A DNA stretch of 64,000 bases from Pinibacter soli (GTDB lineage: Bacteria; Bacteroidota; Bacteroidia; Chitinophagales; Chitinophagaceae), in assembly GCF_029961145.1 (NCBI RefSeq), contig NZ_JASBRG010000007.1, positions 910,155-974,154 of the forward strand, written 5' to 3'. Every line of letters starts with the position of its first letter. Within the stretch, counting starts at the first letter, position 1. The position numbers were made by a program, and so were the translations under genes. Positions 1 to 64,000 of the stretch are shown here, in pieces. Under the pieces are notes generated by a model that ran no database searches, was not told the DNA's origin, and was given only the letters and a program-made list of their open reading frames with translations.

Positions 1-1253
1 GGAATTAGTGTGTCAGGAAGTTGCAATTCAATGCTAGTTGCATTTTCTTTAAAATTGACAGCGGCCCCCGTCATTAAATACGCTTTCTGTATATGAACAC
101 CGGGAATGGTTGCCAGCACTAAGCTTTTCTTCGATACATTAAGCAGATGTAAGTAGATCTTATTTCCTTTTCTTGTGGATGCAAAACTGCTATCAGGAGT
201 AAATGGCCCACCGAGTGTTCCGTAAATGGAGGCGCCATTTTGTTTTAACCAGTCTCCCATTGCTTTCAATTGCTTTACCTGTCTTGCTTCCATGCGTCCG
301 TCCGGCATCGGTCCTACGTTCAACAACAAGTTACCATTCCCTCCGGCAGTAAGTGCAAGCGTACTGATGCATTGTTTCAATGGCTTCATTTTATCGTTTG
401 GTTTCCACGCCCATTGATTGCAAATGGTAATGCACGATTCCCATGGAAACGACATGTTTAACTTCCCGATCTTTTGCTCTGGCGTTGCATAATCGCCAAC
501 AGATTGCTCATTCAGTATTTCGTGCTCGTTCTTTCCCAACCTGTTGTTTACGATCAGTGCAGGATCTAATTTCTTCAGGTATGCATACATGTCTTTTGCA
601 TAGTCGTTTGTCCACGGCTGTTCCCAATTACCGTCGAACCAAAGCAAGAAAGGATGATAATTATCGATCAATTCTTTCAATTGCGATTTCATGTATTGCA
701 CAAACTTGTTCATGTCGCCATCAGGCGCTATGCCTTTGCCGTCGTTGTGTACAGGATATGAACGATCGTACCAGTCCAGCACCGTATAATAAATGCCAAA
801 CTTAATATCGTATTTCTTACATGCTTTTGCCAATGCACCTACCACGTCTTTTTTAAACGGCGTCTGCATGATGTTGTAGCTTGTAAAGGCAGTGGGCCAT
901 AAACAAAAACCATCGTGATGTTTTGCGGTTATCACAATGTATTTCATGCCTGCATCTTTGGCGGTTTTTACCCATGCATCAGCATCAAATAAAACGGGAT
1001 CAAATTCTTTATACAGGCTATCGTAATCGTTTTGCGCCACCTGGTGATTTCTCGACCATCCTATTTCTGTTCCGCGTAAGGTGACAGGTCCCCAATGTAT
1101 GAACATGCCAAAACGAAGGTCCATAAAGTCTTTCATTGACTGTTTGTTCACTGCCGGAAATGTAGGCACGTTCGGTCCTTGTGCATGAGACAAACCGACC
1201 AGGCATAATAACAAGCCGCAAACAAGGCTTATTTTTTTTGTATTGTTTCGCAT
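1..1253 (-). CDS. Alpha-L-fucosidase, GH29 (C-terminus cut by window edge)
   Basis: A minus-strand frame stays open from the ATG at 1253 to base 1 (417 codons and two bases), so the C-terminal end lies outside the window. The translation starts with a signal peptide (KKISLVCGLLLCLVGLSHAQ) and then shows GH29 hallmarks: FGMFIHWGP near residue 48, AKHHDGFCLWP near 110, and LLWFDGNWEQ with the predicted nucleophile Asp207. GH29 enzymes release alpha-linked L-fucose by a retaining mechanism. The enzyme is probably periplasmic or surface-exposed. A sulfatase lies just upstream on the same strand, and a second GH29 lies at 12407-13927, so this is part of a fucose-glycan locus. The frame has no disruption in the visible part. 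Confidence 0.93.
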   Translation of the reverse strand, partial: MRNNTKKISLVCGLLLCLVGLSHAQGPNVPTFPAVNKQSMKDFMDLRFGMFIHWGPVTLRGTEIGWSRNHQVAQNDYDSLYKEFDPVLFDADAWVKTAKDAGMKYIVITAKHHDGFCLWPTAFTSYNIMQTPFKKDVVGALAKACKKYDIKFGIYYTVLDWYDRSYPVHNDGKGIAPDGDMNKFVQYMKSQLKELIDNYHPFLLWFDGNWEQPWTNDYAKDMYAYLKKLDPALIVNNRLGKNEHEILNEQSVGDYATPEQKIGKLNMSFPWESCITICNQWAWKPNDKMKPLKQCISTLALTAGGNGNLLLNVGPMPDGRMEARQVKQLKAMGDWLKQNGASIYGTLGGPFTPDSSFASTRKGNKIYLHLLNVSKKSLVLATIPGVHIQKAYLMTGAAVNFKENATSIELQLPDTLI

Positions 1254-1261
1254 ATGAAGGA

Positions 1262-1380
1262 GGTTTTGAGTTTTGAGTTTTAAGTTCTAAGTATTAAGTT
1301 TTAAGTAGTAAGTAGTAAGTAGTAAAAGAGCGTCAACTTTCTTACTACTTAAACCTTATTACTTATTACTTACTACTTTA
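1262..1380. repeat. Heptad-unit inverted repeat between sulfatase and GH29
   Basis: The left arm (about 1265-1329) is a run of degenerate 7-nt units such as GTTTTGA, GTTTTAA and GTAGTAA. The right arm (about 1340-1380) is its approximate reverse complement, built of TTACTAC and TTATTAC units. The sulfatase stop codon (1378-1380, read on the minus strand) lies at the edge of the right arm. The element fills most of the intercistronic gap and could fold into a long hairpin in RNA. Confidence 0.75.
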
Positions 1381-2853
1381 CTTCGTCTTATTAATGTATG
1401 CCGGTTCGCGAACTTCGGATCCGGTAGTTTTTGTAAGATCATCGCCTAAAGATTTGCGATATTTTTCTGCGATCTCTTCAAGTTCTTTTACTATTTCGGG
1501 ATGGGCGTTTTGCACATCATGTGTTTCACCCGGATCATGCGCCAGATCGTACAATGCTTCAGGTACATTCATATCCGCATATCCGCCTGGAAATCCATCT
1601 TTACCGGGCATATAGGTTTTGTATGTTTGTCCTTTGTGCGGCAAAACAAGTTTCCAATATCCTTTACGCACGCCCTCTAAGTTGTTGCGTCCGTAATAGT
1701 AAACAAACTCCTCTCTTGGATTTGCATCAGGCTGCTGAAACAATAATGATTGAATGTCTACTCCATCAATTTTGTTTTTTGGCAATGGCGCTCCCGCCAG
1801 TTTTGCAATGGTCGGCAACAAGTCAATAGTGGATGAAAGATTGTTACACACGGTGCCTGAAGGAATCTTACCTGTCCAGTGCATGATGCAGGGTTCTTTT
1901 TGTCCGCCGTCCCAGCTGGTTCCTTTGCCTTCTCTCAAGCCGGCTGTGTTGCCCGCATGATTACCAAATGTTAACCATGGACCATTGTCGCTGGTAAACA
2001 CCACTAAAGTATTTTGATCTATGCCCCGCTCTTTCAGCGTGCGCATAATTTCGCCGATGGACCAATCTACCTCCATCATCACATCAGCAAAAAGCCCTTT
2101 ACCACTTTTGCCCAAAAAGGCAGGCGATGCATATATCGGCACGTGCACCATGGATGGAGCAAGATATAAGAAGAATGGTCTGTTTTTATTTTCTTTAATG
2201 AACTTGCAAGCACGCTTTGTATAAATGCCTGTCAATTCTCCCTGATCCTCTAATGTTTGAATATATTTTATCGGAGAATCGCCTTCAAGCAAAGGCAAAG
2301 GAGGATATTTAAACTGAGGTTTTGTAGAGTCCGTCATTGGCTTGCCATTATAACCAACCGGCCACATATCATTTGAATAAGGTAATCCTAAAAATTCATC
2401 GAAGCCATAATGAATTGGCCAATAAGGTGCTTTACCGCCTAAGTGCCATTTACCCACCATGCCGGTATGATAACCCACTTTTTTTAACATAGAAGCGATG
2501 GTTTCTTCCTCTGGATTGAGTGCTCTGTTTTCCCAAGGCATGAATGCGCCGGATATACCGAGCCTGTTAGGATAGCAACCTGTAAGCAAGCCGCACCTTG
2601 AGGCAGTACATGTTGCCTGTGCTGCATAAAAGTTTGTGAAGCGCATACCTTCTGCCGCAAGCTTGTTGATTTGCGGCGTGTGATACGGGCCTCCGTTGTA
2701 ACACTCAGGATCACCATATCCCATGTCGTCCATCAGAATGATGATGACGTTGGGCTGCTTACCAGCAGCTTCATTTTTTGCACGTTGTCCGTAGTTTACG
2801 TTACTTACCAACAAGAACATTGCCAGGAGCGAGTTCAAAAATATAGGTTTCAT
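1378..2853 (-). CDS. Secreted formylglycine-dependent sulfatase (S1 family)
   Basis: This 491-residue protein has an N-terminal signal peptide ending near Gln23, then the sulfatase fold start PNVIIILMDDMGYGD, where the Asp pair binds calcium. The formylglycine signature is CTASR followed by GLLTG, with Cys82 as the residue to be matured; the third position is Ala rather than the commoner Pro, which the family tolerates. A second metal-site segment, FTSDNGPW, is in the middle of the protein. It should remove sulfate esters from a glycan in the periplasm. It lies between the GH29 gene and the SusC remnant, all on the minus strand. The sulfated sugar cannot be named from sequence alone. Confidence 0.93.
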   Translation of the reverse strand: MKPIFLNSLLAMFLLVSNVNYGQRAKNEAAGKQPNVIIILMDDMGYGDPECYNGGPYHTPQINKLAAEGMRFTNFYAAQATCTASRCGLLTGCYPNRLGISGAFMPWENRALNPEEETIASMLKKVGYHTGMVGKWHLGGKAPYWPIHYGFDEFLGLPYSNDMWPVGYNGKPMTDSTKPQFKYPPLPLLEGDSPIKYIQTLEDQGELTGIYTKRACKFIKENKNRPFFLYLAPSMVHVPIYASPAFLGKSGKGLFADVMMEVDWSIGEIMRTLKERGIDQNTLVVFTSDNGPWLTFGNHAGNTAGLREGKGTSWDGGQKEPCIMHWTGKIPSGTVCNNLSSTIDLLPTIAKLAGAPLPKNKIDGVDIQSLLFQQPDANPREEFVYYYGRNNLEGVRKGYWKLVLPHKGQTYKTYMPGKDGFPGGYADMNVPEALYDLAHDPGETHDVQNAHPEIVKELEEIAEKYRKSLGDDLTKTTGSEVREPAYINKTK

Positions 2854-2955
2854 CTTTCGGTTTTAAATATCACCGACGAACAATACTGTTCGCCGGTGAC
2901 AAATAACTGATATTTTAATCCAAATTCTATAACAATATTGATGATTCGATGTTTT

Positions 2956-3927
2956 TTATTGCCAACCTGGATTTTGGGAGAGTTTCGGATTCAGTGTGAT
3001 TTCATTCGTTGGAATGTTATCGAGGTAATCTCTGTTTATGTTGAAATTATATCCGTTGGGTAAAGCCGTTTTCAACACGTCCACAAGACCTTGCGCATTG
3101 GTTAACACAGTTGGAGCCGGTGAATAGTCCGAAGCAAGGTATGGAAAGCCTAAAGGACGTTTACCGTTAAACAAAGCGTGTGCTCTCCATCTGTGCCAGT
3201 TTCCTGAATATTCAATATTCAATTTACCATTCGTTCCACCTGATTTAGTAGTGATCAGAATTACACCATAAGATGCCTTTGCGCCATAAATAGCGGCAGA
3301 AGCGCCATCTTTTAGAACTGATACAGATTCGATATCATTGGGGTTAACTCCATTGATGTTATCGGTCTGAATACCATCTACAAGAACAAGAGGCGTACCC
3401 TGTCCTCTGATCTGCATGCTTAACGCGGCACCCGGTTCAAAACCATAAGTTCCCGGCGTAAAGTTCATGCCCGCTACTTTGCCCTGCAGTGCCTGCGACA
3501 GTGTAGCGGTAGGACGGTTAATCAATTCTGTGCCTTTTACTACGGCAACAGAACCGGTAAGGTTCACTTTCTTTTGAGTACCGTAACCAACAACGACAAC
3601 ATCAGTCAATGCTTTGGAGTCATCTTTCAAAACAATGCTGAGGGAAGCCTGTTGGCCTGCTTTTACTTCTTGTGCTTCAAACCCAACACCGGTGAGTACG
3701 AGGACTGTACTGTTGCTATGTTTCAGGCGAATGCTGAATTTTCCTTTTTCGTCTGAAGCAGTTGCGTTGTTCGTTCCTTTTTCTGTAACGGTTATCCCGG
3801 CAAGTGGCAAACCCTTGTCATTTGTTACCACACCCGTAATAGTTCCGCTTGCTACGTTTTGAGCAAAGATGCTCCACGTACACAAAAGCATAAACAGCGT
3901 AAGCATTAATCTTACTGATTTCTTCAT
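2956..3927 (-). pseudogene. SusC-SusD deletion chimera (TonB-dependent receptor remnant)
   Basis: The 323-residue product is far shorter than SusC-type receptors, which run to about 1000 residues. Residues 1-243 are normal for SusC: signal peptide, a CarboxypepD_reg-like domain (GTITGVVTNDKGLPLAGITV), the TonB-box-like segment DVVVVGYGTQKKVNLTGSV, and a plug domain ending VILITTKSGGTNGK. From about Trp244 the sequence stops resembling a receptor barrel. It ends RDYLDNIPTNEITLNPKL and then QNPGWQ, which is the typical C-terminus of a SusD lipoprotein. The simplest reading is an in-frame deletion that joined the SusC plug to the SusD tail, removing the barrel and most of SusD. It is unlikely to work as an importer. 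An assembly join is the alternative. Confidence 0.85.
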
Positions 3928-4396
3928 AATGGCAGTTTTTAAATTTGGGTTTTAATAATCAAAAAAAATTACCCAATCGTTTATTTAGCGATCGTTGATA
4001 CTTATGTCATTTGACAAAAAAATTGAAAAAAAAATGCTCCCGATAATTTCTGCGGTGGTTTTGCACTTATTGTTATGCTTGAGAGCATTTTATCACTATT
4101 TTGATGTCATCATATATAGTTATGATAAGGTTTAATGGCGTCTTTCATCAGCTATCCAAGACACTACACTTGCGTCTTTTTTTATAGGAGAAGATTAGTT
4201 ACGCAAGTAATGCAACGCAAATGTGCTAATCTTGTTAATGGACCATTTTAGAAAAAAAAAAACGGACCAATTAAACAATTACTATCAACAATATATTAGA
4301 GGATAAATACAAAAAGCGCCCCAACAAAAACGTCTTTTTTTTCCTTCAATATATCGTTGATTTCATTGGACAGGATAAACCAATATTCAAATTACT
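3928..4396. other. Intergenic region upstream of the SusC remnant
   Basis: This 469-bp AT-rich gap lies between FucP and the SusC remnant, both on the minus strand. It should carry the promoter of the remnant gene, but I see no clean TAnnTTTG box at a sensible distance. It contains several T-tracts, for example after GCGTC near 4170 and after ACGTC near 4330, that could belong to weak terminators of fucP. No convincing coding frame is present. Confidence 0.4.
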
Positions 4397-5695
4397 TTAA
4401 ACAACCTCTAAGCTTTCTACACTTATAGTTTGCGGTTTTTTATGAATTATTCGTGACCCTTTTCTTGCATAGTATATCACATACACATAACAGGCTGCGG
4501 AAAACAAATATGCTAACCTGATGTCTCCTCTGTCTGACAATATTCCCATCAAGGGCGGAACAACTGCACCACCCACAATTCCCATGATCAATAATGAAGA
4601 AGCCGCTTTTGTGTACGCACCGAGATCCTTAATGCTTAGTGTAAATATCAACGGATACATCACAGACGTGAACAATCCTACCAATGCAAGAAGACATAAA
4701 GAGTAATAACCCGGCGCCACTATTGCAAGCGCCACACATACACACGCACCGCCTGCGGATATGAGCAACATGCGCTGAGCCGGAGCCCTCTTCAGTAGCC
4801 ACGATCCACTCAACCTGCCTGCTAAAACGAGCAGCATGAACAATGTAATAAACAAGGCGGCTTTCCTTTCTCCCAACCCTTCCAGGTTCATTGATTTTGC
4901 ATAACGGATAAAGAAACTTACAATGCCTACTTCTGCCCCTACGTAAGCAAAGACGGCCAATGCGCCGAGGTACGCATGTTTGTATCGAAAAACATTTTTG
5001 AACTTATATTGCTCATCTGCATTTTCCTGAATAGTGGGCAGTTTTGTAAACAGAATACATATTGCTGCCAATAAAAACAAAACGGCCAAAGCGATATAAG
5101 GCAGTTTTACCAGTGAGGCTTCGTTTGTGAGGAACTGATTCAATTGTTCCGGCGCGTATGCGTTGATCTCTTCAGCAGAAACATCTTTCTTATGCAGCAA
5201 TAACAACGACGCAATGTACGGGGCACTTGCAGCGCCGCATGACCCAATCGCTGCCGATAAGCTTAGCCGGCTTGATGCGCCTTCCGGTGCGCCAAGCTTT
5301 GCGACATAAGGAGTGGCAGCGGTTTCCAAAAAAGTGAAACCTGCTGCCATAATAAACAACGCGCCCAAAAACAACGGATAATATCGTGTTTGAGCGGCCG
5401 GATAAAATAAACAAGCTCCTACACATGCGATTACCAAACCTGCTACCATACCGGCTTTATAACCCTTGCGACGTATATACAATCCCGCTGGCAGAGCCAA
5501 TAAAAAATAGGCGCCAAAAAAAGCGGATTGAATAAAAGTTGATTGCACATCAGTAAGTCTGCACGCTCTCTTCAAATGCGGAATCAGTACATCATTGATG
5601 TTTCTGCACATGTTCCACAAAAGCATCAGCGTCATTACGATGATAAAGGGTACTATGTACTTTTCTTTTTTGATCCCAGGTAAATGATTATCCAT
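4397..5695 (-). CDS. fucP: L-fucose permease, FucP-type MFS transporter
   Basis: The 432-residue protein has about twelve hydrophobic segments and the FucP-family N-terminus: MLLWNMCRNINDVLIPHLKR followed by TDVQSTFIQSAFFGAYFLLA. Proteins of this family import L-fucose with protons across the inner membrane. The assignment to fucose rather than another sugar rests on the neighbours: mutarotase, fuconate dehydratase and SDR lie upstream on the same strand, and two fucosidases are close by. The gap to the mutarotase (166 bp) holds an inverted repeat, so the genes may be transcribed together across it. Confidence 0.85.
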   Translation of the reverse strand: MDNHLPGIKKEKYIVPFIIVMTLMLLWNMCRNINDVLIPHLKRACRLTDVQSTFIQSAFFGAYFLLALPAGLYIRRKGYKAGMVAGLVIACVGACLFYPAAQTRYYPLFLGALFIMAAGFTFLETAATPYVAKLGAPEGASSRLSLSAAIGSCGAASAPYIASLLLLHKKDVSAEEINAYAPEQLNQFLTNEASLVKLPYIALAVLFLLAAICILFTKLPTIQENADEQYKFKNVFRYKHAYLGALAVFAYVGAEVGIVSFFIRYAKSMNLEGLGERKAALFITLFMLLVLAGRLSGSWLLKRAPAQRMLLISAGGACVCVALAIVAPGYYSLCLLALVGLFTSVMYPLIFTLSIKDLGAYTKAASSLLIMGIVGGAVVPPLMGILSDRGDIRLAYLFSAACYVYVIYYARKGSRIIHKKPQTISVESLEVV

Positions 5696-5717
5696 TTTGC
5701 AAGCAATACGTTTTTAG

Positions 5718-5859
5718 TTCAATTAGTAATTAATAATTAACAATTAATAGAATAGCATTCGTTATTAAATGTAACACCTCCAATTTTTGAACAGATTTGT
5801 AACATCATTTTTGTAAAGCATGTCACCCTATTAATTCTTAATTATTAATTATTAATTCC
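5718..5859. repeat. Heptad-unit inverted repeat between mutarotase and fucP
   Basis: The left arm (about 5718-5750) reads TTAGTAATTAATAATTAAC-like units. The right arm (about 5830-5859) is its near reverse complement, with TTAATTATTAATTATTAATT-like units. The arms bracket about 80 bp of ordinary sequence. The mutarotase stop codon (5862-5864) is two bases from the outer edge of the right arm. Confidence 0.75.
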
Positions 5860-5861
5860 TC

Positions 5862-6197
5862 CTATAGTTTAAATACTTGTTTCATCAACACCCAATGTTC
5901 ACCAGGTTCAGCAAATGCGGGTTTCTCCTGCATCGTATTCATCAATGCAGCCCATTCCTGTTGGCGCGGCAATCCAGCCATTTTTTCAAAGCCACTTTTC
6001 AACTCAAACTCATCATCGGTTTCCATGATCATTACAAGTCTTGTCGATACGCGATAGATATCCATCGATAGTATACCACATGCTTTGATGCCTTCCGGTA
6101 TCTCAGGCCATATTGAATCTTGTCGATGATATTTCTCATAGGCTTCTATCAACCCATCATCGTTCTTCAAGTCAAGCGTTAAGCAGAATTTTTTCAT
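5862..6197 (-). CDS. L-fucose/L-rhamnose mutarotase family protein (DUF718)
   Basis: This 111-residue protein matches the rhamnose mutarotase-like family: a short ferredoxin-like fold with KKFCLTLDLKNDDGLIEAYEKYH at the start, then WPEIPEGIKACGI, METDDEF and a QEWAALM segment. The family interconverts the alpha and beta anomers of 6-deoxyhexoses before enzymatic oxidation or isomerisation. Its place between fucP and fuconate dehydratase suggests that fucose is the substrate here (inference). Length is normal for the family. The protein has no signal peptide and should be cytoplasmic. Confidence 0.85.
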   Translation of the reverse strand: MKKFCLTLDLKNDDGLIEAYEKYHRQDSIWPEIPEGIKACGILSMDIYRVSTRLVMIMETDDEFELKSGFEKMAGLPRQQEWAALMNTMQEKPAFAEPGEHWVLMKQVFKL

Positions 6198-6204
6198 GGT
6201 TCAA

Positions 6205-6298
6205 TGTAAGTTTTGAGTTATGAGTTCTGAGTATTGAGTTCGGGGTTTTGAGTTTAGTTCGCCCTACTCGTAACTCAAAACTCAATACTCAAAACTTC
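6205..6298. repeat. Heptad-unit inverted repeat between dehydratase and mutarotase
   Basis: The left arm (about 6206-6256) has units GTTTTGA, GTTATGA, GTTCTGA and GTATTGA. The right arm (about 6267-6297) reads TAACTCAAAACTCAATACTC and is the reverse complement of that pattern. The spacer is only about 10 bp, so the hairpin would be compact. The dehydratase stop codon (6299-6301) abuts the outer edge. Confidence 0.8.
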
Positions 6299-7522
6299 CT
6301 ACCCTATCAAGTCGCACGAACTTCCCGGCTCCTGCGGCGTTTCGTATACTCCGTTTTTCACATTTACCGGATGTACAAAATGTTTTTGCAAATGCGGTAT
6401 ATGTTCCAGAAACAAGGCTTCGTGTCCCATGCTGATATGATTGAACAGTACAAGGTGTTGATGTAATTGTCCCATATCTCCCACATGAGGTACCACAGGT
6501 ACACCATATTTTTTTGCCAGCAGGCTCACTGTAATAAACTCACTTACACCACCAACCCTCACTGCATCTACCTGTATAAAACCCGCACACTTAGCCTGCA
6601 AATAATTTTTAAATATTAGCCTGTTCGGTACGTGCTCGCCCAAAGCCAACTTCATAGGAGCAATTGCTTCGGCCAGTACTTTGTGCGCAAATACATCATC
6701 CGGATGTGTTGGTTCTTCTATCCAATATGGATTCATTGGCCTTAGCATTTCTGCTATCCGCAAAGCCTGGTTCAACGTCCATTGCTGGTTAGCATCCAAC
6801 ATTATCTTCGCATCATCACCCATCGCTTCTCTTACAATGTGCGCTCTCCTTACGTCTCGTTGAGAGTCTTCGCTACCCACTTTCAACTTCACGGCATTAA
6901 AGCCTGCATCGATCGCTTTTTTGCAATTCTCCTTTACTTTATCATCGCTATAGTTGAACCAACCAATAGAAGTATCATAACCCGGATATCCGTTTTGGAT
7001 GATAGACATTCTGCCATTTGTGTTTTCCTGTTGTGCACGGAGCATGGCTTTTGCCTGTTCTGCCGTAAGCTCGTCATCCATATAGCTCAAATCAAGTGTA
7101 GCAACAACTTCCTCGGGTGTTAATGTTGTCAGCAACTTCCATAAAGGCAAACCTCTTTTTTTTGCCCACAGATCAAAGCATGCATTCGTAACCGACGCCA
7201 ATGCAAGCTGCACTACTCCTTTATGTGGCCCCAACCAACGGAACTGCTGTTCATTCGATAACGCCTTTGACAGTTTTCCAAAGTCGGACATAACCTCCTC
7301 AATATCTCTTCCTTCTAATTGCTGCGCATAAAATGATGCGGCCTTACACACCAGATCATTTCCTTCTCCCAATGTAAACGCAAGTCCCACACCTACTATT
7401 CCGCTATCATCTACCAGGTTTGTTACCGCATATGAATACACGGGATCTTTATGAATGGCATCACTGCCTGCACCCGGTGCCAAAGGAAATCTCCGGTCAT
7501 CAATTCTTATATGTTTGATCAT
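6299..7522 (-). CDS. L-fuconate dehydratase, enolase superfamily
   Basis: I place the start at 7522 (MIKHIRIDDRRFPLAPG), which gives 407 residues; an in-frame ATG 33 bp upstream adds an implausible lysine-rich extension. The enolase-superfamily catalytic set is visible: KxK base motif AVKLKVG (Lys212, Lys214), metal ligands in IMLDANQQW, YWIEEP and LALGEHVPNR, and the His of VVPHVGDMGQLHQH. The N-terminal capping-domain sequence DAIHKDPVYSYAV fits L-fuconate dehydratases, which convert L-fuconate to 2-keto-3-deoxy-L-fuconate in the non-phosphorylated fucose pathway. It sits in the fucose operon between the SDR and the mutarotase genes. Confidence 0.88.
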   Translation of the reverse strand: MIKHIRIDDRRFPLAPGAGSDAIHKDPVYSYAVTNLVDDSGIVGVGLAFTLGEGNDLVCKAASFYAQQLEGRDIEEVMSDFGKLSKALSNEQQFRWLGPHKGVVQLALASVTNACFDLWAKKRGLPLWKLLTTLTPEEVVATLDLSYMDDELTAEQAKAMLRAQQENTNGRMSIIQNGYPGYDTSIGWFNYSDDKVKENCKKAIDAGFNAVKLKVGSEDSQRDVRRAHIVREAMGDDAKIMLDANQQWTLNQALRIAEMLRPMNPYWIEEPTHPDDVFAHKVLAEAIAPMKLALGEHVPNRLIFKNYLQAKCAGFIQVDAVRVGGVSEFITVSLLAKKYGVPVVPHVGDMGQLHQHLVLFNHISMGHEALFLEHIPHLQKHFVHPVNVKNGVYETPQEPGSSCDLIG

Positions 7523-7552
7523 TGTTTCTTTTTTTTTAGCGTAACTGTTTAA

Positions 7553-7682
7553 CAAGTTTTAAGTCTTGAGTCTTGAGTTTTTGCCATCATACAAACTCGT
7601 TGAATACATCATTTTGATATGATTGCTTAAATATTCCGCAACTCTCTATTTTCAATTTTCAACTCAACTTTCAATTTTCAAC
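7553..7682. repeat. Heptad-unit repeat pair between SDR and fuconate dehydratase
   Basis: One arm (about 7556-7580) is AAGTCTTGAGTCTTGAGTTT-like. The other (about 7647-7682) is TTTTCAATTTTCAACTCAAC-like and roughly complementary. The TGA stop of the SDR gene (7678-7680) lies inside the second arm, so the repeat provides the stop. The match between arms is weaker than in the neighbouring elements. Confidence 0.6.
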
Positions 7683-8443
7683 TCCTCCTATATCCCAATT
7701 CCGCACCACCGCTCACCGGCATAATACAGCCTGTTACAAACGAGGTCTTATCGGAACATAAAAACACACAGGCATCAGCTATTACATTACCCTGCGGACA
7801 ATACCCCAGCAAATGGATGTCGTTCAAATAGTTTTCAATCTCGTTTGTATTCTTTTGTTCGTCAGCCCACTTGCGCAACATAGGTGTCCACACTCCTGCC
7901 GGTGCTACCGTATTCACTCTTATACCAAATGGCGCATAATCAATTGCCATCGATTTTGTCAGTGCGTTTACAGCACCTTTAGTGGCGGCATACGCTGCAT
8001 GATCGCCCTGGCCCATGCTGCCAACCATACTACCTGTATTGAGTATGCAGCCACCACTGTCCTTTAAATATTCAAGTCCGTATTTTGTAGTGAGATAAAT
8101 GCTAAAAAGATTTACGTCCATTAATCTTCGCCATTCTATCATGGACGTTTCGTGCAGAGCTTTCGCCGGATTTGCGATACCGGCATTGTTATGAATACAG
8201 TTAAGTATCCCATAGCGGGCAATTACTTTTTCTATAGCATCTTCTATTTGCACAGCGTCTGACACGTCACAAACAACACCCATATGATCGTTGCCTATTT
8301 CCAACATCAGACTATTTAATGCAGCGGCGTCAACATCCAACACTGCGACCAAAGCTCCTTCCTTTACATATGCTTTTACGCAATGCATACCCAATCCCAC
8401 TGGCACCTCCGGTAACCAGGATAACTCTTTTTTCCAATAACAT
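7678..8443 (-). CDS. SDR dehydrogenase of fucose catabolism, apparent frameshift near 8390-8398
   Basis: The cofactor-binding start is in one frame and the rest in another. From ATG 8443 the frame reads MLLEKRVILVTGGASGIG, a perfect SDR Rossmann motif, then loses sense. The neighbouring frame picks up MHCVKAYVKEGALVAVLDVD and continues through NNAGIANPAKA, the Ser of TGSMVGS, the active-site YAATK and the C-terminus. Removing one G from either GGG run (8390-8392 or 8396-8398 on the plus-strand map) restores a 254-residue SDR of normal length. Either the gene is freshly inactivated or the base is a sequencing error. By context it is L-fucose dehydrogenase or 2-keto-3-deoxy-L-fuconate dehydrogenase. 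An uninterrupted frame from 8523 exists, but its first 45 residues make no sense. Confidence 0.85.
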
Positions 8444-8580
8444 ATGGCAACAAGCAATTTTCTGCAACAAAAAAAATGATAATTATCAAGCAAAAGATTT
8501 CGTTTCATTTCCAAAACATGCACTATTTTATCATAAATGATCTACTTTTATTGTCCAAAGAGAATATTTGCGACTGACAT

Positions 8581-9447
8581 ATGAAACCCATTCTTCTTAA
8601 AATAACATCAGGGCCTTCGGTATCATTCAGTGCACGAACTGATGCCAAATCTTACAAGAACAACAACTGGCACTACCACCCCGAGATTGAGTTGATTCAT
8701 GTAGTAAAAGGAGAAGGCACCCTGTTTGCCGGTGATGGCATGCATTATTTCAAGAATGGAGATTTAGTATTGATTGGCAGTATGTTACCACATTACTGGA
8801 AATTCGACGATCCTTACACACTTGTTGAAAAGCCTTTAAAATCATATATTGAGTTGACACAATTCAGGGATGATTTTTGGGGTAAAAATTTCTTAACCTT
8901 ACCGGAAAATCAAAAAATAGCTTCGCTTTTGGAGAGGGCACAAAAAGGCATAGTGCTGAAAGGGTCCAAAACATTAGCCGTCAAAAGCCTTTTGAAAGAC
9001 CTGACCACCGCAACGGAAACCCGGAGAATTATTCTGCTGCTGGAAATATTGTACTCCCTTGCAGAATTTAGGAAATGTCAGTACATCGCGTCGGATTACA
9101 GCAGCGTCACATCTGAAGGACAGTCCGACCGCATTAATGCTGTCTACAACCACACACTTCGCAATTTCAAAGAAAAGATCAATATCAAAACACTGGCGGA
9201 CATAGCCAATATGACGCCCAATTCGTTTTGTCGTTATTTCAAATCCTGCACTCGCAAAAGCTACTCGCAGTTTGTGATGGAACTCCGCATCGGCCATGCC
9301 TGCAAGTTACTTTCTGAAGGCAGAAAAAGCATTAAAGAAATTTGCTACGAAAGCGGCTTCAACAGCTTCACATTATTCAATCGCCAATTCAAAAAATCAA
9401 AAGGGCTGCCGCCTAATGAGTATAAGAAGAGCATGCAGCTGGAATAA
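8581..9447 (+). CDS. AraC family regulator with cupin domain
   Basis: The 288-residue protein has an N-terminal cupin-like sensing domain (WHYHPEIELIHVVKGEGTLFAGD, residues about 25-60) and a C-terminal AraC double helix-turn-helix from about residue 185 (IKTLADIANMTPNSFCRYFK, then KSIKEICYESGFNSFTLFNR). It is divergent from the fucose catabolic operon across a 137-bp gap from the SDR start. The natural inference is that it senses fucose or a derivative and controls that operon. Operators are not identifiable from one copy. The TAA stop starts directly into a repeat arm. Confidence 0.88.
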   Translation: MKPILLKITSGPSVSFSARTDAKSYKNNNWHYHPEIELIHVVKGEGTLFAGDGMHYFKNGDLVLIGSMLPHYWKFDDPYTLVEKPLKSYIELTQFRDDFWGKNFLTLPENQKIASLLERAQKGIVLKGSKTLAVKSLLKDLTTATETRRIILLLEILYSLAEFRKCQYIASDYSSVTSEGQSDRINAVYNHTLRNFKEKINIKTLADIANMTPNSFCRYFKSCTRKSYSQFVMELRIGHACKLLSEGRKSIKEICYESGFNSFTLFNRQFKKSKGLPPNEYKKSMQLE

Positions 9448-9604
9448 TTTGAAAATTTGAAAATGTGCTAATTTGAAAATTCTTTAGATGCAGTTTTCAT
9501 TATAAATTCGAGACAGGTTGTTTCGCATGAAAGAATGAAAATTAGCAAACATGCCGAACAGAATACATTTTCAAATTTTCAAATCTTCAAATTCTCAAAT
9601 TAAA
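9445..9604. repeat. Inverted repeat with AATTTGAAA units between araC-like and VOC genes
   Basis: The left arm (about 9445-9482) is composed of ATTTGAAA units. The right arm (about 9567-9604) reads TTTTCAAATTTTCAAATCTT and is the reverse complement. The arms are separated by about 85 bp. The left arm begins at the stop codon of the upstream AraC gene and the right arm ends 7 bp before the next start codon. Confidence 0.75.
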
Positions 9605-9611
9605 TTAGTTT

Positions 9612-9998
9612 ATGAAACCTAAAAAAATATGGGCCAATTTCAGTGTGCAGGACCTGGACCGAACTACCAAATTCTATAAGCAACTTGGCTTTAAACACAA
9701 TGGCGCTTCAGAGCAACTGACGAGCTTTTTGTTCGGTGACGAAAATTTCATCATTCATTTCTTTTTAAAGGATATTTTGGAGCCCGCAATGAAAGGGCCT
9801 ATCACGGATTCAAAGGCTGGAAATGAAATTATATTTACACTTTCTGCCCCTACTAAAGAAGATGTTGATAACTGGGCAAAAGAGATCGGGGAAGCCGGCG
9901 GAACCGTAGTGTCAAAACCTGAAGAATTTGGAAAAGGATATTACGGTTTTGTATTTGCAGATCCTGATGGTCACAAGTTCAACGTGTTTCATATGTAG
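9612..9998 (+). CDS. VOC family (glyoxalase/dioxygenase-like) protein
   Basis: The 128-residue protein has the vicinal oxygen chelate pattern: FSVQDLDRTTKFYKQLGFKHNG at the N-terminus, then IIHFFLKD, and the typical end GYYGFVFADPDGHKFNVFHM. These small proteins include glyoxalases and antibiotic-binding proteins, and the substrate cannot be inferred. It follows the AraC gene on the same strand, separated by a repeat. A strong hairpin at 10053-10080 follows the gene. Confidence 0.85.
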   Translation: MKPKKIWANFSVQDLDRTTKFYKQLGFKHNGASEQLTSFLFGDENFIIHFFLKDILEPAMKGPITDSKAGNEIIFTLSAPTKEDVDNWAKEIGEAGGTVVSKPEEFGKGYYGFVFADPDGHKFNVFHM

Positions 9999-10052
9999 TA
10001 CTGCTGTGCGTTATAGCATTGTACATAAGTAACTCTTCTTAAGTCATCAAAT

Positions 10053-10080
10053 TAAAAAAAGGGGAAGCTCCCCCTTTTTG
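10053..10080. terminator. Bidirectional intrinsic terminator
   Basis: The sequence is an A-run, GGGG, a short AAGCTC loop, CCCC and a T-run. It sits between the VOC gene (plus) and the end of the PL8 gene (minus) and can terminate both. Confidence 0.8.
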
Positions 10081-10217
10081 CTTAACAACAAGAACCCAAC
10101 ATTTGACCAAACAAAACCTACTTTAATTACCTATGTAAAATCCTTTTTTCATTTCATGATCTATTATTTTTTCGAGATCATAATTTAGGAATGAGTATTG
10201 ATTTTTTGGCTCAATTT

Positions 10218-12374
10218 CTACTCCTTATTAAGCGAAACAGAAACAGTCGATCCTGCCATTTCTTTTGTTGGTAAATCGATATGCAAATGCTGTTGTATAC
10301 CTGACCTGCTATTTTGCAGAGTGATATTGACAGCGGTTTCCACCTGCGTGGGATCAGCAATATAAATCGCACCACCTGGAGCTTCTGCATTTTTTATCAT
10401 AAGAATGCAAGGCTTGTCTGCAGTGACAGAAAATCCTCCAACATCCACTTTGCCTGGTTTGTAAAAAATGATTTGCGTTACGCCTAAGCCTTTGTGCTTC
10501 ACCGCTTGCAAAGAATCGTTATTAGCGATGATAAAAATTTGTTTACCGTCATATTTTTCCATCTCTGCAACACTATTTACAGCAGGCAACACAACGTATG
10601 CGTAAGAAGCATTGCGAGGTTTAGCGCCATGATCAAACCACAGCTTAAATACTTTGCCGCTTTCCTGTTCATCAGAAAATGAGTTATTGATATGTTTCCA
10701 GCTGCCTGTTTGAACTGCTTTTGAGATCCGTATGTCTCCACCTTGCGGAAAGTAATAACCGATGCTATCGTGCCATATCCATGCGCCATTCTTTGAAGTC
10801 ATAGAGGCCTCTTCCTTATTCAATGTCTTTTGTTTTTTGTCGCCCGTGAATACATCTCCGCGTAGCCAGCATTGATTTACCGTCGTTGTGATCGACTCGT
10901 CTGCAATACTGCGAATGCCTGCACCAAGACAAACTATTTCCTTATCAAACATGAACCACGATTTTTTTAATTGCACGCTGTCATAATTCTGGACATAGGC
11001 TGATGCATTATACAGACCATCGCTAACGCCTCCGGCAAATGCGGTACTACCCTGCTCACCCCACTGAACTGTTGTTGGGCGGTCGGTGGCATAGTCTCTT
11101 GATGTTACACCTGGAATTTTATCCCATTCCCAAACGGGCATAATATTGTAATACTCTGAGCCGTCCCTTTGAATGTTGGTGGAACCATCCGACAAATATC
11201 TTCCCAGCAAATTTTCGCGATTGCCGGCTTCACATCTTTTTGTTCTGGTGCTCACCATTCTGATGTTAAAGGAATAATCGGGCATCGTGTGTATGGTGTA
11301 ATCGCCGATCCAAAAATGCCTGTCAAATGCTGTCACATTGTATGAAGCGGGCCTGGCGCCGGAAGATCTTTGAATTGCACCCAACCAGTCTTCAACATAT
11401 TGAGGGTCTATCTCATTCATCAGAGCCAGTCGCTTTCCTTCTGAATGTTTGCTGAGTATATTTTTTCTGCTGACACCGCGGCCTTCAACATTAAAATCAG
11501 AATAGGATCCGCGGATAATTTTTAAATAAGTATTGCGATAGTAATTCGACAGCAACTCCAGTCTTTGTTTGTCTAATGCATATGGAGTGTTGTGCACGTA
11601 ATACGCCATGCCAACCACGCCCGCCAGAAATACGTTGCCGTAACTCGATATTTGCAATTGCGGACCATGCTGCAGGTACGAGTTATCATACTGCAAACCT
11701 TCCTTATAGTGTACGAGTACCAGCGGTTCAAAAGTTTGAGCCACGGCCAACGATAACAAGGCAGTGTCTGATGTTAACAAGGCGCGATAGAAATAATGCA
11801 AAGCAACATCCGTTTTATTGGCACCGGTTTGCTTAAAAACATCGCCACGTTTCATGCGCTGTATCAATGAATCCTGGAGGCTTTGCGGCAATTGCTTTTT
11901 AGCATAGCGCATACCTATCAACAGTTCACCAAGACATTGTGGAGCACCTATTTCGTTGTGCCACCAGTTATCGCTTTTAGGATCGGCACTATACCAGTAT
12001 TCAAGTCCATGCTGAATAGCATTGAACAATTCATCGCCATACCTGGCATCTTCCGAAACATAAGCATTGACCAATAGCTTCAGATGTTCGAGGTGTACAG
12101 CCGGTTGCCATTTTGCAATTGTTCTGTCAGCGTAATCAATATCGTTCCATTTTCCGTTCGGCTGAACGCTATGGAGCAAACTGTTGACAGTTGCTGAAGA
12201 TGCCGGGCTTGTTTTTGTCTGCTGCCATACCCGGCTCATAATGGTGCCGAAAACCGGCAACGTCTCAAAGACTTTACTGTAAACACCGCCCTGCAACGAC
12301 CCGCAGAAAACGGTTTGCATCCCGCTTAAGCAACAAATAAAAATGACCGCTTTAAATATCTTGGTTAGCGACAT
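10218..12374 (-). CDS. Polysaccharide lyase family 8 (chondroitin/hyaluronan lyase type)
   Basis: This 718-residue secreted protein has the PL8 layout: a signal peptide, an alpha/alpha toroid and C-terminal beta-sandwich domains. The catalytic residues are recognisable: Asn186 in TGANKTD, His236 and Tyr245 in SYLQHGPQLQISSYG, and Arg299 and Arg303 in EGRGVSR. The His-Tyr spacing of nine matches characterised PL8 lyases. PL8 enzymes cleave chondroitin sulfate, hyaluronan or xanthan by beta-elimination next to a uronic acid. It lies 32 bp downstream of the GH29 gene on the same strand, so the two are probably co-transcribed. With sulfatases and fucosidases around it, a sulfated and fucosylated glycosaminoglycan is an attractive substrate, but this is inference. 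Confidence 0.9.
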   Translation of the reverse strand: MSLTKIFKAVIFICCLSGMQTVFCGSLQGGVYSKVFETLPVFGTIMSRVWQQTKTSPASSATVNSLLHSVQPNGKWNDIDYADRTIAKWQPAVHLEHLKLLVNAYVSEDARYGDELFNAIQHGLEYWYSADPKSDNWWHNEIGAPQCLGELLIGMRYAKKQLPQSLQDSLIQRMKRGDVFKQTGANKTDVALHYFYRALLTSDTALLSLAVAQTFEPLVLVHYKEGLQYDNSYLQHGPQLQISSYGNVFLAGVVGMAYYVHNTPYALDKQRLELLSNYYRNTYLKIIRGSYSDFNVEGRGVSRKNILSKHSEGKRLALMNEIDPQYVEDWLGAIQRSSGARPASYNVTAFDRHFWIGDYTIHTMPDYSFNIRMVSTRTKRCEAGNRENLLGRYLSDGSTNIQRDGSEYYNIMPVWEWDKIPGVTSRDYATDRPTTVQWGEQGSTAFAGGVSDGLYNASAYVQNYDSVQLKKSWFMFDKEIVCLGAGIRSIADESITTTVNQCWLRGDVFTGDKKQKTLNKEEASMTSKNGAWIWHDSIGYYFPQGGDIRISKAVQTGSWKHINNSFSDEQESGKVFKLWFDHGAKPRNASYAYVVLPAVNSVAEMEKYDGKQIFIIANNDSLQAVKHKGLGVTQIIFYKPGKVDVGGFSVTADKPCILMIKNAEAPGGAIYIADPTQVETAVNITLQNSRSGIQQHLHIDLPTKEMAGSTVSVSLNKE

Positions 12375-12406
12375 AGTGGAAGTTGTAAGTTTTGATTTTT
12401 TACTTT

Positions 12407-13927
12407 CTAATTCAGTACCACATCAATCACATCGGGCAATGCTGTTCTTACTGTTGCAGGAACAAACACTGTCAACTGATTATTCTCTACGCTGTACTTT
12501 AATGTTTGTTTGCTACCTACCAATTGAACTTTCTTAATTTTTTTATTGGTATTGAAAACAACTTTTTCATCAGCGATTGTTTCACCTTTTTCCTGTGGTA
12601 TCAAAAACAAATAACGATGACCTTTTCCTGCAGTGGCCGGCACTGATGCATATTCGGTGGAATCAATTGCTTGTACCCCTTGAATTGACGGGCCGTTCAC
12701 TTTCATCCATGCAGCAATTTCTGAAAGGCTTTTATACATCTCAGGAGTAAAAACGCCGTCTTTGGTAGGACCGTAATTCAGCAACATGTTTGTATTAAAC
12801 GATCTGCATCTGATAAGATACTCAAGAACATGTGCCGTTGATTTCATGGGATTCTTTGTATAGCCCCAACCGCTTTGTGTAATGGTGGTGCAGAGTTCAG
12901 CCCATCCGTCCTGTTTTACAGCGGGTAGTGCTTTGTCTCCTTCAAATGTTTTATAATCGCCGTAACCGAAAAACCTTGGGCTCACAATGATGCCCGGTTG
13001 CAACTGTTGTATGCGTTCCATGGAGATGCATTGATCCCATGCTTTGTTGCCACGTGGAATGTCGGCAGAGCCATCGAACCAGATCATGTCTATTCTGCCA
13101 TAGTTGGTCAGCAGCTCTTCCACCTGGCCTTTCACATAAGCAGCCATGTGTTCATAGTGCGCCTGTTTTTCAGCCTCTGTTTTTGCCGCTGTTCTTGGTT
13201 TTAAATTTTCATCCAGTGCGGGAACATTGGAATAAGTTTTGGAAACACCATAATACATGAAGTCTTGAAACTCGCCATTCTCGTGCCAATCAGGACCGGA
13301 ATAATACAGGCCGACTTTCAGTCCATACTTTCTGCATGCAGTCACAAACTCCTTCACAAGGTCACGTCCACCCATGTAATTTTTTGTGTTCAAATTACCG
13401 TAAGCACTCGGCCACATAGCAAAGCCATCGTGATGTCTTGAAGTTAAAACAACATAGGTCATCCCGGCTTCTTTCGCTGCCTTGATCCATTTTTCAGGAT
13501 CATAGTTTTTGGGATCAAAATATTTTGCAAGCGACCAATACTCTATTGGTGTGATACAACTGTTATTTTTCTCACATCTATTTCCGGCAAAAAAATTTCC
13601 ACTAGCAACGAATCTATCAACAGAATCCTGTGAAGGCTTTTTAGAGCTCCAGCCGATCTGTGTGCCCGCCATCATGGGCCATGAAAGGTCAATCTCTTTT
13701 ACAGAAGCAATACTCCAGTGTATAAACATGCCGAACCCTGCCTGGGGAAACCACTGGCCATTCGGATGAGTAGTATGTTTGTAGCTGGATTTGTTGTCTT
13801 CCACAATGCCGATCTGGGCATGCTCCATCTTTACTTTGTCAGCATCTTTGGGCTGCGCAAAAACCTGGCTTACAGAAAAGCCGCTTAATAGGTACGCAGA
13901 TAATGTAATGGCCAAACTCTTTTTCAT
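12407..13927 (-). CDS. Alpha-L-fucosidase, GH29
   Basis: The 506-residue protein has a signal peptide (SAYLLSGFSVSQVFAQ), then GH29 motifs: GFGMFIHWSIASVK near residue 64, LTSRHHDGFAMWPSAYG and the nucleophile segment MIWFDGSADIP with Asp285. It is longer than the first GH29 of the window in its middle part and is not a close duplicate. A C-terminal beta-sandwich domain ends the protein. It is upstream of the PL8 lyase in a likely two-gene unit. A 15-nt palindrome (14002-14016) lies 75 bp upstream of the start codon. Confidence 0.93.
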   Translation of the reverse strand: MKKSLAITLSAYLLSGFSVSQVFAQPKDADKVKMEHAQIGIVEDNKSSYKHTTHPNGQWFPQAGFGMFIHWSIASVKEIDLSWPMMAGTQIGWSSKKPSQDSVDRFVASGNFFAGNRCEKNNSCITPIEYWSLAKYFDPKNYDPEKWIKAAKEAGMTYVVLTSRHHDGFAMWPSAYGNLNTKNYMGGRDLVKEFVTACRKYGLKVGLYYSGPDWHENGEFQDFMYYGVSKTYSNVPALDENLKPRTAAKTEAEKQAHYEHMAAYVKGQVEELLTNYGRIDMIWFDGSADIPRGNKAWDQCISMERIQQLQPGIIVSPRFFGYGDYKTFEGDKALPAVKQDGWAELCTTITQSGWGYTKNPMKSTAHVLEYLIRCRSFNTNMLLNYGPTKDGVFTPEMYKSLSEIAAWMKVNGPSIQGVQAIDSTEYASVPATAGKGHRYLFLIPQEKGETIADEKVVFNTNKKIKKVQLVGSKQTLKYSVENNQLTVFVPATVRTALPDVIDVVLN

Positions 13928-14001
13928 TGGTTGTCGTTTTAATCAATCGTCAATTACGATAAGTATAATTTAAGTCGTTTTTCTCAGCGAACCGAGCGAT
14001 A

Positions 14002-14016
14002 TTGAAACCGTTTCAA
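14002..14016. promoter_or_regulatory. Perfect short palindrome upstream of GH29-PL8
   Basis: The site is TTGAAAC-C-GTTTCAA with perfect 7-bp arms. It resembles operators of LacI-type repressors in general form, but no LacI-type gene is in the window. On the minus strand its core AAACGGTT also resembles the core of the motifs at 15715 and 21089, although the spacing to the gene differs. Function is not shown. Confidence 0.35.
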
Positions 14017-14161
14017 ACTTACAAGACCTGATAAATTCTATGGGAGACAAATCTCTTTTTTTGGGGTGAAATTTGTAAAAGCATCACCATACCTCGCAAG
14101 CTGTATTAAAACTTACTGGTTTTCGAAAAACAGCGAAGTCCAGGGCTAATACAATTCGCCC

Positions 14162-15661
14162 CTACGGCCTGTTCGGCCCTTGTATTTTTTGCAATAATTC
14201 CGATAACTCTTTTACTTTCGCCGGCTGTTTTTCCGCAAGATTATTTTTTTCGCCGATATCGTTACCCAAATCATACAGTTGAGGTTTTGCGTTGTTGCCA
14301 AGCTCAGTGTTTGTTTGCCTATTAAGCGCAGGGCCATTGTTGGGAACAATGTATTTCCAATTGCCTTGAATGATCGCATATGTATCGCTATCCAGCACGA
14401 GCCAGTTCCTTCCCTGTTTTGCTTTTCCCATTAAAGCATTGAGCATGTCCTGGCTATCTGCTGCTTCTGATGATGGTATTGTTTGTTGCAACAATTCGGA
14501 GAAAGACGCGATAAAATCAATCTGGCAAACCAATGCGTCAGACACAGAAGGCTTTATTTGTCCCGGCCAGCTTACCAGCATAGGCACGCGTGTGCCCGCT
14601 TCGAAAGCACTGTATTTACCGCCCCGCAAAGGCCCCCAGGGTGTGTGACCATTTAATAGTGTTGCTGCTCCGTCCACATAGCCATCATCTAAAACTGGTC
14701 CGTTATCACTGCTGAAGATGATGATGGTATTTTTTGCGATGCCCATTGCTTCCACTTCTTTCACAATTTCTCCCACTGCCCAATCGAGTTGCAGAATGGC
14801 ATCTCCTCTGAAACCTAAGCCGGACTTACCTTTAAACATAGTGCTTGGCATACGCGGCACATGAGGCTCTGTCAAAGCGTAGTATAAAAAGAAGGGCTTG
14901 GTTTTGTTGCTCTCTATGAATGATTTTGCTTTTGTCAAAAATGTCAGCGGCATTTCTTCGTCTGTCCAGCGTGCGGTGTGCCCACCACTCATGTAGCCGA
15001 TGCGACCAATACCATTTACAATTGTATTGTCATGTCCATGCGATGATTTCATTTTCAGTAACCCAGGATGATCTTTACCTGTAGGATCATTACCAATAGG
15101 CTTTTGATAATCCACCGCAATAGGATCGGTTTTGTCTAATGCGACTACGCTATGATTTTCCAAAAACACTGATGGAACCCTGTCAGCCGTAGCCGGAAAA
15201 ATAAAAGAGTAGTCAAAGCCCACTTCATTTGGACCGGGCTTTATTTCTTCGTTCCAGTTTTTTGCAACGGCATCACCTAATCCCAGATGCCATTTGCCTA
15301 CAATACCGGTTGTATAACCTGCGTTTTGAAACAGCTTTGGCAATGTGGTAGCATTTGTAGGAATAATCAATGCCGCATCGCCCGGCAATATACCGGTACC
15401 GGTTTTGCGCCATGGATATTGCCCCGTCATCAATCCATAGCGGGAAGGCGTACACGTAGCTGATGTAGAATGGGCGTTTGTAAACCGCACACTCTGCGTA
15501 GCCAACTTGTCGAGATTTGGTGTATGAAGTTTCGTAGCACCATAGCAACTTAGATCACCATAGCCAAGATCATCTACATAGATCAAGATCACATTGGGTC
15601 GCTGTGCAAAGCCAGCGAAGGCCCACAAACTGAAAAAACAAACGGATAAATATTTGCACAT
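14162..15661 (-). CDS. Secreted formylglycine-dependent sulfatase (S1 family)
   Basis: I place the start at 15661 (MCKYLSVCFFSLWAFAGFAQ), which gives a proper signal peptide; the longer frame from 15736 adds a polar 25-residue leader. The mature protein begins RPNVILIYVDDLGYGD and carries the canonical formylglycine motif CTPSR with Cys70, followed by YGLMTGQYPW. Later motifs include KWHLGLGD and FSSDNGPVLDDG. The product is 499 residues. It lies upstream of the GH29-PL8 pair on the same strand, 234 bp away. A motif shared with the second permease promoter lies 54 bp upstream of its start. Confidence 0.93.
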   Translation of the reverse strand: MCKYLSVCFFSLWAFAGFAQRPNVILIYVDDLGYGDLSCYGATKLHTPNLDKLATQSVRFTNAHSTSATCTPSRYGLMTGQYPWRKTGTGILPGDAALIIPTNATTLPKLFQNAGYTTGIVGKWHLGLGDAVAKNWNEEIKPGPNEVGFDYSFIFPATADRVPSVFLENHSVVALDKTDPIAVDYQKPIGNDPTGKDHPGLLKMKSSHGHDNTIVNGIGRIGYMSGGHTARWTDEEMPLTFLTKAKSFIESNKTKPFFLYYALTEPHVPRMPSTMFKGKSGLGFRGDAILQLDWAVGEIVKEVEAMGIAKNTIIIFSSDNGPVLDDGYVDGAATLLNGHTPWGPLRGGKYSAFEAGTRVPMLVSWPGQIKPSVSDALVCQIDFIASFSELLQQTIPSSEAADSQDMLNALMGKAKQGRNWLVLDSDTYAIIQGNWKYIVPNNGPALNRQTNTELGNNAKPQLYDLGNDIGEKNNLAEKQPAKVKELSELLQKIQGPNRP

Positions 15662-15714
15662 GGCTATATGTGTTTGACAACAATGTAATTGTTTTTTTTG
15701 ATCCCGTGATAACA

Positions 15715-15728
15715 CAAACGGTTGCGCA
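15715..15728 (-). promoter_or_regulatory. Candidate activator site upstream of sulfatase (motif copy 1)
   Basis: Read on the minus strand the site is TGCGCAACCGTTTG. It is 54 bp upstream of the sulfatase ATG. A second copy, differing at two positions, lies 53 bp upstream of the permease gene at 21155, in the same orientation. Downstream, both promoters have ATCAA at equal spacing and a TACnTT-like -7 region at nearly equal spacing. Confidence 0.5.
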
Positions 15729-15905
15729 GAAAACAAGCGTCTGCTTATCTTCCATCACGATACCGAACAAGCATTGTTCATTGATCCGTGGTACCCGCTT
15801 ACTCATTGTAAATACTGAAACCAAGAGACACTTATTTCGCCTTTGTACCTGCGAGCCAATCAGGCAGGTTATGAAGACGCAGGTTATGCCGAAAGGACTA
15901 TTGTG

Positions 15906-16679
15906 TCACTCATATTCTCCTTTCGCCCGATCGATATACTCCGACGGTGTTTTACCAAACAACTTTTTAAACTCCTTGCTAAAATATTTACGATCGTTAA
16001 AACCCACCTCCCACGCCACTTCTGCCACGTTTAGTTTATCCTTCGAAAGCAATATAGCAGCCTTTTTCAATCGCAGCGATTTGATGAATTCTCCAATTGG
16101 TATTTGAGTAAGTGCATTGAATTTTTTATAAAGCACGGCTTTACTCATGCCGATACATTTCGACAGATCCGAAATATTGAAATCTGCATTCGATAAGTTT
16201 TCATTAATGACATTCATTAATCTTTCCATGAATTTCTTGTCCACAGTACCCACTTCTACTTCCAGCGGCTCCAGTAAAACTTTATTGTCATATCGCTGAC
16301 GAATCGCTTCACGTGACTTCAGCAGATTGCTGATATATGATTGAAGTATCTGTACACTAAATGGCTTGGTAAGATAAATGTCGGCGCCGCTTTCCAGCCC
16401 TTCGAGTTGTTGCTCTACGGCTATCTTGGCGGTTAACATGATCACAGGTATATGACTGGTGCGTTCGTCACTTTTAAGCTTTCTGCAAAACTGATTACCA
16501 TCCATTTCAGGCATCATTACATCAGTTACAATCAAATCAGGTATTTCTGCTACAGCCGCTTCCCAGCCTTGTTTGCCGTTACTGGTTTCGAGAAACTCGT
16601 AATAGGGCGACAAACATATCTTTATAAATTCACGGAGTTCAGTGTTGTCTTCTACAATCAGGATCTTGTTCTCTTTCAT
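15906..16679 (-). CDS. Response regulator, REC plus AraC-type HTH
   Basis: The 257-residue protein has a receiver domain (KILIVEDNTELREFIK, phospho-acceptor Asp53 in VTDVMMPEMDG, Lys in YLTKPF) and a C-terminal AraC helix-turn-helix pair (VAEVAWEVGFNDRKYFSKEF, then GKTPSEYI). This is the output half of a Bacteroidota hybrid two-component system, but here it is a separate protein. It starts 27 bp after the kinase stop and in the same reading frame, with two in-frame stop codons between. It probably controls the flanking sulfatase and permease genes. Confidence 0.92.
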   Translation of the reverse strand: MKENKILIVEDNTELREFIKICLSPYYEFLETSNGKQGWEAAVAEIPDLIVTDVMMPEMDGNQFCRKLKSDERTSHIPVIMLTAKIAVEQQLEGLESGADIYLTKPFSVQILQSYISNLLKSREAIRQRYDNKVLLEPLEVEVGTVDKKFMERLMNVINENLSNADFNISDLSKCIGMSKAVLYKKFNALTQIPIGEFIKSLRLKKAAILLSKDKLNVAEVAWEVGFNDRKYFSKEFKKLFGKTPSEYIDRAKGEYE

Positions 16680-16706
16680 AACTGGTAATAAAGTAAATTA
16701 AGAAAC

Positions 16707-19700
16707 TTATGAATTAAGTGACATGCTTTTGGGTACATACTCTTTCTCCAGCATGAGTGTTATTGTAAAGCAGGTTTCAGGCTGATCATTGTGAGCAGCG
16801 TCATCACTGCGAAACGCAAGCTTTCCTCCATGCAACTCTATCAGGCTTTTTGAAAATGCCAATCCTATTCCTGTACCAGACGTTTTATTGATCGCATTAT
16901 CTGCCCTGTAAAAGGTACTAAAAATTCTGTCTTGATTCTCCTTTGGAATGCCCGGTCCATTGTCATGTACCGCTATGTCTATTTCCTTTGACCGCCTTGT
17001 AACTTTCACCCACACTTTTCCATGTTCGGGCGTAAACTTTAAAGCATTCGACAAGAGATTTGAAATAACAATTTCCAAATAATGTGAATCAAAATATACA
17101 GGGCAGCTTTTTTCCGAAGACTCAAAATGATAGGCGATCATTTTCTTGTTTGCCATCTCTTTAAACTTCCCAAATACCGAGTCAACAAATGGCACAATAT
17201 CATGCTGCTCGATTGTCAGCTTCATATGTCCGGTATCAATTTTACGAACCTCCAGCAGCTCTGTAGCAAGCTTCAAGAGGCGTTCTGCATTTGTTCTCAC
17301 CATTTCCAAAAGGCGATTATCTTCAGGCTTGCCCTGATTTCTCATTTGCAACATTTCCACCGGTCCCATGATCAATGACAACGGCGTGCGGATCTCGTGA
17401 GAAATATAAGTATAGAAATCCATTTTCATCTGATGCAATTCCTGCTGCTTTACAGAAATCATATGTTCATACTTCAGTTTTCTGCGAAGCGCCGTGCGTG
17501 ATGATATGACCCAAATGATAACAGACGCGATCAAAATGAACGCCAGCACATACAAAGCGTAAGCCCACCAGCTTTTCCAGGGAGGAGGAAGAATTGTTAT
17601 TGTCAAGACAGTCGGCGATTTCGTCCACACACCATCATTGTTGCTGGCTCTGATCAACAAACGGTAACGGTTCGGTGGCAGTCCATTGAATGTAGCCGAA
17701 TTATTGCTGGAAGTTTGCCAATCAGCATCGTATCCTTCCAGCTTATACACCGATCTGTTTTTGCTTGATTTAATAAAGTTCAAAATGGCGTAGTCTACAG
17801 TCAAAACGTTTTGATCATACTTCAATTGAATGTCCTTTGTTTCTAACATATTGGCAGAAAGAATACCAGTGCTATCCTGTTTTGACACAGCCTTGCCATT
17901 GACTGAAAGACCGGTTAGGGATACATTTGGAACAACACTATTGGTTTGAATATTCGCCGGATTAAACTCTACAAGTCCTTTAAAGGTTCCGAAAAACATC
18001 TCTCCGTTTCTATCCCTGAAATATGAATTATAATTAAACACGTTCGCAGGCAAACCATCTTCCACAGTGAAATTGTGCCACCCTTTCCTTGAGGGATCAA
18101 GAAGGCTCAAACCCTTATTGGTACTGATCCATAAATTTCCCTTATCATCGTTTAAAATGCCCGTCACCTTATTTCCCGCAAGGCCATCCGCGGTTGTAAA
18201 TGTTCCAAATACTTTTTTATCAGGATCATGAAATGTGAGTCCTTCGTACGTGCCTATCCAAATTTTACCCTGGACATCTTCAGCAATGCAATTGATATAA
18301 TCAGAAAGCATTCTTCCCTTCACATTGCTGCGCAGATAACCTGTAAGATCACTGCCATCAGCTTGCAACCTGCTCAGACCCTGGCGTGTACCGATCCAAA
18401 TATTATTTTTTGAATCTCGGAACAAACACGTTATTGCTTTACTGGTTAACCTGCGGTTTGGAAAAATATCTTCGAAATTCAGCACACGATTGGTTGCTAC
18501 ATCTATAATGTTTACGCCGGATTCCTCTGTCCCTGCCCAAACACGCCCTTTGCCATCATACAACAAAGCCATCACATCATTGGAATTAAGCGGGCCGCCT
18601 TTTGTGCCGCTATTGAACTCTTTTATTTTTTTTCCCGAAGAAGTAATAACATTGATGCCACCACCGTGCATTCCCACCCATACATTGTTTTGATTATCCC
18701 TCATCAATGTCTTTACCAGGTTTGAACTTAGAGAAGCTGGGTTGGTTTCGTCATTCCGGAATTGAGTGAACCTATTTGTTTTCCTGTTGAAAAAATCCAA
18801 TCCTTCCGCTTCGGTACCTACCCAAAGATTACCGGAACCGTCATCGATAATCGGGTTTACAACGTTGCTGGAAATTGTATTCTTTGCACCATTCTGGTAC
18901 ACTTTAAAGGGAGTAGAAATAGCTTCTGCAATATTAAGACCGCCAAAAAAGGTTGCCACCCACATCGATCCCTGCCGATCCTGTATGATGTCCCAGATGG
19001 AGTTAAAATTCAATGTGCGGTCATCTCCCGGGTCGTGCACATGTGTCTCAAACCTTAAGGAAACAGGATCCACAATATCCAATCCTTTTAAGGTGCCGAT
19101 CCAAAGTTTCCCATTTTTATCAAGGGTAATTTTGCGAATAAAATTACTGACTGGTCCTGCTGCAATGTTTTTATCCCGCGCAAAATGATTTACAACTTTA
19201 TAATCACGGGATATTCTGAAAACACCGCTTGCAAGCGTACCTGCCCATAAGTTCTGAAATTGATCCTCAGCAATAGCCGTTACTGTATTACCCTGCAAAA
19301 CATTATTGCCTATTTGCCAGCTGCAAGAAGCAGATGATTTAGACAGTGAGATCAACCCATTTGCAGTGCCTGCAAACATTTCCCCCGAAGTATTTTCGAA
19401 CAATGAGTTTACATCAAGAAGTGCCGAATCCTTAGTTTGAAGGGGAATAGATGTAAACTTAAAATCAAAATTGCCGGTGTTGGCAACAACGTTTATCCCA
19501 CCTTCCGTTCCTACCCACAAATTCTTTTTACTATCGAGAAATAAGTCCTTGATAACATTATGACAAAGGCTGTTTTTTTCCGTTGGAGAATGATAGAAAA
19601 CGCGAAACGAATCCAGCGCAACGTTGTAGACATACAGACCGTTGTTGGTGCCTATCCACAAATTATCGTGTTCATCAGCGCATAGCTGACTTATTTTGAT

Positions 19701-19994
19701 GCTTGCACCAATGAAATTATCGCGATAAAATGATTTGAAAATCCTGACCCTTTTGCCGTCATAGCGATTCAGTCCGTCCATTGTACCGGCCCATATAAAA
19801 CCTCTGTTATCCTGCGCAATAGACAACACGGACCCGGATGAAAGCCCATCTTCCACCGTAAGATGTTTGAATGTAAGTAAAGGCTGCGAAAATGCCACAC
19901 TTGTAAAGAGTAGCAGAAGCAGGCCGACTACTCCTGATATTGCGCGAACAATCTTCATTGGCTTAGTGTTTGGTACAGAAACAATCGTATTCAA
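16707..19994 (-). CDS. Periplasmic-propeller sensor histidine kinase
   Basis: The 1095-residue protein has a signal anchor (VVGLLLLLFTSVAFSQ), then about fourteen two-component propeller repeats of the form LWIGTNNGLYVYN or WVGTEGGINVV up to about residue 690, a Y_Y_Y domain, a transmembrane segment (YALYVLAFILIASVIIWVIS), and a kinase core. The kinase has the H-box SHEIRTPLSLIMGPVEML with His866, N-box SNLLSNALKFTP, and G-boxes DNGPGIP and GTGIGLAFSK. It stops directly after the ATPase domain and lacks the receiver and AraC domains usual in hybrid systems. Such sensors bind oligosaccharides in the periplasm. An internal ATG at 19958 (MKIVRAISG) is the more likely start. Confidence 0.92.
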   Translation of the reverse strand: MNTIVSVPNTKPMKIVRAISGVVGLLLLLFTSVAFSQPLLTFKHLTVEDGLSSGSVLSIAQDNRGFIWAGTMDGLNRYDGKRVRIFKSFYRDNFIGASIKISQLCADEHDNLWIGTNNGLYVYNVALDSFRVFYHSPTEKNSLCHNVIKDLFLDSKKNLWVGTEGGINVVANTGNFDFKFTSIPLQTKDSALLDVNSLFENTSGEMFAGTANGLISLSKSSASCSWQIGNNVLQGNTVTAIAEDQFQNLWAGTLASGVFRISRDYKVVNHFARDKNIAAGPVSNFIRKITLDKNGKLWIGTLKGLDIVDPVSLRFETHVHDPGDDRTLNFNSIWDIIQDRQGSMWVATFFGGLNIAEAISTPFKVYQNGAKNTISSNVVNPIIDDGSGNLWVGTEAEGLDFFNRKTNRFTQFRNDETNPASLSSNLVKTLMRDNQNNVWVGMHGGGINVITSSGKKIKEFNSGTKGGPLNSNDVMALLYDGKGRVWAGTEESGVNIIDVATNRVLNFEDIFPNRRLTSKAITCLFRDSKNNIWIGTRQGLSRLQADGSDLTGYLRSNVKGRMLSDYINCIAEDVQGKIWIGTYEGLTFHDPDKKVFGTFTTADGLAGNKVTGILNDDKGNLWISTNKGLSLLDPSRKGWHNFTVEDGLPANVFNYNSYFRDRNGEMFFGTFKGLVEFNPANIQTNSVVPNVSLTGLSVNGKAVSKQDSTGILSANMLETKDIQLKYDQNVLTVDYAILNFIKSSKNRSVYKLEGYDADWQTSSNNSATFNGLPPNRYRLLIRASNNDGVWTKSPTVLTITILPPPWKSWWAYALYVLAFILIASVIIWVISSRTALRRKLKYEHMISVKQQELHQMKMDFYTYISHEIRTPLSLIMGPVEMLQMRNQGKPEDNRLLEMVRTNAERLLKLATELLEVRKIDTGHMKLTIEQHDIVPFVDSVFGKFKEMANKKMIAYHFESSEKSCPVYFDSHYLEIVISNLLSNALKFTPEHGKVWVKVTRRSKEIDIAVHDNGPGIPKENQDRIFSTFYRADNAINKTSGTGIGLAFSKSLIELHGGKLAFRSDDAAHNDQPETCFTITLMLEKEYVPKSMSLNS

Positions 19995-20077
19995 ACTTAA
20001 CGAAATTCCTATTAGGAATTAAAAATTCAATGTCCACCTCATTGACGAAAGTTAGCAATCGCCGGTTTTGCACAAAA

Positions 20078-20117
20078 CAAAACACCTGACGCGGTTCCAA
20101 TCCTGCCAGGTGTTTTG
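20078..20117 (-). terminator. Intrinsic terminator after the CBM9-like gene
   Basis: A perfect 11-bp inverted repeat, CAAAACACCTG with CAGGTGTTTTG, has an 18-bp loop. On the minus strand a T-rich stretch follows. It lies between the CBM9-like gene and the sensor kinase, both on the minus strand. Confidence 0.7.
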
Positions 20118-20218
20118 CACTGTAGAGAATTCCTATTTGTTAGTTCTTAATTCCTAATAAACAATCACGCATAAAAGAAGAGCTGATCACTTTAGGTCCG
20201 AAACGTTCATGCGTTTTG

Positions 20219-20875
20219 TCAATTGAATTCAAGCATTCCGAAATATTCCGGCAGATGAAAATTGGGCACCGGCGATTCTATATCCGACCACGCCACGAAA
20301 TGCGGATCAATTAACAGATCACCGCATTTGTAAAAATTCGCGTCACAGCTAATGCCGTTCAACTTACCAATAGATGAATGAGCAAAGCAGCCGACAGGAA
20401 TAGCCGCAGCAAGTTCCCATTGAATATCATCATGTTCATTTCGAATGATGCTGGCATGCGTAACAATTTGTTTCATGACATTCATTTCCAAAAACTTTCT
20501 TTCAGTTTTTGAGGGCCCGAAAGCAGCCAGGAAAGTACCAAGGCAGTTGAATTCAAAATTGTAGTAACCACCGTCGCCATCAAAGGACACAAAAAATTCA
20601 ACACATGCATCTTCCCAAACCGGTCCTTGCAGCTGGTTTGCATGGGCACGTATCTCTTTTTCCTTTACGAAATATTTCAGGTATATACAATCATGTGAAT
20701 GCGCTATAGAAAAGGAAACCTCAGGCGCATAACCATATTCTTTCCACGGGCAATACTTCATTGTATGTCTGTCCAGCCCATCCATAACGTCCGATATTTT
20801 CTTTATTCCTTCCTTGCAAAGTTGAACCGGAACAAACCTGGTTTTTATTTTCTCTTTTACCCGTGCGACATCCAT
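20219..20875 (-). CDS. Carbohydrate-binding family 9-like protein
   Basis: The frame is open from 20929, but MDVARVKEKIKTRF at 20875 is the more natural start and gives 218 residues. The sequence shows the CBM9-like fold seen in small Bacteroidota proteins: YGYAPEVSFSIAHSHDCIYLKYFV, then VWEDACVEFFVSFDGDGGYYNFEFNCLGTFLAAFG, and a C-terminal FYKCGDLLIDPHFVAWSDI. These proteins are often found in glycan loci, but their ligand and location are not established. No clear signal peptide is visible. Its gene lies between the sensor kinase and the divergent permease operon. Confidence 0.75.
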   Translation of the reverse strand: MDVARVKEKIKTRFVPVQLCKEGIKKISDVMDGLDRHTMKYCPWKEYGYAPEVSFSIAHSHDCIYLKYFVKEKEIRAHANQLQGPVWEDACVEFFVSFDGDGGYYNFEFNCLGTFLAAFGPSKTERKFLEMNVMKQIVTHASIIRNEHDDIQWELAAAIPVGCFAHSSIGKLNGISCDANFYKCGDLLIDPHFVAWSDIESPVPNFHLPEYFGMLEFN

Positions 20876-21088
20876 AATGGCATTTTTTTTATAAAAACAT
20901 GAATAATAACCGCTGATAAATTTGATCATTACTTCCCTTGCAAAGGGGTTAGAAATGTATCTAATTAGGGGCAGAAATGTATTTTCATAGTAACAATCAC
21001 TTCAAAACTCCTTTTTTCGCTTATCCGTTCGACAATAACCCTCGTGACAATGATATTCCAAACATACTATCATCTTGCTTTAAAAAAT

Positions 21089-21102
21089 TGCGCAAACGGT
21101 TG
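21089..21102 (+). promoter_or_regulatory. Candidate activator site upstream of permease (motif copy 2)
   Basis: The site is TGCGCAAACGGTTG and lies 53 bp upstream of the permease ATG. Twelve of fourteen bases match the copy upstream of the sulfatase at 15715. The position, upstream of a likely -33/-7 region (TACTTTAG near 21133), fits an activator site. The response regulator encoded between the two copies is the obvious candidate binder (inference). Confidence 0.5.
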
Positions 21103-21154
21103 ATATGATTTGCTATCAAGCTTATGATTACTTTAGGTTAGAAAATAAAAATGC

Positions 21155-22447
21155 ATGAAAAATAAACAACCAGGCTCAGCCAATGTAATGGCCATTATGG
21201 GACTACTGTTCTTTGTATTTGGATTTGTAACATGGCTGAACGGGCCGCTCATTACGTATGTAAAACTTGCGTTTGAACTGGACTCAGATTCAAAGGCATT
21301 CATGGTTACCACTGCATTTTACATGGCCTATTTTTTTCTGGCACTTCCCTCTTCGTGGATACTTGAAAAAACAGGTATGAAGAAAGGCATGAGCCTTGGC
21401 TTACTTGTGATGGCAATTGGAACGTTTATTTTTGGACAGTTTGCCACACACCGCAATTATCCAATGTCCCTGACCGGATTATTCGTAATCGGCTCAGGGC
21501 TTTCATTGCTGCAAACCGCATCAAATCCATACCTCAGCATTATTGGCCCTATTGAAAGTGCTGCACGCCGTATCAGTATTGTGGGCATCTGCAATAAGGT
21601 GGCGGGCATCATCAGTCCCATGTTGATCAGCGGACTCATCCTGAAAGGTGTAACCACTCTTGAAGACAAAGTAAAAGCCACTACCGATGCAGCTCAACGC
21701 AATGTCATCCTGGATGAATTTTCTCAAAAAATATACATACCGTATTTGTGCATGTCGGTGCTGTTGTTAATCCTTGCTGCCTGGATCTTAAAATCTTCCT
21801 TACCTGAAGTGAAGGCTTCAGAACAAAACAAACAAACATCAACTGATGGTTCTGAAAAAAACAGTCTGTTCCAGTTTCCTCATTTGTGGTTGGGTGCTTT
21901 GTGCATATTTGTTTATGTGGGCGTGGAAGTAATGGCCGGTGACGCGATCGGCACTTACGGCAAAGGCTTCCATATTCCAACAGAAGAAACAAAATATTTT
22001 ACTTCCTACACACTTGCTGCGATGCTGCTGGGTTACTTGATTGGCTTGTTCACCATTCCAAAATACATTTCACAACAAGCGGCTCTGAAATACTCTGCTA
22101 TTCTTGGTATATGTTTTAGCGGTGCAGCATTTGTTTCCAGTGGATATGTTTCCGTTTTCTTTGTTGCGATGCTTGGCTTAGCCAACGCAACCATGTGGCC
22201 CGCAATTTTCCCCCTTGCCATCAATGGTCTGGGGAAATTCACCGAAAAAGGATCAGCTATTCTGATCATGGGCATCGCCGGCGGCGCCATTATTCCTAAA
22301 CTTTTCGCAAGCCTCAAAGAAGTTTATCATTTCCAGGCTGTCTTTTTTGTACTCATGGCCACATGCTATTTGTTCATTCTTTACTTTGCTGTGAAGGGAT
22401 ATAAGACAGGCCAAAAACAACTTACACTTGAACCTCAATACACTTAA
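21155..22447 (+). CDS. Sugar MFS transporter, FucP/GluP family
   Basis: The 430-residue membrane protein has the FucP-family N-terminal pattern (LLFFVFGFVTWLNGPLITYVK, then FMVTTAFYMAYFFLALPSSW) and about twelve membrane segments. It has the segment LLQTASNPYLSIIGPIESAARRI that is typical of the glucose/galactose and N-acetylglucosamine branch rather than the fucose branch. The substrate is thus probably a hexose or hexosamine, not fucose. The gene is the first of a likely operon with a nucleotidyltransferase 4 bp downstream. Confidence 0.85.
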   Translation: MKNKQPGSANVMAIMGLLFFVFGFVTWLNGPLITYVKLAFELDSDSKAFMVTTAFYMAYFFLALPSSWILEKTGMKKGMSLGLLVMAIGTFIFGQFATHRNYPMSLTGLFVIGSGLSLLQTASNPYLSIIGPIESAARRISIVGICNKVAGIISPMLISGLILKGVTTLEDKVKATTDAAQRNVILDEFSQKIYIPYLCMSVLLLILAAWILKSSLPEVKASEQNKQTSTDGSEKNSLFQFPHLWLGALCIFVYVGVEVMAGDAIGTYGKGFHIPTEETKYFTSYTLAAMLLGYLIGLFTIPKYISQQAALKYSAILGICFSGAAFVSSGYVSVFFVAMLGLANATMWPAIFPLAINGLGKFTEKGSAILIMGIAGGAIIPKLFASLKEVYHFQAVFFVLMATCYLFILYFAVKGYKTGQKQLTLEPQYT

Positions 22448-22451
22448 AATA

Positions 22452-23369
22452 ATGGAAGCAACTTTAGTAGTTCTTGCTGCCGGCATGGCATCGAGATATG
22501 GAAGCCTTAAACAAATTGATAAATTTGGTCCGGCGGGAGAAAGCATCATTGACTATTCAATTTACGATGCCATTGAAGCAGGTTTTAACACAGTCGTGTT
22601 TGTTATTCGCGAAGAGTTTGAAGCAGAATTTAAAGAAATATTCGAACCACGTTTTGGAAATCGCATCAACATACGTTATGCGTATCAAAACCTTGAATCA
22701 TTTACAGGCAATCATATCATTCCCGCAACCCGCACAAAGCCATGGGGAACGGGCCACGCAGTATTGTGTACACGCAATGAAGTGAGCGGGCCGTTTGCAA
22801 TGATCAACGCAGACGACTTTTACGGGAAAGATGCGTTCAAAAAAGCATATGCATTCTTAACAAAAGAAGCATCGGATCATTTGTGGGCAAATATTTGCTA
22901 CGAACTGCCAAACACACTTTCTGATCATGGCTCTGTAAGTCGTGGTATTTGCGAAATCAATACAGATGGAAATATCACTTCAGTAACAGAAAGAACAAAA
23001 GTATTTCGCCAGGGAAATCAAATAGTTTGTGAAGAGCCGGAAGGATTGTTGCCGATCAATGAAGGAGCCAAAGCATCAATGAATTTCTGGTGTTTCTCTG
23101 AAAGTGTTTTTGATTCGCTATCATCGATGTTTGATACTTTCCTTAGTCAGCACATGAATGAACTAAAATCAGAATTTTATATTCCATCTGTTGCAGACGA
23201 ATTCATTAAGCAGGGAACGGGCCAGATCAAAGCAGTCACTACTTCTGAGAAATGGTTTGGCGTTACCTACAAAGAAGACAAACCAATCGTGCAGGACTGC
23301 ATCAACACTTTAGTAGAAAGCAATTGCTATCCTGCTGCGTTGTGGCCGGAAAAAGTATTTCAACAATAA
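22452..23369 (+). CDS. Sugar-phosphate nucleotidyltransferase family protein
   Basis: Starting at 22452 gives 305 residues beginning MEATLVVLAAGMASRYGSLK, the nucleotide-binding signature of NTP-transferases. ALK and DKFGPAGE-type sequence follows, and INADDFYG carries the metal-binding Asp. The family joins a sugar 1-phosphate to a nucleotide. The start follows the permease stop by 4 bp, so the genes are co-transcribed. With the phosphoglucosamine mutase downstream the pair could make a nucleotide sugar, but substrate is not evident. Confidence 0.8.
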   Translation: MEATLVVLAAGMASRYGSLKQIDKFGPAGESIIDYSIYDAIEAGFNTVVFVIREEFEAEFKEIFEPRFGNRINIRYAYQNLESFTGNHIIPATRTKPWGTGHAVLCTRNEVSGPFAMINADDFYGKDAFKKAYAFLTKEASDHLWANICYELPNTLSDHGSVSRGICEINTDGNITSVTERTKVFRQGNQIVCEEPEGLLPINEGAKASMNFWCFSESVFDSLSSMFDTFLSQHMNELKSEFYIPSVADEFIKQGTGQIKAVTTSEKWFGVTYKEDKPIVQDCINTLVESNCYPAALWPEKVFQQ

Positions 23370-23404
23370 ACTTATTATTTAACGAATTGTGTAAAATAAA
23401 ATAC

Positions 23405-23566
23405 ACAGTTAACCGCAAAGAACGCTAAGGATGCGCAAAGAGAGCAAAGGTTTTAAAGTGATGGAGATTCTTTCGGAATATGAAATAATCATAAGCTGGA
23501 AAGAATATCAGGCAATCAACAAACCCTTCTTTTCTTTGCGCTGCCTTTGCCCCCTTTGCAGTTAAA
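23405..23566. repeat. Inverted repeat with CGCAAAG units
   Basis: The left arm (23405-23450) contains GCAAAG, GCTAAGG, GCGCAAAG and GCAAAGG units spaced by 9-10 nt. The right arm (about 23533-23566) is the near reverse complement, with TTTGCG and CCTTTGC units. About 80 bp separates the arms. It occupies the gap between the nucleotidyltransferase and the phosphoglucosamine mutase. Confidence 0.75.
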
Positions 23567-23588
23567 TAAAAAGGCAAACGAAAACAAT

Positions 23589-24956
23589 ATGTCACTCATC
23601 AAAAGTATTTCAGGCATCAGAGGAACCATTGGCGGCAAGCCCGGTGAAAACTTCACTCCGGTAGACATTGTGAAATTTACTGCAGCTTATGGCTCGTGGC
23701 TGCTTGAAAAAGGCAAGGGCAAAAAAGTTGTTGTAGGCCGCGACGGACGTATGAGCGGCTCAATGGTAAACCAACTTGTTGTGAATACACTACTCGGCCT
23801 TGGTATAGATGTTCTTGATGCCGGGCTCAGCACCACGCCTACGGTTGAAATGGCTGTAGTTTGGGAAGAAGCCGATGGAGGCATTATTCTCACAGCAAGC
23901 CACAACCCAATGCAGTGGAACGCTCTTAAACTCCTCAACAATCACGGCGAATTCATCAGTGCTGAAGATGGCTTGAATATTCTTGAAAAAGCCACTAATG
24001 AAAGATTTGAATTTGCCAATGTAAACTCACTCGGCAAATTATCCCAGATAGATTCAGTGATCGAAAAACATATTGAGTCCATTATAGAACTGAAATATGT
24101 TGACAAAACAGCGATCCAAAAAAAAGGATTCAAAGTTGTAGTTGATGTGATCAATTCGACCGGCGCAATTGCAATTCCCAAGCTATTGGAATCATTGGGA
24201 GTACAAAACGCCATCATTATAAACGGTGACATTACAGGCAATTTTGCGCACAATCCGGAACCTCTTCCTGAGCATTTAACACAACTATGTGAAGCGGTAA
24301 AAACACACAATGCAGATTTCGGCATTTCTGTAGATCCTGATGTAGACAGGCTTTGCTTTGTGTGCGAAGACGGAACTTTCTTTGGAGAAGAATATACTTT
24401 GGTTGCTGTAGCAAATTATGTTTTGCAATTTCAGAAAGGTTCTACTGTAAGCAATCTAAGCAGCTCAAGAGCCTTAAGAGACATTACACGTGAACAAGGC
24501 TGCAACTACTATGCAGCAGCTGTTGGCGAAGTGAATGTGGTGAAAAAAATGAAAGAAGTAAACGCTGTTATTGGTGGCGAAGGAAATGGCGGCATCATTT
24601 TGCCGGAGCTGCACTATGGTCGCGATGCTTTGGCAGGTGTGGCTTTATTCCTTTCGGCACTGGCCAAATTTGAAGGAACGATTTCTGCATTCCGCAAAAC
24701 CTTCCCCGATTATCATATGGCCAAAAAGAAAGTTGACCTTGCAGCTGATGTACAGATTACAGACGTACTTGCAAAGGTTCAATCGGCTTATGCTGACCAA
24801 AAACTAAATACAGAAGATGGTTTGAAAATAGATTTGCTAGATGGCTGGATACATTTAAGGGCATCAAACACAGAGCCGATCATAAGGATATACACGGAGG
24901 CTACAACCAAAGAAACTGCGGAACAATTCGCAAATGATGTAATGAATATTTTATAA
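23589..24956 (+). CDS. glmM: Phosphoglucosamine mutase
   Basis: Start at 23589 (MSLIKSISGIRGTIGG) gives 455 residues, normal for the bacterial and archaeal-like phosphohexomutase group. Key sites are the phosphoserine loop TASHNPMQWNA with Ser104, the metal loop DPDVDRLCFV, the sugar-binding loop GGEGNGGII, and the phosphate-binding RASNTEPIIRIY. It interconverts glucosamine 6- and 1-phosphate, supplying UDP-GlcNAc synthesis. It follows the nucleotidyltransferase after a repeat-filled gap. It may be the housekeeping enzyme rather than a catabolic one. Confidence 0.85.
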   Translation: MSLIKSISGIRGTIGGKPGENFTPVDIVKFTAAYGSWLLEKGKGKKVVVGRDGRMSGSMVNQLVVNTLLGLGIDVLDAGLSTTPTVEMAVVWEEADGGIILTASHNPMQWNALKLLNNHGEFISAEDGLNILEKATNERFEFANVNSLGKLSQIDSVIEKHIESIIELKYVDKTAIQKKGFKVVVDVINSTGAIAIPKLLESLGVQNAIIINGDITGNFAHNPEPLPEHLTQLCEAVKTHNADFGISVDPDVDRLCFVCEDGTFFGEEYTLVAVANYVLQFQKGSTVSNLSSSRALRDITREQGCNYYAAAVGEVNVVKKMKEVNAVIGGEGNGGIILPELHYGRDALAGVALFLSALAKFEGTISAFRKTFPDYHMAKKKVDLAADVQITDVLAKVQSAYADQKLNTEDGLKIDLLDGWIHLRASNTEPIIRIYTEATTKETAEQFANDVMNIL

Positions 24957-24964
24957 TACATGAA

Positions 24965-24981
24965 GAGATGCTTCGCATCTC
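24965..24981. terminator. Hairpin directly after glmM
   Basis: GAGATGC-TTC-GCATCTC is a perfect 7-bp stem eight bases after the stop codon. No long T-run follows, so it may be an mRNA 3' end structure rather than a full terminator. Confidence 0.45.
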
Positions 24982-24986
24982 AAATC

Positions 24987-25069
24987 TTACCACTAAGGCA
25001 CTAAGGACACTAAGTTTCACTAAGGACCTGTCTTAGTGAAACTTAGTGTCCTTAGTGCCTTAGTGGTAA
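24987..25069. repeat. Long perfect palindrome with ACTAAG units (copy 1)
   Basis: A 38-bp arm (24987-25024) and its exact reverse complement (25032-25069) flank a 7-bp loop. The arm repeats ACTAAG at spacings of 8, 9 and 10 nt. A diverged second copy is at 28615-28711. Confidence 0.9.
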
Positions 25070-25099
25070 AAAAACACTCGCACTATTGGAGTGCATTAA

Positions 25100-25163
25100 G
25101 CCCGAGGGGTCTGGGTATCTCATATTGTTGTTGTTGTTAAATCTCCACTCAGATCCCTCGGGC
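25100..25163. repeat. GC-rich inverted repeat with CCCGAGGG arms
   Basis: GCCCGAGGGGTCTG (25100-25113) pairs with CAGATCCCTCGGGC (25150-25163) with one mismatch. The loop contains a short TTG microsatellite. It is inside the 294-bp gap upstream of the DUF4861 gene, which holds no gene. Confidence 0.7.
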
Positions 25164-25250
25164 CTGTAAATGACAAGTATCTTTCATCTCTATACAAAAT
25201 AACTTACTTATCTTCCTGCCACCGAATCAATAACCGGCATTTAAACCAAC

Positions 25251-26513
25251 ATGACAAAAAAATTTCTTACTTCCCTTCTACTCGCAGCATCAACAACAAG
25301 TTTGTTTGCTCTGGATACCGGCACTCTCGTGCTTAAAAACAAAAGCTCGTTGAACAGAGAAAACGAACTGATCGTCCTCAAAAGAAGCTCACTTCAATCG
25401 AAAATAAAGAACCTTCAACCGAATGAATATTTAGCTTTCATCGCAAATGGCAAATCAGTTCCAGTGCAATTCGACGATATAGATGGCGACGGCAAATGGG
25501 ATGAAGCAGCGTTGATTATTTCCTTTGCACCAAAGGAAAGCATTAAGCTACAACTGCAAGCTTCCAAAAATATGCCACAATATCAGGAAGCCGTTTTTGC
25601 TCACGTAAGACAGAAACATAAAAACCCTGATCAAACCTTCGGCCCACTTGTATTAAGAGATACGATGCCATTCAACAATCCCCCGACAGATTTTTCGAAA
25701 GTGGTATTGCCGCCTTACCTTACTGAAGGTCCAGCATGGGAGAATGATAAAGTTGCATTCAGACTATATTTTGATGCAAGAAATTGTAAAGACATTTATG
25801 GAAAAAGAATCAGCGGTATGGTGATGGATACGGTTGGCTCCGATCCAAAAAATAGTTACCATAACTTCTCCAATTGGGGAATGGATATTCTACGCGTTGG
25901 AAAGTCACTGGGCGCAGGTGCTTTGGCTATTCGCACGAAAACATCAGCCAATGCCGACACACTCATAAGAGTTGGTGGTAGTGCGGTAAAATCAGAAATT
26001 TTCCGTGTGATAAGCGATGGACCTTTACGTGTCATGTTTGAGATGACATATTCATGCGTCATCAACAACAAGCCTTTCACAATTACAGAACGCACAAGCA
26101 TCTGGAAAGGACAATATTTCTATCAATCAGATCTTACTATTTCCGGACTCAGCGCTACAGATGAATTAGTAACGGGCATGGCTGACTTTTATGAGAACAA
26201 TGGTGAGAGTTTAAAAAGCAACAACCAAAACATATATTATTCCTACGGCACACAAAGTGAAAATAAAGATAAGTTAGCACTCGGCATAAGCGTGTCCAAT
26301 AATAGCCACACCTATATGACAAATGCCAACTCTTTGCAAAGTGAAATAAAGGATACCTGGCTCGTTAGCCAGCCCGTTAACAACGGCAAAGTTTCATTTA
26401 GATTCTACGCTTTATGGGAAAAAACAAATACTGCATTTTCCTCGAAAGAAGGTGTAAGAGATTATTTCAACAAAGAGCTTGAATTAATGGCAAGCCCTGT
26501 GGAAGTCAAGTAA
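25251..26513 (+). CDS. DUF4861 family secreted protein
   Basis: The 420-residue protein begins with a signal peptide (FLTSLLLAASTTSLFA) and matches in pattern the DUF4861 family found in glycan-degradation loci: LVLKNKSSLNRENELIVLKRS near the N-terminus, PVQFDDIDGDGKWDEAALII, and YHNFSNWGMDILRVGKSLGAGALAI. The family has no established reaction to my knowledge. It sits between the glmM gene and the convergent third sulfatase, and is probably part of the same catabolic region. The stop codon is followed at once by a TTGAAAG repeat and then a strong terminator. Confidence 0.75.
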   Translation: MTKKFLTSLLLAASTTSLFALDTGTLVLKNKSSLNRENELIVLKRSSLQSKIKNLQPNEYLAFIANGKSVPVQFDDIDGDGKWDEAALIISFAPKESIKLQLQASKNMPQYQEAVFAHVRQKHKNPDQTFGPLVLRDTMPFNNPPTDFSKVVLPPYLTEGPAWENDKVAFRLYFDARNCKDIYGKRISGMVMDTVGSDPKNSYHNFSNWGMDILRVGKSLGAGALAIRTKTSANADTLIRVGGSAVKSEIFRVISDGPLRVMFEMTYSCVINNKPFTITERTSIWKGQYFYQSDLTISGLSATDELVTGMADFYENNGESLKSNNQNIYYSYGTQSENKDKLALGISVSNNSHTYMTNANSLQSEIKDTWLVSQPVNNGKVSFRFYALWEKTNTAFSSKEGVRDYFNKELELMASPVEVK

Positions 26514-26580
26514 TTGAAAGTTGAAAGTTGAAAATGCTGTCTGTGCAAGTCTCTGACAGCAACCAAACATACTTCATCAC

Positions 26581-26626
26581 AAAAAATAAGCTAAGCAAAA
26601 TGTGAATTTGCTTAGCTTATTTTTTG
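26581..26626. terminator. Bidirectional intrinsic terminator
   Basis: AATAAGCTAAGCAAA (from 26585) pairs with TTTGCTTAGCTTATT and is flanked by an A-run on the left and a T-run on the right. It lies between the DUF4861 gene (plus) and the small minus-strand gene at 26644 and serves both. Confidence 0.9.
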
Positions 26627-26643
26627 AACATCAAACCGGACAT

Positions 26644-26886
26644 TTAAACTATTTTAAAACATTGATCATCCTGGTTTTCGGCCAACTCTTTAAACATTTC
26701 CTCCCCAATTTCTATAACATTTGACAATGAAATACTTTCAGTCGTGTATTTCTCTTTCTCTCTGATATATTCTTTGATCCGTTGCCGGTCCATGAATTGT
26801 GGCGATCGAATAAAAAAAGACGCTTCCTCAATTATATTACCATTGTCTGTAACTGTGTACATTGCTACATAATAATAATTATCCAT
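26644..26886 (-). CDS. Small protein of unknown function
   Basis: The frame gives 80 residues from MDNYYYVAMYTVTDNGNII (an ATG two codons further up is possible). The composition is acidic and soluble, with a beta-strand-like N-terminus and a charged middle (REKEKYTTESISL). It has no signal peptide and no motif I recognise. It has its own terminator downstream and stands alone upstream of the sulfatase gene. I consider it real because codon use is even and the ends fit the flanking signals, but function is unknown. Confidence 0.6.
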   Translation of the reverse strand: MDNYYYVAMYTVTDNGNIIEEASFFIRSPQFMDRQRIKEYIREKEKYTTESISLSNVIEIGEEMFKELAENQDDQCFKIV

Positions 26887-26980
26887 AAACAATCCCTTTA
26901 AATTAAAGCGTTAACTATAGAGACGGATTCACGACTTTTATTATATACGGATTTAGGAATAATTCAGATTTATTTTATTC

Positions 26981-28459
26981 TTAATCAAGCGTAAAATGGT
27001 CATCGTGTTCCTTCAACCAGGCAGCCAGCTTGGGCCTCATCAATTTCACCTGCAAATTATCTTTGCTATACAAGTTGTGCTGTTCAAAAGGATCAGCTTG
27101 TATATCGAACAGAAAAGCTTCTGTTTTTTTCTTCGTTTTCTGATAAGCCAATTTGTATTGTGCGGTTCTTATACCTCTGAAACCGGATTGTCCCATTTGC
27201 AAAGTATCGTAGGCCATCGCTCCCATAATGAACTGTTCCGCAGGTTGATCTCCATTTCCTTTCAGGAAATAATTTGCATAGCTTTTACCATCTATCGTTT
27301 GAGAAATTTTGCTTTTTAATCCCGCAAGGTCCAGCAGCGTTGGATAAACATCCGGCAAGCTACCGAGGAAAGTATTGTCCATAGAAGGCTTGATCTTCCC
27401 TTTCCAGCAAATGATAAACGGAATGCGCAACGACTCTTCGTAGATATTGTTCTTAGATTCCTCGTCATGTTTCCCTAGGCAATTGCCATGATCTGCAACA
27501 AATACGATGATCGTATTGTCAAACATTTTCCTTTCCTCCAGTGCATTCACAATGCGGCCAATTTGCGCATCTACTCCTGTGATACTTGAATAATAATTTT
27601 TCACCTCCTTGCGATATTGCTCTCCCATTGGCGTTCCCACCGGAGGAATATCTGCATCCGTCAACAATGAATCAAGTGGAATATTGTTATAGGGTTCGTG
27701 GTATTTTGCAGGTGCGGTATTGTATGGTGAGTGCGGAGGATTAAACGACACTACCATTGCAAAAGGTGCATCAGGATTTCTTACGTTTCCTTTATTATCG
27801 AGAAAATCAATCGCTTTATCCGTCTCATGTATTGGCCCCCACTCATCTACAAAATGAAAGCTATCCCTTGGTGCTTTTGTGTCCCAGTACATAGGCCGCG
27901 AGTGATAGTCGTAAGTATTGTAAGCATACCAGTAATCAAAGCCGTGTCTTCTGTCGAAAGGCGTCCATTCGTTCCATGCAAGTTCCTCTGTATTGTTGGC
28001 AACCGGAATATATGGCTTGTGAGGCGCATCAAGGTGCCATTTACCGATGTAGCCATTGCTATAACCTTGCTGTTTTAACACATCGGACCAGCAAACAATA
28101 TTAGTCGGCAACTCAACTCCGTATGGCGCAGATTTAGAATTTGCATTCGCATGCACTTTGTTTTTAAAAGGATAAGTTCCACTAAAGAACATCGCCCTCG
28201 CCGGCGAACAAACAGGATAGTTCGACACCATTTGTTTTAGCGCCACTCCTTCTTTTGCCAATGCATCTACATTGGGTGTAAACACCTTTTCCTTCTGCAT
28301 GTAGCCTTGCGCCTGCCCGCGCCACTGATCCACAAGGATGACAACAATATTCGGCTTTGCAGTTTTTCCGTTTGTATTTTGTGCTAAGCTGGAAGTGCCG
28401 CCAATGCAGCAAGTCATCGCTAAAGAGAAGTTTATTATCCTGGCAAGTTTTGCAAGCAT
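26981..28459 (-). CDS. Secreted formylglycine-dependent sulfatase (S1 family)
   Basis: The 492-residue protein has a signal peptide (SLAMTCCIGGTSSLAQ), the start PNIVVILVDQWRGQAQGY, and the formylglycine motif CSPAR with Cys84 followed by AMFFSGTYP. The DQWRG variant of the metal-binding start is typical of sulfatases of the choline-sulfatase/iduronate-like subgroups. FVADHGNCLGKH gives the second metal site. It belongs to a different subgroup from the other two sulfatases, so it probably removes a sulfate at a different position or sugar. A TAGGTTTG -7 box lies 56 bp upstream. Confidence 0.93.
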   Translation of the reverse strand: MLAKLARIINFSLAMTCCIGGTSSLAQNTNGKTAKPNIVVILVDQWRGQAQGYMQKEKVFTPNVDALAKEGVALKQMVSNYPVCSPARAMFFSGTYPFKNKVHANANSKSAPYGVELPTNIVCWSDVLKQQGYSNGYIGKWHLDAPHKPYIPVANNTEELAWNEWTPFDRRHGFDYWYAYNTYDYHSRPMYWDTKAPRDSFHFVDEWGPIHETDKAIDFLDNKGNVRNPDAPFAMVVSFNPPHSPYNTAPAKYHEPYNNIPLDSLLTDADIPPVGTPMGEQYRKEVKNYYSSITGVDAQIGRIVNALEERKMFDNTIIVFVADHGNCLGKHDEESKNNIYEESLRIPFIICWKGKIKPSMDNTFLGSLPDVYPTLLDLAGLKSKISQTIDGKSYANYFLKGNGDQPAEQFIMGAMAYDTLQMGQSGFRGIRTAQYKLAYQKTKKKTEAFLFDIQADPFEQHNLYSKDNLQVKLMRPKLAAWLKEHDDHFTLD

Positions 28460-28514
28460 GTTTTCTTGTTTAATGTCTTAACATTATGGCTTGTGGTACG
28501 AGAATGTACAACTA

Positions 28515-28522
28515 CAAACCTA
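28515..28522 (-). promoter_or_regulatory. Candidate Bacteroidota -7 box for the third sulfatase
   Basis: On the minus strand the sequence is TAGGTTTG, an exact match to TAnnTTTG. It lies 56 bp upstream of the sulfatase start. No good -33 TTTG element is seen. Confidence 0.5.
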
Positions 28523-28614
28523 CTAATAGATTTAAAGTAGCAGGGGTAAATTTATTTTTAAAGAGGGGGAATTTTGTATTGGGGGAACTCACATCTACTG
28601 CAAGAGTTTTATTT

Positions 28615-28711
28615 ACCACTAAGGCACTTAGGATACACTAAGCTTCACTAAGAAAAACTTAAACTTTAGACAACCCTTAGTGAAACTTAGTGTCGTTAGT
28701 GCCTTAGTGGT
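28615..28711. repeat. Palindrome with ACTAAG units (copy 2)
   Basis: The left arm (28615-28652) and right arm (28676-28711) are diverged versions of the arms at 24987-25069 and pair with few mismatches. The gap 28460-28747 contains this element, the sulfatase promoter and no gene. Confidence 0.85.
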
Positions 28712-28747
28712 GAATTAGGGATGTTGATATTTGTAAAGTTTTATCCC

Positions 28748-29335
28748 TTAAATAATCCCACCACAAATCATTAATAGGAACGCATAATCAGCACCGAGTC
28801 GATCATTACTTCCCAGCGAAACAACACCGAGCCCGTTCAACACGCCTGACTTATTATTCACGATCAAAAAAACATCTGTAGCATCGGTTATGTAACAACT
28901 AGTTCGTAAGACACCTCTTTTTTTCATGATCGGGCTATAATCAAATGATTGCATCGCATTCAAAACCTTTACAGCTCGTTTATCATATTTCTTATCCTTT
29001 ACTGTATTGTGGCTGACATCATAAGACCTGAATTTGCCTGAGGAATCAACACAAATTTTTACCAGCAAATATTCACCAGTTGGCCCACAATATCTAAAAT
29101 ATGAAATGTTTGTCGCGGCTGAGTCTTTCAAGTTAAACAATGAAGAATCTTTTAAGTGGGCTGCTTGTAATCGACTTTCCAACCTGTCAGCAATGTCAGA
29201 AAAATCTCCTTTAACAATTTTACAGATAGTGTCTAGTCCGTAATATGCAGCATCAATAGACTTAGCTTTTTTGTGCTGTTGACAAAAAGCAATTGATGAT
29301 AAAAAAAGAGAAGTTATGACAAGTATAGTTTTCAT
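28748..29335 (-). CDS. Secreted protein of unknown function, possibly TonB C-terminal-like
   Basis: The 195-residue product has a clear signal peptide (MKTILVITSLFLSSIAFCQQ). The central part, LLVKICVDSSGKFRSYDVSH then KRAVKVLNAMQSFDYSPIMKKRG, is reminiscent in layout of the TonB C-terminal domain used in energy-transducer-like proteins, but the resemblance is weak. It begins 26 bp after the end of the membrane-protein gene at 29362 and is probably in the same transcript. Function is unknown. Confidence 0.6.
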   Translation of the reverse strand: MKTILVITSLFLSSIAFCQQHKKAKSIDAAYYGLDTICKIVKGDFSDIADRLESRLQAAHLKDSSLFNLKDSAATNISYFRYCGPTGEYLLVKICVDSSGKFRSYDVSHNTVKDKKYDKRAVKVLNAMQSFDYSPIMKKRGVLRTSCYITDATDVFLIVNNKSGVLNGLGVVSLGSNDRLGADYAFLLMICGGII

Positions 29336-29361
29336 TATTCAGCGAACATTTCCGATATGAT

Positions 29362-29921
29362 CTAATTATGCACAAGCTTTTCAGATGTAACCAAATAAGT
29401 ATCCCACAAAGATTTCCTCACGCCAATTTCTACAACATAATTTTTCTTAAATGTATATGGTGTGTCTACGGCAAAATCATAATGAAAGCGGGTTGTATTT
29501 CCCATAAAATCATAATAAATCAAACGCTTTCCTGTATTGATATTCGTGATCTTACAGGATACATAATGCGTTTCATTCGAATCAGAAGCTTTAATTATTA
29601 ATAGTTGAAAGGGAATCATTACAAAAAATCTAAACATCAGGACGATCAACAAAAAACCAACGCTAATCCAAAAGGCGCCGTATTCTGCTAATAGCCAGCT
29701 GTAATATTCTTTGTACATAAGGTTCCTCCAATAGAAAAAAGCTGCTAGTGTCAACAAAGACACTCCCATGGTGATACAAAATAGCTCTGTGGAAAAATGA
29801 AGAATGGAACGATCTAAGTAAAAATAAACGACAACAAATGGAAGAATCGTTAAATAGAATAATCTGGATACTAATAGATTGTCAACAAACTTATCTTTCT
29901 TATTTTTTGCAGTTTGGGCAT
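29362..29921 (-). CDS. Small membrane protein of unknown function, apparent frameshift in its N-terminus
   Basis: An uninterrupted frame from 29769 gives 135 residues with a membrane segment (FWISVGFLLIVLMFRFFVMI). In the same frame, open sequence continues upstream and encodes another membrane segment (LFYLTILPFVVVYFYLDRS) without an ATG. An ATG at 29921, one frame off, lies 14 bp after an exact -7 box. Adding one A to the six-A run at 29903-29908 joins them into a 186-residue protein starting MPKLQKNKKDKFVDNLLVSR. The C-terminal part is a soluble beta-rich domain. Function is not known. Confidence 0.55.
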
Positions 29922-29935
29922 TTGATAGTACAGGT

Positions 29936-29943
29936 CAAAAATA
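29936..29943 (-). promoter_or_regulatory. Candidate -7 box
   Basis: The minus-strand sequence TATTTTTG matches TAnnTTTG exactly, 14 bp upstream of the proposed ATG at 29921. Confidence 0.4.
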
Positions 29944-30076
29944 GGGTTAATCGAATGTTTTCCTATAAACAATATCGACTTTCTAAAATAACAATAAAAT
30001 GAATTTGCTCTTGCATGGTTTAACAAATTATTCTAACCAATTGACTAAAAACCTCCTACGCCAACCACTAACTTAA

Positions 30077-30105
30077 TTAGTATTTTATTACTAAATTTAT
30101 TAGTA
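30077..30105. promoter_or_regulatory. Candidate operator of the imuA-imuB-dnaE2 cassette
   Basis: TTAGTA-TTTTAT-TACTAA (30077-30094) is a palindrome with perfect 6-bp arms, and a further half-site TTAGTA follows at 30100-30105. A -7-like TAACTTTC is at 30115-30122 and the imuA start at 30150. The position, overlapping the promoter, suits an SOS-type repressor. No lexA gene is in the window. Confidence 0.55.
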
Positions 30106-30149
30106 TTTCACCTCTAACTTTCGTAATCTTGCAGTAGAATATCTCCTGC

Positions 30150-30926
30150 ATGCAAGCCAATACCATCCATACAGTTCCTACTGGTGACAGCGACAAAAAA
30201 GCGTTGCTTGCACAATTGCAGAGAGCCATTCTGCCCTTGCAGGGAATCAGGAACCCATTGCAAACCCATCCTGTAGAAAATGGTCTGGGCGCCATTAATG
30301 AAGCTTTTCCAAATGGTACATTTCCTTTAGGAGCCGTACATGAATTTATTTCAACAGGAGCAGAAAGTTTTGCAGCAACAAGCGGCTTCATTTCCGGAAT
30401 AACATCTGGCATTATAAAAAACAATGGCATCGTGATCTGGATAAGCACTGCAAGAACCGCTTTCCCATTGGCCTTTCAACATTTTGACATATCACCAGAG
30501 CGAATCATTTTCATCGATCTTAAAAAAGAAAAAGATGCTTTATGGGTAGTTGAAGAAACGCTAAAATGCGAGCATGTTGCCGCTGTTGTAGGAGAAATAC
30601 AACAAATGGACTTTAATCAATCGCGCAGGCTGCAACTCGCAGTAGAAAAAAGCAGGGTGACCGGATTTATCATTCGTAAAGACACAAAAAAAATAATGCC
30701 TTCTGCATGTGTTACGAGATGGCAGATTCAACCGTTGCCTAGCGAATTGCCCAATCATATGCCGGGCGTAGGTTTCCCAAGATGGCAGGTGGAACTATTG
30801 AAAGTGCGTAATGGCAAACCCGGCGCATGGAACGTGGAATGGAGTGAAGGAAAATTCAAGCTGATAGAAAAAGAATTAAACACAGTTTCATTTTCTTCAA
30901 ATCAAAAACGCGAACGATATGCCTAA
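30150..30926 (+). CDS. imuA: ImuA-like translesion synthesis accessory protein
   Basis: This 258-residue protein is a RecA-related ImuA-type protein. Supporting pattern: the segment VENGLGAINEAFPNGTFPLGAVHEF at residues 42-66, GIVIWISTARTAFPLA, and the C-terminal GVGFPRWQVELLKVRNGKPGAWNVEW. No Walker A motif is seen, consistent with ImuA proteins. The gene overlaps imuB by 8 bp, the usual close coupling in this cassette. ImuA works with ImuB and DnaE2 in damage-induced mutagenic bypass. Confidence 0.85.
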   Translation: MQANTIHTVPTGDSDKKALLAQLQRAILPLQGIRNPLQTHPVENGLGAINEAFPNGTFPLGAVHEFISTGAESFAATSGFISGITSGIIKNNGIVIWISTARTAFPLAFQHFDISPERIIFIDLKKEKDALWVVEETLKCEHVAAVVGEIQQMDFNQSRRLQLAVEKSRVTGFIIRKDTKKIMPSACVTRWQIQPLPSELPNHMPGVGFPRWQVELLKVRNGKPGAWNVEWSEGKFKLIEKELNTVSFSSNQKRERYA

Positions 30927-32415
30927 ACGCTATATTTCCATATGGTTCCGTTATTTGCTCACCGATCGCTCTGCACGGCATGCACCGCAACTTAACAAAG
31001 TGCCGTTTGTTTTAGTGGCCCCTGAACGAGGCCGCATGATGATCGTTGCCGCGAATGCACTGGCACAAAAGGAAAACATAGATGCAGGAATGGTACTGGC
31101 AGATGCGAAAGCCGTTTTTCCAGCCTTACAATATAAAGATGCAAAACCGGGATTGGAAATGGTACTGTTACACAATCTCGCCGAGTGGTGCATTCGCTAC
31201 GGCCCGGTCGTAGCAATAGATCTGCCCGATGGCCTGATACTGGATGCAACTGGTTGTGCGCATTTATGGGGCGGGGAAAATGCATACCTGCAGGACATCA
31301 CCAACCGTTTTCGTCGCTTAGGTTATTATGTGCATGTTGCTATTGCCGATACGGTTGGTAAGGCCTGGGCCTTTGCACGTTTTGCATCTTCGGGTAATAT
31401 TATTGTTGATGAAACAAACACTTTACTTTCTTTGACACCTGCTTCTCTTCGCATAGAACACAGCACCATTGAACGTTTAAATAAATTGGGCATACGCCAG
31501 ATCAGAGAATTGGTTAACATTCCACGTCCGGCATTGCGGCGAAGGTTTGGACATTTATTATTACAAAGACTTGACCAGGCGTTTGGGCAGGAACAGGAAT
31601 TTATCCAGCCCGTTCAACCGGTAGAAACTTTTGAAGAACGTTTGCCTTGCCTTGAACCCATTTCCACAGCAAGAGGCATTGAGATTGCATTAACGCGATT
31701 ACTCGACACTTTATGTGAAAGACTTTACAAACAACAAAAAGGCATTCGCACGGCCGTTTTCAAATGTTATCGCATTGATGGAAAAGTTGAGCAAATTGAA
31801 ATCGGCACCAGTCGTGCATCACACAATGCACTGCATCTTTTCAAACTTTTTGAGTTAAAGATCGACACCATTGAGCCAGCTCTTGGTATTGAGTTGTTCA
31901 TTTTACAGGCACCGAAAGTGGATGACATTATTGTGCCGCAGGAAAAATTATGGAACGGCACTAGCGGTTTGCTGGATCCCGGCATTGCAGAGTTAATTGA
32001 TCGTATAGAAGGGAAAGTCGGGCCGGGGCATATTCATCGCTATTTGCCTGCTGAACATCACTGGCCGGAACGCTCTATCAAGCCTGCAACATCGCTTGAT
32101 GACACGCCTTTGATTCCATGGAGAACGGATAAGCCAAGGCCAATACAACTATTACCCGTTCCTGAAAAGATTGCAGTAACCGCACCCATTCCGGATTACC
32201 CGCCAATGCAGTTTAACTACAAAGGCAAACTGCATAAAGTGGCAAAAGCAGATGGCCCCGAACGCATAGAACGGGAATGGTGGATCGATAAAGGATTGCA
32301 CAGAGATTATTATGTGGTGGAAAATGAACAGGGGCAACGCTATTGGCTGTTCCGTTTGGGACACTACGACGAAGAACAGAAACCAGAATGGTATGTGCAT
32401 GGATTTTTCGCATGA
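30919..32415 (+). CDS. imuB: ImuB, Y-family DNA polymerase-like protein
   Basis: The 498-residue protein has a Y-family polymerase fold: KRYISIWFRYLLTDR at the N-terminus, GMVLADAKAVFPAL, and LPDGLILDATGCAHLWGGE. The acidic residues that bind metal in active Y-family polymerases are replaced near the N-terminus (ISIWFRY), as expected for ImuB, which is an adaptor rather than an active polymerase. A C-terminal domain (WWIDKGLHRDYYVVENEQGQ) matches the conserved ImuB tail. Overlap with imuA indicates translational coupling. Confidence 0.9.
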   Translation: MPKRYISIWFRYLLTDRSARHAPQLNKVPFVLVAPERGRMMIVAANALAQKENIDAGMVLADAKAVFPALQYKDAKPGLEMVLLHNLAEWCIRYGPVVAIDLPDGLILDATGCAHLWGGENAYLQDITNRFRRLGYYVHVAIADTVGKAWAFARFASSGNIIVDETNTLLSLTPASLRIEHSTIERLNKLGIRQIRELVNIPRPALRRRFGHLLLQRLDQAFGQEQEFIQPVQPVETFEERLPCLEPISTARGIEIALTRLLDTLCERLYKQQKGIRTAVFKCYRIDGKVEQIEIGTSRASHNALHLFKLFELKIDTIEPALGIELFILQAPKVDDIIVPQEKLWNGTSGLLDPGIAELIDRIEGKVGPGHIHRYLPAEHHWPERSIKPATSLDDTPLIPWRTDKPRPIQLLPVPEKIAVTAPIPDYPPMQFNYKGKLHKVAKADGPERIEREWWIDKGLHRDYYVVENEQGQRYWLFRLGHYDEEQKPEWYVHGFFA

Positions 32416-32422
32416 AGAGAGA

Positions 32423-32673
32423 GCACACAGATGACACTGATTGGACTGATTTACACTGATTTTTTTTAACGATAATTCATTTTTGCAACAACTTAAATAT
32501 TGAGTTTTTTTGTGAAACCAGCAGTAGTACCGTGTTTGAGCTTCGGTTGTGTCACTCACTTCAACAATAGTAATTCTTATGAACAAAGAGAGCAACAGGT
32601 TGTGTTATTAACGAAGAGTTTGTATCAACAAAAAAATCTGTGTAAATCAGTCCAATCAGTGTCATCAGTGTGC
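32423..32673. repeat. Inverted repeat with CTGATT units between imuB and dnaE2
   Basis: The left arm (about 32423-32468) repeats ACTGATT at about 10-nt spacing and ends in a T-run. The right arm (about 32631-32673) is the near-perfect reverse complement. The spacer is about 160 bp. The gap 32416-32686 holds no gene. The element lies inside what should be one operon. Confidence 0.85.
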
Positions 32674-32686
32674 TAAAAAAAAGCAT

Positions 32687-35600
32687 ATGGAATACACAGA
32701 ATTACAGATTACAACCAACTTTAGTTTTTTGCAGGGTGCTTCACATCCTGAAGAAATGATGCAGCAGGCCGCGGAGCTTGGCTATACAAATATTGCTGTG
32801 ACAGATCGCAACACTCTCGCAGGAATTGTGCGTGCACACGTGGCTGCGAAAACACGCAACATCCGTATGATCACAGGCTGCAGACTCGATCTGCTGAACG
32901 GGCCAAGCCTACTTGCTTATCCTACCAACCAGGATGCTTATGGCAATCTTTCCGCTCTACTAACCAAGGGCAACCTGAGAGCAGAAAAAGGCAGCTGCCA
33001 TTTAAACAAAGAAGATGTTTATGCTTATGCAAAAGGCATGAAGTTTATTGCCATTCCACCATCTTCATTAACACCTTCATTTGATATAGATCCTGATTTC
33101 ATCAAATCTCTGAAAGAGTATAAAGATGCATTGGGCAAAGATGTATATCTCGCTGCCACCAAATCATATTTGGGAGATGATGCAAAGAGATTGTTTCGCA
33201 TAAAAGAATTATCAGATCGTTTTGATATTCCCATGATCGCAACGAATGATGTGTTCTATCACAACCATGCACGTCGCGAGTTACAGGATATTCTTGTTTG
33301 CATAAAAGAGAAATGCACAATCTACAACGCAGGTTTTAAGTTGCATCAAAATGCAGAGCGCTATCTGAAACACAAAGAAGAAATGTTCCGGCTTTTCCGG
33401 CATTACCCCGAAGCCATTGAACGCACACAGGAAATTGCAGAGGCTTGTAATTTTTCTCTCAATACACTTAAATATATTTATCCTGAAGAAATCACTTCAG
33501 AGGGCCGCACACCACAGGAAGAACTGGAACACCTTGCATGGGAAGGCGCTAAGGAAAGATATAATGGCATTATTCCGGATAAGATACGAGCAAATATTTT
33601 GCATGAAATCAAATTCATCAAAGAGATGAATTATGCTTCTTATTTTCTTACTGTATATGATATTGTCCGTTTCGCAAATTCACAAAAGATACTTTGCCAG
33701 GGACGCGGCTCTGCGGCCAATTCAACGATCTGTTACTGCCTTGGCATCACGGCTGTTGATCCTACAAAATTCGACCTCTTGTTTGAACGGTTTATTTCTT
33801 CTGCACGTAATGAACCACCGGACATTGATGTAGACTTTGAACATGAACGACGCGAAGAGGTGATTCAATACATCTATAAAAAATATGGTCGTGACAGAGC
33901 TGCGATCGTTGCAACAGTAACACAGCAACATCAACGGGGCGCCATTCGTGATGTGGGCAAAGCCATGGGATTATCGGTGGATGCGATCAGCCGGTTGTCG
34001 GGCTCTGTTTGGGAATTTACAACGGAATGGTTCGAAGGTCATCGTGTGGCTGAGCAAGGCTTCGATCCCCGCGATCCTCACCTGCGAAAGGTTTTAGAGC
34101 TTACCCAGCAATTCATAGGTTTTCCGCGTCAGCTTGGGCAACATACAGGAGGCTTTGTGATCACCCAGGGAAAATTGACGGACCTCTGTCCTATCATCAA
34201 TGCACGAATGGCAGACCGCACCAATATTGAATGGAACAAAGATGACATCGATGCACTTGGTTTTTTAAAGATTGATGTACTGGCGCTGGGCATGCTTACT
34301 TGTATTCGCAAAGCATTTGATTTGGCGAAACAACATTATGACCATGATTTTACATTGGCAAATATTCCGCAGGATGATCCTGCGGTGTATGAAATGATCG
34401 GACATGCAGATACGATTGGCGTGTTTCAGATTGAGAGCCGTGCGCAACAATCGATGCTACCGCGACTTAAACCAAAAACATTTTATGATCTTGTAATTGA
34501 AGTGGCTATTGTTCGCCCCGGGCCAATTCAAGGCGACATGGTGCATCCTTATTTACGAAGACGCAATGATGAAGAGAAAGTAGAATACCCGTCACCCGAA
34601 CTGAAAGCGATCTTAGAAAAAACCCTGGGGGTGCCTTTGTTCCAGGAACAAGCGATGAAAATCGCCATCGTTGCAGCGGGATTCACACCTGCTGAAGCCG
34701 ATGAATTAAGACGAAGCATGGCAACATTTAAAGTGCAGGGACTGGTTACAAAGTTTGAAAGGAAACTCATCGATGGCATGATGCGAAACGGTTATACAGA
34801 AGAATATGCACGACGGGTTTTCAAACAACTCGAAGGCTTTGGCAGTTATGGTTTTCCGGAAAGTCATGCCGCCAGTTTTGCGCTGCTTGTATATATTTCT
34901 TCATGGCTCAAATGGTATTACCCGGATGTATTTGCATGCGCATTGCTCAACAGTATGCCGATGGGATTTTACCAGCCCGCACAAATAGTAATCGATGCAC
35001 GCAAACATGGAGTTGTCGTAAGACCTGTCGATATCAATCATTCTAACTGGGACAATACGCTGGAAGAACAGGATGGCAACTTCAAAGCAATGCGACTTGG
35101 ATTTCGACAAATCAAAGGTTTAAGAGAGGACGACATGCAAACACTCGTGAGCAACAGAAAAGAAAATTACCAAAACATACATGCATTGCGTATGGCTGGC
35201 GTTCCACAATCTGCTTTGAAAAAACTCGCAGAAGCTGATGCTTTCCGCTCGATGGGTATTGACCGAAGACAAGCACTATGGCAGGCTTCTGCCATTCATG
35301 ATCAACCCGCAGGACTTTTCATTAACACTTCAATAGAAAGTAAAAATGAAACACAAATTGCATTACCTGAAATGACGATGGCAGAACATGTGGTGCAGGA
35401 TTACAGTTCAGTATCTCTTTCATTAAAAGCACATCCGGTTAGTTTTGTAAGAGAAAAACTGCAACGCCTGAATGTACGCACGACGCATGAACTATCGGAC
35501 ATTCCCAATGGTGCGTTTGTGAATGTTGCAGGACTGGTACTTGTGCGCCAACGGCCCGGAACCGCTGGTGGCGTGTGTTTCATTACTATTGAAGATGAAA

Positions 35601-35914
35601 CCGGCTACAGTAATCTTGTTGTTTTTCAAAATCTCTTTGATGCTTTTCGCAAACAAATTCTGGGCGCCAAATTACTGATGGTAGAGGGCAAATTACAACG
35701 CGAAGGCGAAGTCATTCACGTGATCGTACAACGTTGTTATGATTTTTCAAAAATGCTTAGGGATCTGACGGCAGTCAAAGTTCAGGAAAACGCGCTGTTA
35801 ACGCTATCCCGCGCCGATGAAAGATCTGCGCCATATACGGCCAATAATAAACGTGCACAAATAAAAGAGAAGAATACGGAGATTAATTTTCCGGAGGCGA
35901 GGAATTTTAAGTAG
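32687..35914 (+). CDS. dnaE2: Error-prone DNA polymerase DnaE2 (ImuC)
   Basis: The 1075-residue protein has an N-terminal PHP domain (TTNFSFLQGASHPEEMMQ), the palm with catalytic aspartates Asp381 and Asp383 in PPDIDVDFEH and Asp530 in FLKIDVLAL, a finger region, a helix-hairpin-helix, and a C-terminal OB fold (VNVAGLVLVRQRPGTAGG). The OB segment and shorter length separate DnaE2 from the replicative DnaE1. It extends DNA past lesions together with ImuB. The stop codon is the first TAG of a GTAGAGACAAGG repeat, so the end of the gene is supplied by the repeat. Confidence 0.93.
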   Translation: MEYTELQITTNFSFLQGASHPEEMMQQAAELGYTNIAVTDRNTLAGIVRAHVAAKTRNIRMITGCRLDLLNGPSLLAYPTNQDAYGNLSALLTKGNLRAEKGSCHLNKEDVYAYAKGMKFIAIPPSSLTPSFDIDPDFIKSLKEYKDALGKDVYLAATKSYLGDDAKRLFRIKELSDRFDIPMIATNDVFYHNHARRELQDILVCIKEKCTIYNAGFKLHQNAERYLKHKEEMFRLFRHYPEAIERTQEIAEACNFSLNTLKYIYPEEITSEGRTPQEELEHLAWEGAKERYNGIIPDKIRANILHEIKFIKEMNYASYFLTVYDIVRFANSQKILCQGRGSAANSTICYCLGITAVDPTKFDLLFERFISSARNEPPDIDVDFEHERREEVIQYIYKKYGRDRAAIVATVTQQHQRGAIRDVGKAMGLSVDAISRLSGSVWEFTTEWFEGHRVAEQGFDPRDPHLRKVLELTQQFIGFPRQLGQHTGGFVITQGKLTDLCPIINARMADRTNIEWNKDDIDALGFLKIDVLALGMLTCIRKAFDLAKQHYDHDFTLANIPQDDPAVYEMIGHADTIGVFQIESRAQQSMLPRLKPKTFYDLVIEVAIVRPGPIQGDMVHPYLRRRNDEEKVEYPSPELKAILEKTLGVPLFQEQAMKIAIVAAGFTPAEADELRRSMATFKVQGLVTKFERKLIDGMMRNGYTEEYARRVFKQLEGFGSYGFPESHAASFALLVYISSWLKWYYPDVFACALLNSMPMGFYQPAQIVIDARKHGVVVRPVDINHSNWDNTLEEQDGNFKAMRLGFRQIKGLREDDMQTLVSNRKENYQNIHALRMAGVPQSALKKLAEADAFRSMGIDRRQALWQASAIHDQPAGLFINTSIESKNETQIALPEMTMAEHVVQDYSSVSLSLKAHPVSFVREKLQRLNVRTTHELSDIPNGAFVNVAGLVLVRQRPGTAGGVCFITIEDETGYSNLVVFQNLFDAFRKQILGAKLLMVEGKLQREGEVIHVIVQRCYDFSKMLRDLTAVKVQENALLTLSRADERSAPYTANNKRAQIKEKNTEINFPEARNFK

Positions 35915-35986
35915 AGACAAGGCACTGCCTTGTCTTTCCCGCACCATCTGGTTGCATCGGTAGACAAGGCAATGCCTTGTCTCTAC
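35911..35986. repeat. GTAGAGACAAGG nested palindrome
   Basis: Two arms (35911-35935 and 35962-35986) are near reverse complements, and each arm is itself a short palindrome (AAGGCACTGCCTT, AAGGCAATGCCTT). The TAG in each arm end is the stop codon of the gene on that side: dnaE2 on the plus strand and the aminotransferase on the minus strand. Confidence 0.9.
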
Positions 35987-37092
35987 GGAATTTTGGACTC
36001 TTCAATCGCCTTCAAAATATTTCGTAATCCCTTTTCCAACTTTTCCGTTTTATCCCAACTATAGCCAATACGCATATACCTTGCGTCTTCCTCAAACCAG
36101 TGTCCACGGCCTATGTAGGTCTTGTATTTATTCAGCAGTATATCATGAAATTTATCGGTATCGACATTTATTTCTTTTTTTATTCTCGGGAAACAAACGC
36201 AGCCTCCTTTGGGTTCTACCCATTCTAAAACATTCTGTTGCTCCATGAATTGTTTTAAAATGCTGAAATTCTTTACAATGGTTTGCATATTGGGTGCAAA
36301 CAATTCCTCTTTTCTTTTTAAGTAATGAAACGCAATCTCTTCATCAATCACAGAATTGGTGATGCAGATTTGTTCCTTTGCTGCAAGAAAGGTTTCCATC
36401 AATCGCTTGTTCTTTGAGAACATCCAGCCAATACGAATTCCAGGCAAACCATATGATTTTGACATGGACGATATGCTGATCACTCTATCTGATAATGTCG
36501 CGGCCACCGGCAATTTCTCTACAAAGGACATTTCCCTGTATGTTTCATCAAGCAATAAATAAGTGTTGTTCTTTTCAACGATAGCAATGATTGCACGAAG
36601 TTTATTTTCATCGATCATTACACCGGTTGGATTGTGCGGATAAGTGAGACTGACAAGCTTTGTTTGAGGTGTAATTTTTTGCTTCAACTCCTCTATATCT
36701 AAATCAAAGCTATTTTCAAACTTCAGTTCAAGAAAAGAAATATCTGCACCGATGGCCCTTGGTGTTTCAAGGTTTGTCGCGTAGTTTGATTTTGCAACAA
36801 CAAGATGATCGCCCTTGTTTAATAACGATGTGGCTACAATAAACAGCGCCATTGCAGCCCCGGAAGTAATCAATACATCTTCAGAAGACAAACCAATTTC
36901 ATTCGCAAGCAGTTCCCGCAACTCCGGCTTTCCTTTGTGATCGCCGTACAATAAAACAAGGTCGTTGATATTAATACCCAGATCGCTCAAACGCTGATCA
37001 GTAAAGGAACTTTCAGAAAGATTGCAATCGATATTTTCATATCCAAACCCTTCGGGAGCTTCTATTTCGATAGGCATGCGTTTGTACAACAT
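35983..37092 (-). CDS. Class I/II pyridoxal-phosphate aminotransferase
   Basis: The 369-residue protein has the fold type I pattern: DLVLLYGDHKGKPELRELLA, the cofactor segment SLTYPHNPTGVM, the Asp of LLLDETYREM, and the Schiff-base Lys in SMSKSYGLPGIRIGW, followed by the carboxylate-binding Arg near YMRIGYSWD. Substrate is not clear; the family includes alanine, histidinol-phosphate and aromatic transaminases. It is convergent with dnaE2. A start at 37077 (MPIEIEAPEGFG) is equally possible. Confidence 0.85.
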   Translation of the reverse strand: MLYKRMPIEIEAPEGFGYENIDCNLSESSFTDQRLSDLGININDLVLLYGDHKGKPELRELLANEIGLSSEDVLITSGAAMALFIVATSLLNKGDHLVVAKSNYATNLETPRAIGADISFLELKFENSFDLDIEELKQKITPQTKLVSLTYPHNPTGVMIDENKLRAIIAIVEKNNTYLLLDETYREMSFVEKLPVAATLSDRVISISSMSKSYGLPGIRIGWMFSKNKRLMETFLAAKEQICITNSVIDEEIAFHYLKRKEELFAPNMQTIVKNFSILKQFMEQQNVLEWVEPKGGCVCFPRIKKEINVDTDKFHDILLNKYKTYIGRGHWFEEDARYMRIGYSWDKTEKLEKGLRNILKAIEESKIP

Positions 37093-37095
37093 ACA

Positions 37096-37184
37096 TTTAA
37101 GTTAAAAGTAAAAATTCAAAAATCAAAAGAGATCCGGATAATCGGCAACTCTTTTGACTTTTGAATTTTTACTTCTGACTTCAG
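37096..37184. repeat. Inverted repeat between VWA gene and aminotransferase
   Basis: The left arm (about 37096-37131) reads AAAGTAAAAATTCAAAAATC-like and the right arm (about 37150-37183) is its near reverse complement CTCTTTTGACTTTTGAATTT. The right arm ends directly at the end of the VWA gene. Confidence 0.8.
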
Positions 37185-38324
37185 TTATTTCCTCAGCACA
37201 ATATCCTCCTTCGCGGCCCATTGCATCACGTCCTGTTTGCTCAGCGCTGCGGCCATCATATCGGGAAATTTGTCGGGCGTACAAGCAAATACAGGCACAC
37301 CCAAATTGGAGAGAAACTGTGCATTATTGTGATCGTATGCCGGCGCACCATCGTCGTTCAGAGCAAGCAACACGATCAACTGCACGCCTGCCGCAACCAG
37401 TTCTGTGGCACGCTTGCGCATATCGGCCACATTGCCGCCCTCGTACAGATCTGTGATCAATATCATCACCGTGTCTGTTGGTCGTGTTACGATCTGCTGA
37501 CAATAGGTAAGCGCAGCATTAATATCTGTACCACCGCCCAACTGCACGCCAAACAACAACTCTACGGGATCCTGCAGATCTTCTGTAAGATCAGCAACCG
37601 TGGTATCAAACACCACCATCTTTGTTTTAACCGCAGGAATCGACGCCATCACCGATCCAAAGATACCTGAGTAAACAACAGATGTTCCCATCGATCCGCT
37701 TTGATCCAGGCACAGCACAACATCTTTCAACGCATTTCTTTTGCGACCATAACCAATCTTCGTTTCCGGAATAATAGTTTTATATTCCGGTTGATAGTGT
37801 TTCAAATTACGCCTGATCGTCTCCGACCAGTTGATCTCATTGTGGCGCGGCCTGCGATTGCGCACGCTGCGGTTGAGACTGCCAACAATCGCCTGCTGCG
37901 TGGGTTGTGTGAGTTTGCGCAATAGTTCGTCCACTACTTTCCTCACCACCATTCTTGCGGTATCCTTTGTCTTATCGGGTATCACGCGGCTTAACGTCAT
38001 TAATGTTGCTACCATATGCACATCCGGCTCAATATTTTCCAGCATCTCTTTTTCAAAAAGCATCTGGGTAAGATTGAGCCTGTCGAGCGCATCCTTCTGC
38101 ATGACCTGCACAACAGTATTCGGGAAAAAAGTGCGTATATCTCCCAGCCATCTCGCGACATTCGGCGAAGACGCGCCAAGACCGCCCTGCTTGTCTGAGT
38201 CGTACAAAGCAGATAATGTATTATCCATTTGCACATCGGTGCCCGACAATGAATACCCTGTTCCATCACTTTGATCGCCTCCTAATATCAATCTCCATTT
38301 ACGAAGATGTTGTTCGTCACTCAT
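37185..38324 (-). CDS. VWA domain protein of a MoxR-type cassette
   Basis: The 379-residue protein has an N-terminal helical region and a C-terminal von Willebrand A domain. The metal-ion site is intact: DQSGS with Asp207, GGGTDINAALTY, and MILITDLYEGG. There is no signal peptide, so it is cytoplasmic. VWA proteins of this type partner with MoxR-type AAA+ ATPases, and such an ATPase is encoded in the same run of genes (44149-45228). In E. coli the YehP protein has the same role in a similar gene set, as I recall it. Substrate and reaction are unknown. Confidence 0.88.
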   Translation of the reverse strand: MSDEQHLRKWRLILGGDQSDGTGYSLSGTDVQMDNTLSALYDSDKQGGLGASSPNVARWLGDIRTFFPNTVVQVMQKDALDRLNLTQMLFEKEMLENIEPDVHMVATLMTLSRVIPDKTKDTARMVVRKVVDELLRKLTQPTQQAIVGSLNRSVRNRRPRHNEINWSETIRRNLKHYQPEYKTIIPETKIGYGRKRNALKDVVLCLDQSGSMGTSVVYSGIFGSVMASIPAVKTKMVVFDTTVADLTEDLQDPVELLFGVQLGGGTDINAALTYCQQIVTRPTDTVMILITDLYEGGNVADMRKRATELVAAGVQLIVLLALNDDGAPAYDHNNAQFLSNLGVPVFACTPDKFPDMMAAALSKQDVMQWAAKEDIVLRK

Positions 38325-38400
38325 TTTACTTAGTTTAGAATTACTTCAAAACAATTACAGTTATTTTTTTGACACCGGCATTTATGCCTTGATTGAACTT

Positions 38401-38495
38401 TGCTTGCGACGCTCCATTCAACAGTTGAATATCTATTGAACAATTTTAAATTGATCATTAAAGAACTAACAGTCGAAGAGTGCGACGCAACGATG
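38401..38495. repeat. Imperfect inverted repeat between DUF4132 and VWA genes
   Basis: TTGCGACGC-type sequence at about 38401-38430 and its imperfect reverse complement (GTCGAAGAGTGCGACGCAA region) at about 38465-38495. The 262-bp gap holds no convincing gene. Confidence 0.5.
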
Positions 38496-38586
38496 TTTAA
38501 TACCTATTCTATCGCCCGGCTCACAATCGAAACTCCACAAAATGACTATTGTCTTAATACAAACCATCTTACAATAATTAGTGTTA

Positions 38587-41577
38587 TCAATTACTCTCAA
38601 ACACTTTAATCGCATCTATCGACGCGAACATTTCGTTCAAAAAAATCGGTGGCAACTCTTTAAATGCTACCAAAGCCTCATCATCCATACCTTTCGGTGA
38701 ATACCATTTTGAATTGTTCGTTATTGCTCTGTTCAACACATACAACTTCCCTAACTTTTCATCACCGCCAAATCCATACACAACACTCACTCCCTCTATT
38801 TCGAGCACCGCTTCTATATTTTTTTCGTCGTACAATAGTTTGAATGATTCAATGTAGCCACCGTCTCCGGTACTTCCCTTATGCCAGCCATGCTTTTCCA
38901 ACGTTGATCTGATCGAGCCAGTTTTCATAAGCTTTCCATCGTATTTCGAGGAAATAGTTTTTGTTAATTCATCTTCATTCAGGCTGACTACTAGCCTTTC
39001 AAGCTGAGGGAAAATAGCATCCACAGAGGTATCATAAAAATGTTGTTTCCATCGTTGCAGATCTTCTGTGGGCAACTGCGTTGGATGTACAATACCAATG
39101 CGTGCATTATCGCCGGGCTCTATATCATCATAGCTGGCATCCTGCAAAGAAGTATCTTCGTTGCAATAGAATGCCTGTTGCAAATTGCCCGCTTCATCAT
39201 ATACGCCCCACAACAATCTCGTCGCGTAAATAAACATGACCGGGTTCTCCAGAAATGCACGGCGCCATTGTGCAAAGCTCCATTTTCGCTGGATAACTAA
39301 ATAATACTCGAGCCTTGAAGACTGCGATTTTGTTATGTCGCGTACTTCTTTTGCAATGCTTTTAAATTCTTCCTTTATTGTATCGTCCGCCGCAGCGGGT
39401 ATTGTTTTCAGCTTTTTATTGTCGTCGTTAAAGAATGCTATTTTGAATTTATTGTCAATAAATGCCCTATAGTTTTCTCCGTTCACTGCAAAGTGTTTGA
39501 ATAAACCATCAAAGCCAAAGTCGGGAACAATACGGTCGCCCAATTCATGCGTGGTAATATTCAGTTCCTCCGCCGCAGTTTCCAAAGCAGCCAAAGCAGC
39601 ACTGCCCACATTCGCACGTTTAGCTTTGTATTTTCGACTGTACCATTCCACCCAGCGCAAGGCTTTGTTGCTACCTTGTATAGCAAGCGCACCAACGCCA
39701 TACTCAGCCATCTTGTAGCGATTCTCATCTATCCACTTATCGGTGGTAATGCGAATTTTATCTACCACGGTATCGTCGCCCAAAAGACCTGCGAGCGTCA
39801 TTAGATATTTATGCTCGGGCTTTGCGCCTTTTTCAATGAATAGTTTAATAAGTGTCAGGGCAAATGGAGCAGCCGTAACACGATCAATCAATTGCAACAA
39901 ATATTTTGCTTCAATATCAGACCGCATGTCTTTTACACGGCTCATTCTGTAAAGCAAAAACCGCAGTTCCTCCTTGCTTACTTCGCTTCCACTTTCATAG
40001 TGCAGCGACGGTAACTCGTCTTCAATCAACCACGCTTCTACCGATTTGTTCAGCTTTCCTCTTTCTCTTGCAGAATCAACCATCTCCGAGACAACCGCAT
40101 AGGAGCTTTGCCCCGGCAGGCTTCCGGCAATTGTTTGCAACAGAATATCGCGGGCCACATCATTTGTTTCTTTGCCCAAAGCCTGCTTAATCGCATTTTC
40201 CGCGGCAGGGCTAGAGAAAGCTGAAAGTATTTGCGCAGCCGTTTGACGGGCATCGGCACTTTTATTATTCAGCAACTCGATTGCTTTTTCTTCTGCCTTC
40301 GAATCATTGGCTACAATAAGAGAGGCAACCTGTGCCCGCAAGGGTTTTGATTTGTGCTTAACAAAGCTCCAGTACAAGGGCAGTTGTGATTCTATTGGAA
40401 AATGCTTTGCCAGTCCGGCTAAAACACTTCTGTAATAATCAATACCTCCATCAGACTGCAGTGCCAGTTGATAATAAGGCAAAGCATCTTCGTTTAAATA
40501 ATGAGCAATAACCGTGAGTGTTTGATCCTGTATAAAAGCTTTTGCTTCTTTTATCTTTTCCAGGTATGCGAGGCCTTCACTTCTATCGTTTTCAAATACA
40601 ATGTACAAGCTAAAAGTACTGAAATGGGTTAACCCGGACAGAAGCGGACTATTCGCGTAATATTGTGAACCGTAGGGCTCGTTTTTCGGAAGCCCCAAAT
40701 AGTAATCCAGATAACTGCGGGATTGAAACAGCATAGCATCTCTGTACTTTTTGGAATCCAATTCGTATAGCGTGAGCGCCTTTGTAAAATCGTCAAACCG
40801 CTCATCTCCGTATTTGACCCCATCAGCCTGCAGCCTGCTTTGAACCCGTTGCAAATAAATACCGTTTCTAAATACACTTACGAATTTAATACCGTCCTCC
40901 ATTTTCCTCAATAACAAATACTCAACAAATCTTTCTGCAAATTCAGGTCTGATATCATCCAACAGTACAAAAAAAGCTTTCATCTGATTGGCCTTACTAA
41001 ATGTTTCGTCATTAATAGCAACAAGCAGTCCTCTATGATCAAAAGGAGAAATAAACAGTTTGCTTTGTTTTATATAATCTACCACATAACGCTGTATGCT
41101 TTGACTTGCGAAGATTGGTTTGCTTGTTTTATCATCGAAACCCAAATAAAAAATACAGCCTTTAAAAATATCTTCTTCAGATCCCCTTGTTTTTTTCATC
41201 CAATATATAGCGTGCTGAATGGCTGAATCGGTATCATTTTTTATTAGGTAACCCAACAGAAATTGATGAAAAGCATACTGCATGTAAGCGTCTAAAGCAG
41301 GGGCAGTAACCAAATCCAAAATGAGATGATCGTTAACAGATGGCGTTTCGATATTTTCCAAGAGGTGCAAAAAAACATTTACTACATACACAGACGCATC
41401 GTACTGAACAACAGGCAACTGACTTGCTCTACCTGTGAGATAATCAACAATGCCAAGGATAGTCGGATGTTGTCTAAAGTCCGTTGATTTAAGGAGATGA
41501 TGAAATGCAAACAGGGTCAAATTCTCAGACTCCGCACGTGCTAACACATCATCTATTTGCTGCTGTGAAAAAGGCAT
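38587..41577 (-). CDS. DUF4132 domain protein with HEAT-like repeats
   Basis: The 996-residue cytoplasmic protein is mostly alpha-helical, with HEAT-like repeats in the middle (LRAQVASLIVANDSKAEEKA, then KSADARQTAAQILSAF). Its C-terminal third has the DUF4132 pattern: RKWSFAQWRRAFLENPVMFI, LLWGVYDEAGNLQQAF, and IGIVHPTQLPTEDLQRWKQH. In E. coli related proteins (YehI/MolR type) accompany a MoxR-VWA gene set. No catalytic function is known to me. It lies between the DUF5682 and VWA genes. Confidence 0.85.
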   Translation of the reverse strand: MPFSQQQIDDVLARAESENLTLFAFHHLLKSTDFRQHPTILGIVDYLTGRASQLPVVQYDASVYVVNVFLHLLENIETPSVNDHLILDLVTAPALDAYMQYAFHQFLLGYLIKNDTDSAIQHAIYWMKKTRGSEEDIFKGCIFYLGFDDKTSKPIFASQSIQRYVVDYIKQSKLFISPFDHRGLLVAINDETFSKANQMKAFFVLLDDIRPEFAERFVEYLLLRKMEDGIKFVSVFRNGIYLQRVQSRLQADGVKYGDERFDDFTKALTLYELDSKKYRDAMLFQSRSYLDYYLGLPKNEPYGSQYYANSPLLSGLTHFSTFSLYIVFENDRSEGLAYLEKIKEAKAFIQDQTLTVIAHYLNEDALPYYQLALQSDGGIDYYRSVLAGLAKHFPIESQLPLYWSFVKHKSKPLRAQVASLIVANDSKAEEKAIELLNNKSADARQTAAQILSAFSSPAAENAIKQALGKETNDVARDILLQTIAGSLPGQSSYAVVSEMVDSARERGKLNKSVEAWLIEDELPSLHYESGSEVSKEELRFLLYRMSRVKDMRSDIEAKYLLQLIDRVTAAPFALTLIKLFIEKGAKPEHKYLMTLAGLLGDDTVVDKIRITTDKWIDENRYKMAEYGVGALAIQGSNKALRWVEWYSRKYKAKRANVGSAALAALETAAEELNITTHELGDRIVPDFGFDGLFKHFAVNGENYRAFIDNKFKIAFFNDDNKKLKTIPAAADDTIKEEFKSIAKEVRDITKSQSSRLEYYLVIQRKWSFAQWRRAFLENPVMFIYATRLLWGVYDEAGNLQQAFYCNEDTSLQDASYDDIEPGDNARIGIVHPTQLPTEDLQRWKQHFYDTSVDAIFPQLERLVVSLNEDELTKTISSKYDGKLMKTGSIRSTLEKHGWHKGSTGDGGYIESFKLLYDEKNIEAVLEIEGVSVVYGFGGDEKLGKLYVLNRAITNNSKWYSPKGMDDEALVAFKELPPIFLNEMFASIDAIKVFESN

Positions 41578-41609
41578 AAGATGGTTGTTTAAATTCTACT
41601 TTTTTGTTT

Positions 41610-41728
41610 CCAGGCTGACTGAATAACTGAACTTGAATGTTCATCTTTCATTACAATTACTCAGTCATTCAGTTATTCCATTATTCAGTTAATTCAGTTA
41701 ATCAGTTATTCAGTTACTCAGTTACTCG
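41610..41728. repeat. Inverted repeat with CAGTTA units between DUF5682 and DUF4132 genes
   Basis: One arm (about 41610-41632) reads CTGACTGAATAACTGAACTT. The other (about 41655-41728) is a tandem array of ATTCAGTT and ACTCAGTT units complementary to it. The TGA stop of the DUF5682 gene (41718-41720) lies inside the array, and the last codons AGT AAC are also repeat sequence. Confidence 0.8.
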
Positions 41729-44006
41729 AATATCCCATCAGTTCCATCACTACTCCAATTGCAGTTTCTGCACGTTCTTTATTGATTGATATCTGCGTAC
41801 CGGTTTTTGTTATACCACTGCCTTCAAACTTCACTTTCTCTCCTATTTTTCTTCTTTCGGGTTTGGAGAAAACGGCAAATGTTCTTCTCAATAATGGCAG
41901 CAATTGCGTAAACACCTCTTCGTTGAGTTGAGTTACCCAGTTGTTTACCATCTGCCAGAGGTTTTCATCGAGCAGCAATAATGTACCGCTGCCTTTCAGG
42001 AATCCTTCCAGCCATGCACTTGCTTCCGGCGGCGGAACGGCTTTGCTCATGCTGCTATAAAATGTATTGTACAGCACTTCTTCCTTCATTGCACCGGCAT
42101 CCATTAAATGGCGAACAGCAAAGCCTCTGAGCATTGGTGCGGCCTGTACATTGAATGCAATTTGCTGCAGGCATTGCTGCCATTGCTGCTGAAAAGGCTG
42201 ATGCTTCAGGAGTTGAATGCTGTGTTCTATTTTCAGGCTGTCATCTGTAATCGCCGTCGCAGTATTTTCATCAACGCCGCAACAAGCCGCCGGCAAACCA
42301 ATGCAAACACGCGTAACCATGCTCGTTAGCAATGATAAGATCATGTCTGTATCGGTCTGCCGCACGTTTCCATATCTTACAATGTCGGCCAGTTTTGGAA
42401 TTACTTTTATCAGTTCCAGTACATCGTTGGTTGCGGCCGCCATGTTGGCGATATGCGTTGCCACAAACGATGCGGCACCTGTCAACTCAGCCGGTATCAC
42501 CAATTGTAACAGCCCCGCGACTTCTTGTAATGAAGAACTACTTTTACAACGATCTATTAAAAATGACGAAACTGCCTCTTCCACCGTGTTGCCCCAGGTT
42601 CCTTTGTCCACAATATCTACAGACAATTCAGGCCTCCATTGAACGCGCCATGCTTCCTTGAATGTTCCTTTGCTGCTGCTGTGCGTTTTCTCACCCCAGT
42701 TGATCTGTAATATCAGCAGACGATGCAAGAATATACTTCGTTCGAGATCATTTTCTTTACGCAGATCCAAAGTATAGTCCTTCCAGTCTGCGGTTTGCGG
42801 CAAGCGCAGACGCTTCTGTATTTTTTCAATATCGACCTGCAAAGGAGGTTTGGGAACATCTTCAGGAACCGCACCTATCTTATTGCTTACTATCAATTCA
42901 TCCCGAACAAGGTTCAGCAAAATATTTTCGCCATTGCACAACACGCTCCATGTAGCTTCATTCAGCTCATATAATCCGGGCCGTGGCAATTGCCTTAATG
43001 CCGCGAGTGAATCAGCAAGTCGCACCGCTTCTATCACATGCGCAACAGAAATGTCCATTTGCTTTCCCCTGAACAGTGCGGCTACTTTACTCATCCATCT
43101 TGTGCCGTCATCTTTGGGATAGTGCCACAAGTGCTCATACCATCCGGGGGACTGAATTCCTGCACCATAGCCACTTTCAAAAGATAAGCGATCGTATGTC
43201 CATGGCACCCAGCTGCATTGTATTTTTACTTTTGGTAAACCTTTCAGCAATTCATTGTCTTCCTTTTGCTTTGGCATGTTTGTCAATGCCGGCACATGCC
43301 ACGCACCACATATCACTGCAATGTTTGTGAACATTTCTCTTTCTGCTTCGCGAATGACCTTGCGCATATAGGCTTCACGGAGTTTTTCACGTGCATCATT
43401 TTCTTTGGGAAAAGCCTCACGAAGTTCCTGCATTGTTTCGCCTACTGCTTCAAATATCGCTTCATTGTTGAGCCGCTGCTCAAACATTACTTCCCACCAT
43501 TTTTCTCCATCGCTATAGCCGGCAGCATTGGCCAAATGGCTTATAGGATCGATAGGAAAATGTGGAACTGCTTTTTCATCACCTTCGACTGCAGCAGTTG
43601 CATCAGCAGATTCAATAGCAGTTGGTTCAGCCACCTCGTTTTCCTTCTTTTGCTCCTGCCCTTGTGTCTTTGCTTTTTCTATTCTTTCTTTTTCTATGGC
43701 CATCGAGTGCATTACAGGCAAATCCATAAAGCGCACGGGTATGTTGTTTTTGCGTGCGTACAATATAGCCTGCCACTCCGGCGAGAACTCAGCAAATGGA
43801 TAAAACAATGACTGCTGCGGATCTTCGGGTTGATATGCAAGTATAGCCACAGGTGGTTGCAAATCAGATTTTCCCACCCATTGTAAAATATCATTTGCGT
43901 CCGGCGGTCCTTCTACCAATACGATATCGGGCTTCATTTCTTCAAGGAAGTCTTTTACATTTCGTGCCGAACCTGGACCGTGATGGCGTATGCCAAGTAT
44001 TTGCAT
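41718..44006 (-). CDS. DUF5682 family protein
   Basis: The 762-residue protein begins MQILGIRHHGPGSARNVKDF and continues PDIVLVEGPPDANDI, which is the start pattern of DUF5682 and faintly recalls TraB/ChaN-type folds. Other features are AVICGAWHVPAL around residue 230 and a helical C-terminal half. A lysine- and glutamate-rich insert lies near residues 110-150. The family regularly occurs beside MoxR-type ATPases and DUF4132 proteins; E. coli YehM is of this type as I recall. Biochemistry is unknown. Confidence 0.85.
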   Translation of the reverse strand: MQILGIRHHGPGSARNVKDFLEEMKPDIVLVEGPPDANDILQWVGKSDLQPPVAILAYQPEDPQQSLFYPFAEFSPEWQAILYARKNNIPVRFMDLPVMHSMAIEKERIEKAKTQGQEQKKENEVAEPTAIESADATAAVEGDEKAVPHFPIDPISHLANAAGYSDGEKWWEVMFEQRLNNEAIFEAVGETMQELREAFPKENDAREKLREAYMRKVIREAEREMFTNIAVICGAWHVPALTNMPKQKEDNELLKGLPKVKIQCSWVPWTYDRLSFESGYGAGIQSPGWYEHLWHYPKDDGTRWMSKVAALFRGKQMDISVAHVIEAVRLADSLAALRQLPRPGLYELNEATWSVLCNGENILLNLVRDELIVSNKIGAVPEDVPKPPLQVDIEKIQKRLRLPQTADWKDYTLDLRKENDLERSIFLHRLLILQINWGEKTHSSSKGTFKEAWRVQWRPELSVDIVDKGTWGNTVEEAVSSFLIDRCKSSSSLQEVAGLLQLVIPAELTGAASFVATHIANMAAATNDVLELIKVIPKLADIVRYGNVRQTDTDMILSLLTSMVTRVCIGLPAACCGVDENTATAITDDSLKIEHSIQLLKHQPFQQQWQQCLQQIAFNVQAAPMLRGFAVRHLMDAGAMKEEVLYNTFYSSMSKAVPPPEASAWLEGFLKGSGTLLLLDENLWQMVNNWVTQLNEEVFTQLLPLLRRTFAVFSKPERRKIGEKVKFEGSGITKTGTQISINKERAETAIGVVMELMGYSSN

Positions 44007-44007
44007 T

Positions 44008-44150
44008 AATTGAAAATTGAAAGTTGAAAGTTGAAAATGAGCTTTGAGTTGTTGGTTGTTAGTTGTTGGCCTTTAATGGCGACTATTCAAAACTGAAGTG
44101 TAACAACTATCAACTAGCAACTTATTTCTAATTCCTAATTTCTAATTCCT
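44008..44150. repeat. Compound repeats between AAA+ and DUF5682 genes
   Basis: From left to right: TTGAAAG heptads (44009-44041), a GTTGTTGGTTGTTAG array (44046-44069), its reverse complement CAACTATCAACTAGC (44104-44123), and TTCTAAT/TCCTAAT heptads up to the AAA+ stop codon (44149-44151), which the repeat supplies. The left end abuts the DUF5682 start codon, so almost the whole gap is repeat. Confidence 0.8.
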
Positions 44151-45228
44151 AAATCAGTTCTCTGCATGCACGATACACATCCTTCCACTCATCTCTTGTT
44201 TTTACAACTGTCTCAAGATATTCCTGCCAGACTATTTTATCCTGAACGGGATCTTTGATTACAGCACCAATGATGCCTGCAGCTAAATCATTTGCTTTTA
44301 ATCTTCCATCACCAAAATAACCGGCCATTGCCAGACCATTGTTCACTACAGAAATCGCTTCTGCCGTGCTCAATGTACCTGACGGCATTTTTATTTTTGT
44401 TTTACCATCGATGGTTACGCCGTTTCGAAGTTCGCGGAAGATGGTCACGATGCGTCTTATTTCTTCCAATGCAGGTGGTTCTGCAGGCAGCTCCATAACT
44501 TTCTCATAGCTTTCAACTCGACGTTTTACAATATCCATTTCCTCTTCAATAGAATCGGGAACGGGAAGTATGACCGTATTAAAACGACGCTTTAATGCAC
44601 TGCTCAGTTCATTCACGCCTTTGTCGAGATTGTTGGCAGTTGCAATTACATTGAACCCTCTGGTTGCCTGCACTTCAATGTTGAGCTCCGGTACGGGCAT
44701 TGCTTTTTCACTCAGTATGGTGATCAGCGTATCCTGCACGTCTGCGCCGATACGCGTCAACTCTTCTATTCTTACCAATTTACCATCTTTCATGGCACGC
44801 ATTACAGGCGTTTCTACCAATGCTTTTTCAGAAGGTCCTTCTGCCAGCAAACGTGCGTAGTTCCATCCATAACGAATGGCTTCTTCACTCGTACCTGCAG
44901 TTCCCTGAACGATCATGGTGCTGTCGCCACTAACGGCCGCTGCAAGATGTTCGCTCACCCAACTTTTCGCCGTTCCTGGCAAACCGTACAAAAGCAATGC
45001 CCTGTCTGTGGCAAGTGTGGCCACAGCAATTTCCATCAGCTTTCGGCTGCCGATGTATTTGGGCGTTACTTCAAAACCATTGTTAAGTTTACCTCCTACG
45101 AGATAAGTAACTACAGCTTGCGGCGTGAGCTTCCAGTTGGCCGGACGTTTGCCCATATCATATTTCCCCAATTCCTCAAGTTCCTGTGCGAATAATTGCT
45201 CTGCGTGTTGGCGTAGTATGGTTGACAT
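44149..45228 (-). CDS. MoxR-family AAA+ ATPase
   Basis: The 359-residue protein has Walker A GLPGTAKS (residues 82-89), sensor 1 in NVIATANNLDKG, and an arginine finger in SALKRRF. The Walker B region reads LVRIEELTRIGADVQDTL, with Glu-Glu where MoxR proteins usually have Asp-Glu. MoxR ATPases act as remodelling chaperones with VWA-protein partners, and such a partner is encoded at 37185-38324. The gene starts 11 bp after the DUF5691 gene. E. coli YehL is the corresponding protein as I recall. Confidence 0.9.
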   Translation of the reverse strand: MSTILRQHAEQLFAQELEELGKYDMGKRPANWKLTPQAVVTYLVGGKLNNGFEVTPKYIGSRKLMEIAVATLATDRALLLYGLPGTAKSWVSEHLAAAVSGDSTMIVQGTAGTSEEAIRYGWNYARLLAEGPSEKALVETPVMRAMKDGKLVRIEELTRIGADVQDTLITILSEKAMPVPELNIEVQATRGFNVIATANNLDKGVNELSSALKRRFNTVILPVPDSIEEEMDIVKRRVESYEKVMELPAEPPALEEIRRIVTIFRELRNGVTIDGKTKIKMPSGTLSTAEAISVVNNGLAMAGYFGDGRLKANDLAAGIIGAVIKDPVQDKIVWQEYLETVVKTRDEWKDVYRACRELI

Positions 45229-45239
45229 AATATTGTTGA

Positions 45240-46751
45240 TTAAGGTTTATGTATAAATGATGATTGTATCTGTAAACGCAATTGCATCAGGTGTTTTATG
45301 TAGTCCCCCATGTTTGCCCATTGCGATTGCAAATATTGTTCTTTCGGTTGGAATTTATCAACGGCATTGATCATTGCCGGATGAAACAAGTGAATGTATG
45401 TACTGAAAAACTTTCTGTTGTGTATATACATATTACCGGCGAGATGCTCGACAACAGCAACAGAAAATGCTTCATCAAGAGGAACTTTTGCAGCGGTAAT
45501 TGCATTGATGAGATTGTTGCGTTCACTCACTGCTTCTGTGCCAGTCCGGGAATTGTAAAATGAAAAGCCGTAATCACCGGCATCTGCCGGAGGCAGCAAA
45601 TGAAGCGCATCTGTGTAAAAAGTGTTCTTGTCTTTGCCTACAACCACGCGAAAGCAATCAAGATCTTTAAAACGCACGGCAGCGGTGCCAAACGCCGTTA
45701 GCAAGGAAGGAGATTGATGTGAAAACAAGTCTGCAATCTCTTCATAAGACAATTGCAACATCGATTTTATTTCAGATGGCGGCGCATAGGCCATCAACTG
45801 TTGTACGATAAAAAGGTCATCGCTCAATTCTTTTACATTGCTTAACTTTTCTATGCCGGTTTCAAAAACGGAACTGCTTATTTGAGGCAACTGTATCTGC
45901 AAGACATTTTTCGAAACAAGCCCCAGCAATGCTTTTTCTTTTTTTACCTGCAAAGCCTGTTGCAATATTTGTACATATTCACGAACAACGGAAGACGCGG
46001 GTATTATTTTAAGTAACGCAAAGGCAAGTTCCTTTACCTTTTTACTTTTCTCTGTTTTCAATTTGTCAAGGAAATCAATATCCTTTTCACTTATCCCATT
46101 TCCGAAAACAGATAAAAACAAAGCTTTCGTATTGGCGTCTTCTTTATCCCAGGTCTCTTCCAATAATTGTCTTGCTTTTGCAGGGTCTGTTGTTCTCATT
46201 TCCATGAGCACGAGTCTGCGTTGTTCGGCCAGTCCCGTGTTCCATATCTCTTCATCACTTTCACTTGTGGAAAATTTCCAGTCAGGATTAAAGCTTATCA
46301 ACCATTCGCCACGCTTGCCGCAACATTTCGCAATGATGGTTTGCAATTTTTTATTTTGCGAAGCGATATCAAACAGCGATGGAATAAGCTCTGGCGGAAC
46401 AATAAAACCTTTGCCGGCACATACATTCAGCCAAATCTCCAACAATCCGTTGCTTTCCGCATCTATTATTTCACTTAACAAATAAAGTGCGGCGGAAGGG
46501 CAATAAGTTTTTTCTTCAGGCGATGCAATTTCAATGCTCGTTTTCTCATCCGGCACCAATGACGCGCCGGACTGACGATAGTTAAAAGCCAGCGCTACTA
46601 TTTGCAAAAAACGTTCTTCGTGATCTATTTGATTATTGTCATTAATGCGCTGCAATGCCGGCTGTAAAGATTCTTCAGCTTCTGCAACATCCGCCTGTTG
46701 CTTGCCTGTACCAAGCGATGCAACTTGTATAATGTGATTCCAAAACTGCAT
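45240..46751 (-). CDS. DUF5691 family protein
   Basis: The 503-residue protein is alpha-helical and cytoplasmic. Recognisable family segments are YLLSEIIDAESNGLLEIWLN, PPELIPSLFDIA, CGKRGEWLISFNPDWKF, and the C-terminal FHPAMINAVDKFQPKE. A middle part looks like HEAT-type helical repeats (ARQLLEETWDKEDANTKALF). It begins 12 bp after the SWIM gene ends and ends 11 bp before the AAA+ gene starts, so the three are one transcript. Its role is unknown; a scaffold for the ATPase complex is a guess. Confidence 0.85.
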   Translation of the reverse strand: MQFWNHIIQVASLGTGKQQADVAEAEESLQPALQRINDNNQIDHEERFLQIVALAFNYRQSGASLVPDEKTSIEIASPEEKTYCPSAALYLLSEIIDAESNGLLEIWLNVCAGKGFIVPPELIPSLFDIASQNKKLQTIIAKCCGKRGEWLISFNPDWKFSTSESDEEIWNTGLAEQRRLVLMEMRTTDPAKARQLLEETWDKEDANTKALFLSVFGNGISEKDIDFLDKLKTEKSKKVKELAFALLKIIPASSVVREYVQILQQALQVKKEKALLGLVSKNVLQIQLPQISSSVFETGIEKLSNVKELSDDLFIVQQLMAYAPPSEIKSMLQLSYEEIADLFSHQSPSLLTAFGTAAVRFKDLDCFRVVVGKDKNTFYTDALHLLPPADAGDYGFSFYNSRTGTEAVSERNNLINAITAAKVPLDEAFSVAVVEHLAGNMYIHNRKFFSTYIHLFHPAMINAVDKFQPKEQYLQSQWANMGDYIKHLMQLRLQIQSSFIHKP

Positions 46752-46763
46752 GTAAAAATATTT

Positions 46764-48065
46764 TTAAAGCGCCTTGTATGTTTGATTGTACCACATGCCT
46801 AATGGCGTAAAAGTTTTCTCTGCCCCAATGACACACATGGTGGTATAGTCACCTCCACTCAATGACAACAGGAGCCAAATGTTATCGAATGTTTTTTTTA
46901 ATGGCATCAAACAGTTTTTTGCATCCTGCAAATGCCATTGCTGATTATGCAGCACCGGCCGCACATTTTCTACAATATAAGGCGAATAACCTTTGAATGG
47001 CAGCTTACTGAAATTAAGCGCCTGAGCTTCGAACACTTCATCCCAATCTTTATAAGCCTTTGGTGACGTTGTATCATTTGAAGCGATCTGCTTTTTTATC
47101 AATGCACGAAGCGGCAACACGGATGGATAAAAAACGAGCTCTGCCTGAATACATGCACCCGGCATCAGTGTTAATTGCCCGCCTTGTCCTCTTACAATAA
47201 ATTGCAGTACCAGGGCTGTTTGTTGCGTATGCAAGCCATACAGCCAATATCGTTCTGTTGTTATGTTGTCTTCTTCTGAAACTTCTTTTGCCAACACCAG
47301 CCAATGATCGTTCACTCCTGTTTGTTCGAGCAACGCTTCCTGGCTTTGTGAAAAACCAATTAACGTTCGGATGTCTTGCTGTAGCATGGGATCAAGTGTC
47401 TCTATTCGTTTATATCCGGTAGCGACGAGATAAATGCGTGACAGTTGATCGAGCAACGCAGATTGCCAGCCTTCTGCATAAAAGTTGATATTTCCGGCGG
47501 TGCGCACCATACCGGCAAGCGTGGGGGCTTGCGCATCAATCAAACGACGGCCCATGTTTTCAAATGTTGCTGTTCCTTTTTCTGGAATATTCATAATGCC
47601 ATTGCTCACAACATCCTTCATCCACAACATTAATTCTTCAAGACCGTCGGCGATCTTTTGTTCTCTTGCTTTTTGCCGCTTGAGTTGCGCGGCCTCGTCA
47701 ACAGGCTTTTCTTTTTCTGTCTCCTTTTTTTCCTGGCGCTCGGTTCTTTTCCCTATCCATTCATCTACCCAGCCGGGCATTGTGGTATCTGTAAAAGAAA
47801 GCTTGTCTTTTGCATACAACAACATCAAGCCAAGCCCATGTTTGCAGGGAAATTTACGTGAGGGGCAGGAACATTTAAAGGAAGTTGTCGAAAGATCAAC
47901 TTGTGTTTGATAAGGTTTGCTGCCGCTGCCCTGGCACTCGCCCCAGAGCGCTCTTTCGTTGGCGCCTTTTGACACCCACTTGGAAAGTGTTGCCAATGCT
48001 TTTCCATTTTTCTTCGAAGATTCATCAGGGGCAAGGGATAATATCTGTTCTTCTGAAAGTTGCAA
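46764..48065 (-). CDS. SWIM zinc finger protein
   Basis: A TTG start at 48065 gives 433 residues beginning with LSEEQILSLAPDESS-type sequence, which is the usual N-terminus of this family; an ATG at 48164 would add 33 hydrophobic, repeat-derived residues. The SWIM motif is CSCPSRKFPCKHGLGL, with the CxCxnCxH zinc ligands intact. A charged Lys/Glu-rich linker (RQEKKETEKEKPV) and a large helical C-terminal domain follow. SWIM domains bind DNA or proteins. The gene opens the six-gene cassette; E. coli YehQ is a SWIM protein in the same context as I recall. Confidence 0.85.
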   Translation of the reverse strand: MQLSEEQILSLAPDESSKKNGKALATLSKWVSKGANERALWGECQGSGSKPYQTQVDLSTTSFKCSCPSRKFPCKHGLGLMLLYAKDKLSFTDTTMPGWVDEWIGKRTERQEKKETEKEKPVDEAAQLKRQKAREQKIADGLEELMLWMKDVVSNGIMNIPEKGTATFENMGRRLIDAQAPTLAGMVRTAGNINFYAEGWQSALLDQLSRIYLVATGYKRIETLDPMLQQDIRTLIGFSQSQEALLEQTGVNDHWLVLAKEVSEEDNITTERYWLYGLHTQQTALVLQFIVRGQGGQLTLMPGACIQAELVFYPSVLPLRALIKKQIASNDTTSPKAYKDWDEVFEAQALNFSKLPFKGYSPYIVENVRPVLHNQQWHLQDAKNCLMPLKKTFDNIWLLLSLSGGDYTTMCVIGAEKTFTPLGMWYNQTYKAL

Positions 48066-48180
48066 GGATAAAATTTTAAGGTGTAAGATTAGGGAAAAGA
48101 AAGCAATTTGAAAATATGGAAATATGGAAATTTGAAAATGGAAGGAGGAGCACGTGATTTTCATACCATCTAATCTCTAA

Positions 48181-48398
48181 TTCAATGTCGTTTGGTTAGG
48201 CGATATCGCCGTTTGCCATATTAATGTCCTACGGACAAAAAGCTCCTCCGTAATATTTTCTATTGATATTAACGCCCTACGTGCAATAGAACTTTTCCCG
48301 TAGGGAAAAAACATCAATAAAAATCGCCGTAACCTGAACATTATTGCCCGTATGGCATTAACCTTTGGCGCCCTTTCCTTAACTAAACGACATTGAAA
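48181..48398. repeat. MITE-like element with terminal inverted repeats
   Basis: The ends TTCAATGTCGTTTGGTTAGG and, inverted, TTTCAATGTCGTTTAGTTAA form terminal repeats of about 19 bp. An 8-bp sequence CTCTAATT lies at both sides (48175-48182 and 48399-48406), overlapping the left terminus by two bases. Inside are several perfect short palindromes: GGCGATATCGCC (48199-48210), GTCC-TAC-GGAC (48226-48236) and TTTTCCCGTAGGGAAAA (48293-48309). No coding frame is present. It fills the 305-bp gap upstream of the methyltransferase, beside GGAAAT/TTGAAAA units at 48113-48140. Confidence 0.6.
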
Positions 48399-48447
48399 CT
48401 CTAATTTCAAATCTTCGATAATCATGATAATCTCTGTTCTCTCTACC

Positions 48448-48455
48448 TAACTTTG
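48448..48455 (+). promoter_or_regulatory. -7 box of the methyltransferase gene
   Basis: TAACTTTG matches TAnnTTTG exactly and lies 14 bp upstream of the ATG at 48470. This implies a very short leader. Confidence 0.5.
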
Positions 48456-48469
48456 TAAAAATTTAGAAC

Positions 48470-49081
48470 ATGGATTTAAAGGCGCATTGGGAAAAGGTGT
48501 ATCAAACAAAAAAACCAAATGAAGTAAGCTGGACGCAAGCAGTTCCGGCGACGTCTTTGAAGACAATACAATCATGGAACATTCCGAAATCAGCGGCAAT
48601 CATTGATGTCGGTGGCGGGGACAGTATGCTGCCGGATTTTTTGTTGGAAGAGGGCTATGAAAACATTACAGTGCTTGACATTTCTGCTGCGGCAATTGAG
48701 CGGGTAAAGGAGAGATTGGGCGATAAGGCATACAAAGTAAAATTTGTTGTCTCTAACATTCTTGATTTCGAACCAGCAGAAAAATTTGCCGTATGGCACG
48801 ACAGAGCCGCATTTCATTTTCTTACCGATCCAACTGACATTGCGAAGTATATTGCCATTACAGAGAAATATATTGAGCCAAATGGCAAAATGATGATCGC
48901 CACGTTCTCAACGGCGGGACCTTTAAAATGTAGCGGTTTAACGATCCATCAATATACTCCTCAAACTTTGCAGGAAACTTTTGGCACCGGATTTACACTA
49001 ACAAATCACCTGTTTGAAAATCACACAACACCATTTAATACTGAGCAGAATTTTTTATTCGCAAGCTTCGAGAGAAAGTAG
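48470..49081 (+). CDS. Class I SAM-dependent methyltransferase
   Basis: The 203-residue protein has motif I IIDVGGGDSMLPDFLLEEGY, motif II ITVLDISAAAI with the acidic residue that binds the ribose, and WHDRAAFHFLTD. The family is widespread; some members methylate thiols or metalloids, but substrate cannot be told here. It is a single-gene unit with its own -7 box. Confidence 0.85.
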   Translation: MDLKAHWEKVYQTKKPNEVSWTQAVPATSLKTIQSWNIPKSAAIIDVGGGDSMLPDFLLEEGYENITVLDISAAAIERVKERLGDKAYKVKFVVSNILDFEPAEKFAVWHDRAAFHFLTDPTDIAKYIAITEKYIEPNGKMMIATFSTAGPLKCSGLTIHQYTPQTLQETFGTGFTLTNHLFENHTTPFNTEQNFLFASFERK

Positions 49082-49087
49082 CGAAAC

Positions 49088-49200
49088 GAAACGCAGATTT
49101 TCATGAGTGTCATGATTTGTCAAGATTTTTTCATTTAAAATTTGATTTTGAGGTAACACACGATCTCAAATCTGCTTAAATCATGAAAACCTGCGTTCTT
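49088..49200. repeat. Inverted repeat with GATTTTCATGA units
   Basis: The left arm (about 49088-49130) and right arm (about 49160-49200) are imperfect reverse complements containing ACGCAGATTTTCATGA and TCATGAAAACCTGCGTT. It lies between the convergent methyltransferase and GH27 genes. Confidence 0.7.
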
Positions 49201-49211
49201 CTTACGACTTA

Positions 49212-50435
49212 CTATTTCGCTGTCAACCTGAACATCTTTGTTTCATGCGCTTGCACATTTCCCTTCCAGGAAGATGCAGTGCCGACATTTGCATGCGCCC
49301 ACAAATCTCTTATTAAACATTTGCCGTTTATACCGAGATCAACGAAGTTTATTTTTGTGTCTCTTGCGTTGTTGTCTTTGTTTAAGACCGCAATGGCAAC
49401 ATCACCGTTTGCCAAAGGCTTTACAAATATATCCCACACTTCATCACTCACTTTTCTAATACCTTGTTTCCCCAATACATCCTGATCAATTGCAATCACC
49501 TCTGCATTGGTAAGAATTGTTTTGATTTGCGGACTCATGTTTCGCAAATCGTTACTTGCAATAAGCGGGGAAGCCATTATGCTCCACAAGCTCATCTGGC
49601 TCTGATATTCAACATCTGTACAACCTGTGCCGCCAAGATCTGCAGAGGGACCTTTTACACCGTATAGTCCAATCATCAACATGTCAGGGTCGTTCCAGTG
49701 ACCCGGGCCAGCATATGCGGCCAAATCGCCATTTGTTTTAACAACCTGCATAATGGACATGCCGGGCTCGCCGGGTTTGGATTGCCATTTATCACGCAGA
49801 TCACCGGCCATACGCCATTGACTTCCGCCTGCATTTGCCGCCCAGTTCCATGGCTGCCTGTCACCCCACTCACAAATACCCAGCGCTATGTCACGGCCGC
49901 TGTGAGACAATGCATCTGCCATTTTTTTATAGCGCAATTTTGCCGTTGCAGAATCTTCAGGAGCGCCGCAGTAATCATACTTTAAATAATCAATCCCCCA
50001 TGATGCAAATGTTTTTGCGTCCTTTTCTTCAAAATTCAAACTCGCAGTAAACCCTGCGCAGGTAAGTGGTGCAGCATCTGAATAAATACCAAGTTTTAAT
50101 CCTTTGCTATGAACATAATCTGCGAGTGCCTTTATGCCCGATGGGAATTTTTTTGGATCAGGAATTATGTTGTTTCGGTTGTCTCTTCCACCCTGCCAGC
50201 AATCATCTATGAAAATATACTTGTATCCCGCCTGCGCCATGCCGGAGGAGACCATTGCATCAGCCATCTCTTTCACGCCCTGCTCACTGATCTTTTCTGC
50301 GAAAAAGCTCCACGACATCCAGCCCATTGGCGGCGTTGGAGCGAGTTTGTTTCTATCGGAGGTTTGGGCTATTGTAACAATACGGAGCAAACACATTGCA
50401 ACCAATAAGGTCAATCTTTTTTTAGTTTTCAGCAT
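49212..50435 (-). CDS. Alpha-galactosidase, GH27
   Basis: Start at 50435 (MLKTKKRLTLLVAMCLLRIV) gives 407 residues with a signal peptide. GH27 motifs are PTPPMGWMSWSFFAEKISE, FIDDCWQGGRD, the nucleophile in YLKYDYCGAPED (Asp154), and the acid/base in MAGDLRDKW (Asp215). A C-terminal beta domain follows. GH27 enzymes remove terminal alpha-galactose, and some members act on alpha-N-acetylgalactosamine. It stands alone, without an adjacent SusC/D pair. Confidence 0.92.
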   Translation of the reverse strand: MLKTKKRLTLLVAMCLLRIVTIAQTSDRNKLAPTPPMGWMSWSFFAEKISEQGVKEMADAMVSSGMAQAGYKYIFIDDCWQGGRDNRNNIIPDPKKFPSGIKALADYVHSKGLKLGIYSDAAPLTCAGFTASLNFEEKDAKTFASWGIDYLKYDYCGAPEDSATAKLRYKKMADALSHSGRDIALGICEWGDRQPWNWAANAGGSQWRMAGDLRDKWQSKPGEPGMSIMQVVKTNGDLAAYAGPGHWNDPDMLMIGLYGVKGPSADLGGTGCTDVEYQSQMSLWSIMASPLIASNDLRNMSPQIKTILTNAEVIAIDQDVLGKQGIRKVSDEVWDIFVKPLANGDVAIAVLNKDNNARDTKINFVDLGINGKCLIRDLWAHANVGTASSWKGNVQAHETKMFRLTAK

Positions 50436-50692
50436 ATGGCAATTTGATATTTGAATGAATGAGAAACTTGAAGTTAAACACATCTTTGTTAACCGCGCTC
50501 CTGAATATTGACTATGCACTCTTATAACTTAACGCCATTTTACAAAACAAAATAATTCCTGGCCGCGGCTTTCCACGACTTGTGAGTATTGATATTGTCG
50601 TCTTTGTTATTATTGCTTTGCAGAAGAAATCTTGTTTGATTGGAAACTTTCGCCACAACTGGTATTCACCGATGTTCCACCCGAAGCCCATC

Positions 50693-51205
50693 CTAATGCG
50701 GCAACTTGTCTCTGAACCTACCATACACCCATGTTCCCGCAATGGCACTCAGCAATGTTACTATGATAACAGTTGCACCTGTTCCTATCTGCGCAAACAA
50801 AGGGCCAGGGCAAGCGCCAGTAAGTGCCCACCCAAAGCCAAACAAAAGGCCTCCATAAATTTGCCCTTTGTTGAACGGCTTTTTGTGAAACTCAATCTTT
50901 TCTCCGTAAATAGTTTTGATGTTGAACTTCTTTATCAACCAAACCGACAACATCGCAACGGCAACAGCACTGCCTATTACCCCATACATATGAAAGGATT
51001 GCAAGCGAAACATTTCCTGTATACGGAACCAACTAATGATCTCTGCCTTCACGAATACAATACCGAAGAAAATACCTACGATGAGGTATTTGATATTGTG
51101 ATACCATTTATGTTGCAAATGACTTTCATTTATGCAAATGGTATCTAAAGAACGTACTTCAAAATCTGTATTGAATTCAGTCTCTATGATAGTTTCTGTT
51201 TCCAT
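50693..51205 (-). CDS. YeeE/YedE family inner-membrane protein (second half of pair)
   Basis: The 170-residue protein has a polar N-terminus of about 35 residues and then membrane segments, with the conserved GWALTGACPGPLFAQIGTG motif containing the family Cys. It begins 12 bp after the partner gene. Two-gene YeeE/YedE modules are thought to take up thiosulfate or another sulfur compound. A link to sulfate released by the sulfatases is possible but not supported by position. Confidence 0.88.
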   Translation of the reverse strand: METETIIETEFNTDFEVRSLDTICINESHLQHKWYHNIKYLIVGIFFGIVFVKAEIISWFRIQEMFRLQSFHMYGVIGSAVAVAMLSVWLIKKFNIKTIYGEKIEFHKKPFNKGQIYGGLLFGFGWALTGACPGPLFAQIGTGATVIIVTLLSAIAGTWVYGRFRDKLPH

Positions 51206-51217
51206 TAAATTTCTTTT

Positions 51218-51787
51218 TTACAATGCAAGAATGAAAGGAAGAATAAGATTCGCCATGATAAAGCCGCCGGCCATAAAGCAAACCGTTGCAACAACCGATG
51301 GCCATTGCAATGTGGAAATGCCCATGATGGCATGGCCACTTGTACAACCACCGGCATAGCGGGTGCCAAAGCCAACAAGAAAACCGCCGCCCGCCATAAG
51401 GATCAGGCCTCGTGCTGTCAACAACGATTGCCAGTTGAAAATCTGGACGGGCACAAGTGAATGATAATCGGTAATACCATAGCGAGCCAGGTCAGATACA
51501 AGAGCAGGATTCACTGCAACGGGTGACGGATTGGATAATAAAGATGCTGCAATAATTCCTCCAACGAAAATGCCGCTTACAAAGAATAGGTTCCATCGCT
51601 CTTTTTTCCAGTCGTATTCAAAGAAAGGAATTTTAGAAGGAAAACAGGCGGCGCAAATATGTCTTAGTGAAGAACTGATGCCAAATGATTTGTTGCCGAG
51701 AATGAGTAACACTGGCACGGTTAATCCGATCAACGGCCCGGCAACATACCATGGCCAGGGATTGTGTAATAGTTCGGTAATGGTCAT
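51218..51787 (-). CDS. YeeE/YedE family inner-membrane protein (first half of pair)
   Basis: The 189-residue protein has about five membrane segments and the conserved motif [14 protein letters not shown] with the family Cys. A loop with two closely spaced Cys residues ([10 protein letters not shown]) is near residue 45. Together with the next gene it forms a complete split YeeE/YedE transporter. Confidence 0.88.
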
Positions 51788-51861
51788 TCAAAATACTTTT
51801 ACTAATGCGAATGTAAAAACTATCTGAAGTTTATTGTATCAACTTTGTTTCTAAGGTCCGG

Positions 51862-52254
51862 TCAGGGCAATGGTATAGCTTCTACAACCATTTCATTGCC
51901 AGCTTTGTCATAGTAAATACATGTCATGTTAACCAGGTCTACAACCCAAACATTCACACCTGCTTCTGCTGATTGTTTGCAAAAAGTCATGTAGTCAGTT
52001 TGCCCCTGCTGATGGATTTTTAACACATGTTTTAATGCATCTACGCTGCCTTCCGATGCTATTTGCGCCGGAGCCCACCAGGCATCTGCCGATAGGGAAA
52101 AATTATTTTCTCCTTTGTATTCGATATGTCCATCGCTTACATAATGTTCGTAGAACCGCACACCCAGTGTTTTTATTTCCTGAACATAGGCTGGAAAATC
52201 TGCACCACTTTTCACTTTTGAATGTGCTTGTTTTATTTGATCGATTGTGAACAT
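51862..52254 (-). CDS. DUF1398 family protein
   Basis: The 130-residue protein has the DUF1398 pattern: FTIDQIKQAHSKVKSGADFP, YVQEIKTLGVRFYEHYVSDG, and GVNVWVVDLVNMTCIYYDKAGN at the end. E. coli YbcV belongs to this family. It is cytoplasmic and of unknown function. It is divergent from the epimerase-like gene at 52361. Confidence 0.85.
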   Translation of the reverse strand: MFTIDQIKQAHSKVKSGADFPAYVQEIKTLGVRFYEHYVSDGHIEYKGENNFSLSADAWWAPAQIASEGSVDALKHVLKIHQQGQTDYMTFCKQSAEAGVNVWVVDLVNMTCIYYDKAGNEMVVEAIPLP

Positions 52255-52360
52255 CCTGATGTTGTTTTCTGTTTATTATGCCAAAAGATACTGCTATTCT
52301 TTTTGTTGAAAAATAATAGTTACATTGAATATTATTTTCACGACCTCATACTGAAACTGC

Positions 52361-53026
52361 ATGTCACTAAAAATAATTTTAACCGGAGCAACGGGCCTTG
52401 TGGGCGAAGGTGTTTTACTTGAGTGCCTTGCTCACCCAGCTGTTTCCGAAATTTTGATCATTAGCAGGAGACCTTACCCAGGTGTTCGCAATGGCAAGAT
52501 AAAAGAACTGATTCTTCACGATTTTTTTGACATTCATAATGTTCGCGAACAACTCAACGGCTACAACGCATGCTTTTATTGCGCCGGTATTAGTTCACGC
52601 GGATTGAACGAACAACAATACAGTCGCATCACTTACGACACAGTAATGGTGTTTGCAAATGAGCTGCTACGGGCAAATCCATCTATGGTTTTCTGCCACA
52701 TTTCAGGCAGTCATACGGATAGTTCCGAAAAAGGCAAGATCATGTGGGCGCGGGTAAAAGGCAAAGCAGAAAATGCTTTGATGAAACTTCCTTTCAGAAA
52801 AATATACAATTTCCGTCCCGGCTTAATGAAGCCAACAGAGGGCCAACAAAATATTAAGGGCTATTATAAAATCATTGCAGCATTGTTCCCTGTATTTAAA
52901 GTGCTGTTTCCGAAAAACAGCAACACGATCCACGAGCTCGCACTTGCAATGATCAATAGCGCTACGAAAGGCTATGAAAAGAGCATCTTAGAAGTCAGCG
53001 ATATTAAGGAGTTGGCAAGACAGTAG
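52361..53026 (+). CDS. NAD(P)-binding epimerase/dehydratase-like protein
   Basis: The 221-residue protein has the Rossmann start KIILTGATGLVGEGVLLECL and the body of an atypical short-chain epimerase-like protein (YNACFYCAGISSRGLNEQQY, then IYNFRPGLMKPTEG). It is shorter than full epimerases. Function is unknown, with possible roles in redox or quinone chemistry by family analogy. Confidence 0.8.
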   Translation: MSLKIILTGATGLVGEGVLLECLAHPAVSEILIISRRPYPGVRNGKIKELILHDFFDIHNVREQLNGYNACFYCAGISSRGLNEQQYSRITYDTVMVFANELLRANPSMVFCHISGSHTDSSEKGKIMWARVKGKAENALMKLPFRKIYNFRPGLMKPTEGQQNIKGYYKIIAALFPVFKVLFPKNSNTIHELALAMINSATKGYEKSILEVSDIKELARQ

Positions 53027-53153
53027 ACTCTACGAAATCAGCATTAATGTGTTTGGCCAAGTTGTTTTGGAAAATAAAAACAGTTGCCTGATCTTTCCAC
53101 GTCAACTACGGACTTCCTGATCAAAAACATACGTCAATCCTAAATTTTAACTT

Positions 53154-56100
53154 CTAATTCCTGATTCCTGCTAGTGAACTCCTTCCAAAGTTTTGCCTGG
53201 TAAAAATAAAAACCGGCATTTCTGTTACGGTAAAATTATTCAAATCCGTTTGCGTAAGCGTAGTTACATCTGCAGTTTGTTTAGAGAAATTATACACCTC
53301 TTTAGTGGCGCCTTGTGAAATTGTGACTGGCAAATTTCTTGTCAGCTTACTACCATCTTCGCTGCCTTTCCAAACGGAGTACATTACAGAGTCACTGTCA
53401 TTTTGCTTTCTCCACTTTATGAGCCACAATCCTGTGCCATCGCTGCTTATAACACTATCTACGACATAGTTGCCCATTCTTGCGTACATCCATTTCTTTG
53501 CAAAGTAGTTCGGAAACTTTGTTGATAAACCATAGGTACCTCCGCCCCAACCTGAGGTATAAAAATTGACATTTATATTATTCGTCTGATCGAGATTGGA
53601 ATTGTGTGCGTTGTATTCTGTAAATCCATCGAGCTGGCTTGCGCCCATGATAAGGTCCATGCGCATGATTGCAATGCTTTTTGATTGAACCGAATCATAG
53701 CCTTTGATGATTGGCACCGCAGTTGTTGTCCATATCCCGGCCAGTTGTTGCGTAGATTTGGGACGCACCGAAAAGTTATCATAACCGTATTCTGTGTTCC
53801 ATGTTTTGATACTGGTGTCGCCTGTTATTTTCCAGATGTATTTTGCTATAGCACTGCATTTGTTGTACCAGTCATTTCTTTCCGGAATCATCCCCCCATT
53901 GCCAAGTTGCTCTTCGTAGGTAGGTCCGAGTATATTTGATACAGTGTCAAGCGAGCGACTGTAATCATGATAACTGAACACATCAAAAAGCTTTGTGGTT
54001 GTATCTTTCATCATGACGTATGCAAGCAACATTACCGTTCTTATGCGGAAAGTATCGGCATAGGTTTGCCCTGCATAAATGATCTTTGTTTGCGGATCTG
54101 CATTGCGAATACCTAGTGTATCACCAAGGTATTTACGATTACCATTTACGGCCATGACCAGCTTCGCAGCAGACACAGCAGGCGGTTCATAAGTATCATC
54201 TTCATTGCCAAGCTCCAAGTATGGATGCCAGTTTTGTGCATAGCCTGAAAGCGTTTTATCGTTGAACCATCTGTAGTTAGAACCGTTCAATGTTGTGTTA
54301 TTGCCCCACTTATAAGCAAGTTGGTAAAATAATCTACCGTGTGAGATATAATTCAACCAATCACCAGGTTCTGCATATGGTTTATCGATATTATTTCTCA
54401 CACTTTTATTCATTTCTTTTCCAGCTCTTTTAGAAGCGCCAAATACAGCAAGCCAGTGATTATATGCGTGCGGCGTCCAGTATTCGTTCCATTTTGAATA
54501 ACCGGGAAAAAAATCTGCATTAAAACTCTGCCGATTCTTTGTTGCGGGATCCGTGTCAGTGTCGTACCAATCAACATTTACATACTGGCGTATATTTTTT
54601 ACAATGCCCAAAACATTTGTATCTATTTGCACCCCTGTATTGATGCCCGCTTTGTCAAACAACGTTTTTTGTACAGGCAGCGGACCGCTATAGGCTATGG
54701 GCCTTTGCGTTCCTTCAGTTCTAGGAGCCCCGTAAAAAACCAGCTCATTGAAAAATGCTGTCGATGTGTAACCCTTTCTTTTTTGAAGTGTATTGCGAAC
54801 CATTATATACCGCATGCTATCCGCGATGTTGGAAACGTTTATCCATGCGCCCGTTGCTGATGTACCACCCCGTGTTACCAAAACAGCAAATGGTTTCAAC
54901 GTACTATCGGGTCTGCTGATCATGTAGGGAATTTTTCTTAGATCAGTCTCCTCAATTACTTTATCGAAATTGTAAAAATACAAACTGTCGCCAGGTTCAA
55001 AATTTCTTTCGTACCCATAAACATCGGTGATGTTAAATTTCTTTCCATGCGTTATCAAAGCGTGTTTTATAGAAGGATCGTTGGCAAGATCGATCACAAT
55101 GCATCGTCCTCTTTTCCCCGGAAAATAATATCCGCCAAATGCCAGATCGCCATTTTCTGCTCCGTAAAAATAACTTGCATCTCTTCCCGATGCAGGAACA
55201 GGGTTTGTCGTGTCGCCCTTTACTAACTTAGGTTTTCCAAGTTCATCCAACACCATTTGCTCCGAAAATTTCACGTCGCCGTTCTTGGGATCGACAGTTT
55301 CAAACCCATCAAAATAATTGAAGGGTCTGTCTGTATGATTGATACGACCTGAGAGATCATACAAGCTGCTTTCATACACTTTGATCTTTGCAGAGGAAAA
55401 AAACAATTGAGTTTTAAAGCCGCTGCGATTCAGTAACCAACGATATATGTTTGTAACAGTGTCATTACCAAGCGGAGAAAACACACTATCCCATGTAACA
55501 TTGTTGAAGCCGTTGTTTGCCATGTTGTACATAATAAATGAACTGTAGGTACCGGGCATCTCGGCAAGCTTACTGCTTATCGCCTGTGCGGGTAGATACT
55601 GGCAGCATTTATCAGTATTTTGCTCGTGTAAAAATCTGGTGTTTGTATGCTGGAAATTGGCAAATGCCTGGGCTCCGGGGTATAAGTTAGTTATAGAAAT
55701 AAAAATCGCGTGGCTTACTTTACCTGTATACTTCAAATCGCCATGACCACCAGTGTACCATGCAAGATTATCCCACGCATCACTGGCGCCTTGCCCAATA
55801 CCGTCGATGCACACAAATTTGTACATACCATTTTCATTCTTTGCATCATCGATGGGCAGGCTTCCAAGGCAATAGTCCATTACCTGATTGAACATGGAGG
55901 GATATTTTAAAGCACCAGGCGATGAAGCGAGCGGGCAAACATGTATGATGCTATCAGCAATGGTTCCCTGTACGCGATTGTTCATGACCTGCCGCGAAAA
56001 ACCGGCGGTAAACAAAACCGAAAGCCGACTGCCTGCCTGCGCCACACCTCCGTAGTGGATCATCAACGCATATTTTTTACCGGGCACTCTTTTCCCTGCA

Positions 56101-56222
56101 GCCGGATAAACCAGTGCTTTGATTTGCGACCCGCCAATTGTAACGCTATCCATTCCATAATACTGAGCCGATACAGTGTTGCAAAACAACACTAAAACAC
56201 TAAGTATTAGTAAACTTCTCAT
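53154..56222 (-). CDS. Large secreted protein: hydrolase-like module plus glycosidase-like barrel
   Basis: Start at 56222 (MRSLLILSVLVLFCNTVSAQ) matches its paralog; the product is 1022 residues. Residues about 18-270 form an alpha/beta-hydrolase-like module (YALMIHYGGVAQAG, then VCIDGIGQGASDAWDNL). A beta-rich module follows from KIKVYESSLYDLSG. The last half looks like a clan-A glycoside hydrolase barrel: LELGNEDDTYEPP gives a candidate acid/base Glu674 and TWNTEYGYDNF a candidate nucleophile Glu811. The exact GH family is not recognised. It ends with a small beta domain. The next gene upstream encodes a longer paralog. Catalytic roles are inferred from motif shape only. Confidence 0.75.
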   Translation of the reverse strand: MRSLLILSVLVLFCNTVSAQYYGMDSVTIGGSQIKALVYPAAGKRVPGKKYALMIHYGGVAQAGSRLSVLFTAGFSRQVMNNRVQGTIADSIIHVCPLASSPGALKYPSMFNQVMDYCLGSLPIDDAKNENGMYKFVCIDGIGQGASDAWDNLAWYTGGHGDLKYTGKVSHAIFISITNLYPGAQAFANFQHTNTRFLHEQNTDKCCQYLPAQAISSKLAEMPGTYSSFIMYNMANNGFNNVTWDSVFSPLGNDTVTNIYRWLLNRSGFKTQLFFSSAKIKVYESSLYDLSGRINHTDRPFNYFDGFETVDPKNGDVKFSEQMVLDELGKPKLVKGDTTNPVPASGRDASYFYGAENGDLAFGGYYFPGKRGRCIVIDLANDPSIKHALITHGKKFNITDVYGYERNFEPGDSLYFYNFDKVIEETDLRKIPYMISRPDSTLKPFAVLVTRGGTSATGAWINVSNIADSMRYIMVRNTLQKRKGYTSTAFFNELVFYGAPRTEGTQRPIAYSGPLPVQKTLFDKAGINTGVQIDTNVLGIVKNIRQYVNVDWYDTDTDPATKNRQSFNADFFPGYSKWNEYWTPHAYNHWLAVFGASKRAGKEMNKSVRNNIDKPYAEPGDWLNYISHGRLFYQLAYKWGNNTTLNGSNYRWFNDKTLSGYAQNWHPYLELGNEDDTYEPPAVSAAKLVMAVNGNRKYLGDTLGIRNADPQTKIIYAGQTYADTFRIRTVMLLAYVMMKDTTTKLFDVFSYHDYSRSLDTVSNILGPTYEEQLGNGGMIPERNDWYNKCSAIAKYIWKITGDTSIKTWNTEYGYDNFSVRPKSTQQLAGIWTTTAVPIIKGYDSVQSKSIAIMRMDLIMGASQLDGFTEYNAHNSNLDQTNNINVNFYTSGWGGGTYGLSTKFPNYFAKKWMYARMGNYVVDSVISSDGTGLWLIKWRKQNDSDSVMYSVWKGSEDGSKLTRNLPVTISQGATKEVYNFSKQTADVTTLTQTDLNNFTVTEMPVFIFTRQNFGRSSLAGIRN

Positions 56223-56380
56223 CCAAATCATTTTATCGGTAATGGGTTTTTATAATACAAATGTCCGTTGTTTGTTTGTAAACGGAATATAGATCAAAAA
56301 AATTGTCAAGATTAATGCCTGACATTCGATAGCACGCCCAGGTGTACTGAGGATGCTATTTACCCTGAATGTCAACTTTC

Positions 56381-56409
56381 AGTAAATTATCTGTTTAGAA
56401 TAATTTACT
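56381..56409 (-). terminator. Hairpin at the end of the large paralog gene
   Basis: AGTAAATTAT pairs with ATAATTTACT across a 9-bp loop, directly after the TGA stop codon on the minus strand. Confidence 0.5.
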
Positions 56410-59400
56410 CAGTGATCTTTTTTATTCCTAAATCTTATCCTTGCTTTATTCAGAGCGGCTTCTTTAGCAAAAATGAACACAGGCATTTCTACTACACTAA
56501 AGCTATATGAATCATTCTTCTTAATCGGCGTCACATCTGCAGTTTTGGTGGAGAAATTATAAACTTCTTTTGTGGTGCCCGAAGTAACACCTTCTATTTT
56601 CACATCGTCGTAATCTATTTTAGTTGCGTTGTCGCTTCCTTTCCAAATAGAAAACATCACGGAATCGGGTTCAGATTGCTTCCTCCATTTGATTTCCCAC
56701 AAACCAGTACCGTCGGCACTTATAACACTGTCAACGGCATAACCTCCCATTCTTTCATACATCCATTTCTTCGCATAGTAATTGGTAAACTTCGTTGACA
56801 AACTATAATCTCCACCACCCCATCCTGTTGTGTAAAAATTCTTGCTTACGTGATTGGTCGGATCAAGGTTTGAGTTATGTGCGTTAAACTCAGTAAATCC
56901 ATCCAGTTCGCTTGCACCCATTATAAGTTCCATACGCATCATTACAATGCTTTTCGATTGAACGGAATCATACCCTGTAATTCTTGGAACGGAAGTTGTC
57001 GTCCAGTTAGTGGCAAGTTGATCTGTGGTGCCGGGACGCACAGAAAAATTATCAAAGCCATATTCTGTGTTCCATGTTTTTATACTTGTATCGCCTGTTA
57101 TTTTCCAAATAAATTTTGCGATGCCACTACTCTCTTTGTACCAATTGTTTCTTTCAGGAATCATACCACCGTTACCAATCTGCTCTTCATAGGTAGGACC
57201 GACAATTCCTGAAACAGTATCGATCAACCTGCTATAGTCGTGATAACTAAACACGTCAAAAAGCCTCACGGTCGTATCTTTCATCATTGCATAAGCAAGC
57301 ATCATTACTGTACGAATACGGAATGTATCAGGATATGTTTGTCCTGCATAAACAATCTTTGTTCGAGGATCTGCATTTCTGATGCCGAGTGTATCACCCA
57401 GATACTTATTGTTTCCATTGACGGCCATGATCAGCTTCGCAGCAGATATGGCAGGAGGTTCATAAGTATCATCTTCATTCCCCAATTCTAAAAACGGGTG
57501 CCAGTCTTGCGCATAACCAGAAAGCGTAACATCGTTGAACCATCTGTATTTACTGCCATCCAGCGATTTGTTATTGCCCCACTTGTATGCCAGCTGATAA
57601 AATAATCTGCCGTGTGAAATGTAGTGTAACCAATCACCGGGCTCAGCATAAGGCGTATCGATATTGTTTCTTACACTTTGTTTCATTTCATTACCGGCTC
57701 TTTTTGATGCGCCAAATACAGCAAGCCAATGGTTTCTGTTGTGAGGCGTCCAGTATTGGTTCCAGTTTAAATAGCCGGGAAAATAGTCTGCATTAAAAAG
57801 CTGTTTGTATTTGGTAGCAGCAGCTGTATCTGTGTCGTACCAATCCACATTTACATACTGGCGAATATTTTTTACAATGCTCATTACATTCGTATCAATC
57901 TGCACACCAGTATTGACACCGGATTTATCGAATAATGTTTTTTGTACCGGCAACGGACCTGTATAACCTGCGGGCTTGGAGGTGCTATCTCCTCTTGGTG
58001 ATCCATAAAAAACGATTTCATTAAAATATGCAGTAGACGTGTAGCCGCTCCGTTGTTGAAGTGTGTTGCGGATCATTATATAACGCATGCTGTCTGCAAT
58101 GCCGGAAACATTGCGCCATACACCGACAGAAGATGTGCCACCTTTCGTAATCAGCACAGCAAAGGGCTTCAGCATACTATCCGGCCTGCTGATCATGTAA
58201 GGTATCTTTCGCACATCGGTTTCTTCGATTACATTATCGAAGTTGTAGAAAAACAAACTGTCGCCCTGCTCAAAATTTTTCTCCCAACCATAAACATCTG
58301 TAATGTTGAATTTCTTTCCATGTGTGATCAATGCATGTTTTACAGATGGATCATTAGCAAGATCTACAACTATGCACCTTCCTCGTTTGCCCGGAAAATA
58401 ATAGCCTCCGTAAGCAAGAGACTTGTTGCCTTCACCATAGAAATAGGCAGCATCTCTTCCCGAACCCGGAATAGAGTTTGTCGTGTCACCTCTCACCTGC
58501 TTTGGTTTTCCCAATTCGTCCAAAACAGTTTGTGCCTCAAAATCTACGTTTCCATTTTTAGGATCAATTGTTTCAAAACCATCAAAAAAATTAAAGGGTC
58601 TGTCTTTATGATTGATTCGACCTGACAAATCATACAAGCTGCTTTCATATACTTTTAGTTTCGCCGAAGCCACGGGCGGTGCTTCCGTCTTGGCACTATT
58701 TAACAACCATCTGTAAATATTGGTAATGGTGTCATTACCAAACGGCGAATACATGCTGTCCCACGTAATATTATTAAACCCGTTGTTCGCCATTGTGTAC
58801 AAAGTAAATGTGCTGAGGGCTCCTTTCGTTTGTGCGAGCGTGCTATTCATAGTTTGCGCAGGCCCATACTGGCAGCAGGAGTTTGTGTTTTGCTCGTGAA
58901 AGAATTTTGTGTTAGTGTACTGGTAGTTGGCATAGGCCTGGGATGCCGGATACAGATTAGGTATAGACATAAAAACAGCATGACTTATTTTTTTGACGTA
59001 CTTCAAATCTCCATTACCGGTTGTGTACCACGCAAGATTATCCCAGGCATCACTCGCCCCCTGGCCAATACCATCTACACATACCAGCTTATACATTCCG
59101 TAATTACTCTTGCCTGTATCGATGGGCAAATTAGCAAGGCAATAATCCATCACCTGGTTAAACATGGAAGGATATTTCAATGAACCAGCGCTTGTTGATA
59201 ATGGGCAAACATGAATAATACTATCGGCAATTGTTCCCTGAACGCGGTTGTTCTTCACCTGCCTTGGAAAACCTGCGCCAAACACGGAAGAAAGTATTGC
59301 GCCAACCTGATCCACCCCTTCATAGTGAATCATCAGTGGATACTTTTTGCCGGGTATACGCCTGACAGATGCTGGATAGATAACCGCTTTAATTTTAGAA

Positions 59401-60260
59401 CTGCCAAATGTTACACTATCCATGCCATAGTATGGAGCCGGCGTTGGTGCAGGTTGCGATGCACTGTTTAGTAGCCATCTGTAGATATTCGTCAACGTGT
59501 CGCGGCCAAATGGAGAGTACATGCTATCCCATGTGAAGTTGTTGAATCCATTGCCGGACATAGTGTACAGCGTGAACGTACTAATCGCACCAGTCGTTTT
59601 GTTCAGCGTGCTGCTCATGCCTTGCGCAGGGCCGTACTGACAACAGCCGTTTGTATTTTGTTCGTGTAAAAATTTTGTGTTGGTGAACTGGTAATTGATG
59701 TAGGCTTCTGATGCGGGGTACAAATTGGGCGTCGAAATGAAAACGGCATGACCTATCTTTTTTATATACTTTAAATCACCATTGCCCGTTGTGTACCACG
59801 CGAGGTTATCCCAGGTATCGCTAGCACCTTGCCCAATGCCATCTACACAAACTTGCGTATACATTCCCTGATTGTTCTTAGAAGTATCAATGGGCAAATT
59901 CCCGAGGCAATAGTCCATCACCTGGTTAAACATGGAGGGATACTTTAAAGATCCAGGCGATGTCGCTAACGGACAAACGTGAATGATACTATCTGCTACA
60001 GTTCCTATAATTCTGTTGTTCATCACCTGCCTTGGGAAACCGGCACCAAAGACAGACGAAAGCATACTTTCTGCCTGATCTGCACCTTCATAATGAATCA
60101 TCAGCGGATACTTTTTGCCGGCTATTCTTTTTGCCGCAGACGGGTAAATCACAGCTTTGATATTGGAACTACCGAAGGTAACACTATCCATTCCGTAATA
60201 TTGCGCACACAAAGTGTTGCACAACAGCACCAAAATTGCAGGTAATAATAAGTTTCTCAT
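56409..60260 (-). CDS. Large secreted protein: duplicated hydrolase-like module plus glycosidase-like barrel
   Basis: The 1283-residue protein has a signal peptide and two copies of the alpha/beta-hydrolase-like module, from Tyr21 and from Tyr277 (both starting YYGMDSVTFGSS), joined by an APTPAP linker. From Lys534 (KLKVYESSLYDLSG) it is colinear with the paralog at 53154 and very similar throughout. Candidate catalytic residues of the barrel are Glu929 (LELGNEDD) and Glu1066 (TWNTEYGFDNF), with the same 137-residue spacing as in the paralog. Tandem gene duplication with gain or loss of one module explains the pair. Confidence 0.75.
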   Translation of the reverse strand: MRNLLLPAILVLLCNTLCAQYYGMDSVTFGSSNIKAVIYPSAAKRIAGKKYPLMIHYEGADQAESMLSSVFGAGFPRQVMNNRIIGTVADSIIHVCPLATSPGSLKYPSMFNQVMDYCLGNLPIDTSKNNQGMYTQVCVDGIGQGASDTWDNLAWYTTGNGDLKYIKKIGHAVFISTPNLYPASEAYINYQFTNTKFLHEQNTNGCCQYGPAQGMSSTLNKTTGAISTFTLYTMSGNGFNNFTWDSMYSPFGRDTLTNIYRWLLNSASQPAPTPAPYYGMDSVTFGSSKIKAVIYPASVRRIPGKKYPLMIHYEGVDQVGAILSSVFGAGFPRQVKNNRVQGTIADSIIHVCPLSTSAGSLKYPSMFNQVMDYCLANLPIDTGKSNYGMYKLVCVDGIGQGASDAWDNLAWYTTGNGDLKYVKKISHAVFMSIPNLYPASQAYANYQYTNTKFFHEQNTNSCCQYGPAQTMNSTLAQTKGALSTFTLYTMANNGFNNITWDSMYSPFGNDTITNIYRWLLNSAKTEAPPVASAKLKVYESSLYDLSGRINHKDRPFNFFDGFETIDPKNGNVDFEAQTVLDELGKPKQVRGDTTNSIPGSGRDAAYFYGEGNKSLAYGGYYFPGKRGRCIVVDLANDPSVKHALITHGKKFNITDVYGWEKNFEQGDSLFFYNFDNVIEETDVRKIPYMISRPDSMLKPFAVLITKGGTSSVGVWRNVSGIADSMRYIMIRNTLQQRSGYTSTAYFNEIVFYGSPRGDSTSKPAGYTGPLPVQKTLFDKSGVNTGVQIDTNVMSIVKNIRQYVNVDWYDTDTAAATKYKQLFNADYFPGYLNWNQYWTPHNRNHWLAVFGASKRAGNEMKQSVRNNIDTPYAEPGDWLHYISHGRLFYQLAYKWGNNKSLDGSKYRWFNDVTLSGYAQDWHPFLELGNEDDTYEPPAISAAKLIMAVNGNNKYLGDTLGIRNADPRTKIVYAGQTYPDTFRIRTVMMLAYAMMKDTTVRLFDVFSYHDYSRLIDTVSGIVGPTYEEQIGNGGMIPERNNWYKESSGIAKFIWKITGDTSIKTWNTEYGFDNFSVRPGTTDQLATNWTTTSVPRITGYDSVQSKSIVMMRMELIMGASELDGFTEFNAHNSNLDPTNHVSKNFYTTGWGGGDYSLSTKFTNYYAKKWMYERMGGYAVDSVISADGTGLWEIKWRKQSEPDSVMFSIWKGSDNATKIDYDDVKIEGVTSGTTKEVYNFSTKTADVTPIKKNDSYSFSVVEMPVFIFAKEAALNKARIRFRNKKDH

Positions 60261-60402
60261 CCTTAGATCTTTTTGATTTCCGCAAACATGTTGCTACAAC
60301 TTTCAAGGGTGAGAACTATTTCCCTAATATTCTTCGCGCGATAAGGTTTCAGCGTTTTATAACATCACTGCATATTGTTTGGTTGTAAAGTTTTGCACTT
60401 AT

Positions 60403-60437
60403 AAATAAAAAAGGCCCCGATAAATTTATCGAAGCCT
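60403..60437 (-). terminator. Intrinsic terminator after the AraC gene
   Basis: On the minus strand GGCTTCGATAAATTTATCGG is followed by GGCC and a run of six T. It lies 24 bp after the AraC gene. Confidence 0.8.
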
Positions 60438-60460
60438 CTCAGCCTGCCGGGTCTATTACG

Positions 60461-61252
60461 TTAGACCAACGACGGCGCAACGCCATATTGTTTTTTAAAT
60501 GCAAAGGAAAAATGCGATAGATCTTCAAAACCAAGATCGAGATAAATGTCAGAAGCTGTCTGCCTTTTTTCTTTCAGCAAATAATGCGCTTCCTGCAAAC
60601 GCCGCTGTAATAACCAGCGACTCGGTGTTATGTGGAATATTTTTTCAAAATCGCGTTTAAACGTGGATAGACTTCTGCCCGTTAAATAAGCAAATCTTTT
60701 GAGATCAACATTAAAATGAAAATTCCGGTTCATAAAACCTTCAAGGTCTATCTTACCGGGTTCTGAAAAATCAAACAGAACATCTTTCAATGCAGGTTGT
60801 ATTTGCAGCAACAGCAACAAAGCCTCTTTTTGTTTTACCGCCAGCAGTTCATTTGTTCCTTTGTTTTTAAATACATCTTCATAAGACCGCAGTGATTCCA
60901 TATAGTGCGCCAGCACAGAGCTTGAAGGTAATTGTTGAAATGCAGGAGTTTCAATAACCTTATTCGATTTATGACCAAACCCAATGCTAAATTCTCTCAG
61001 CATTTCCTGTTCGAAGAAAATAGAAACCGATCTGAACTCGCCTCCTTCTTCCGGATACTTTGTGTATTTCGCCAGTTGATTTCTACGGCAAAAATATAGT
61101 TCACCTTTATTGAAGACTTTGCTAACTACGCCGTCATTAACTTCGAATGCACCTGCTACTATATACCCAATCGCATGCTCTGGCACAAACTGCTCCCCCG
61201 TTCTGCTTCTTGTAAAGTAGCAGGAATATTGTATTGATGGTCGTGTGGTCAT
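60461..61252 (-). CDS. AraC family transcriptional regulator
   Basis: The 263-residue protein has an N-terminal sensing domain (GYIVAGAFEVNDGVVSKVFN) and a C-terminal AraC domain (LKRFAYLTGRSLSTFKRDFE, then TASDIYLDLGFEDLSHFSFA). It lies downstream of the aldehyde dehydrogenase gene on the same strand, separated by an inverted repeat. It may control that gene or the large secreted proteins, which are next to it. The ligand is unknown. Confidence 0.88.
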   Translation of the reverse strand: MTTRPSIQYSCYFTRSRTGEQFVPEHAIGYIVAGAFEVNDGVVSKVFNKGELYFCRRNQLAKYTKYPEEGGEFRSVSIFFEQEMLREFSIGFGHKSNKVIETPAFQQLPSSSVLAHYMESLRSYEDVFKNKGTNELLAVKQKEALLLLLQIQPALKDVLFDFSEPGKIDLEGFMNRNFHFNVDLKRFAYLTGRSLSTFKRDFEKIFHITPSRWLLQRRLQEAHYLLKEKRQTASDIYLDLGFEDLSHFSFAFKKQYGVAPSLV

Positions 61253-61290
61253 TTTACTTTTTCGTGTTTCAAATATAGTTGTGGAGCTGC

Positions 61291-61436
61291 AATTAATAAT
61301 TAATAATTAGTAATTAATACGAGCGACACTCAAAGGTGAATAGAGGCTTAGTTAAAGTGTCACTTATGTGCCGATACGCTATAACCGAAATCTACTCAGC
61401 AAATCGCCGTATTAATTACTAATTATTAATTACTCA
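61291..61436. repeat. Inverted repeat with AATTAAT units
   Basis: At least 24 bp (61297-61320) pair perfectly with the right arm (about 61409-61432). The arms flank about 88 bp. The right arm starts at the TAA stop of the aldehyde dehydrogenase gene. Confidence 0.85.
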
Positions 61437-62845
61437 ATAACAGCTTTCACTTCCAAATACGCCTCCAACCCATACACGCCAAATTCCCTGCCAATGCCGG
61501 ATTGTTTGAAGCCTCCGAAAGGCGCCATAGGATCATGATTCAGGCCATTAATCAAAACACGGCCCGCGTTGATTTGGGCTGCAACACGATTTGCACGAAT
61601 TGAATCCGATGAACTAACATAAGCCTGCAAGCCATAGTCTGTATCATTTGCAATGCTAATCGCGTCGTCTTCATTCTTATAGGTAATGATCGACAACACA
61701 GGTCCGAAAATCTCTTCGCGTGCAATGCGCATCTTGTTGTTCACGTTAACAAAAACGGTTGGCTTTACAAAGTTACCTGCCTCCAGTCCTTCAGGCTGTC
61801 CAGCTCCGCCAGTAAGAATTTCAGCGCCTTCTTGTACACCGAGATCAATGTATTGTTGCACACGTGCATATTGTTTTTTACTCACCATCGGCCCTACAAC
61901 GGTGTCTTCATTTTTCGGATCACCAACCTTCACTTTTTCAACAGTCTCCTTTACAAGCGTTTTGATTTCATCTAAACGATTTTCCGGCACCAGCAAACGC
62001 GTACCTGCAATACAAGCCTGACCGCTATTCATGAACGCTGCCGCAATGGCTGTTGGTATTGCTTGTTGCAGATCGGCATCGTCTAAGATGATGTTAGGAG
62101 ATTTCCCTCCGAGTTCAAGCGTAACTCTTTTCATGGTATCAACCGCACCACGCGCAATTGTTTTTCCCACTACTGTAGAACCGGTGAATGATACTTTGGC
62201 AATATCAGGGTGACGTGTAATTTCAGCGCCCACAACATTACCCAAGCCATTCACAACATTGAATACTCCTGCTGGCAAACCCGCTTCGTGCAAGCATTCC
62301 AGCAACACCTGTGTTTGCAAGGCACTCATTTCACTCGGCTTAATAACTGCAGTACAACCTGCCGCGATTGCAGTGGCAAGTTTGTTACAAATAAAACTAT
62401 TGCTCGCGTTCCATGGAGTGATAATGCCAACAACACCAAGAGGCTCTAGTCTTACTTTTGATTTGCCGATGCTCCTTACAAATTCATAGTTTCTAAGTGT
62501 TTCAATAACGCTCTGTATGCCATTCAGTGCATGTTGTGTACTGGCTGTTGAAAATTGCAACGTGCCACCGTATTCCTGCACCATGATCGCCGTTAACTCT
62601 TCTTTTCTTTTCGCAACAGCGTAATACATTTTTTGCAGATAGGCAATACGTTCTTCTTTGGTTGTTTTGGAGAAACGTACAAACGCAGTTTTGGCACTGG
62701 CGATTGCTTTCCTGGTATCTTCTTCATCACCTAATACCACTTTGCCGAGCGGTTCATTTGTGGTGGGATTTACAAGCTCAAAAAATTCAGTTCCGCAGGG
62801 AGTTACAAAGGCTCCGTTGATGTAGATTTTATCTATCGTTTTCAT
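61430..62845 (-). CDS. NAD(P)-dependent aldehyde dehydrogenase
   Basis: Start at 62845 (MKTIDKIYINGAFVTP) gives 471 residues, normal for the family. Catalytic Cys278 is in NSGQACIAGTR and Glu244 in TLELGGKSPNI; the cofactor motif FTGSTVVGK is present. The enzyme oxidises an aldehyde to the acid in the cytoplasm. The sequence resembles broad-specificity members. No substrate is implied by the neighbours. Confidence 0.92.
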   Translation of the reverse strand: MKTIDKIYINGAFVTPCGTEFFELVNPTTNEPLGKVVLGDEEDTRKAIASAKTAFVRFSKTTKEERIAYLQKMYYAVAKRKEELTAIMVQEYGGTLQFSTASTQHALNGIQSVIETLRNYEFVRSIGKSKVRLEPLGVVGIITPWNASNSFICNKLATAIAAGCTAVIKPSEMSALQTQVLLECLHEAGLPAGVFNVVNGLGNVVGAEITRHPDIAKVSFTGSTVVGKTIARGAVDTMKRVTLELGGKSPNIILDDADLQQAIPTAIAAAFMNSGQACIAGTRLLVPENRLDEIKTLVKETVEKVKVGDPKNEDTVVGPMVSKKQYARVQQYIDLGVQEGAEILTGGAGQPEGLEAGNFVKPTVFVNVNNKMRIAREEIFGPVLSIITYKNEDDAISIANDTDYGLQAYVSSSDSIRANRVAAQINAGRVLINGLNHDPMAPFGGFKQSGIGREFGVYGLEAYLEVKAVIE

Positions 62846-62954
62846 TTCCAAGTAATTTTGTGAACAATGATTTAAAATTGTTACACAAAGTTCCGTCAAC
62901 AGATGTCCTCTATGGTTTGTTTAAAAGTTCAATCTGCTTTGTTAATACGTTCAC

Positions 62955-63335
62955 TTAGTTATCAAATGTCCAACCGGCGTCTTCTACTTCGCTTTTACGG
63001 ATACCAAACTCTATAATTTTACCATCCTTTAGCCTGAAGTAATGATCCCTCAACTGATCGGCCAGTAAAGTGCCATTTATATCATGCACCACCTGGTGAA
63101 CATGCACTTTGATCACGCCGCTTTCTACGTCAATTGTCAAGGGTTCAACTTTCGTTTGGATCACCTCAAACTGTTTTGTCCAGTATTCCCGAACACCATC
63201 GTGCCCATACACAAAGTTACCCTCCATACCATTCGCCCATTTCACGTCTTCATCCATGTGAACAATGATCTCTTCAATTTTTCTATCATTGAAAAGTTTA
63301 TATAGATTTTGTATAAAAACGGATACATCTTTCAT
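62955..63335 (-). CDS. SnoaL/NTF2-like small protein
   Basis: Start at 63335 (MKDVSVFIQNLYKLF) gives 126 residues with the cone-shaped SnoaL-like pattern: an N-terminal helix, DEDVKWANGMEGNFVYGHDGV, and a C-terminal VVHDINGTLLADQLRDHYFRL. Such proteins may be isomerases or ligand-binding proteins. Function is unknown. Confidence 0.8.
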   Translation of the reverse strand: MKDVSVFIQNLYKLFNDRKIEEIIVHMDEDVKWANGMEGNFVYGHDGVREYWTKQFEVIQTKVEPLTIDVESGVIKVHVHQVVHDINGTLLADQLRDHYFRLKDGKIIEFGIRKSEVEDAGWTFDN

Positions 63336-63514
63336 AACTATAAAATACAAATCGTAATCAATATTGTTCTGCCTTTTTTTATGTCTTCATTATCAATATT
63401 ATTTAGAACTTTAAAGGCGAAATTGAATCCTAATTCCTAATTTCTGTGTCACAAATGTCCATTTCCCAAAACTCATTCGTGACAATACTATAATCACAAT
63501 TAAAAAATATTTTT

Positions 63515-63862
63515 ATGAAAGAGTTCCTTTTAATTTTCAGAAGAGATTTCGTTAATAAAGAAGAACAACCTTCTCCCGAACAAATTCAAAAGATGATGAA
63601 GCCATGGCAGGACTGGATGGGTAGTCTTGCTGCGCAAAACAAATTGGCAAGTTCGGGCAACAGACTAGCCTCAGACGGACGGGTTGTAAAATCCGATAAA
63701 ATAGTAACCGATGGACCTTACGTTGAAATTAAAGAAGCGGTTGGCGGTTATATAGTTGTTAAAGCAAATGACCTCGACGAAGCGGCTGAATTGGCGAAAG
63801 GATGTCCGGTATTGAATATTGGCGGCAATGTGGAAGTTCGGGGCCTTGTGGGTATGGACTAA
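63515..63862 (+). CDS. YciI-like (DGPF-type) protein
   Basis: The 115-residue protein has the YCII pattern: FLLIFRRDF at the start and VTDGPYVEIKEAVGGYIVVK near residue 70, followed by AAELAKGCPVL. These small proteins are often found with sigma factors, but the neighbour downstream is outside the window. Function is unknown. Confidence 0.85.
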   Translation: MKEFLLIFRRDFVNKEEQPSPEQIQKMMKPWQDWMGSLAAQNKLASSGNRLASDGRVVKSDKIVTDGPYVEIKEAVGGYIVVKANDLDEAAELAKGCPVLNIGGNVEVRGLVGMD

Positions 63863-64000
63863 TAATAAATTAGAAGTAAAAAATCAAAATTCAAAAACAT
63901 TGACTGCAAGATTACATATCAAAGTCTTGGACCGGAAGGTTTTCGACTTTTGATTTTTTACTTTTGACTTTTGATTTGGCTTTTCTTTATGGAAAACAAC
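63863..64000. repeat. Inverted repeat with AAAATCAAAAT units after the YciI-like gene
   Basis: The left arm (about 63869-63897) and right arm (about 63944-63978) are near reverse complements with heptad-like periodicity. No gene is seen in the remaining bases. Confidence 0.75.

Follow-up and report, generated by a model that had tools for sequence, protein, structure and literature searches.

Pairs made of a MoxR ATPase and a VWA protein remodel a client in published cases (PMC13036017; PMC7159879). RavA-ViaA of Escherichia coli is such a pair (PMC3893208), and so is NorQ-NorD, in which a MoxR ring and its VWA partner serve nitric oxide reductase (PMC13036017). The ternary systems described in PMC7159879 join to MoxR and VWA a conserved further protein (VMAP, iSTAND, FtsH or beta-propeller). 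The locus analysed here, in a window of 64,000 nucleotides of Pinibacter soli, shares this architecture, and its further protein is DUF5682. Neither YehL, nor SWIM, nor DUF4132 is named in the main text of PMC7159879.

The nearest counterpart lies in E. coli, where, judging by identity and domain content, yehI-yehL-yehM-yehP-yehQ is a DUF4132 version of the cassette. The MoxR, VWA and DUF5682 proteins of the window are 39% identical to YehL, 33% to YehP and 24% to YehM (the latter over 779 columns), and YehQ carries a SWIM finger, which bears out the kinship proposed in the initial annotation. MoxR, DUF5682, VWA, SWIM finger and DUF4132 are clustered in E. coli too, but there DUF4132 comes first, in place of SWIM-DUF5691, and the SWIM protein comes last. 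DUF5691 was not detected in YehQ. We met no functional study of the yeh set in the literature searched, where DUF5682 and DUF5691 are not named anywhere and DUF4132 is named rarely. At least two yeh genes are named together in an RNA-seq bias study, in a resource on Shigella strains, and in a notice on a reduced genome.

Gene organisation and conserved motifs

Six minus-strand ORFs span positions 37185–48164 in the order SWIM–DUF5691–MoxR–DUF5682–DUF4132–VWA, as the ORF list and Pfam confirm (Table 1). The gaps computed from their coordinates, from SWIM to VWA, are 12, 11, 142, 140, and 262 bp, the first two matching the 11–12 bp previously noted. The SWIM gene had been started at 48065, a TTG codon, and the longest ORF begins at an ATG at 48164; we prefer the TTG because the alignment with SWIM relatives begins around residue 33 of the long ORF. 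The HEAT_2 match of the DUF4132 protein (27.4 bits) falls slightly below the Pfam cut-off of 27.7, and the profile of DUF5691 resembles that of the DUF4132 HEAT region (P 7.6e-5).

Table 1. Features of the cassette, in coordinates of the window.
Feature	Position	Strand	Evidence
SWIM zinc-finger protein	46764..48065 (longest ORF 46764-48164)	minus	Pfam SWIM E 7.5e-5, 22.6 bits, cut-off 19.6
SWIM finger CxCx6CxH	47838..47873	minus	four ligands invariant in 108/108 loci retrieved by the cassette's SWIM profile, which excludes YehQ-type proteins
DUF5691 protein, HEAT-like	45240..46751	minus	Pfam DUF5691 1e-80
MoxR-type AAA+ ATPase, YehL subfamily (by similarity)	44149..45228	minus	Pfam AAA_5 7e-36
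Walker A GLPGTAKS of MoxR protein	44962..44985	minus	conserved motif
Walker B region RIEEL of MoxR protein	44758..44772	minus	conserved motif
DUF5682 protein: N-terminal TraB/PrgY/TIKI-type alpha/beta domain (by profile) and long helical C-terminal part	41718..44006	minus	Pfam DUF5682 4.2e-266
TraB/PrgY/TIKI-type domain of DUF5682, about residues 1-275	43182..44006	minus	profile comparison
DUF5682 H8 and H9, motif 1 GIRHHG	43980..43985	minus	H8 aligns with His of GTAH in PrgY-type TraB
DUF5682 E32, motif VEGP	43911..43913	minus	aligns with Glu of VEL in PrgY-type TraB
DUF5682 H237, motif CGAWH	43296..43298	minus	aligns with VGAGH in PrgY-type TraB
DUF4132 protein, HEAT-like repeats, optional cassette member	38587..41577	minus	Pfam DUF4132 3.7e-37
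VWA_CoxE protein	37185..38324	minus	Pfam VWA_CoxE 1.2e-46
MIDAS motif DQSGS of VWA protein	37692..37706	minus	D, S, S in 134/134 aligned loci

Compared against the E. coli MoxR proteins YehL and RavA, the MoxR protein of the window is placed by its scores in the YehL subfamily (223 bits against YehL, 25 against RavA), which sets the locus apart from RavA-ViaA. Its bpMoxR score of 24.9 is under the Pfam cut-off of 27 and, this match apart, none of the VMAP, iSTAND, FtsH or beta-propeller families was found in the six proteins and four neighbours (Pfam, E <= 0.01). We know of no DUF5682, SWIM or DUF5691 protein in NorQ-NorD. The pairing of MoxR and VWA suggested by the initial annotation is upheld by conserved ATPase and MIDAS motifs: K87 is kept in 148 of 149 loci, and E154, E155, N198, R213, and R214 in all 149, positions with Walker A, Walker B, sensor 1, and arginine roles in the family; the later MIDAS residues T261 and D262 occur in 130 and 123 of 134 loci.

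The conserved unit across genomes consists of five genes, with DUF4132 as an optional sixth. When loci were selected by MoxR, the order SWIM–DUF5691–MoxR–DUF5682–VWA, allowing for an inserted DUF4132, was kept in 50 of the 53 with enough flank, and DUF4132 was present in 11 and missing from 42. Selection by DUF5682 alone gave 58 loci, of which 52 have MoxR, DUF5682, and VWA together on one strand and 28 the five-gene order; DUF5691 occurs in 29 and DUF4132 in 10 (missing from 48), and no locus has both. MoxR, DUF5682, and VWA are therefore far from rarely co-occurring and the set is widely conserved, as had been supposed, but not as a fixed group of six. Five of the 58 loci lack a MoxR gene on the DUF5682 strand, so DUF5682 may work alone in some genomes. 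Searches with the six cassette profiles also revealed fusions: DUF5682 and VWA form a single ORF in L147, L152, L154, and L197 (Pfam, with which few relatives were scanned, confirms the last three), and SWIM and DUF5691 do so in L193. The five proteins diverge in parallel, their pairwise distances correlating at r 0.73–0.93 over 88 loci, uncorrected for shared phylogeny.

A TraB/PrgY/TIKI-type domain in DUF5682 by profile comparison

Profile comparison assigns the N-terminal third of DUF5682 to the TraB/PrgY/TIKI superfamily, which is new here. Its profile (138 rows) aligned to PrgY-type TraB (8 rows) over 189 columns with a probability of 96.7 and a P value of 4e-10, to be read in the light of the three targets tried (PrgY-type, GumN-type, and ChaN). 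None of 60 column shuffles scored as well, and each half of the profile alone aligned at the matching PrgY position (P 1.8e-5 and 1.1e-7). The match to ChaN was local (P 3e-5, 0/60 shuffles as good). For GumN-type TraB a first comparison was insignificant (P 0.11); with cleaned rows, L205 being left out since its motif is missing, the match was weak and local (P 3.9e-3, 31 columns, 0/60 shuffles as good), and the first 100 columns of the profile gave 0.27.

The residues expected of the superfamily (the motif 1 His, the motif 2 Glu, and the His of the C-terminal GxxH) correspond to H8, E32, and H237, in register with PrgY-type TraB. Among loci with a residue at the position, H8, E32, E77, D95, and R210 are found in 148/148 and H237 in 149/149. 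DUF5682 thus resembles TraB/PrgY/GumN, ChaN, and TIKI proteins in domain profile and in the order GxxH...E...GxxH, but it adds the long helical part and is tied to MoxR/VWA. It also has GIRH where these proteins have GTxH or GExH. In RRSP and Ere, the 2His/2Glu set includes a Glu located two positions ahead of the first His (PMC6254334). This Glu is missing in DUF5682, whose activity could therefore differ or be lost; since the TraB and PrgY rows lack it too, it does not define the whole superfamily.

In the whole-chain Foldseek search the helical repeats dominate, which makes it uninformative. With two confident models (pLDDT 88.5 and 87.3), Foldseek returned no PDB match at E <= 0.001; ChaN (2g5g) ranked 29th (E 3.9, TM 0.29/0.32), and the top match, the complex IV subunit 7w5z_E of Tetrahymena (probability 0.80), could not be tied to TraB. 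PDB sequences searched with the N-terminal profile (hmmsearch) yielded no significant match. The purely helical scaffold that the initial annotation had in mind is at odds with the domain found by profile comparison, and DUF5682 is a likely hydrolase rather than a scaffold. Alternatively, its conserved residues could have a non-catalytic role in holding a ligand or metal.

A possible motor-driven hydrolase and its alternatives

We tentatively propose, with a probability of about 0.45, that the cassette encodes one machine. The motor would consist of a YehL-type AAA+ ring of MoxR with VWA as its co-chaperone, and DUF5682, a putative TraB/PrgY/TIKI hydrolase on a long helical body, would be its dedicated partner. 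DUF5682 would be held at the MIDAS site of VWA and remodelled as MoxR hydrolyses ATP, which would load, open, or switch on the active site of DUF5682. An adaptor or scaffold module would be formed by the SWIM protein together with DUF5691, and in other versions DUF4132 may replace or join this module.

The same parts could be arranged as an AAA+ protease-like machine, in which MoxR and VWA unfold or present outside substrates, DUF5682 cleaves them, and the SWIM protein is the substrate receptor. Peptidases do exist among TIKI-superfamily members (PMC6254334), the third component of the VMAP ternary systems has peptidase domains (PMC7159879), and the DUF5682-VWA fusions would suit such a device; but most of the pairs reviewed in PMC7159879 act in complex remodelling or metal insertion, one being likely involved in peptide degradation, and we regard this arrangement as rather unlikely. 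Insertion of a cofactor or metal into an outside enzyme, with DUF5682 as a carrier comparable to heme-binding ChaN and perhaps a molybdenum link via DUF4132, seems to us quite improbable. NorQ and NorD serve metal insertion (PMC13036017), the DUF5682 profile resembles that of ChaN, and a part in molybdopterin biosynthesis has been suggested for DUF4132 in PMC8533742; yet in that study moeA and moeB are reported as not differentially expressed upon DdrO depletion, and no metalloenzyme recurs beside the cassette, where each Pfam family accounts for at most 2 of 100 nearest-neighbour ORFs. The 29 neighbour clusters common to at least three loci come mainly from related genomes or broad families.

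The stress or conflict role raised in the initial annotation can be divided in two. A response to DNA damage or desiccation is also quite improbable, the links to DNA damage being only suggestive. In Deinococcus radiodurans, the operon drA0165-drA0166 (DUF4132) and the WGR gene dr2173 are in the DdrO regulon, with protein induced by mitomycin (PMC8533742). A DdrO-box-like site lies 19 bp upstream of the annotated SWIM start in the D. taeanensis cassette, overlapping the last base of a promoter-like TTGACA-16-TACAAT; but this pattern also occurs upstream in three other loci, none from Deinococcus (five matches overall against 1.0 expected, with one Deinococcus locus in the sample). A LexA-box-like site is found 9 bp upstream of E. 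coli yehF, in a stretch where the half-site pattern is over-represented throughout (23 against 8.1), and its position alone therefore proves little. Upstream of 153 loci LexA-type boxes are not enriched (observed against expected, 14 and 12.4, 0 and 0.9, 2 and 0.8, 6 and 9.2; in a looser form, 14 and 16.4), and we reject general SOS control of the cassette.

An anti-phage or conflict system is very unlikely. The cassette is patchily present in the family of the window (24/195 genomes, that of the window included, with one broken copy, and not found in either of the two same-genus genomes listed), copies occur on 36 plasmid records, and MoxR-VWA conflict systems exist (PMC7159879). However, among the six proteins PADLOC gives only weak IetA matches, to MoxR (E 7.9e-4 and 1.2e-3), and the neighbouring genes lend a conflict role no support: PADLOC matched 19/100 nearest ORFs (100 of 129 scanned) against 26/68 fifth-neighbour ORFs (all 68 scanned), picked by length so that in G+C-rich loci some may not be genes. 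Defence genes being no commoner beside the cassette, we reject an association with defence islands. The cassette is also unlike a variable defence island because 5162/5426 complete E. coli genomes contain the yehL-yehQ stretch over at least 80% of its length. A phage origin finds no support either, as a DUF5682 scan of viral contigs confirmed no relative and phage records gave one match, an unannotated 14-kb 'Bacteriophage sp.' entry. A link with RNA repair was set aside as a weak lead: of the 88 loci searched (L096–L162 lay outside the search), only L011, with a PNKP-ligase gene and two RlaP genes immediately upstream of the cassette, and L050, with a downstream pair of RlaP genes, show such neighbours; RlaP occurs somewhere in 20/38 cassette genomes, a count with no matched control.

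If the proposed motor and hydrolase do form one machine, its furthest reach, which we consider unlikely, would be an ATP-gated TIKI-superfamily hydrolase, a device of the AAA+ kind for processing or degradation that has no relation to Clp, Lon, or FtsH. Most E. coli genomes and many other phyla would have it; MoxR-VWA would drive DUF5682, and SWIM/HEAT adaptors would choose targets, perhaps in recovery from DNA damage or desiccation. Seen as a TraB/PrgY/TIKI-type protein, DUF5682 provides an obscure cassette, of which E. coli K-12 carries a version, with a testable enzyme hypothesis and named residues.

The cassette and its conserved core

As the initial annotation had it, the locus comprises six minus-strand ORFs, which by Pfam are SWIM, DUF5691, MoxR/AAA_5, DUF5682, DUF4132 and VWA_CoxE; the gaps in that order are 12, 11, 142, 140 and 262 bp, which also bears out the 11-12 bp spacing given for the first three genes. 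An ATG is a possible start of the SWIM gene, but homology to relatives begins near the TTG at 48065, and this favours the TTG start chosen earlier. A CGTAGGRCNTTAATAT-like element stands twice upstream of this gene and, with two mismatches allowed, nowhere else in the window (0.17 expected). Past the SWIM start there are a methyltransferase and an alpha-galactosidase gene, and past the VWA end an aminotransferase gene followed by an error-prone polymerase set, whose position relative to the cassette varies among relatives. Among gene clusters common to three or more compared loci, dnaE-type genes were found near the cassette in five loci, of which three form one related group; three loci have an aminotransferase-type cluster. 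The distances differ, and none of the neighbours keeps a constant position.

Features and their coordinates (window positions unless a locus, L, or genome contig, G:C, from elsewhere is named)
Feature	Location	Remark
Six-gene cassette	37185-48164	upper end is the ATG of the SWIM gene
Error-prone polymerase set	30150-35914	one gene from cassette; 258-aa protein without Pfam match, IMS/ImuB-like, DnaE2-type polymerase
CGTAGGRCNTTAATAT-like element, two copies	48218-48281	
Broken DUF5682 copy	G1233:C46:181864-183705	genome of the window's family; several stops
yehH, E. coli K-12	L002:7411-10270	yehH, annotated pseudogene, matches DUF4132 profile and adjoins intact yehI
DdrO-box-like site, D. taeanensis	L194:7711-7754	
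RlaP pair and PNKP-type ligase	L011:12-3527	RNA-repair genes close to cassette
RlaP pair	L050:16840-18716	RNA-repair genes close to cassette

Two sets of loci were compared. The best 80 of at least 580 genome-contig stretches encoding MoxR relatives, possibly not all YehL-type, came from Bacteroidota, Cyanobacteria, Chloroflexi, Planctomycetes, Proteobacteria, Verrucomicrobia, Armatimonadetes and others; 53 had enough flank and 27 were dropped. This set, selected on MoxR similarity, is weighted towards Bacteroidota. The order SWIM-DUF5691-MoxR-DUF5682-VWA without DUF4132 occurs in 39 of these 53, DUF4132 follows VWA in seven and lies inside the cassette in four, two lack SWIM, and one lacks both SWIM and DUF5691. 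Selection by DUF5682 alone yielded 73 loci, one of them (L105) a second copy in a genome first found via its cassette; 58 had 3 kb or more of sequence on each side and 15 were dropped. Left out were weak or fragmentary matches (G931, G1111, G1213, G1089 and G685) and copies already represented by L065, L066, L077, L086, L090 and L095. When all genes on the same strand as DUF5682 are counted over the whole stretch (20 kb at most), 53 of the 58 have MoxR, 52 VWA, 33 SWIM (a lower bound, since divergent fingers like that of YehQ escape the profile) and 29 DUF5691; the five-gene order is seen in 28, and five have no MoxR. MoxR, DUF5682 and VWA are found together in 52 of the 58, so the expected co-occurrence across other genomes holds for these three.

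The loci fall into three layouts: 1) SWIM-DUF5691-MoxR-DUF5682-VWA with or without DUF4132, as in the window; 2) DUF4132-MoxR-DUF5682-VWA-(SWIM), seen for example in E. coli and Iodobacter, and with its genes rearranged in Agrobacterium vitis; and 3) VWA-MoxR-DUF5682, where DUF5682 is longer and divergent (about 900 aa in L117, L137, L138 and L160-L162). The core common to all three is MoxR, DUF5682 and VWA. The families cluster, but the idea of a fixed six-gene set is not supported, DUF4132 being present in 11 of the 53 and 10 of the 58 loci. DUF4132 shares a locus with DUF5691 in 11 of the 53 MoxR-selected cases and in none of the 58 DUF5682-selected ones. A replacement of DUF5691 by DUF4132 would fit the likeness of DUF5691 to the HEAT region of DUF4132 (profile P 7.6e-5), which generic HEAT similarity could also explain.

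Cassette profiles find DUF5682 and VWA in a single ORF in L147, L152, L154 and L197 (Pfam agrees for the three scanned), and a SWIM-type region joined to DUF5691 in L193, where Pfam at E <= 0.01 reports DUF5691 without a SWIM finger. Divergence among the five proteins is correlated (r 0.73-0.93, 88 loci), an effect to which shared genome ancestry contributes. Several kb of other ORFs, possibly insertions, interrupt the cassette in two loci: in L062 they separate MoxR from DUF5682, and in L071 they flank DUF5682 on both sides.

The N-terminal domain of DUF5682

DUF5682 had been proposed as a plain helical scaffold. AlphaFold models give instead an alpha/beta domain followed by helices (mean pLDDT 88.5 for the whole protein, 87.3 for the first 291 residues), and the profile of the N-terminal domain resembles TraB/PrgY proteins, which argues against that proposal. 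Our claim rests on the match to PrgY-type TraB (Prob 96.7, P 4e-10, 189 columns), a set of eight sequences all from the phylum of the Planctomycetales genome G331 (8/246 genomes); 'PrgY-type' and 'GumN-type' are labels we assigned by motif. The alignment pairs GIRHH with GTAH, E32 with the Glu of VEL, D95 with an Asp of ADRD, R210 with R, and CGAWH with VGAGH, leaving E77 unpaired; no shuffle of 60 reaches its score, and each half alone aligns at the matching place. Local matches to ChaN (P 3e-5) and GumN-type TraB (P 3.9e-3) were likewise not equalled in 60 shuffles. For scale, the known members compare among themselves at P 1.9e-7 (GumN-type and PrgY-type), 6.1e-4 (ChaN and PrgY-type) and 3.6e-3 (GumN-type and ChaN). 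Against the DUF5682 profile, PrgY scores 70.4, ChaN 39.5 and GumN-type 26.7, and the five other cassette families 14.2-20.4. Counting against the assignment, a Foldseek search with the DUF5682 models gave no significant match; for the isolated N-terminal model the best was a Tetrahymena mitochondrial complex IV subunit (7w5z_E, E 0.015, probability 0.80).

H8, E32, E77, D95 and R210 are invariant in all 148 loci with a residue there, and H237 is found in 149/149, E211 in 147/148 and H9 in 143/148, close relatives included. The TIKI superfamily takes in peptidases and Ere esterases, for which a common His-Glu pair has been proposed (PMC6254334). Because of the profile match, the invariant residues and the activities of this superfamily, DUF5682 is likely a hydrolase or a metal or cofactor binder.

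Distribution and possible roles

DUF5682 (PF18934) is found in 7/296 genomes of the window's phylum and 24/195 of its family, the window genome included in both; it is absent from both same-genus genomes among the negatives listed, beside which there are 151 more. Elsewhere it occurs in 12/299 genomes of the phylum of Burkholderia, 11/194 of that of Leptolyngbya (10 above cut-off), 28/201 of that of Ktedonobacter and 25/199 of that of Planctomycetales (24 above cut-off), counts reached via cassette genomes and each including its centre genome. Two of 14 control genomes match, E. coli and Deinobacterium chartae. This sparseness contrasts with E. coli, where yehL-yehQ are present at >=80% coverage in 5162 of 5426 genomes.

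The 100 nearest-neighbour ORFs scanned give no clue to purpose: any Pfam family that matches at E <= 1e-5 is seen in two of them at most. Nor is PADLOC matched more often beside the cassette (19 in these 100 ORFs vs 26 in 68 fifth-neighbour ORFs). A role in DNA damage is a lead. The D. taeanensis cassette, a single Deinococcus case, has a DdrO-box-like site, one mismatch from the DdrO-box pattern, at promoter-like sequence, overlapping the end of TTGACA-16-TACAAT. The same loose pattern precedes the cassette in three loci from outside Deinococcus, and in general LexA-type boxes are not enriched upstream of cassette loci. In favour of the lead, a WGR gene and an operon with DUF4132 are described as members of the DdrO regulon in D. 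radiodurans (PMC8533742).

By sequence, the window MoxR protein groups with YehL (223 bits) and not with RavA (25 bits), bearing out for MoxR the relationship to the E. coli yeh genes suggested earlier; YehL is one of seven described MoxR subfamilies (PMC3893208). The MoxR and VWA motifs are conserved across loci. MoxR-VWA systems that include another partner protein are already known, and the YehL subfamily and yeh genes already named; what is added to this is the assignment of DUF5682 to TraB/PrgY and the arrangement as a trio with proposed adaptors, neither being found in the open-licence literature searched. In published MoxR-VWA pairs, the VWA protein holds a client that ATP hydrolysis remodels (PMC7159879; PMC13036017), and because of this analogy we propose that DUF5682 is what the MoxR-VWA motor acts on as its client, or else its working end.
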